Below are positions 1 to 26,495 of a DNA stretch of 26,495 bases, piece after piece; within the stretch, counting starts at the first letter, position 1, and each line of letters starts with the position of its first letter. The stretch is from a virus. The position numbers and the translations under genes are program-made. The stretch is taken from positions 1 to 26,495 of IMG/VR virus record IMGVR_UViG_3300033149_004918. One strand, written 5' to 3'. Under the pieces are notes generated by a model. The model ran no database searches and was not told the DNA's origin. It saw only the letters and a list, made by a program, of their open reading frames with translations.

Positions 1-63
1 TTTATATTAACTGGCAAGGTAATAAACTTGCATGAGGTAAATCTGCTTAAAACAGCAGCTTAA
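1..63 (+). CDS. C-terminal end of an unidentified upstream gene (partial)
   Basis: Frame 1 is open from the first base to TAA at 61-63 and encodes 20 residues ending in HEVNLLKTAA. A good hairpin terminator begins 7 bp later, which supports a real gene end rather than a chance open frame. The fragment is too short to assign a family. The start and most of the gene lie left of the window. Confidence 0.45.
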   Translation, partial: FILTGKVINLHEVNLLKTAA

Positions 64-69
64 CTGATT

Positions 70-105
70 AGCAGGAGCGAAGTAAAGTAACTCCTGCTTT
101 TTATT
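70..105 (+). terminator. Rho-independent terminator
   Basis: The 8-bp inverted repeat AGCAGGAG (70-77) / CTCCTGCT (91-98) has a 13-nt AT-rich loop and is followed by a T-rich tract (98-105). It closes the upstream gene and separates it from the packaging operon. Confidence 0.8.
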
Positions 106-159
106 TGATAATCAGTAACTTATAGAATTATATTAAAAACATTTGAAAAAAATAGTTGA

Positions 160-197
160 ATTTAAATGTTTTATAACATATTTTTTTTATAACTTCG
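160..197 (+). promoter_or_regulatory. Possible promoter with operator-like inverted repeat
   Basis: ATGTT (166-170) and AACAT (175-179) form an inverted repeat containing the TATAACAT half-site also seen at 9722, 12783 and 23933. Eleven bp downstream is TAACTTCG (190-197), a 7/8 match to the Bacteroidetes -7 box TAnnTTTG. Geometry differs from the two strongest promoters (12781, 23931), so this is a weak call. Confidence 0.3.
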
Positions 198-401
198 CAT
201 TTATAGTTTTTTGAAATAATGAAAAAGGAGTTTCGACACAGTTCTTCCTTTCCTGATTGTATCGAGGATAAAAAAAACAGAGAGACAATAAATAGTATGA
301 ATGAACAAGTGTGGTGAATTTACAGTTTATAGCCATGACCTGCATATTGGAATAAATAATCATTCATCCGGAAAACAGGGAACGGTTGCTATTTTTGTCT
401 G

Positions 402-424
402 AATTAACATTTATATTGTTAATT
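402..424. repeat. Inverted repeat, possible operator
   Basis: Perfect 8-bp arms AATTAACA (402-409) and TGTTAATT (417-424) flank a 7-bp spacer. There is no T-tract after it, so a protein-binding site is likelier than a terminator. Function is unknown. Confidence 0.45.
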
Positions 425-480
425 ACCCTGGAATAGTAACATGCAGGGATAAAAACTGAAAAGAAAAACATATGCAATTA

Positions 481-564
481 TATACATATATAAAACTAAA
501 CCCATACATACATATATATATATAAATAAATAGATAAATACATATATACATATTAACATATGTA
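481..564. repeat. TA-rich low-complexity tract ending in an inverted repeat
   Basis: The tract consists mainly of TACATA, TATATA and AATAAATA words. It ends in a perfect 7-bp inverted repeat TACATAT (547-553) / ATATGTA (558-564) with a 4-bp loop. It lies about 85 bp before the small terminase start. It could be easily melted or bent regulatory or packaging DNA. Confidence 0.5.
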
Positions 565-648
565 AAAATAACATTATTGAATCATAGCAAAAAGTTTCTT
601 TACTCTAAAAAAAAGATTTAGTTATTATAAAGAATAAATTCAATAGAA

Positions 649-1029
649 GTGAATAAATTAAAAGTAGGTGGCAGACCTAAAAAATTTACAAAACCTGAAG
701 ATCTCGCTAAAGCGATAAACGAATATTTTGATAATACACCTTTCGATGAATATTCAATTACCGGTCTTTCACTTATTGTTGGTTCCAGACAATTAATCCA
801 GGATTATCAAAACAGGGATGAATATAAAGATATAATTATTCGTGCTAAATTAATAATAGAACATAGTTACGAAATGTCATTGCGTAAATCAAAACAGACT
901 GCAAGTAATTTTATTTTCGCTCTTAAAAATTTCGGATGGACTGATAAAACCGAGATAGAACATAGCCTGCCACAATTTGACAGGGTGCCAGATATAATAA
1001 TAAATGAAAGAAACAACGGTAATAAATGA
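649..1029 (+). CDS. terS: Terminase small subunit, P22 gp3-like DNA-packaging protein
   Basis: This 126-residue protein recognises phage DNA and feeds it to the large terminase. The N-terminal GRPKKFTKPEDLAKAINEYF is laid out like the GRNPKF-SPEALW-EYF opening of P22-type gp3 proteins. A helical middle follows (SITGLSLIVGSRQLIQDY, then RAKLIIEHSYE), and the tail ALKNFGWTDKTEIEH resembles the gp3 C-terminus. It starts at GTG (649), because the next in-frame Met is residue 76 and would remove most of the domain. Its 3' end overlaps the large terminase start by 26 bp, the usual TerS-TerL pairing. The assignment rests on sequence pattern and position. Confidence 0.8.
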   Translation: MNKLKVGGRPKKFTKPEDLAKAINEYFDNTPFDEYSITGLSLIVGSRQLIQDYQNRDEYKDIIIRAKLIIEHSYEMSLRKSKQTASNFIFALKNFGWTDKTEIEHSLPQFDRVPDIIINERNNGNK

Positions 1030-2485
1030 TGTTAGTAAACCGCAATTAGCTGTTCTTACCAGCATGCAGCCAATTACATTATTTCTCTCTGGTAAAGGTG
1101 GCGGCAAATCGCATTTTAACGGCATCAAATCACTGCAATTTATAAAAAAGTTTCCTCATGTAACCGGATTTATCGGTGCAAACACTTATGATCAGCTTAA
1201 CACATCAACAATGTTTCGTATCCGTGAATGCTGGAAATCAATGGGGGTGAATGAATACACGAAGAATAATCCCGGCGGGCAATATGTTATCGGAGTATCT
1301 CCTCCTCCTCATTTTAATACCGAACATCATAATTTTGATAAGTATTTTAATATTGTCTCGTTTGTTAATGGTGCTATTATTTTTATTGCTTCGCTTGAGA
1401 ATGCCAAATCACATGAAGGGAAGGAATTTGCCTGGGCTATTCTTGATGAGACAAAAGATACCCGTGAAGAAGACGTGAAAGAGGTTATACTTACCAGGCT
1501 TAGGCAAAAAGGTATTTATCTTGTTAATAATAAACTGGAAGACAAGGGACAGCCGGAAGAACAATATAATCCATTGTATATAACTACATCGCCAGCAAAG
1601 GTAGATTGGATAAACGATTGGTTCGGACTGAGTGATTATGCTGCTGAGATAGCCAGCAAAATATACAGCCGCACTGACTTTTTCGAGAAGATAATAAATA
1701 ATCGCAAGGTAGTTATTGCGTCAAGCTATCATAATGTTCAAAATGTTGGTGAAAATTATATCCGGAATATCCTTGATAATAATAGTAAGGAACGTGGGAA
1801 AAGCCTTATTTATGGTAATCCGTTCTCGGCTACAGGCGGTGAGTTTTATACATCTTTTGACCGACTTGTTCACGTTGACGAGGTACCGGTTATTGATGAT
1901 AAGCCGGTTCATGTTACTTATGACTTTAATGTTGTGCCGTACATGACATTGCTTTTATGGCAGGTAGCCGAGACGCCGGATAAGAAAACACAAGTGCGGT
2001 GTTTTAAAGAATACTGTCTCGAATCGCCACAAAATACAACCGAGGCAATAACGACAGAGGCAATGCGCGAATTTGATAAATATCTCATGAATGGGTTATA
2101 TTATTACGGCGACGCATCTGGGAAGGCGCGGGATCCAAGGGCTAATTTTCACAATTACGATATCGTACGGCGTGTTCTGAAAAGATATCTTAACAATTAT
2201 TCTGATCGTGTGCCAAAAAGAAATCCTCCAATCATTTCGCGCCGAGACTTTATTAATGCCTTATTCGAAGGTAAACATGATATTGAAATATTAATAGATG
2301 ATAATTGTAAGCATCTTATCCGGGATCTTGAATTTGTTAAAGAGGACCAGGAGGGACGCAAGATGAAGGAAGAGGCCACTGATCCCGTGAGTAAGCAGCG
2401 ATATCAGAAATGGGGACATACATCTGATGCCATGGATTATTTTTTATGTATGTATTTTGAAACAATATTTGAGAAATTGTATTAA
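1004..2485 (+). CDS. terL: Terminase large subunit (ATPase and nuclease)
   Basis: The 493-residue packaging motor drives DNA into the prohead with ATP and cuts it with an RNase H-like nuclease. Visible motifs are Walker A SGKGGGKS (residues 29-36) and Walker B AWAILDE (143-149, acidic pair D148/E149). Candidate nuclease acids are D307 in TYDFN, D370 in YYGDASG, and D475/D478 in SDAMDY. Length and motif order fit phage TerL. ATG at 1004 lies inside terS in another frame. The portal gene follows after 20 bp. All key motifs look intact, so the motor should be functional. Confidence 0.95.
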   Translation: MKETTVINDVSKPQLAVLTSMQPITLFLSGKGGGKSHFNGIKSLQFIKKFPHVTGFIGANTYDQLNTSTMFRIRECWKSMGVNEYTKNNPGGQYVIGVSPPPHFNTEHHNFDKYFNIVSFVNGAIIFIASLENAKSHEGKEFAWAILDETKDTREEDVKEVILTRLRQKGIYLVNNKLEDKGQPEEQYNPLYITTSPAKVDWINDWFGLSDYAAEIASKIYSRTDFFEKIINNRKVVIASSYHNVQNVGENYIRNILDNNSKERGKSLIYGNPFSATGGEFYTSFDRLVHVDEVPVIDDKPVHVTYDFNVVPYMTLLLWQVAETPDKKTQVRCFKEYCLESPQNTTEAITTEAMREFDKYLMNGLYYYGDASGKARDPRANFHNYDIVRRVLKRYLNNYSDRVPKRNPPIISRRDFINALFEGKHDIEILIDDNCKHLIRDLEFVKEDQEGRKMKEEATDPVSKQRYQKWGHTSDAMDYFLCMYFETIFEKLY

Positions 2486-2505
2486 TATAATTAATAAATA
2501 ATAAT

Positions 2506-4308
2506 ATGGAACTAATTAAAGATTATATGATTGAGCTTATCAAAGATAAGACAAGACATAAAGATTATGATCATGTTACAAATCTGGCCAATAAGTATTA
2601 CACTTATTTTTCGGGACAGGGACTTGATGAAGAATTACAGATATTCACGCCGCGTGAAGAAAAAGAATTATTCGAACAACGAAAGAATATAACAAAACAT
2701 ATTGTTTCTTCCGTGGCTCAGAACGTGGCCTCTGTTGAAAAGAAAGTGCCTCGCTCAAATGGCATTACTAAATTAATACAATACGAGAAGAAAGATGATA
2801 AAAAGCTTAGTGAACTCGAAGGTGTATTGAAAAAGTTCTGGGGCGATGCTTCATGGGACCAGTATATGGAGGTACGGTGGATTGAGCTGAACGACACGGA
2901 CCCGAATACTTTTGTTGTATTTGAATGGGATGATTATGATAATATAAAGGAACTTTTACAGCCTAAACCATTTGAGGTATCTTCACACATGGCAATTGAT
3001 TTCAGGATTGAAAATAATATCCTTGAATATCTTACTGTGATGCAAAATATAAAAATGATACATAAAGAATACCCGGATGAACAACCCAAGGATGGCGAGA
3101 AATATATTATTTACCTGAAAAAACAAACTATTGTTTATACCGAAGTATGGGAAGATAGTCTGACGAATTCTATCACACGAGGGCAGACAGTCAGGATTGG
3201 CGAATATGAATATCTGCGTGTTGAAAACAGAATATTTCGTGTCGAATATCCTAAAGAACATAATCTTGGTATGGTGCCTGCATTCCGTGTCGGATGGAAT
3301 CGCGACCCGGCAACAAATGGACGCACCTTTATCTCTCCTTGGGATCGTGCCATGCCTTATCTTGAAAAGATAGTAAAAGCCAATTCAGAGCTTGATCTAA
3401 CGATGGCATTACATACATTTCCACAAAAAGTTGTGATGGTTCCCAAATGTGACAACCCGAAATGCTTCGATGGATATATTACACTGCCTGACGGCCAAAA
3501 AGATAATTGTCCTGTTTGCGGTGGTACCGGATTGATGATACATAGATCAGCACAGGATATTATTGCCGTGCCGTTACCCAAAACAAGTGAAGAACAATTA
3601 TCACTCGATGATATAATACGTTATATTTCGACACCTATTGACCTGCCCCGTTTCCAGACTGAATATATAGAAAAAATGACCCAAAAATGTGTGCAGGTTG
3701 TTTATAATAGTGATATATTCACGCGTTCCGAGATAGCCTCAACGGCAACAGAGAAACGTATTGATCTTGACAATGTTTATGATGCGCTGTATCCCATGGC
3801 CGTACGATTTTCAACACTCTATAAATTCGGCGTGCATCTGGTGGCTAAATTAATAGACCGTGACGAAAAACTCATTGTTGTTCATTCATTCAGTAAAGAT
3901 TTCCGCTTTAAATCAAAAGATGATTATATCGCTGAGCGCAAGATGGCTGTTGATGCACAGGCCCCGTCCGAGGTTCTTTCGAATATTGATCTTGAGATAA
4001 TGCGTATTGATACGGCCGATAATCCGGATGATTTTATTAAACATCAAGTAATGACCGATCTGGATCCGTTCGAGGGTAAATCACATGAAGAGATAGCTTT
4101 TATTATTACCTCGAACAACGTGCCGCGCCGGCAAGTAGTTCTTTATTCGTGTTATGGTTTTATTTATGATGATATTATCATCAAACATTCTAATTTTTTC
4201 GAGATGCCGAAAAATAAGCAGGTGCAGATCCTTTATGAATATGTCGATAAGTATATCGAAGAAATAGACGCGGCAAAAACAGTAACTAAAGTACCTGAAT
4301 TTAAATAA
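2506..4308 (+). CDS. Portal protein with a four-cysteine insert
   Basis: The 600-residue protein sits between TerL and the MuF-like protein, the standard portal slot. Size and the mix of helical N-terminus, beta-rich middle and helical C-terminal stretch fit a portal, the dodecameric ring through which DNA passes. The notable feature is a zinc-ribbon-like insert: C315 and C320 (CDNPKC), then C335 and C338 (CPVCGGTG), resembling a DnaJ-type CxxCxGxG knuckle. It lies after the long helix-like AMPYLEKIVKANSELDL segment. No family motif is decisive, so the portal call rests mainly on position and size. A role of the insert in metal binding is inference. Confidence 0.75.
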   Translation: MELIKDYMIELIKDKTRHKDYDHVTNLANKYYTYFSGQGLDEELQIFTPREEKELFEQRKNITKHIVSSVAQNVASVEKKVPRSNGITKLIQYEKKDDKKLSELEGVLKKFWGDASWDQYMEVRWIELNDTDPNTFVVFEWDDYDNIKELLQPKPFEVSSHMAIDFRIENNILEYLTVMQNIKMIHKEYPDEQPKDGEKYIIYLKKQTIVYTEVWEDSLTNSITRGQTVRIGEYEYLRVENRIFRVEYPKEHNLGMVPAFRVGWNRDPATNGRTFISPWDRAMPYLEKIVKANSELDLTMALHTFPQKVVMVPKCDNPKCFDGYITLPDGQKDNCPVCGGTGLMIHRSAQDIIAVPLPKTSEEQLSLDDIIRYISTPIDLPRFQTEYIEKMTQKCVQVVYNSDIFTRSEIASTATEKRIDLDNVYDALYPMAVRFSTLYKFGVHLVAKLIDRDEKLIVVHSFSKDFRFKSKDDYIAERKMAVDAQAPSEVLSNIDLEIMRIDTADNPDDFIKHQVMTDLDPFEGKSHEEIAFIITSNNVPRRQVVLYSCYGFIYDDIIIKHSNFFEMPKNKQVQILYEYVDKYIEEIDAAKTVTKVPEFK

Positions 4309-4337
4309 ATTTAACAATATAGCCAATATATAGAATA

Positions 4338-5237
4338 ATGTCTGATGATTTATTTAAAAAGATAAATGATTTATGGATCCGTAAGGAGAATTTCATTAAC
4401 ACGAAGCTTAAAACAATGGAAAAATCAGTTAATGAAATGGCTAATACGCTCCTTTCGCAATTAATAAAGGATTATCTTGGCAGGTTTGAAACCAGGAATG
4501 GTAAATTACTGAACAATACTCACAATATGTCGCTCATCAATCAACTTGAAAAACAGTTCAATAAATTTGAGAGTAAAGCCGCGTCTATCAATCTTCAGTA
4601 TGGTAAAGACATGATGAAATCGGGTATTTATTCAGCTGACTATTATGCTGTTTTCCCGGGAGTGTCACGAAAGATTATCGCATCTCTTACACGTAACCTG
4701 GGATTTGTCGAACAAATGATAGGCATAAAAGACAATAAGATTATCGAAGGCAGTTATCTTGACAGGCTCAGTAAGATGCCGGAGGTGCGAGATAAAGTAC
4801 GTAATTATGTTCTCTCCAATGTATCTGGTAATAATTCTTATCAATCATATCTTTCGGGTATTAAGGATTTGATTAAAGGCTCTGATGAGGTTGAGGGATC
4901 ATTGCAGAAATATTACCGACAATATGCTTATGACACTTTTAACAATGTTGATGCGGCTATTAATAAACATTATGCCGAGGGCGTCGGTTTTAAATATTTT
5001 ATTTACCACGGCTCGATTATAGAAACATCAAGGGCTTTTTGTCGCAAGCGTGCCGGTAAAGTATTTAGTGTTAAAGAGACAAAGAAATGGAAGAATGATC
5101 CTGACCTGATAGGTAATGCCGCCGGGTATGTTCCACTTATTGAGCGCGGGCGGTACAATTGCAGGCATTCTATTAAATATATATCTGATGAGTTGGCTTT
5201 CAGATTAAGGCCCGGATTAAAACATAAAAGAAAATGA
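4338..5237 (+). CDS. MuF-like minor head / head morphogenesis protein
   Basis: 299 residues. The N-terminal two thirds are helical, with a coiled-coil-like start (KTMEKSVNEMANTLLSQLI). The C-terminal part has the Mu gpF-type signature: YHGSIIETSRAFCRKRAGKVF with C235, then NAAGYVPLIERGRYNCRHS with C275 and H277. Proteins of this family sit at the portal inside the head, and in some phages are injected or carry toxin domains. No extra C-terminal toxin domain is visible here. It follows the portal by 29 bp in the packaging operon. Confidence 0.82.
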   Translation: MSDDLFKKINDLWIRKENFINTKLKTMEKSVNEMANTLLSQLIKDYLGRFETRNGKLLNNTHNMSLINQLEKQFNKFESKAASINLQYGKDMMKSGIYSADYYAVFPGVSRKIIASLTRNLGFVEQMIGIKDNKIIEGSYLDRLSKMPEVRDKVRNYVLSNVSGNNSYQSYLSGIKDLIKGSDEVEGSLQKYYRQYAYDTFNNVDAAINKHYAEGVGFKYFIYHGSIIETSRAFCRKRAGKVFSVKETKKWKNDPDLIGNAAGYVPLIERGRYNCRHSIKYISDELAFRLRPGLKHKRK

Positions 5238-5260
5238 ATTTAAAATAATTAATTATTTGC

Positions 5261-5869
5261 ATGAAAATATCTGTTGTCATGGCATCTTATCTTGGTGAAT
5301 ACCGCCGCGCGGCACTGAACCGCGACAAAAAAATAATACGTGCCATTGACAGCGTGATAAACCAGACATATCAGGATATCGAGATTCTTGTGATAGCGGA
5401 CGGATGTGAAAAAACAGTAGAAATAGTAAAAAATTCTTATCTTTATAATAATAAAGTACGCGGTTATTTTATTTCCAAACAACCATTGTGGAGCGGTCGG
5501 CCAAGGAATGTTGGAATAGAAAAAGCAAATGGCGAATGGATATGTTATCTTGACGTGGATGATTATTTTCAGCCTGGCCATATTGAAAATATTGTAAAGC
5601 AATTGAAGCATTCTGATGACTGGGTATGGTTTGATGACCTGGTTGCAACACGTGAAGGCAAAACAAGAAGACGTCCGTGTACTTTAACTATGGGTAAATG
5701 TGGCACGAGTAATATTTTTCATCGCAAGATAGCTTTATGGGACGAAAAGGGTAGTTATGCACATGATTGGCGATTCATACGAAATTTACAGGCAGCCAGC
5801 CGAAACTATAGAAAAATCATGGCCGGCGGTTACGTGGTATGTCATATCCCGGGAAGAATTGATGCCTGA
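5261..5869 (+). CDS. Family 2-type glycosyltransferase (first of five)
   Basis: This 202-residue GT-A fold protein is predicted to transfer a sugar from a nucleotide-sugar donor. The N-terminal ISVVMASYLG strand leads into RAIDSVINQTYQDIEILVIADG, a typical GT2 opening. The metal/nucleotide motif is DVDD at 98-101 (CYLDVDDYF). GRPRNVGIEKANGEW precedes it, as in canonical GT2 enzymes. It is the most canonical of the five and slightly shorter than the others (about 219-246). It opens the inserted cassette 23 bp after the MuF gene. The acceptor is unknown; position among head genes suggests a virion protein. Confidence 0.88.
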   Translation: MKISVVMASYLGEYRRAALNRDKKIIRAIDSVINQTYQDIEILVIADGCEKTVEIVKNSYLYNNKVRGYFISKQPLWSGRPRNVGIEKANGEWICYLDVDDYFQPGHIENIVKQLKHSDDWVWFDDLVATREGKTRRRPCTLTMGKCGTSNIFHRKIALWDEKGSYAHDWRFIRNLQAASRNYRKIMAGGYVVCHIPGRIDA

Positions 5870-5950
5870 TGGTATTTATATCCGTGATGGCTATCAGTCG
5901 ATAATGATGACATTAATGATATTTATATATGATCATTTAAATTAAAAATT

Positions 5951-6109
5951 ATGCCAGCACAAAGAGGGAAAGATAAAAAAGGATGTTTTTGGCGTTGGGG
6001 CTCATCGGGTAAGAAATATTATTACAAATGCGGCGACAAAGCGGCATCCACGAGAGCAAAGAAAAAAGCCAATATACAAGGAAGAGCTATTCATGTAAGA
6101 AAAAAATAA
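5951..6109 (+). CDS. Small basic Lys/Arg-rich phage protein
   Basis: This is a 52-residue ORF starting at ATG 5951. The sequence pattern is RGKDKKG, WRWGSSGKKYYY, KCGDK, then a basic helix RAKKKANIQGRAI. I recognise this as resembling small, very basic proteins found among phage head genes, but I know of no proven function; nucleic-acid binding or packaging inside the head is a guess from charge. Its stop TAA shares a base with the ATG of the next glycosyltransferase (TAATG at 6107-6111), which strongly supports both the gene and the downstream start. Two cysteines (C12, C27) are present. Confidence 0.75.
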   Translation: MPAQRGKDKKGCFWRWGSSGKKYYYKCGDKAASTRAKKKANIQGRAIHVRKK

Positions 6110-6768
6110 TGGCTGAAATAGCAATAATAACAAGGTGTCGCAACAGACTTGAATATACTATTCAAACGATTCATCACGTGCAAAAAACGGAGACCGGCAA
6201 CTGGCATCATATTATCATTGACAATAATAGCACTGATGGCACTTATCAATGGTTCAAATGGATGAGTAAAAATACCAAATTGCTCAAAAATCTATCTTAT
6301 TATCATTATGATAATAATTTTGGTGATTGGGGTGGAATGCTTGCGGCACGTAAATTTATAGATAATAGTAAATATGTTGTTCAGCTTGACAATGATATTA
6401 TTGTGCCTCCCGACTGGCTAAAGGCATTAAAAATAATAATAGATAAAACAGATTATCCGGTTGTTATGCTTCGGCGTGAAAATGTTTTATGGAAACTCAA
6501 GCCACTTGGTGAAGAAAAAAATATAGAAGGTTATCTTATTGCCCGCGTTGAACGTGCCGTTGCCTGTTTTATGATGAAACGTGAATTTTTTGATGAATGT
6601 TGCCAGGTAATAACACCGGAGAAAGGCATGCGAAGCAAATATATAATTTCTCAACTGGCCGGGCACAAAGTTTATAAAATATTGAATGTCAAATGTAATG
6701 AAATAGATAGCTTAACACAACGTGATTTATATAATCCTAAAAATCCCCAGGTATGGGAAAAGATATAG
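6109..6768 (+). CDS. Family 2-type glycosyltransferase (second of five)
   Basis: 219 residues. The frame is open from ATG 6028, but the first 27 residues are lysine-rich and unlike a GT start, and they lie entirely inside the 52-residue basic gene in another frame. ATG 6109 gives MAEIAIITRCRNRLEYT, the expected GT-A first strand, and overlaps the previous stop, so I place the start there. The metal motif is DND at 94-96 (VQLDNDIIVPPDWL). HHIIIDNNSTDGTYQW is a clear GT2 nucleotide-binding segment. It is followed after 6 bp by the next glycosyltransferase. Confidence 0.87.
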   Translation: MAEIAIITRCRNRLEYTIQTIHHVQKTETGNWHHIIIDNNSTDGTYQWFKWMSKNTKLLKNLSYYHYDNNFGDWGGMLAARKFIDNSKYVVQLDNDIIVPPDWLKALKIIIDKTDYPVVMLRRENVLWKLKPLGEEKNIEGYLIARVERAVACFMMKREFFDECCQVITPEKGMRSKYIISQLAGHKVYKILNVKCNEIDSLTQRDLYNPKNPQVWEKI

Positions 6769-6774
6769 ATTAAT

Positions 6775-7491
6775 ATGGAACGGCCTGAAATGGATATTAT
6801 AATAGTCAGCAATGGGCGCAGTCCATATTTGAGAACCATAACAAAATATGCAGTTGATACATGTTCTATCTCAAGTAATCTCATACATTTTAATTATATT
6901 ATTGTCGAACAACAGAAAAAAGTAAATTATCACTGGCCAGGAACACAAACGGTGCATTATGATTTTGAATTTAACTATAACCGATGCCTTAATTACGGTT
7001 TGCAATTCGCGAAAAGCAAATATATAGCATTATGTAATAATGATCTTGAATTTAAATATCAGTGGGCAGAAAATATTATAATGGCAATGAAAGATAATTA
7101 TTTAAGTGCTTCACCTGCAGACCGACATTACCGCCGACGGGAGAATGAACCTGCCATTTATGGTATTGAGGAGGGATATAAAATAGCCAAACAATTGAAT
7201 GGATGGTGTATTGTTATTAATCGCAAATTACTTGATTTTATTGGTAAGCTCGATGAAGGTGTCAAGTTCTGGTATTCAGATAATATTTATGGTGACCAGT
7301 TAAAGTCCGGGGATATCAAACATATACTTGTTAAGCATAGTATTGTTCGTCATCTGGGCAGTCGCACACTTCGTGCCGGGAAATACAGGGATTTAATGCG
7401 AAAACAATATAAAAATTATATAAAAGCAAGAAAGAAATATTATGAAAATAGGCATACTAACAGCTGTATGGCAACGGCCAAAGATATTTGA
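6775..7491 (+). CDS. Glycosyltransferase, GT2-like (third of five)
   Basis: 238 residues. MDIIIVSNGRSPYL (start could be Met1 or Met6) is the first strand, and FNYNRCLNYGLQFAKSKYIALCNNDLEF holds the DxD-equivalent NND at 88-90. The C-terminal part contains NGWCIVINRKLLDFIGKLDE and an H-containing VRHLGSRTLR, which recalls the acceptor-side half of GT2 enzymes. It overlaps the next gene by 50 bp in a different frame, a long overlap indicating tight co-translation. Replacement of the first Asp by Asn is common in this family and need not mean inactivity. Confidence 0.83.
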   Translation: MERPEMDIIIVSNGRSPYLRTITKYAVDTCSISSNLIHFNYIIVEQQKKVNYHWPGTQTVHYDFEFNYNRCLNYGLQFAKSKYIALCNNDLEFKYQWAENIIMAMKDNYLSASPADRHYRRRENEPAIYGIEEGYKIAKQLNGWCIVINRKLLDFIGKLDEGVKFWYSDNIYGDQLKSGDIKHILVKHSIVRHLGSRTLRAGKYRDLMRKQYKNYIKARKKYYENRHTNSCMATAKDI

Positions 7492-8182
7492 AATATTCGC
7501 GACAGGAGTAAATCGCCTGCGGGATCAATTCGATATTACACCCGTTGTCGTGGGCAGTGAAGGTGAGGTAAGCAAGAACCTATGCAAAAAATACGGATTC
7601 TTGTATCTTGAACGTCCTAATTATCCGTTGGGCAGGAAATTTAATGCCGGGTTGCAGGTATTTAAAATATTCCATGTCGATTATGTAATTGTAATGGGAA
7701 GTGATGATCTTATATCGAATAGTCTCATTGAAGCATATATGCCATATATGAAAAGAGGACGCGACCTGATAGGTATTCTGGATATTTATTTTTATGATAT
7801 ACGTGTGAAACAACTGCATTACCTGGCGGGTTATGGCAATCGACCGCAGGATAAGCACCGCCGGGGCGAACCACTTGGCCTTGCACGGTGTATTAGTAAT
7901 AAAATGATTAATCTTGTAAACTGGCATCTTTGGGATAATAATGTCAATAAGGGACTGGACTGGACCATGTGGCAAAATCTCCGAAAAGTGCGGTGCAAAC
8001 CCATTACGATAAGACTCACGGATATTAATTCTTTCGCAGTTGACCTGAAAAGCGGGCATAATATATGTGATTTGGGAATATACAGAACTATAGAGGTTGA
8101 TGATAAAATCATGAGACAATCACTTTCAAATAAAGAATTAAAATTAATAGATGATTATACTATTTTATCCGGATCCTCTTGA
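7442..8182 (+). CDS. Glycosyltransferase, GT2-like (fourth of five)
   Basis: 246 residues. MKIGILTAVWQRPKIFEIF is the GT-A first strand. NYPLGRKFNAGLQVFK and VDYVIVMGSDDLIS (D88/D89) supply the nucleotide-sugar site. The second half is more diverged: GEPLGLARCISNKMIN, and LDWTMWQNL near residue 180. The start lies inside the preceding GT gene, and the 3' end overlaps the ATP-grasp gene by 32 bp. Acceptor and donor are unknown. Confidence 0.8.
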   Translation: MKIGILTAVWQRPKIFEIFATGVNRLRDQFDITPVVVGSEGEVSKNLCKKYGFLYLERPNYPLGRKFNAGLQVFKIFHVDYVIVMGSDDLISNSLIEAYMPYMKRGRDLIGILDIYFYDIRVKQLHYLAGYGNRPQDKHRRGEPLGLARCISNKMINLVNWHLWDNNVNKGLDWTMWQNLRKVRCKPITIRLTDINSFAVDLKSGHNICDLGIYRTIEVDDKIMRQSLSNKELKLIDDYTILSGSS

Positions 8183-8993
8183 CAACTATAAACGTTATTC
8201 AAGAGTATTGCGTATTCTTGAAAATTGCGAATGGGTGGATTTTCACAATGATCCTTCAAAAGCCTATGACCTGCATATATTCTGGAGTTATACGCGTGAC
8301 AGGATAGAACCGCCGGAACTGACATTGAAGGATAAAATAGTACTTAACCGTGGCTGCTGGGATATAAGTAAAAAGAAAGTGAACAAGATATTTAATGACA
8401 TAAGCATTGATCCTCGAACACATAAGGGTATAGCCGTTGAGAAACGGGAATGGCAGGGAGGTCATAAATGGCATAGTATTGTTAAATGTCCTCGTGAGCC
8501 GAAGCCGGGATATATTTATCAGCGGGTAATCAATAATCGTGAAGATAATTATTTTGTCCGTTATCGTATTTTCTTGATGGGCAGTGTCATTACACATGTC
8601 AATAAACGCTATGAAACTGACCGTTTTAAAACAAGCACCGTAAGGGTTGAGAATATCTCACCTGATAAGTTTTTTACTAATGATGAAATGATTGATATTC
8701 TTGAAAAATGTCAAAAATTTGGTATTGATTTTGGTGAGCTTGATGTACTTATTGATAATGATAAAAAGATTGTAATTGATGTAAACAATATGGTTGGCGG
8801 TAAACATCCCGGTATATTGGCACGAAGCAAGCCATATAAAGAAATTGATCAGTCATTTCTGGAATATTTAAAAAAAAAAATATATAATGATATATTGGCA
8901 CAAAACAGGCCATATAAAGAAATCGATCAATCAATTCTGGAATATTTAAAAAAAACATATAATGATAACAATAGGATTACCGGTATGGAATAG
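8151..8993 (+). CDS. ATP-grasp fold protein (RimK / D-Ala ligase-like)
   Basis: 280 residues. ATP-grasp enzymes join a carboxylate to an amine or similar group with ATP. The mid region YIYQRVI...YFVRYRIFLMGSVITHVNKRY resembles the RimK-type DxRVxVVGGxVVAAxRR strand pair. The C-terminal metal site reads ELDVLIDNDKKIVIDVNNMVGG, with D198, D210 and N212 in the D-(E/D)-x-N arrangement of ATP-grasp enzymes. The N-terminal 80 residues (FYPDPLDNYKRYSRVLRIL) are not recognised. The C-terminus carries a two-copy tandem repeat (KPYKEIDQSFLEYLKK / RPYKEIDQSILEYLKK). It overlaps its neighbours on both sides by 32 bp, so it belongs to the glycosyltransferase operon. Substrate is unknown. Confidence 0.75.
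   Translation: MIILFYPDPLDNYKRYSRVLRILENCEWVDFHNDPSKAYDLHIFWSYTRDRIEPPELTLKDKIVLNRGCWDISKKKVNKIFNDISIDPRTHKGIAVEKREWQGGHKWHSIVKCPREPKPGYIYQRVINNREDNYFVRYRIFLMGSVITHVNKRYETDRFKTSTVRVENISPDKFFTNDEMIDILEKCQKFGIDFGELDVLIDNDKKIVIDVNNMVGGKHPGILARSKPYKEIDQSFLEYLKKKIYNDILAQNRPYKEIDQSILEYLKKTYNDNNRITGME
8813..8965 (+). repeat. Two-copy in-frame tandem repeat (78 bp + 75 bp)
   Basis: Copy 1 (8813-8890) and copy 2 (8891-8965) both begin TATATTGGCAC and end CATATAATGA or TATATAATGA. They differ by a few substitutions and by a poly-A run of 11 in copy 1 against 8 in copy 2, so the reading frame is preserved. The ATG ending copy 2 (8962) is the start codon of the next gene. Copy 1 carries the matching ATG at 8887, in the same frame but stopping after 20 codons. 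The repeat therefore looks like a duplicated gene boundary. Confidence 0.9.
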
Positions 8994-9675
8994 TCGCGAG
9001 ATAGTATGGCTCGCGATGGAAAGTTTTTGCCGTCAGGAATCAGACTTACCCTGGGAATTGATTATTTACGAAGAAAAACACCGGCAGGCGTGCGGTCCTG
9101 ATTATTTCCGATCATATACAAAACGACTGAATGAGGCGGGATGTGTTAATTTTTCTTATATGACAAACAATAAGAAAAAGGCATTATCTGTAAAATGGGC
9201 CGCATTAGGAAGACAGGCGCATAAAAAAAGCAAGATGTTTTGCGTTTGCGATGCTGACAATTATTATCAGAAATACATGATTAAGGATGCTTATAAAGCA
9301 TATATTGAAGGATATGATTTTATCACAGACAAACAGGGATATGCTTATGATTTTATTAATAAAATATTGGTTAAATATGATAAGCCGGAAGGCAGGACCG
9401 GATTTCAGATGTGTTATGCAACAAATTTAATGCGCTCTCTGCCAAATATCAGAAAAGATAAAATGCTTAATTCGTGGATTTTCGATTCATGTAAGCCCAA
9501 AAGAATAAAAGTAACCAATGAACACGCGATTAACCTTATTACAAATGGATTTAACAATATAACGAGTGAAAGAGGCAAAATGATGAAAAATTTTGAATAT
9601 CCTTTTTATGAAACTAATAAAAAACTTGAAGATATTGTGCCGACTGATATTGCAAAACGATTAAAATTAATATAA
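8962..9675 (+). CDS. Glycosyltransferase, GT2-like (fifth of five)
   Basis: 237 residues. ITIGLPVWNSREIVWLAMES and LPWELIIYEEKH give the GT-A opening. CVCDADNYYQKYM carries a clean DxD (D97, D99). KALSVKWAALGRQAHKKSK sits where GT2 enzymes have their RNxG helix. The end KFEDIV-like KLEDIVPTDIAKRLKL is helical. Start ATG 8962 overlaps the ATP-grasp gene by 32 bp and lies in the second copy of the tandem repeat. It closes the cassette; 121 bp of non-coding DNA follows. Confidence 0.82.
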   Translation: MITIGLPVWNSREIVWLAMESFCRQESDLPWELIIYEEKHRQACGPDYFRSYTKRLNEAGCVNFSYMTNNKKKALSVKWAALGRQAHKKSKMFCVCDADNYYQKYMIKDAYKAYIEGYDFITDKQGYAYDFINKILVKYDKPEGRTGFQMCYATNLMRSLPNIRKDKMLNSWIFDSCKPKRIKVTNEHAINLITNGFNNITSERGKMMKNFEYPFYETNKKLEDIVPTDIAKRLKLI

Positions 9676-9721
9676 AACCAGGTATATTATAGATAAGATT
9701 ATAAATTTATAGTTAATGTTG

Positions 9722-9756
9722 TATAACATCATTTTAAATGTTATATTGCATATTTG
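9722..9756 (+). promoter_or_regulatory. Candidate promoter with operator half-sites
   Basis: TATAACAT (9722-9729) and ATGTTATA (9738-9745) are the same half-sites as in the 21-bp palindromes at 12781 and 23931, but separated by 8 bp. Four bp further is CATATTTG (9749-9756), a 7/8 match to TAnnTTTG. It lies in the 121-bp gap between the glycosyltransferase cassette and the next gene (ATG 9797). Strength and spacing are uncertain. Confidence 0.45.
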
Positions 9757-9796
9757 AAAGATAATAGAAGCAGAATGAGAAAAAATTATATAAGAT

Positions 9797-10057
9797 ATGC
9801 CGAAAGTTAAAACATACATGGGTAAAATACCGGCTTTTTACCGCAAACAGGCGATAGATATAATACTTTTCTCTCATGTTTCATGCCTGCAACAATTCCA
9901 GATGCCGGTAGATGAGGCAATTATTAATTTTCGTGCAATGTATGGACTGAGCGAGGATGATTACCCGCTGGAAAGTGCGCGAGTTACATTTGTTCGTATG
10001 CGTAACGCCTTTTTATGGAAGGAAATAAGTGATAAGAAATATAAATTTAATTTTTAA
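9797..10057 (+). CDS. Hypothetical phage protein
   Basis: 86 residues, not recognised. It has no signal peptide or membrane segment. It is predicted mostly helical (YRKQAIDIILFSHVSCLQQF; PVDEAIINFRAMYGL; ESARVTFVRMRNAF) with one cysteine and a basic C-terminal end (KKYKFNF). It stands alone between the GT cassette and the scaffold/capsid group, with a candidate promoter on each side. It may be a regulator or a small head factor; neither can be supported further. Confidence 0.6.
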   Translation: MPKVKTYMGKIPAFYRKQAIDIILFSHVSCLQQFQMPVDEAIINFRAMYGLSEDDYPLESARVTFVRMRNAFLWKEISDKKYKFNF

Positions 10058-10069
10058 ATAAATTATTAT

Positions 10070-10077
10070 TAACTTTG
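10070..10077 (+). promoter_or_regulatory. Bacteroidetes-type -7 box before the capsid group
   Basis: TAACTTTG matches TAnnTTTG exactly. The context TTAACTTTGTAAAAAAT closely resembles TTAATTTTGTAAAAAAT at 12820, and the start codon lies 22 bp from the box (23 bp at the 12821 promoter). That implies a very short leader. No clear palindrome or -33 TTTG is upstream. Confidence 0.6.
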
Positions 10078-10091
10078 TAAAAAATTTTAAA

Positions 10092-10451
10092 ATGAAAAGT
10101 ATTAAAACCGGTATAAGATATATTAAGGTAGGGCGTCCTGATCTTGTAAGATATTTTAGCCCCGAAAGTATAAAATATTATAATCCAGAGCGTAACGGAT
10201 GGGTACGCGATGAAAATGATCATCACCCGGCACCTGAAGATGTGATTAATTACATGGAGAACAAGTTGGAGACCGGGAAAGAAACCGAAATGAAGGATTA
10301 TAGCATGATGGCTACACGAAGACTCGAAGAAATTATCGGTGATTTAACGGAAAGTGAATTATTGAATATCATCAAGATTGATAAACGCGTTACAGCGAGG
10401 CGTATAGCTGAAAAAGAAATACAAAAAAGAGAGAATGATCATACAAAGTAA
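10092..10451 (+). CDS. Hypothetical protein, paralog of the next gene
   Basis: 119 residues, function unknown. Residues 1-55 (IRYIKVGRPDLVRYFSPES ... EDVINYM) look globular. From about 68 on it is helical and charged (RRLEEIIGDLTESELLNII; RRIAEKEIQKR). It shares the motif P-x-D-VINYM at nearly the same place (D50-M55) as its neighbour (D51-M56), and both have a similar plan of short globular head plus helical tail, so the two are probably diverged duplicates. It overlaps the next gene by 17 bp and lies in the scaffold/capsid operon, which suggests a head-assembly or head-surface role. Confidence 0.65.
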   Translation: MKSIKTGIRYIKVGRPDLVRYFSPESIKYYNPERNGWVRDENDHHPAPEDVINYMENKLETGKETEMKDYSMMATRRLEEIIGDLTESELLNIIKIDKRVTARRIAEKEIQKRENDHTK

Positions 10452-10800
10452 AAAAATCCCTGACCGCATCTATGAGGTGAATGTCGAGCAATGGCAAAAG
10501 ATGCAAAGATTGCAAATAGCGCAACGTTTCCGTGTATTGTCATCCCACGATCTTATGCCTGTCAAAGACATAGAAACTCCTAACGATGTAATTAATTATA
10601 TGAATGGCGATATTGGAAAGCCGGAAGTGAAAAAAATATATGATGATACAAATAAAGAAGAATTGGATTATAATCTGATGCTTAAATCTGAACTTTTGGC
10701 CTTAGCCGAAAGCAGGAATATTGATGTATCAAATAAGTCGACGAAAAAGGAATTAATAAACCGTTTGCAAAATGCAGATAGGAAATTGAATATTGATTAA
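10435..10800 (+). CDS. Hypothetical protein with SAP/HeH-like C-terminus
   Basis: 121 residues. The N-terminal part (KIPDRIYEVNVEQWQKMQ ... TPNDVINYM) parallels the preceding gene. Residues 81-112 (LMLKSELLALAESRNI, then DVSNKSTKKELINRLQ) fit the helix-extended-helix pattern of SAP, HeH or LEM-type domains, which often bind nucleic acid. Such domains are seen in small proteins near phage capsid genes. The call is by pattern only. It is followed after 12 bp by the scaffold gene. Confidence 0.65.
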   Translation: MIIQSKKIPDRIYEVNVEQWQKMQRLQIAQRFRVLSSHDLMPVKDIETPNDVINYMNGDIGKPEVKKIYDDTNKEELDYNLMLKSELLALAESRNIDVSNKSTKKELINRLQNADRKLNID

Positions 10801-10812
10801 ATAAATTGTAAG

Positions 10813-11709
10813 ATGGATGAAAAAACTATCTTAATTGGCGTTTTGACTAAAACGTTAAATAAGTCTGAGCAGGAAGTCACCGAACTGCTTTATCAAGGAG
10901 AAGGTGAGAATATAGAATTACGGGAGACTGTCATAGATGATATTCTCGCTCTTGATTCGAAGAGAGTTGCGAATATTAAGAAAAATGCACCTGTTGACAA
11001 AGAACGATTGGACAATGAATACAAGCGCGGACAAAAGGAAACGCTTGATAAGTTTGAAAAGTCTTTACGTGATAAATATTCTTTTAATAGTGAAAAAAAG
11101 GGTATGGAGCTTATAGATGAGATTATTTCATCTAATAAAAAGGCGTCTAAATTGACTGATGATGAAGTTAAGAAACATCCCCTTTACGTTGATCTTGAGA
11201 AAGAACGCGTGACTAAGGATGAATATGAAAGGGTGATTAAGGAATATGAAGATTATAAAAAAAAGATTGAACGAGATAATAAATTTGTTTCGATTAAGGA
11301 ACGTGCAAGATTAAAGCTTCAGGAAATGAAGCCTATTGTATCTGATAATGCGTTAGTGGCAAAGACGCGCGAAGAAGATTTTTTGCGTAAATTTGAAATT
11401 TATGATTACCAGATCGATGGAGATAATATCCTGGTTCTTAAATCTGATGGCACGCGCCTCGAAGATGGACACGGCAATCCTTTGCCATTCGATGATCTCG
11501 TCAAACAAATTGCTGTCGTTAATTATGATTTCCCGAGACAAGGTAAAAAAGGCGGGACAGGCGGGACAGGCGGTGGCGAAAATAATAAATCTTTAAATAT
11601 AGTTGTTCCAAAGACACCTGAAGAATATAAACAGGCAATTGAAAACGCTCAGAATATAGATGAAAAAATTGCTATCAAAGAAGCCTATCATGCCCAAGAA
11701 GGCAAATAA
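10813..11709 (+). CDS. Capsid scaffolding protein (putative)
   Basis: 298 residues directly before the major capsid gene, the usual scaffold slot. It is highly charged and predicted coiled-coil over about residues 55-175 (KERLDNEYKRGQKETLDKF; VTKDEYERVIKEYEDYKKK). A short beta-rich section follows (FEIYDYQIDGDNILVLKSDG), then a flexible glycine linker GGTGGTGGG near 247-255 (encoded by a 9-bp repeat), then a helical tail rich in Lys/Glu that may contact the capsid shell. No protease motif is visible. Scaffolds guide shell assembly and leave before DNA entry. Confidence 0.75.
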   Translation: MDEKTILIGVLTKTLNKSEQEVTELLYQGEGENIELRETVIDDILALDSKRVANIKKNAPVDKERLDNEYKRGQKETLDKFEKSLRDKYSFNSEKKGMELIDEIISSNKKASKLTDDEVKKHPLYVDLEKERVTKDEYERVIKEYEDYKKKIERDNKFVSIKERARLKLQEMKPIVSDNALVAKTREEDFLRKFEIYDYQIDGDNILVLKSDGTRLEDGHGNPLPFDDLVKQIAVVNYDFPRQGKKGGTGGTGGGENNKSLNIVVPKTPEEYKQAIENAQNIDEKIAIKEAYHAQEGK

Positions 11710-11731
11710 AATTTTTTAAAGCAATTTTAAT

Positions 11732-12748
11732 ATGAGTATAGCAGAAGGAGTATTCTCCGAAACTTCACTTGTAGATATACAGGTGAAAATAGACCAAATA
11801 TGGGCTGACGCGATCCAAAAACAGGATTACGTCGCCAATGTAGATGCCGTTAAGGCTATTATAGCGAATCAGACGGCAGTAATCAGTGACCTTAAAGGGT
11901 ATAAAGACCGCACAGTGGATATTGGCTGGATAAATGCCTGTGAAATTGATGATCAGGAATGTCAGATATGTACCATTGATGGCAATGAACTATCAACTAA
12001 CATAGAAGAAAAAGAACTCACCACATGCCGTGAGGCACCATTCAAGATAGATGAAGGTGTTTTTCGTTCTAATATGTTTGATCATGAAGAAATAATTGCA
12101 AAAGGATTTCTGGCAGCAGCACAAAGGCTTGATGAATATTGGGCAGCCACGGCAGTGGCTTTTCTTAATGCTGCCGCGGGTGTGAATGCAGTAACTGTCG
12201 GTAAGGGTGTCGTATCGGGCACAAATACCTATATTATTCCCGGATTCTGGGATTCCGGGCTCATGGCTTATATGAACCGCGTAGCAATAGGCAACAGGTT
12301 TGTTAATCCATTCCTGATATCAGGTAATAATCTTTATGAGCAGGTATGGAATGCTAATTATGAACGCAACCAGGCAGGTGATGAAAGCAAAATATTGAAA
12401 TTTGGCAGCCTTCCTATTTATTTCGATCTTTTTAATATTGATGCAGTAAATGGTGAAGATATAGTAACTTACATGTTACATCGCGGGGCCGTTGCTTTCG
12501 TTACCAAGAATTATTATAACGAAAGAGTCGAGGGTATGGATGAGCATCGCTGGAGTATACCTTCTAAAAACCTTCCGGGTGTGCGTTATGATGTTCATTA
12601 TAAAAATAATTGCGATACACAGGGTAATGTTGATGCCTTCACGCATCAATTTAAACTCGTTACTTATGGCGATTATTTTCTTAATCCTACAGGTTGTACA
12701 GATACACGTACTGGTGTTTTGACATTTACTTGTGGCGAAGAAAGTTAA
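11732..12748 (+). CDS. Major capsid protein
   Basis: 338 residues, with length and position (after the scaffold, before a strong terminator) of the major head protein. Features consistent with an HK97-like shell protein are a helical N-terminal arm (residues 10-55), alternating alpha/beta regions (EEIIAKGFLAAAQRLDEYW is the likely spine-helix), and a C-terminal beta-rich end (THQFKLVTYGDYFLNPT). It has several cysteines, notably CEIDDQECQIC. I cannot name a subfamily from sequence alone. The terminator 2 bp after its stop suggests the messenger is tuned for high output. Confidence 0.82.
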   Translation: MSIAEGVFSETSLVDIQVKIDQIWADAIQKQDYVANVDAVKAIIANQTAVISDLKGYKDRTVDIGWINACEIDDQECQICTIDGNELSTNIEEKELTTCREAPFKIDEGVFRSNMFDHEEIIAKGFLAAAQRLDEYWAATAVAFLNAAAGVNAVTVGKGVVSGTNTYIIPGFWDSGLMAYMNRVAIGNRFVNPFLISGNNLYEQVWNANYERNQAGDESKILKFGSLPIYFDLFNIDAVNGEDIVTYMLHRGAVAFVTKNYYNERVEGMDEHRWSIPSKNLPGVRYDVHYKNNCDTQGNVDAFTHQFKLVTYGDYFLNPTGCTDTRTGVLTFTCGEES

Positions 12749-12750
12749 AA

Positions 12751-12780
12751 AAAGGGGGCTGCATGGGCAGCCTCTTTTAA
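12751..12780 (+). terminator. Rho-independent terminator after the capsid gene
   Basis: AAAGGGGGCTGC pairs with GCAGCCTCTTTT around the 4-nt loop ATGG (12763-12766), with two G-T wobble pairs, and ends in a T-run. It begins 2 bp after the capsid stop codon and ends where the palindrome-promoter module begins. Confidence 0.88.
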
Positions 12781-12828
12781 AATATAACATAATGTTATAT
12801 TATTAATGAAACTTACTTCTTAATTTTG
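12781..12828 (+). promoter_or_regulatory. Late promoter module: 21-bp palindrome plus -7 box
   Basis: A perfect palindrome at 12781-12801 has arms AATATAACAT and ATGTTATATT around one central A. Nineteen bp later TAATTTTG (12821-12828) matches TAnnTTTG exactly. The same palindrome, identical in all 21 bases and with the same 40-bp start-to-box distance, recurs at 23931. There is no TTTG at the usual -33 place, so the palindrome may bind an activator or repressor. It drives the connector/tail genes from ATG 12844. Confidence 0.75.
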
Positions 12829-12843
12829 TAAAAAATATACGCC

Positions 12844-13974
12844 ATGAGTATAATCACTACTTCTATCTATGATTGTTATGAATATATCATAGGTCTAAGC
12901 CGTACTGAAGGCAGTTGTTATGATCCTAAGACAGGATTTTTGATTGATTATAATACTTCTTATTCAGGGCTTTATCTTGATGATTTATTACCGTTAAGCC
13001 GTGTTGAAGGCCTTGAGAAAAATGAAGAGAATGTATGGTATATCCTTAACAGGTGCCGTGATACCGGGATAAAAAGATTTGTATCAGATGCACAGGCCGC
13101 ACTTATGGCTAATTATCGATTACGCAATCAGCCTTATAATGGTATAATTGGACGCGTGAAACACACAAGAGACCGCGTGCTTAATACAATTTACGCGGGA
13201 GTGCAGTTTTATTGCAAAGATTATCGCGGAGCGGTACTAACGATTAACAATATAGGTACGATAATGAATTATACCGGGACGGTTGATATTACAGTATATG
13301 ACAATACCGGTAATACACATGGTTCTTATACACTTAATTGCGTCACGGATACATTAACGTTAAATGCCATAACACCACTTGAATTGCCTCTGCATGATGA
13401 TTATGTCGAGAATATAAGATATTATTTCATGTATGAGCTTGCGGGCAACGCACCGCGCAATAATGATCTTCATTGTAATTGTGGATCCGTGCGGCCTGTC
13501 TTTAATCCTAATCGCCCATATTTTACAAAGAGTTTCGGTGGCCGCTTTAATTGGGCTAATTACGTGATGGTAGGAGGCTGTGAGACCAATGATCTTGATT
13601 TTGATGAGAATGATCACGGAGGTTCTAATTATATGAATGGACTGATATTCGATGTTGAATTGCGTTGTCATATATCTGGTATGCTCTGTGATGAGAGCCT
13701 TGATTATAATGCAGATCCGACTGCTATGTCGATAGCTTTTGCAGTCCTTTATGCTTCGGCCATAGATATTATAGAAAGGCTTTTCTCTGATCCGCGCCTT
13801 AATCTGACTAAGATAAAGGATAAAGAATACCTGGCAGTGCGACAGAAAGAATTTGAGACACTTTACAAGGAAAAAATTACTTATATAATTGATACTATAG
13901 ATAAAAGAAAAACTGATTGTATCCTTTGCCGCGATACGGGTCCGACACTTCATAGAAAACCGTTATTATTATGA
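12844..13974 (+). CDS. Putative head-tail connector / virion structural protein
   Basis: 376 residues and not clearly in a family I can name. The N-terminus is helical with cysteines (YDCYEYIIGLS, ILNRCRD). The middle is beta-rich (GAVLTINNIGTIMNYTGTVDITVYD) and the C-terminus is helical (FAVLYASAIDIIERLF; YLAVRQKEFETLYKEK). This plan would fit an adaptor carrying an inserted beta domain, and the position right after the capsid gene fits a connector. Clustered cysteines (HCNCGS; CILCRD) might bind metal. The stop overlaps the next start as ATGA. It heads the promoter-driven tail operon. Confidence 0.6.
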   Translation: MSIITTSIYDCYEYIIGLSRTEGSCYDPKTGFLIDYNTSYSGLYLDDLLPLSRVEGLEKNEENVWYILNRCRDTGIKRFVSDAQAALMANYRLRNQPYNGIIGRVKHTRDRVLNTIYAGVQFYCKDYRGAVLTINNIGTIMNYTGTVDITVYDNTGNTHGSYTLNCVTDTLTLNAITPLELPLHDDYVENIRYYFMYELAGNAPRNNDLHCNCGSVRPVFNPNRPYFTKSFGGRFNWANYVMVGGCETNDLDFDENDHGGSNYMNGLIFDVELRCHISGMLCDESLDYNADPTAMSIAFAVLYASAIDIIERLFSDPRLNLTKIKDKEYLAVRQKEFETLYKEKITYIIDTIDKRKTDCILCRDTGPTLHRKPLLL

Positions 13975-14576
13975 CACTTGAACAAGCCATAACAAAAATA
14001 GACCAATTAAGGAAAAAGGTTGTAACCGATCTGCCAAAAGAAATAGTGCAGATAGCAAGTGTTGATATTGCAGCTATGATAGCCGACAGGGTGGTAAAAA
14101 CACAAACGAATTTCAGGGGTAATAAGTTTAGCAGGTATTCAACCAGGCCAATACTTACATCCGGCACAACAATAAAAAGTCGCAGGGTATGGCAGGCTAT
14201 GGCTTCATCAAAACGCAAACGCCGGGAACTTGATTGGGTTACCATCAAGAAAGGAGGCAAGAATATTCACCTCTTCGAAATAAAAGGCGGTTATGCCGAA
14301 TTGCGAAAGATTGAAGGATTTACAAATACAAATAAATCATTTGAATTCACGACCGAAATGTGGCGCAAGTTTGGGGTTAAAAAAGTAACTTATTCGGGAG
14401 GTGTGATAAGGATAACACTCGGCGGCAAAACAGATGAGTCGCAAAAAAAGATAAATATGAATAGCAAACGCGAGGGTATTAATATAATAGCAGCCAATAA
14501 AGATGAAGTGAAATTTTTACGTGAACGCGTGGATAAGATATTAAGGGGATATATCACAGAATTAAAATTAAACTGA
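13971..14576 (+). CDS. Tail completion / neck protein (HK97 gp10-like, putative)
   Basis: 201 basic residues. The N-terminal helix (TLEQAITKIDQLRKKVVTDL) is followed by DRVVKTQTNFRGNKFSRYSTRPI, then KGGYAELRKIEGFTN and a series of strands with FTTEMWRKFGVKKVTYSGG. This order of helix, FRG-x-F-x-YS, GYxxLR and a T-x-M strand is the pattern of gp10/gpS-type neck or tail completion proteins. Start ATGA overlaps the previous stop, and its own stop shares a base with the next ATG. It probably seals the head-tail joint. Confidence 0.65.
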   Translation: MTLEQAITKIDQLRKKVVTDLPKEIVQIASVDIAAMIADRVVKTQTNFRGNKFSRYSTRPILTSGTTIKSRRVWQAMASSKRKRRELDWVTIKKGGKNIHLFEIKGGYAELRKIEGFTNTNKSFEFTTEMWRKFGVKKVTYSGGVIRITLGGKTDESQKKINMNSKREGINIIAANKDEVKFLRERVDKILRGYITELKLN

Positions 14577-15175
14577 TGAATGCAAGAATAGCAGAATTAT
14601 TACGTGATCAGATTGACGGGCTTGAATTTGTCGAGCGCACCGCAGGGCTTGTACGCAGCCTGCCGATGAAGATAGAGACAGAAGAAGGCACGATAACAAA
14701 AAATATCCCGGTTGCTTTAAATAATGAAACACCATGCGAACCCGAAGAAATGATGGCACTGGTTCCGGATTCTGATAAAATGAGCATAGTATTTTTTGAA
14801 GACGCGGGGACAAATATTACACGGCGTGATTCATGGTATATCCATTGTGAAAGTACATTAACAATGGTGGCATGGTTTAACCTGCCGATGATAAACCCCG
14901 ATTACACGGACGCTACACTTCTTATGGCCCATCTCGTGGCGGCAATACCCAAATATATAAACAATGATGATTTTATTACCCGTATTCTTGTTGTACCTAT
15001 TGGTGAGCTTGATAAAGAAACTGTTTATAGCCAGTATGATCTTGATCTCGCGGAAAATATGTATTTTGCATTTCCTTATGATTACGCGGCATTTCAATTT
15101 AAAGTGATTTTTGCCATACCGAAAAATTGTCTTGATGAAATAATTATAAATCCCGATCAATGTTTTTTGAAATAA
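14576..15175 (+). CDS. Tail terminator-like protein (putative)
   Basis: 199 residues. The early helix (ARIAELLRDQIDGLEFVE) is followed by strands, an acidic middle (NETPCEPEEMMALVPDSDKM), a strand-rich stretch ESTLTMVAWFNLPM, and a helix in DATLLMAHLVAAIPKYI. This layout resembles tail terminator proteins (lambda gpU class), which cap the tube and join it to the head. Position after the gp10-like gene agrees. Sequence similarity is too weak for certainty. It overlaps the following membrane protein gene by 16 bp. Confidence 0.5.
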   Translation: MNARIAELLRDQIDGLEFVERTAGLVRSLPMKIETEEGTITKNIPVALNNETPCEPEEMMALVPDSDKMSIVFFEDAGTNITRRDSWYIHCESTLTMVAWFNLPMINPDYTDATLLMAHLVAAIPKYINNDDFITRILVVPIGELDKETVYSQYDLDLAENMYFAFPYDYAAFQFKVIFAIPKNCLDEIIINPDQCFLK

Positions 15176-15444
15176 AAATAGCAATATTTGCCTTTGTCTT
15201 TTGTGAGCTTTTGATTACCGAAGGCAATATTTTAGGTTTTTATGGCCGGTTTCTTGAGCGGTTGCCCGGATGGGTGGCCATGCCGCTCGGTCTTTGCGCT
15301 AAATGTTTTGCCGGACAGCTGGCTTTATGGAGTTATTTTTTTAACTGCTCGCAATATAATATAATGCAGCATTTATTTGCTGTCATTTTCACTATATTTT
15401 TTACAGAAATAATAGTTGTTATATATGGCAAAATTCAAATGTAA
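15160..15444 (+). CDS. Small membrane protein with CxxC motif
   Basis: 94 residues. There are two strong hydrophobic segments: about residues 5-27 (IKIAIFAFVFCELLI) and 68-89 (MQHLFAVIFTIFFTEIIVV). Between them lies a third, moderately hydrophobic stretch with a C46-x-x-C49 pair (PLGLCAKCFAGQLALW). The pattern recalls small phage inner-membrane proteins of the DUF1360 kind. A holin is possible from size and topology, but its place among tail genes and the conserved-looking CxxC argue against a simple holin call. It overlaps both neighbours. Confidence 0.65.
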   Translation: MFFEIKIAIFAFVFCELLITEGNILGFYGRFLERLPGWVAMPLGLCAKCFAGQLALWSYFFNCSQYNIMQHLFAVIFTIFFTEIIVVIYGKIQM

Positions 15445-15580
15445 ACGGTGCAATGAGGTATTTTGGATAGATAAAAAAGTTAATTACAACCGGTGCAAAC
15501 ATTACTGGTACTGGATAAAAGATAAAAGAAGGATGATTATACAATGCAAATGCGGAACAGTTAATATACAAAAATTATGA
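15425..15580 (+). CDS. Cys-rich zinc-ribbon-like mini protein
   Basis: 51 residues, basic, too short for usual ORF cut-offs. Cysteines are C6 and C9 (FKCKRCNEVFW), C24, C41 and C43 (CKCGTV), an arrangement suggesting one bound zinc. The gene overlaps the membrane protein gene by 20 bp. Its stop overlaps the following start as ATGA (15577-15580), which supports real translation. The 3' part (from 15521) is included in a 161-bp tandem duplication. Function is unknown; a rubredoxin-like or nucleic-acid-binding mini domain is possible. Confidence 0.7.
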   Translation: MAKFKCKRCNEVFWIDKKVNYNRCKHYWYWIKDKRRMIIQCKCGTVNIQKL

Positions 15581-15842
15581 AAAAAACAAAACGATTGCCA
15601 ATCACGGCAAAAACATTCAAAGCTAATAGTAATGAATATCTTATTACTGACACCATGATTATTGAGCGATGGAAATATCAAGATAAAAGAATGATGATTA
15701 TACAATGCAAATGCGGAACAGTTAATATACAAAAATTATGAAAAAAACAAAACGATTGCCAATCACGGCAAAAACATTCAAAGCTAATGGTAATGAATAT
15801 CTTATTACTGACACCATGAGTATTGAGCGATGGAAATATCTT
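15521..15842 (+). repeat. 161-bp tandem duplication across a gene junction
   Basis: Copy 1 runs 15521-15681 and copy 2 15682-15842 (period 161). By eye they differ at only three internal positions (AAGG/AATG, AATAGT/AATGGT, ATGATT/ATGAGT) plus the last two bases. Each copy holds the last 20 codons of the zinc-ribbon gene and the first 35 codons of the tail chaperone gene. Because 161 is not a multiple of 3, the junction fuses the chaperone start in copy 1 to the zinc-ribbon end in copy 2. Confidence 0.95.
15577..15741 (+). CDS. Chimeric 54-residue ORF made by the duplication
   Basis: It starts with the chaperone's own N-terminus (MKKTKRLPITAKTF ... IIERWKYQ, 35 residues) and continues in frame into the C-terminal end of the zinc-ribbon protein (DKRMMIIQCKCGTVNIQKL). 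Its start overlaps the zinc-ribbon stop (ATGA 15577-15580) and its stop overlaps the true chaperone start (ATGA 15738-15741), so translational coupling through the operon is preserved. Whether the peptide has a function is unknown. It may simply be a tolerated by-product, or may have been kept because it preserves coupling. Confidence 0.6.
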   Translation: MKKTKRLPITAKTFKANSNEYLITDTMIIERWKYQDKRMMIIQCKCGTVNIQKL

Positions 15843-16250
15843 GAGGATTTTCAGGACTTGCTCGGTTGGGGCCGATCATTTGATGATCTTTTTAAACAAT
15901 TGCGCAGGGCTTATGAGCTGATGGATGAAGGTAAACAAAATGAGCCCCGTATCATTATTCACAATATTCTTACCGGAATGAAGCAAAAACTTGAACAGCG
16001 TTATCATCCGGCTCTCATGTTATGCACGCTTTTTATAGTGCGAAAAGATGAGGATCAGACAATATATAATGAAGAATTTATGAAGGAAAAAATCAAAGAC
16101 TGGACGGCCGAAGGATACGACATTAATGATTTTTTTCAGCTGGCCTGGACCTTAGTGCCAGGCTTTATAAAACATTATCAAGACGACATGGCAAATACTT
16201 TAAACCAGTTGACACCGGAGCAATTAGAAGTATTGAGCAAGGGAAAATGA
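15738..16250 (+). CDS. Tail assembly chaperone, G-like
   Basis: 170 residues. By position (directly before the tape measure) and by the frameshift site at its end, this is the functional equivalent of lambda gpG. Such chaperones coat the tape measure during tail assembly and are absent from the finished virion. The protein is mostly helical (IERWKYLEDFQDLLGW; FKQLRRAYELMDEGK; EPRIIIHNILTGMKQKLEQRY). Its last codons are AAG GGA AAA TGA, giving a G-GGA-AAA slippery heptamer. The first 35 codons are inside copy 2 of the 161-bp duplication. Confidence 0.8.
   Translation: MKKTKRLPITAKTFKANGNEYLITDTMSIERWKYLEDFQDLLGWGRSFDDLFKQLRRAYELMDEGKQNEPRIIIHNILTGMKQKLEQRYHPALMLCTLFIVRKDEDQTIYNEEFMKEKIKDWTAEGYDINDFFQLAWTLVPGFIKHYQDDMANTLNQLTPEQLEVLSKGK
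16241..16247 (+). other. Programmed -1 frameshift site GGGAAAA
   Basis: The heptamer is in the correct phase (G GGA AAA, then TGA at 16248-16250). A -1 slip re-pairs as GGG AAA and continues with ATG at 16247, exactly into the following frame. The pattern is equivalent to lambda GGGAAAG in gpG-T. A possible downstream stem CTGGGC (16264-16269) / GCCCAG (16289-16294) starts 16 nt later, rather far for a classical stimulator. Efficiency cannot be judged from sequence. Confidence 0.85.
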
Positions 16251-16447
16251 AACGCGACCTGTTCTGGGCGGACATAATAACGCGGGTGGCCCAGGGCAGC
16301 GCGATGACATACGGGGAATGCAAGCGGTTGGATGTGGATGAATTTTTTGTACTGCTTATGAATTATGAATATAAAATAAAACAACATGGCAGACGTACTA
16401 CTGAACATACAGGCAAAGATAAAGGGTCTCGAGGAAAAACTCGATAA
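16247..16447 (+). CDS. Tail assembly chaperone T-like domain (frameshift extension)
   Basis: 66 residues in the -1 frame relative to the G-like gene. Read by frameshift it extends that protein from 170 to about 236 residues, the gpGT arrangement. Alternatively, ATG 16247 overlapping the stop as ATGA could allow reinitiation. DLFWADIITRVAQGSAMTYGE and DVDEFFVLLMNYEYKIKQ form the likely helical T domain, which in lambda binds the tape measure/tube. The Arg/Lys-rich tail (RRTTEH ... GSRGKTR) lies over the first 62 bp of the tape measure gene. Confidence 0.78.
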   Translation: MKRDLFWADIITRVAQGSAMTYGECKRLDVDEFFVLLMNYEYKIKQHGRRTTEHTGKDKGSRGKTR

Positions 16448-19064
16448 GACTAATAAAGAATTAAAAAAATTAGGCAGCGAGGGTAAGAATGTCGAGAAGC
16501 AGGTAAATCAGAGTTTTGATAATATGAAAAAGAAGGTACGCCAATTTGCCATGTATTTCGGGGTTGCCATTGGTGGTGCCGCCGTTGTCGGTGCTATTAA
16601 AAAAAGCATTGATGCAATGAAAGAATTTGAGCAGACTTTCTCTAATGTGCTTACTCTTTTATCGGAGGCCGAACGCAAAAAGTTAGGTGGTTTTCTCCGG
16701 GAGGGCACTATCGAACTGATGCGTAATTATGGATTTGCCATCCAGGATGTCAACAAGGCACTTTTTGATAGTATCTCTGCAGGTATCAAGGCAGGAGATA
16801 GTATTAAATTTATGAATGAGGCAGCTAAACTTGCTAAAGGTGGCGTTACATCATTGAGTATTGCCGTGGATGGAATGACTTCTATAATGAATGCATATAG
16901 ATTAAATGCCAAAGATGCGGAAAAAGTAAGTGCGGCCTTTTTTACTGCCCAGAAATACGGAAAAACCACGGTTGAGGAACTTGCATCAAGTATTGGCCGC
17001 GTTGCGCCGATAGCGAAAGATGCCAATATATCATATCAGGAAATGTTATCTGCACTTGCTCTTTTAACTACTCAGGGTATATCAACTGATGAAGCTGTTA
17101 CAGGTTTACGTGCCACTATTGTTGCTCTGACTAATCCCGCGAAACAAGCACAGGAAACACTCTCGGATTTAGGTGTGGAATCAGGTAAAACAGCTATCCG
17201 GCAGAATGGACTTGGTAAAACTCTTTTACAAGTTGCCCGGGCTGCCGAGAAAGATGCCGATAAGCTTGGCGAGATGATACCTAATGTACGTGCCCTGACT
17301 GCCGTTGCCGCACTTGGTGAAGAAGCATTGTCTGAATATGATGAAATACTCGAAGAGGTAAATGAAGATTACGGCGAAGGATCATCGCTCGCACAGGCTT
17401 ATACTTTACAAATGGGAACTCTTTCTTCAAGTATAGACCGTATTAAAGGTGGTGCTGAAACTGCTAAAATAGCATTGGGTAAATTTTTTGCTCCACTAAT
17501 AAAGGGATTTGCTGATCTTATTGCGCCTGTTGAAAAATCAAGTGAAGCACTTATCAAACAACGTACACGGCTTAATTTACTTGCAGGGGCCATAATCAGT
17601 ACATCAAGTACAGAAGAATCGAGATTAAGACTTATTGAACAACTTAATGCTGAATATCCCGATTTCCTTAAAGGTCTTGACACTGAAAAAGTGACTAATG
17701 AAGAAATAGAAATAGCATTAAAAAATGTCAATGAACAATATGAGAAAAAGATAAAACTTGCTATTGCGCAGGAAATATATAATCAACAGGCTGCCGAACT
17801 CGCGGCATTAACACTTGAAGAAAGCAGGTTGTTAATAGAACAGGAAGAAATATTAAACAAGAATGTTGATAATTTAATAGGCTTGCAGACAGCATCAAAA
17901 GCGACTGCATTGGTAAAAGTCTTATTTGCAAAAGGATTAATTGATGAAAGTAAGGCATTAGCTGAAAATATATTGTTCCTTCAAAAAAATAGAGATGCAC
18001 AAAAAGAACAGAATGAAGTAACGAAAAAAGCGCTTGAAAATCTTAATAAGTTGATTGATACTTATGGTAAAATTGAGGGCGTTGGAAGCGGTATTGATGA
18101 TGATGGTATTGATCCCGGGAAAACACAATCAGCACTTGATGAAATACTTGAAAAATGGTGGAAACATTTTTTACAGATAGATACTGCACAGGACGATTGG
18201 GCTAAACGAATGATAGAAGGCGATAATGCTTTACAATCTGCTATGGCTGATATAGATAAAGAATATAATGAGGCTGAACTTGAGGCACTAAGACAACAAA
18301 ATAAATACAAAAAACAAATAGAAGAAGATCATATTGAATTTTTGCGTACGAAAGAAGAAATACATCGCGCACTTATAGAGGAAAAATGGAATACTGCATT
18401 TGCTCTTTTAGATGCTTATACAGCATTCAGTCAAAGATCAATGCAAAAAGAACTTGAAGCGGCTAAAGGGAATGAAGAAAAAAAGGAAGAAATACGGAAG
18501 AAATATGCACGTAAAGAACAGATTATGGCAGTATTGCGTACTATCATGGCTGGGGCAGAAGGAATAGTTAAAACGGGCGCTAATCTTGGTTATCCGGCTG
18601 CTATCCCATTTCAGATATTACAAGGAATACAAACAGCTGCACAAATAGCTATTATTGCATCACAAAAATTTGAAAAAGGAGGCTACAAAATTCTCGGAGG
18701 CAAACGTCATGCCGATGGCGGTACCCGGATAGCAATAGGAGAGGCAGAACGCGGCGAGGGACATGCTGTATTCTCACGATGGGCAACAGAGAGATATGGC
18801 CGCATCCTGCCTGATCTTGTTGATGCTATCAATAAAGGTGAATTTCCATCGGTGGATATGACTGTGCAACAAAAGATAGAAGCAGGGGATAAGCTGATGA
18901 GATTTACGCATACAGTATCACTTGATGAGAGCAGACAGCTCGAGGAAATAAAAAAACTCCTTGCCCGGGACCGCGAACAGATAATATTTGAAACAGATCG
19001 CGAAGGCAATCGTTATAAGATAACACAGAAAAAAGGATATTATAAAAAAATGAAAATAAGATGA
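16386..19064 (+). CDS. Tail tape measure protein (TP901 type)
   Basis: 892 residues. It sets tail length and in many phages helps DNA cross the envelope. The N-terminal coiled coil (IKGLEEKLDKTNKELKKLG) is followed by a hydrophobic segment at about 53-75 (FAMYFGVAIGGAAVVGAI). The TP901 core spans about 85-340 (FEQTFSNVL; ALFDSISAGIKAGDS; LALLTTQGISTDEAVTGLRA). Long helices follow, then a second hydrophobic region near 713-760 (AIPFQILQGIQTAAQIAII) and a C-terminal domain GGYKILGGKRHADGGTRIAIG. By the lambda ruler rule (about 0.15 nm per residue) the tail would be about 130 nm. ATGA overlap with the next gene. Confidence 0.93.
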   Translation: MADVLLNIQAKIKGLEEKLDKTNKELKKLGSEGKNVEKQVNQSFDNMKKKVRQFAMYFGVAIGGAAVVGAIKKSIDAMKEFEQTFSNVLTLLSEAERKKLGGFLREGTIELMRNYGFAIQDVNKALFDSISAGIKAGDSIKFMNEAAKLAKGGVTSLSIAVDGMTSIMNAYRLNAKDAEKVSAAFFTAQKYGKTTVEELASSIGRVAPIAKDANISYQEMLSALALLTTQGISTDEAVTGLRATIVALTNPAKQAQETLSDLGVESGKTAIRQNGLGKTLLQVARAAEKDADKLGEMIPNVRALTAVAALGEEALSEYDEILEEVNEDYGEGSSLAQAYTLQMGTLSSSIDRIKGGAETAKIALGKFFAPLIKGFADLIAPVEKSSEALIKQRTRLNLLAGAIISTSSTEESRLRLIEQLNAEYPDFLKGLDTEKVTNEEIEIALKNVNEQYEKKIKLAIAQEIYNQQAAELAALTLEESRLLIEQEEILNKNVDNLIGLQTASKATALVKVLFAKGLIDESKALAENILFLQKNRDAQKEQNEVTKKALENLNKLIDTYGKIEGVGSGIDDDGIDPGKTQSALDEILEKWWKHFLQIDTAQDDWAKRMIEGDNALQSAMADIDKEYNEAELEALRQQNKYKKQIEEDHIEFLRTKEEIHRALIEEKWNTAFALLDAYTAFSQRSMQKELEAAKGNEEKKEEIRKKYARKEQIMAVLRTIMAGAEGIVKTGANLGYPAAIPFQILQGIQTAAQIAIIASQKFEKGGYKILGGKRHADGGTRIAIGEAERGEGHAVFSRWATERYGRILPDLVDAINKGEFPSVDMTVQQKIEAGDKLMRFTHTVSLDESRQLEEIKKLLARDREQIIFETDREGNRYKITQKKGYYKKMKIR

Positions 19065-20908
19065 GCGTAATTACCGATATATATACACATTATATCGAAG
19101 GGACACAGGTTTATCCATCAGGTGAATGGGAAATAGTACACAGGTTTCCTGAAGGTTGTATTTTTTCACGCCGCGAATTTTCGGGCACGCTCACCTTTGG
19201 TAATATAAGACATAATGGTATATCTGATGATTATGATTATTTAATGGGCTTTGGTGAACAATATTGTCAGCGGTTGAATTACGAGATTTATTGCAATGAT
19301 GAACTTTATTGGGAAGGATATATCAATCACACGATAGGATATGAAATAGACGAAGATAATTGCACGATAAAAACAACGCCATTGCTTTCTGATGAATATG
19401 ATTGTTTTGTTATTTACGGCGATATAGAATATGAGTTTACTAATTTCAATCCTTTTATTAATACTGTTGTTTATGATGATGACGGTGCGCCGCCATACCC
19501 GATAGAAGCCGAGTTTAATACTTATAGGCTCACTGAGATAATGAGCGACATGATTACACAAGCCGCTTTTCTTGATGCCGATGATGTTTGTGGCTTTGCC
19601 GGCAATATTAAAAGCTCATTTTTTTGGAACGATGATTACCCTGATGCAACAGCAGTAACAAGCAATTATATTACCGGTGTTGATTACTGGGATGATATTC
19701 TCTTACAACGTCTTTCTTACGTGCGTAATCAGTTAGGAGGCACTGCGACACTTGTACTTCAACAAATCACTTTCAATAAACTCATGGGATGGTTGCGTGA
19801 TATGTTTAATGTTTATTGGTATATAGACAGTAATGGTGATTTTCGCATGGAACACCTGCATTATTTCGAACATGATTTTGCTGACCGCGATCATACAGAA
19901 TTGCCTGATGATATTGATCTGATAACAATAGAAAATGATTATAATGATAAATCTATTTGTCTTTATAAAAACAAATGGAAAAATATTGAATCAGAATTAC
20001 CTTCTGTTGAAATTTTTGAGATGCTTGATGCTGATACTGATGATTTTGTCGGATTACCTATTTATTATGATGAAGAATGTACTTATAATTATCCTACTAT
20101 ACAAAGAAAAGAATATATACAAAGTGAGATATTTACAGATTTGCCTATGATTATAGCAGATGCAGATAGTGTTGCGGGTGATGGGTTTATGTTTTTTGCG
20201 GCCAAATATGAAGATATATTTAAAGATACTGATGATTTGAATGATTGGCCTAATAATGATTTTGATATATTATTCGCTAATGTCGGGGCCGCTATCGGCA
20301 CTGCTAATGATGGTGGTGGTGGTTGTTTTGCAAAATCAAATAACTTCGGGGCCTGTGTTGCCGGGCAGGTATATAATATTTATATAGAGGGATATAATAA
20401 TATTGCCGGACAGGATCCAAGTATTCAAATAGTTGATGCAGCCAATAATTTAAGAAGTAATATAGTTGTTGTTAATGCCTCGGGTATTTATAGTCTGACA
20501 ATAACGGCCGGGGCCGGATTTAATGGTTATCTTTATATCACCCATACCCTCGCTTGTGATTGGTTGTGGACAGATTGTGTAATTGATCTTGTAGAAAACG
20601 AATGGGTTGTACAATACGATACAGGTGCTATAAGTGCATTGAACCGCAATAATGGGCATCTTTCCGTTGCTAACCTGATGGATAATTATTGGCGTCATGG
20701 ACGGGTGCTTGACGAAGGTATAATGAATGGCAATCCAGAAATATTTGATAGTATCAGACCTAACAGATTACAGGTAAAGATAATAATACCCAAATGCTGC
20801 GAACGTATTCATTGGAATACTTATTATGATACTTACCTGGGAAAAGGCAAGATATATAAAGCATTGGAGAAAAAATATACTCATGAAATAGAATTACTTT
20901 ACGAATGA
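19061..20908 (+). CDS. Baseplate hub / distal tail-like protein (putative)
   Basis: 615 residues directly after the tape measure, where distal tail and tail-associated hub proteins sit. The N-terminal part (about 1-100) is strand-rich (EWEIVHRFPEGCIFSRREFSG; LNYEIYCNDELYWEGYINH). Middle helices follow (FNKLMGWLRDMFNVYWYID). Residues about 360-520 look like a separate beta-sandwich of carbohydrate-binding style (GQVYNIYIEGYNN; ASGIYSLTITAGAGFNGYLYI). The end is a hub-like strand set (LQVKIIIPKC). It is acidic overall. The stop overlaps the next start as ATGA. The hub call is from order and size, not a decisive motif. Confidence 0.6.
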   Translation: MSVITDIYTHYIEGTQVYPSGEWEIVHRFPEGCIFSRREFSGTLTFGNIRHNGISDDYDYLMGFGEQYCQRLNYEIYCNDELYWEGYINHTIGYEIDEDNCTIKTTPLLSDEYDCFVIYGDIEYEFTNFNPFINTVVYDDDGAPPYPIEAEFNTYRLTEIMSDMITQAAFLDADDVCGFAGNIKSSFFWNDDYPDATAVTSNYITGVDYWDDILLQRLSYVRNQLGGTATLVLQQITFNKLMGWLRDMFNVYWYIDSNGDFRMEHLHYFEHDFADRDHTELPDDIDLITIENDYNDKSICLYKNKWKNIESELPSVEIFEMLDADTDDFVGLPIYYDEECTYNYPTIQRKEYIQSEIFTDLPMIIADADSVAGDGFMFFAAKYEDIFKDTDDLNDWPNNDFDILFANVGAAIGTANDGGGGCFAKSNNFGACVAGQVYNIYIEGYNNIAGQDPSIQIVDAANNLRSNIVVVNASGIYSLTITAGAGFNGYLYITHTLACDWLWTDCVIDLVENEWVVQYDTGAISALNRNNGHLSVANLMDNYWRHGRVLDEGIMNGNPEIFDSIRPNRLQVKIIIPKCCERIHWNTYYDTYLGKGKIYKALEKKYTHEIELLYE

Positions 20909-23034
20909 CAGCACTTAAATTCTATATAAATGACGATAAGGCACATGAATGGCATGACCTGCGGCATTATCATTCTATCGTGCCGGCTGTGCTGCAATGC
21001 ACCACAAGTTATCTCGTTACTTTCTGTATGAATTATGAATCGACAGGTGCAATTATAGATGATGTTGTAATTGAATATATTGATGAATCGGAACTTGCGC
21101 TTGATGATACAAGCGTATTTGATATTTATAGCGACGGCGAACGGGACTGGATTGTTTATAATGAAGATGAAGTTGAAAGTGGCGGAGCACCACTGGAACC
21201 GGGACTTGCACGCCTGAGAATAGAGATGTCAAACGGTGATAAATTTTATAGCGATTATTTTCAGATATGTGATATTAATACTTCATCTGATGGTGACAGA
21301 CTTTATTATGATGATTATTTTAACATTTATTTTTCCTCTGTCTGTGATTTCAGGGCTAAATATAGAATACTTTATCACACTGGTTACGAAAATCATCATG
21401 CCTTTGATTCTAAACCCATAAGGCCCGATAATAATTATTCATCCGATGGGGAGATAGATGAAGCACAGAATGAATTCGTGGAATTGCAATCTAATAAAAA
21501 GATATACAGGGTTGAAATAATAGGCGGTGAAAGTCTTTTCGATATGCTTGCGGTACTCCCATTACATGATAATATTCATGTACGGTGGCCGGGCGAAGAG
21601 ATGCAGACAGCCTATAATGTTGAATTTGAATATGATTGGGTGGATGATTATTTATGTCGCATGATTATTAAATTTTCACTCGTTAATCTTAAAAAAGGAA
21701 CCTGCGATACCGATTTTGAATTAATAGATAATTTTGAATTTAAATTTTCTTCCATGCTTACTCCTTCACTTATACGCAATGAAGAAGGGGATAACCTCAG
21801 TGAAAGTGGAACAACTACATTGATAGAGATAATTGACAAGGCCGGGAATATACTGACCCTTAATACATTACCCGAAAATTTAATAAATGAAGATATTGAT
21901 TGGTTTGCTATGTCACTTGATGCCGGTGATTTTAATGGAGGTGCAGATCCCAGTTATGAAGGAGATTATACAGCCCAGGAAAAGATTACAGATTTTGATT
22001 TCATAAATAAAAAGATAACAATTGTTGATGCAACCGATTTCGATATCGGGGAAAATATTGCTATTTATTCTCCATGGGCAAATTATGAATTTCAACCAGG
22101 CCAGGAAACTGAAGGTATAATAACAATAGGAGCTGGTGAACCAGCATGGAAAAATGCTAATAATTCAGCCGGCCCATCCTGGTATGATGAAGAAAATAGC
22201 CGTTTTATTCTTTTATTCGGAGGACATGATGGCAGCAATTATCAAACCGGGTTCGCGTATAGTCCGGATGCTGAAAACTGGACATTAGGGAATAGCGGTA
22301 ATCCAATTATAGAAAATGGCGATGATGCTGATTTTTCAACTCACGTGCAACCCACGGGCAATGCTATTGATCTGGGTAATGGTAAAATGGCTTTTGTTCT
22401 TAATGGTTATGATGGCAGCAATTGGAATATATATTACTGTGAGTGTGATAAAAATGATCCAGCGAGCGGATTGTCATGGACGAAAATAACAAATACAACT
22501 AATGAATTTGGAGGAGGCTTTGTATTTTTTGATAGTAAATATCATTTACTTACAAGTACCATGGGATCGCCTGTTGAAAATCGCTATAACCGTCATTATA
22601 CTTGCGTGACCATTGATGGCACTTATTCATTACTTGCCAATATGTGGACTAATGAATATAACAATAAAGACAGTCATTGGCTTGAGGGACATAGTACTAA
22701 CTGTGTACCATTCGTTGAAAACAATAAATTATATGCTATTATTGGTGGTACACAACGTTATCTTATCTCAGCTATCCGTGGTAATCGTGTTATCGGTGGA
22801 TTGATGATTTATAGCGGGGGATCATGGAGTGTCGTTAATGATTTTGCTCCTGAATTTATTTTCCCTATGTATTTTTATAATATTCCAAGTGAAGATTATG
22901 GATGGGCAGGTGGCCATTCTGGCGGTTATACCTCATGGATATATCATGATGGTACTACTTATTTTTTCTGTGGATTTTTGCGATTAAGAAATACTTACCA
23001 GGTAGCTTGTCTCAAATTAATAGATAGAACATAA
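20905..23034 (+). CDS. Tail tip protein with C-terminal beta-propeller-like region
   Basis: 709 residues. Residues 1 to about 275 are clearly paralogous to the next gene: shared MTAL-FY, HSIVP, VESGG, YSDYF-ICD, TGYENH, KKIY-VEIIGGESLFDML and DDYLCRMI motifs, roughly half identical by eye. Residues 280-410 are a beta-rich linker (KITIVDATDFDIGENIAIYSP). Residues 415-709 contain five repeats of a strand pattern with a bulky-GG or dG-x-W turn (FILLFGGHDGS; MAFVLNGYDGS; YHLLTSTMGS; LYAIIGGTQRY; TYFFCGFLRLR), suggesting a five-bladed propeller like glycosidase clans GH32/43/117. Catalytic acids cannot be assigned. Likely a receptor-binding or glycan-degrading tip protein. Confidence 0.65.
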   Translation: MTALKFYINDDKAHEWHDLRHYHSIVPAVLQCTTSYLVTFCMNYESTGAIIDDVVIEYIDESELALDDTSVFDIYSDGERDWIVYNEDEVESGGAPLEPGLARLRIEMSNGDKFYSDYFQICDINTSSDGDRLYYDDYFNIYFSSVCDFRAKYRILYHTGYENHHAFDSKPIRPDNNYSSDGEIDEAQNEFVELQSNKKIYRVEIIGGESLFDMLAVLPLHDNIHVRWPGEEMQTAYNVEFEYDWVDDYLCRMIIKFSLVNLKKGTCDTDFELIDNFEFKFSSMLTPSLIRNEEGDNLSESGTTTLIEIIDKAGNILTLNTLPENLINEDIDWFAMSLDAGDFNGGADPSYEGDYTAQEKITDFDFINKKITIVDATDFDIGENIAIYSPWANYEFQPGQETEGIITIGAGEPAWKNANNSAGPSWYDEENSRFILLFGGHDGSNYQTGFAYSPDAENWTLGNSGNPIIENGDDADFSTHVQPTGNAIDLGNGKMAFVLNGYDGSNWNIYYCECDKNDPASGLSWTKITNTTNEFGGGFVFFDSKYHLLTSTMGSPVENRYNRHYTCVTIDGTYSLLANMWTNEYNNKDSHWLEGHSTNCVPFVENNKLYAIIGGTQRYLISAIRGNRVIGGLMIYSGGSWSVVNDFAPEFIFPMYFYNIPSEDYGWAGGHSGGYTSWIYHDGTTYFFCGFLRLRNTYQVACLKLIDRT

Positions 23035-23868
23035 ATGACAGCACTTGAATTTTATACAGACAATGGTTTACATGAATGGGAGAATCTTCAGCATTATCAT
23101 TCTATCGTGCCGGTAGCTCTTCGCTGCGGAACGGGTAATCTTATCCCATTCTGTTTGAATTACCTGACTATAGGTGAGTCTATAGATGATATTACTATTG
23201 AATATTTCGATGGTGCAATACTTGCCATCGATGATACCAGTGATTTTATAATAAATAGTGATGGCACATGGGATTGGATTATTTACAACGGCGAAGATGT
23301 AGAAAGTGGTGGCATGGAGCTTGATACGGGACTTGCAAGAATAATCATCAGGCTTGACGGTGGAACTTTATTTTACAGTGATTATTTTGAAATATGCGAT
23401 CTTGATATGACTTTCGATTGTGGTAAAAATGTTTATGATAATTATTTCAACCTGTATTTTTCGGCCGAACATGATATGCCGGCACCTTATAATATTGTCT
23501 ATCAGACAGGATATGAGAATCATTTAATATTCGATACCCTGCCCGTGCGTCCCGATAGCATGATTAATATTGAAGGTGAAACTGATGAGTCTCAGGATGA
23601 ATCCATTACTTATCAATCACAGAAAAAGATATACCATGTTGAAATAATAGGCGGCGAGAGTCTTTTCGATATGTTATCCATTCTCCCTATGCATGAATAT
23701 ATCTATGTTAAATGGCCATGCGAGGATCTTCAGTTGATAAAAACTATTGAATTTGAATATGAATGGATTGAGGATTACTTATGTCGTATGATTTTAAGTT
23801 TTAGCTTTGAACATCTCGAAAAAAGTGAATGTTGCAAATTGAATAACTACGAGGTTGAATTGAAATGA
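23035..23868 (+). CDS. Short paralog of the preceding tail tip protein
   Basis: 277 residues, collinear with the first 275 residues of the preceding protein but lacking its propeller-like extension. Identical short blocks include TGYENH, EIIGGESLFDML, YLCRMI and HYHSIVP. It starts with ATG immediately after the preceding TAA (no intergenic base). Its domain is strand-rich and acidic, which suits a baseplate or fibre-anchoring module. It is the last gene before the second palindrome-promoter. The pair probably arose by tandem duplication followed by gain or loss of the C-terminal domain. Confidence 0.65.
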   Translation: MTALEFYTDNGLHEWENLQHYHSIVPVALRCGTGNLIPFCLNYLTIGESIDDITIEYFDGAILAIDDTSDFIINSDGTWDWIIYNGEDVESGGMELDTGLARIIIRLDGGTLFYSDYFEICDLDMTFDCGKNVYDNYFNLYFSAEHDMPAPYNIVYQTGYENHLIFDTLPVRPDSMINIEGETDESQDESITYQSQKKIYHVEIIGGESLFDMLSILPMHEYIYVKWPCEDLQLIKTIEFEYEWIEDYLCRMILSFSFEHLEKSECCKLNNYEVELK

Positions 23869-23930
23869 TAACGTGATGCGGTCATATTGACAATACGACT
23901 AATACTCATGATAATCTTTAATCCCGGCAT

Positions 23931-23978
23931 AATATAACATAATGTTATATTTTGCACAAAATCTTATTCTTAATTTTA
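23931..23978 (+). promoter_or_regulatory. Late promoter module: second 21-bp palindrome plus -7 box
   Basis: The palindrome at 23931-23951 is identical to that at 12781-12801, and TAATTTTA (23971-23978, 7/8 match to TAnnTTTG) again lies exactly 40 bp from its start, preceded by the shared TTCT. A TTTG at 23951 could act as a -33 element, although the spacing is slightly short. It drives the gene group starting at ATG 24006. Confidence 0.75.
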
Positions 23979-24005
23979 TACCCAGAAACAAATTAATTAA
24001 ATATC

Positions 24006-24557
24006 ATGAGTTATCCGATAATTGAATGTCCGACCGACTGTACTTATGAAGTACCGGTCATTGATATGGACGAATGCGCACCATTTGTGGATTTCGATGA
24101 GATAGATCATATATATTTCACCGGAATCGATAACCCTCTCGCTGATTGGACCAGCCTGTTAGAATGGACAGGCAGGCTTGATGATACAGGTGAGGGGGAT
24201 CCGGCAGATATAAGGGATTTTCACGTGCGAGGCGAATTACCAAAGCCGGAATATAATATCGTTGATATATCCCTGGGGCGCACCGTGGAAAGTGAAAAAC
24301 ATTTTACCCTGACAGCGACTATTGATGAAACGAATACCACGAATTATGATGCCGCACGGCAGATGCAATGCCATGCACGTTATCTGATGTGGTTCTCAGC
24401 CGGTCGCTTCATGTACGGGGGCACTAATGGTATTGAGGTCGATGTGCAGGTTAATCCGATAATTACACTCGGTGGCGAAGAAATGAACATCATAGAATTA
24501 ATATTAACGTGGAGAGCCGATCATAGCCCGGAGAGAATTGACAATCCTTTAATCTAA
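24006..24557 (+). CDS. Virion structural protein, candidate major tail (tube) protein
   Basis: 183 residues. The N-terminus is Cys-rich (ECPTDCTYEVP, DECAP). The rest looks alpha/beta with long strands (KHFTLTATIDETNT; GIEVDVQVNPIITLGG; MNIIELILTWR) and one helix (NYDAARQMQCHARYLMWF), compatible with a tail-tube fold. No other tube candidate is obvious between the tail terminator and chaperone genes, and this gene has its own strong-looking promoter, as expected for an abundant protein. Position after the tape measure is unusual for a tube gene, so the call is tentative; a decoration protein is an alternative. Confidence 0.5.
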   Translation: MSYPIIECPTDCTYEVPVIDMDECAPFVDFDEIDHIYFTGIDNPLADWTSLLEWTGRLDDTGEGDPADIRDFHVRGELPKPEYNIVDISLGRTVESEKHFTLTATIDETNTTNYDAARQMQCHARYLMWFSAGRFMYGGTNGIEVDVQVNPIITLGGEEMNIIELILTWRADHSPERIDNPLI

Positions 24558-24561
24558 TATC

Positions 24562-24846
24562 ATGAGTTATTGTCCAAGATTTTTCAATTGCCTGAACGGT
24601 AATGCTGATTTGGAAAGCGTTATTAAAACCCTCAGCGTTAAAGATGATGATGGTAATGAATTTATTAATATCTGTTATACCGACCGGGGAAACTGTAATG
24701 ATTACGAGATGGCCTTTGAATGTTTACAGGATGCTACGCTTGAAGATATTCTTGAGCTTATCGTCGGGGAAGATGATTGCGGGCGGCCTGCTATTAATGT
24801 ACTTGCTAATATATGCCAGGATTGTGCCGATGTTCAAGTGAAATAA
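24562..24846 (+). CDS. Small Cys-rich acidic protein (paralog A)
   Basis: 94 residues with eight to nine cysteines spread over the chain (CPRFFNC; NICYTDRGNC; FECL; DDCGRP; NICQDC). The next gene has the same cysteine layout and shared words (CL, ADxx, VKD, N-CY-D, CL-D-T, ED-CG-PAI, NIC). The protein is acidic and has no signal peptide or membrane segment. Function is unknown; disulfide- or metal-stabilised small virion proteins (decoration or fibre adaptor) are one possibility. It follows the candidate tube gene by 4 bp. Confidence 0.65.
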   Translation: MSYCPRFFNCLNGNADLESVIKTLSVKDDDGNEFINICYTDRGNCNDYEMAFECLQDATLEDILELIVGEDDCGRPAINVLANICQDCADVQVK

Positions 24847-24868
24847 AACAAATTTAAAATAATATGAT

Positions 24869-25135
24869 ATGAGTGTTTGTTCAAGATATTTAGAATGTTT
24901 ACAGAACGCGGATTTTTTGACGCTTCTGAAACTTGTTATTGTCAAAGATAATGAGAATAATTATTATCTCAATCTTTGCTACAATGATTGCGATGATTGC
25001 GATACGCTGGATTTTGCCATTGATTGTTTAAGTGACACGACTATTGAACAATTATTTATGAATTTAATAACCGAGGATGAATGTGGATTACCCGCTATTC
25101 ATCTCACAGGCAATATTTGTGCTGCCTGCCAATAA
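24869..25135 (+). CDS. Small Cys-rich acidic protein (paralog B)
   Basis: 88 residues, clearly related to the preceding gene: MSVCSRYLECLQNADF against MSYCPRFFNCLNGNAD at the start, and EDECGLPAIHLTGNICAAC against EDDCGRPAINVLANICQDC at the end. It has extra CDDCD in the middle. The pair is a local duplication that has diverged considerably while keeping most cysteines, which suggests the cysteines matter structurally. Same operon, 22 bp after paralog A. Confidence 0.65.
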   Translation: MSVCSRYLECLQNADFLTLLKLVIVKDNENNYYLNLCYNDCDDCDTLDFAIDCLSDTTIEQLFMNLITEDECGLPAIHLTGNICAACQ

Positions 25136-25145
25136 ATTTTGAAAC

Positions 25146-25544
25146 ATGAGTTTTTTTCTGGGTGAAAGTAATTTTGTTAATTGTTTAAATGTCAATAAAC
25201 AAAGCGGCATAGAGACACTGCTTCGGTTAATGCTGCATGAGCTTTTAAAACAAAATGCCGGTGATGGGATGGTATTAGTTGATACCGCCGCACCTTTTAA
25301 TGGTGTATATAACGAGCATCCCTTTTATGCCGTTATCCCGCGTGATGATACTATCATTGAAAAACTCATGATAGATACCGATTACGTGCAGGATGATTCC
25401 GGGCTTACGGGAAAGACATTATATAGTTCCGATCCTGCTATTATGGCACCGACAACATCAATGATAGCCGGGTATGATCCGTTTACATATATTAAACTCA
25501 CGCAAGGCAGTGTATGGGTTCTTTTAAAGCTCGATGGTGAATGA
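25146..25544 (+). CDS. Hypothetical virion-associated protein
   Basis: 132 residues, not recognised. The first 35 residues (FVNCLNVNKQSGIETLLRLML) vaguely echo the N-terminus of the two Cys-rich neighbours (CL, then a leucine-rich helix). The rest is strand-rich (GMVLVDTAAPFNGVY; FYAVIPRDDTIIEKLMI; YIKLTQGSVWVLLKL), as in small beta-barrel decoration proteins. It begins 10 bp after paralog B and is the last gene before a terminator, so it belongs to the same transcription unit. Function is unknown. Confidence 0.6.
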   Translation: MSFFLGESNFVNCLNVNKQSGIETLLRLMLHELLKQNAGDGMVLVDTAAPFNGVYNEHPFYAVIPRDDTIIEKLMIDTDYVQDDSGLTGKTLYSSDPAIMAPTTSMIAGYDPFTYIKLTQGSVWVLLKLDGE

Positions 25545-25566
25545 TAGTTTTTAATTTTAGGTTTGT

Positions 25567-25596
25567 GGCCCGCTCGGTTTTCGGGCGGGTTTTTTA
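25567..25596 (+). terminator. Rho-independent terminator
   Basis: CCCGCTCGG (25569-25577) pairs with TCGGGCGGG (25581-25589), including two G-T wobbles, around a TTT loop, and is followed by a run of six T (25590-25595). It ends the 24006-25544 group. The next gene starts only 12 bp later with no visible promoter, so it may depend on read-through. Confidence 0.88.
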
Positions 25597-25607
25597 AAAT
25601 ATAGATC

Positions 25608-26495
25608 ATGAGAAGGATGGTTAAATGTAAGATGCCGGGTGTTTCGTTGATGTGTCCTGGCGGACTTAACTGGGGTTCAGCTATAATCGCCTTAATCGTT
25701 GATTACACAACCACGCAGTTTACATTCAAGTTTAAGTTGCCGTCAACGAATACTGTCAAACTGCACTGGGGCGATGGCACGAGTGAAGAAGTAACAGGTC
25801 AGGATGGAACAATTGTTACTAAGACAAGTTCATATTCAGGAGCTGGTACTTATCGGTTCTGGCTTTCAGGGGATGTTGAGGAAATAAATTACATAGATGT
25901 TAACAGTCAGACATTTGTCAGCGGTGATGTGAGTAAATGGACAAAGATAACGAGTCTGACATATATTAAGGCTTATACTACGGGATTGTATGGAAATATA
26001 GAGAATTACAATTCATTGCCTCTCACTTATATAAATTTCAACAATTGCATAAATATAACAGGCGAATTAAGCAATCTGAGTACATTGTCGAATTGTGGTT
26101 ACTTTGGATTTTCGAAATGTAATGTTTCATTTGAAAATGTATCTGCATTTACCAATGACGGTGATCAAATGGCATTGCAGGATAACAATTTTACATCTCA
26201 GGAAGCTGACAATATAATAGCATCGTTAAAGACCTGTACCGATTGTATAATAAATATCAATGGGGAGAATGCTCACCGCACGGCAGCTTCGAATGATGAC
26301 CTGAACACGTTGCTGGCTAATGGTAACACGATTACCCTTAATGATGTACTGGGTGATGAACTTTACACTGGGCTTAATGCAGCTAATGACAACGCAACGG
26401 AAGCAATCACGGCTTTTGCTGATTATGCTGCCACGATCGATGGAGCAACAAAAGTTACTCAGGGGCAGGATATAACAAAGATGTTGCCTTTGGGG
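25608..26495 (+). CDS. Tail fibre-like protein with PKD-like and LRR-like segments (partial, 3' end missing)
   Basis: Open from ATG 25608 to the window end (296 codons, no stop). Residues about 35-100 (FTFKFKLPSTNTVKLHWGDG, then SSYSGAGTYRFWLSG) fit a PKD-like beta-sandwich, with the typical WGDG turn. Residues about 100-200 show leucine-rich-repeat-like periodicity (ITSLTYIKAYTTGLYGNIENY; LPLTYINFNNCINITGELSNL; LSNCGYFGFSKCNVS). From about 240 it becomes Asn/Ala-rich and helical. Such combinations are common in Bacteroidetes surface and phage fibre proteins, so host recognition or a tail appendage role is likely. A CPGG near the start and several cysteines continue the Cys-rich trend of this region. 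Confidence 0.7.
   Translation, partial: MRRMVKCKMPGVSLMCPGGLNWGSAIIALIVDYTTTQFTFKFKLPSTNTVKLHWGDGTSEEVTGQDGTIVTKTSSYSGAGTYRFWLSGDVEEINYIDVNSQTFVSGDVSKWTKITSLTYIKAYTTGLYGNIENYNSLPLTYINFNNCINITGELSNLSTLSNCGYFGFSKCNVSFENVSAFTNDGDQMALQDNNFTSQEADNIIASLKTCTDCIININGENAHRTAASNDDLNTLLANGNTITLNDVLGDELYTGLNAANDNATEAITAFADYAATIDGATKVTQGQDITKMLPLG

Follow-up and report, generated by a model that had tools for sequence, protein, structure and literature searches.

The 26,495-bp record of a bacterial virus analysed here, a metagenomic contig that is called the window throughout, carries a 161-bp tandem duplication. The duplicated piece spans the ATGA that links a small cysteine-rich ORF to the gene of a tail assembly chaperone, and the duplication joins the start of the second gene to the end of the first in a 54-aa chimeric ORF. 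We consider it probable that this was simply a tandem duplication in phase with the overlap, that the fusion ORF is a drifting by-product of it, and that coupling to the full chaperone, as it is read from the gene overlaps, would be kept by way of a second ATGA.

The two copies of the duplication, at 15519-15679 and 15680-15840 on the plus strand, are direct and stand head to tail. The first holds chaperone codons 1-34 preceded by the 3' end of the cysteine-rich ORF, and the second is identical to it at 158 of 161 positions (98.1%). With a TRF score of 623 the 161-nt repeat is the top tandem repeat in the window by a wide margin, and 161 nt at 98% identity is far beyond chance. There are exactly three sites at which the copies differ (15531 G/15692 T, 15628 A/15789 G and 15659 T/15820 G). 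The copy-to-copy junction reads ATATC|AAGATAAAAG, and inspection of this junction sequence revealed no microhomology. A sequence-only reading of the same DNA had described a 161-bp tandem duplication with about three differences between its copies, covering the ATGA by which the cysteine-rich ORF and the chaperone overlap and leaving neither parent gene broken. The coordinates and counts above agree with that description, and the 51-aa and 170-aa parent ORFs are both open; its span of 15521-15842 places the duplication correctly but runs 2 too high, the true span being 15519-15840. The duplication is real and fairly recent, and it is overall an ordinary one.

Depending on its phase, a tandem-duplication breakpoint can fuse the 5' part of a gene with the 3' part of the adjacent one, both parents staying intact. 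The chimera described here resembles such breakpoint fusion ORFs in its position at a tandem duplication breakpoint between intact parents, but differs from them in that its parents overlap by ATGA, so that the fusion inherits both a start and a stop overlap, and in that it has been inserted into a chain of overlapping genes (the window genes from 12844 to 23868 are overlapping or almost gapless). The fusion ORF (15577-15741, plus strand) consists of chaperone residues 1-34 followed by the C-terminal 20 residues encoded by the cysteine-rich ORF, reads ...ERWKYQDKRMMIIQ... over the duplication junction and has ATGA overlaps with its neighbours at 15577-15580 and 15738-15741. The in-frame join of 54 codons with ATGA at both ends had been recognized correctly by the earlier reading, which went on to interpret it as a case of gene birth. 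That interpretation is not supported, as an open frame with two ATGA ends is expected one time in three from the length of the duplication alone. The unit length is 161 = 3x53+2 and the parent frames are offset by just this step, which is why the fusion ends at the genuine chaperone start. When 42,589 tandem duplications of 60-400 nt over the ATGA overlap were enumerated by simulation, 33% were in phase, i.e. had a length of 3n+2. Any 3n+2 duplication over the overlap leaves the fusion open with ATGA at each end, the two ends being copies of one ancestral ATGA. Of the 28,452 out-of-phase duplications only 10 terminated no farther than 15 nt from the ATGA that contains the second ATG, and in these phases translation stopped a median of 51 nt ahead of the chaperone start. 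Since openness and ATGA ends are automatic, they do not count as evidence of gene birth, and the open fusion frame needs no explanation beyond a 1-in-3 event.

The cysteine-rich ORF (51 aa, 15425-15580, plus strand) starts 20 nt inside the 3' end of the gene directly upstream, which encodes a small membrane protein with a conserved CxxC and GQ (15160-15444, plus strand). Its cysteines are arranged as C6-x2-C9 and a second pair, C41-x-C43, that is shorter than the usual CxxC, and the label of putative zinc ribbon comes solely from this pattern (CxxC...CxC); no PHROG matched 15425-15580, and Pfam gave only DUF7695 at an E value of 0.48, below the cut-off. No homologues of the ORF were found among viral contigs, named phages, PHROG or Pfam. 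Six related records (L001, L002, L031-L033 and L035) contain the chaperone without the cysteine-rich ORF and without the duplication. In these relatives the membrane-protein gene runs straight into the chaperone with an overlap of 8 to about 23 nt, similar in kind to the 20-nt overlap in the window, so the cysteine-rich ORF is most simply seen as a probable addition in the lineage of the window. The idea that this ORF arose when the chaperone start was duplicated on a previous occasion was also considered and dropped, as no similarity was visible by eye.

The gene downstream of the duplication (15738-16250, plus strand, 170 aa) had been taken for a tail chaperone, and its position and frameshift architecture uphold this. 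The protein had no match in PHROG, none above cut-off in Pfam and none that was significant in the PDB, and the weak viral matches from a fold search include annotated tail assembly chaperones, the best at E 0.09. Since these searches gave nothing significant, the assignment draws on the position of the gene before the tape measure gene and on its frameshift architecture, by which we identify it, from sequence, as a G-like chaperone of the lambda G/GT type with a predicted frameshift. The predicted -1 slippery site, GATTTTTTT (16128-16136, plus strand, with the heptamer T TTT TTT at 16130-16136), is invariant in seven sequences, those of the window and of the same six relatives. Across this site the -1 frame is open, and after it the frame is conserved in the seven sequences with 23 invariant columns (FFSxGLELSSRLY...KYFEPYE...KMKRDLFW), giving a T domain at 16130-16447 (plus strand) with protein conservation from the slip site onward. 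An ATG at 16247 lies inside this domain, and the ORF that begins there is only the 3' part of T; in L001 and L002 the T domain lacks an ATG. The order chaperone, T, tape measure protein (16386-19064, plus strand; phrog_991, E 7.6e-56) is found in the window and likewise in L001 and L002. A GGGAAAA heptamer at 16241 was also tried as the slip site and was replaced by the conserved T7 run at 16130, which fits the relatives.

The lambda G/GT tail assembly chaperone is made with a -1 programmed frameshift (reviewed in PMC5009743). The window gene is like its lambda counterpart in its location just 5' of the tape measure gene, in its invariant slippery run and in a T that is conserved in the -1 frame. 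It differs in lacking any match to known chaperones that is significant by sequence or fold, in a T7 slip site about 110 nt short of the G stop, and in being preceded by the duplication and a small cysteine-rich ORF.

The earlier reading had proposed that the single-copy form be sought in close relatives. Six relatives without the duplication exist, as described above, but all of them are at or below about 50% identity and also lack the cysteine-rich ORF. The chaperone, cysteine-rich ORF, portal, tape measure, T and degenerate DNA patterns were used as queries against viral contigs, genome contigs and named phages, and no single-copy sister was found among these, the region being covered only by relatives of about 50% identity or less. 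The contig L005 (99.6% identical, from IMG/VR sample 3300033141) ends at window position 8525, and L006-L009 likewise stop before the duplication. The fusion ORF was not found in a second genome among the records searched, none of which is a close relative at the locus. Relatives of the portal are uncultured phages, one of them in a Bacteroidia MAG, and there is weak similarity to Polaribacter phages; these relationships make a Bacteroidota host likely.

The relatives allow two of the three copy differences to be polarised. Chaperone residue G18 is invariant across 9 sequences and is G in the full chaperone and S in the fusion (G18S), while position 28, which is always S, N, C, G or T in these sequences, is S in the full chaperone and I in the fusion (S28I). 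Both changes are assigned to the fusion because the full chaperone keeps the residues that are conserved in relatives. The 15531/15692 difference, which gives R in the cysteine-rich ORF and M in the fusion, is not polarisable. All three of the three differences are missense, and this, together with the changes at invariant G18 and at S28, further counters the claim of gene birth. The window and L005 are 99.58% identical over 8,525 bp with 36 differences, and all 34 of the 34 differences in non-overlapping coding DNA are synonymous; dN/dS between the two is about 0.014 over all genes. The probability that three of three differences are missense is about 0.33-0.51 if the fusion is neutral, and falls to 0.01-0.02 with omega at 0.1 and to 5e-5 to 1.5e-4 with omega at its phage-wide value of 0.014. 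The three copy differences, two of them derived in the fusion, thus give no sign of purifying selection on the fusion protein and point to a fusion that is probably not under such selection, a modest result with n = 3, since estimates of selection from only three differences are weak.

The spectrum and the number of these differences were also considered. Two of the three (15531/15692 and 15659/15820) are G/T transversions. Synonymous differences between the strains comprise 33 transitions versus 1 transversion, and under this bias two transversions among three changes have a probability of about 0.016, which makes simple drift a poor explanation; errors made as the piece was duplicated would suffice, as would positive selection or chance. 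The one-lineage divergence of the fusion is 3/161 or 1.9% (95% interval 0.4-5.4%), and synonymous divergence between the two strains, which covers two lineages, is 2.3%. By this comparison the age of the duplication would be about that of the strain split, with a several-fold uncertainty either way, and the youth that had been claimed for it is confirmed in these relative terms. Gene conversion between the copies, judged from one genome only, is not needed as an explanation.

The course of events that we favour begins with a 161-bp piece that was duplicated in tandem, without microhomology, inside a dense run of overlapping head and tail genes. The frame opened by the first chaperone start now leads into the second copy of the cysteine-ORF 3' end and stops at the second, genuine chaperone start. 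The fusion would be translated as a by-product through termination-reinitiation at the first ATGA, and its stop at the second ATGA would pass the ribosome to the full chaperone and so preserve translational coupling, though the extra reinitiation step may reduce chaperone output. The fusion protein itself would be drifting without purifying selection. Huber et al. (2019) tested 14 gene pairs with ATGA/TGATG overlaps and found strict coupling in 13 of them, and Shine-Dalgarno motifs are almost unused in Bacteroidetes (PMC6728339). The window shares with these pairs the 4-nt overlap, present at both ends of the fusion, and differs in that its coupling is read from the overlaps and in that one link of the chain is a by-product ORF. 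The other two phases would usually stop far from the chaperone start and may have been selected against, so that selection acting on the chaperone, rather than on the fusion, may have decided which phase persisted. The locus is a clean worked example of an open and neatly overlapping fusion ORF that, taken alone, gives no evidence for gene birth, as phase gives such an ORF in one third of cases. It also suggests a rule, namely that duplications over ATGA overlaps in tightly coupled operons would survive mostly in phase because the other phases uncouple the next gene.

Alternative readings assign a function to the fusion or to the duplication, or dispute that the duplication exists. A newly functional 54-aa fusion, for example a regulator derived from the chaperone in which the N-terminal beta hairpin is still in use, would be consistent with a frame that is open, has ATGA at its start and end and has acquired no stop, with a single-sequence structure model that is all-beta (mean pLDDT 72) and with the hairpin of residues 13-23, which is the best-predicted part of the predicted chaperone structure. 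The transversion-rich missense changes are also compatible with positive selection. We nevertheless regard a birth of this kind as improbable: the openness and ATGA ends are inherited mechanically, every copy difference is missense, glycine 18 has been lost, only the CxC of the cysteine-rich ORF's cysteines is retained, and no second genome among the records searched holds the fusion. The five structure models of the fusion disagree (mean pLDDT 40 to 72), and the model, being single-sequence and inconsistent, was left out as evidence. The more specific proposal, that the fusion is a working new small protein that arose from a duplicated ATGA overlap and is already diverging under positive selection, is a shade more doubtful still; if true, ATGA overlaps would readily supply new coupled genes.

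An assembly error is unlikely as the source of the tandem copies, because the distinguishing sites are at most 97 nt from their neighbours and the junction sequence occurs in neither flank. The idea that the genome holds a single copy, and that the tandem form came from the assembler or from a chimeric fragment, accordingly has little to recommend it: three distinguishing sites at that spacing can be resolved by short reads, the junction is in neither single-copy form, and comparison with the separately assembled L005 gave one transversion in 8.5 kb, which indicates that consensus errors are rare. These points stand against the facts that the tandem copies are known from a metagenomic contig alone and that the copy differences, two G-T and one A-G, are unlike the strain spectrum. 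A merger of two strain alleles into a tandem form was ruled out, as the junction is in neither allele. It is similarly doubtful that the duplication was favoured through the amount of chaperone relative to the tape measure or major tail protein. Each copy includes 58 nt 5' of the chaperone start, so that the initiation context is fully duplicated, and an extra termination-reinitiation step could reduce chaperone levels, or a second start could increase them. Lambda tail assembly depends on the ratio of G to GT (PMC5009743), but that ratio would be set at the slip site at 16130-16136, which is unaltered, and drift equally explains the persistence of a young duplication. An in-phase duplication with a drifting by-product remains the reading that we prefer.

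Additional features were observed elsewhere in the window and its relatives. A second, older in-frame tandem duplication (8813-8877/8891-8955, 78-bp period, 91% identical) lies at the 3' end of the ORF at 8151-8993, whose L008 orthologue (10971-11708) has one repeat copy. Counterparts of 14576-15175 (L033 39-1241; L032 1132-2460, minus strand) have a C-terminal region of more than 200 residues that is absent from the window. The tail-region neighbours at 20905-23034 and 23035-23868 are paralogues with stretches of 70-74% identical DNA, the former having a long extra C-terminal part relative to the latter. A run of glycosyltransferase-like ORFs, recognized by eye, occurs among the head genes at 5261-9675, an unusual place within a head module; L008 also has such a run, plus further ORFs of this type, again by eye. 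Lastly, a palindromic element, ATATAACATAATGTTATAT, occurs exactly at 12782-12800 and 23932-23950, in intergenic gaps, and more weakly at 7022, 9721 and 19205, giving five matches with at most 3 mismatches versus 0.13 expected; it is possibly a regulator site or a terminator.
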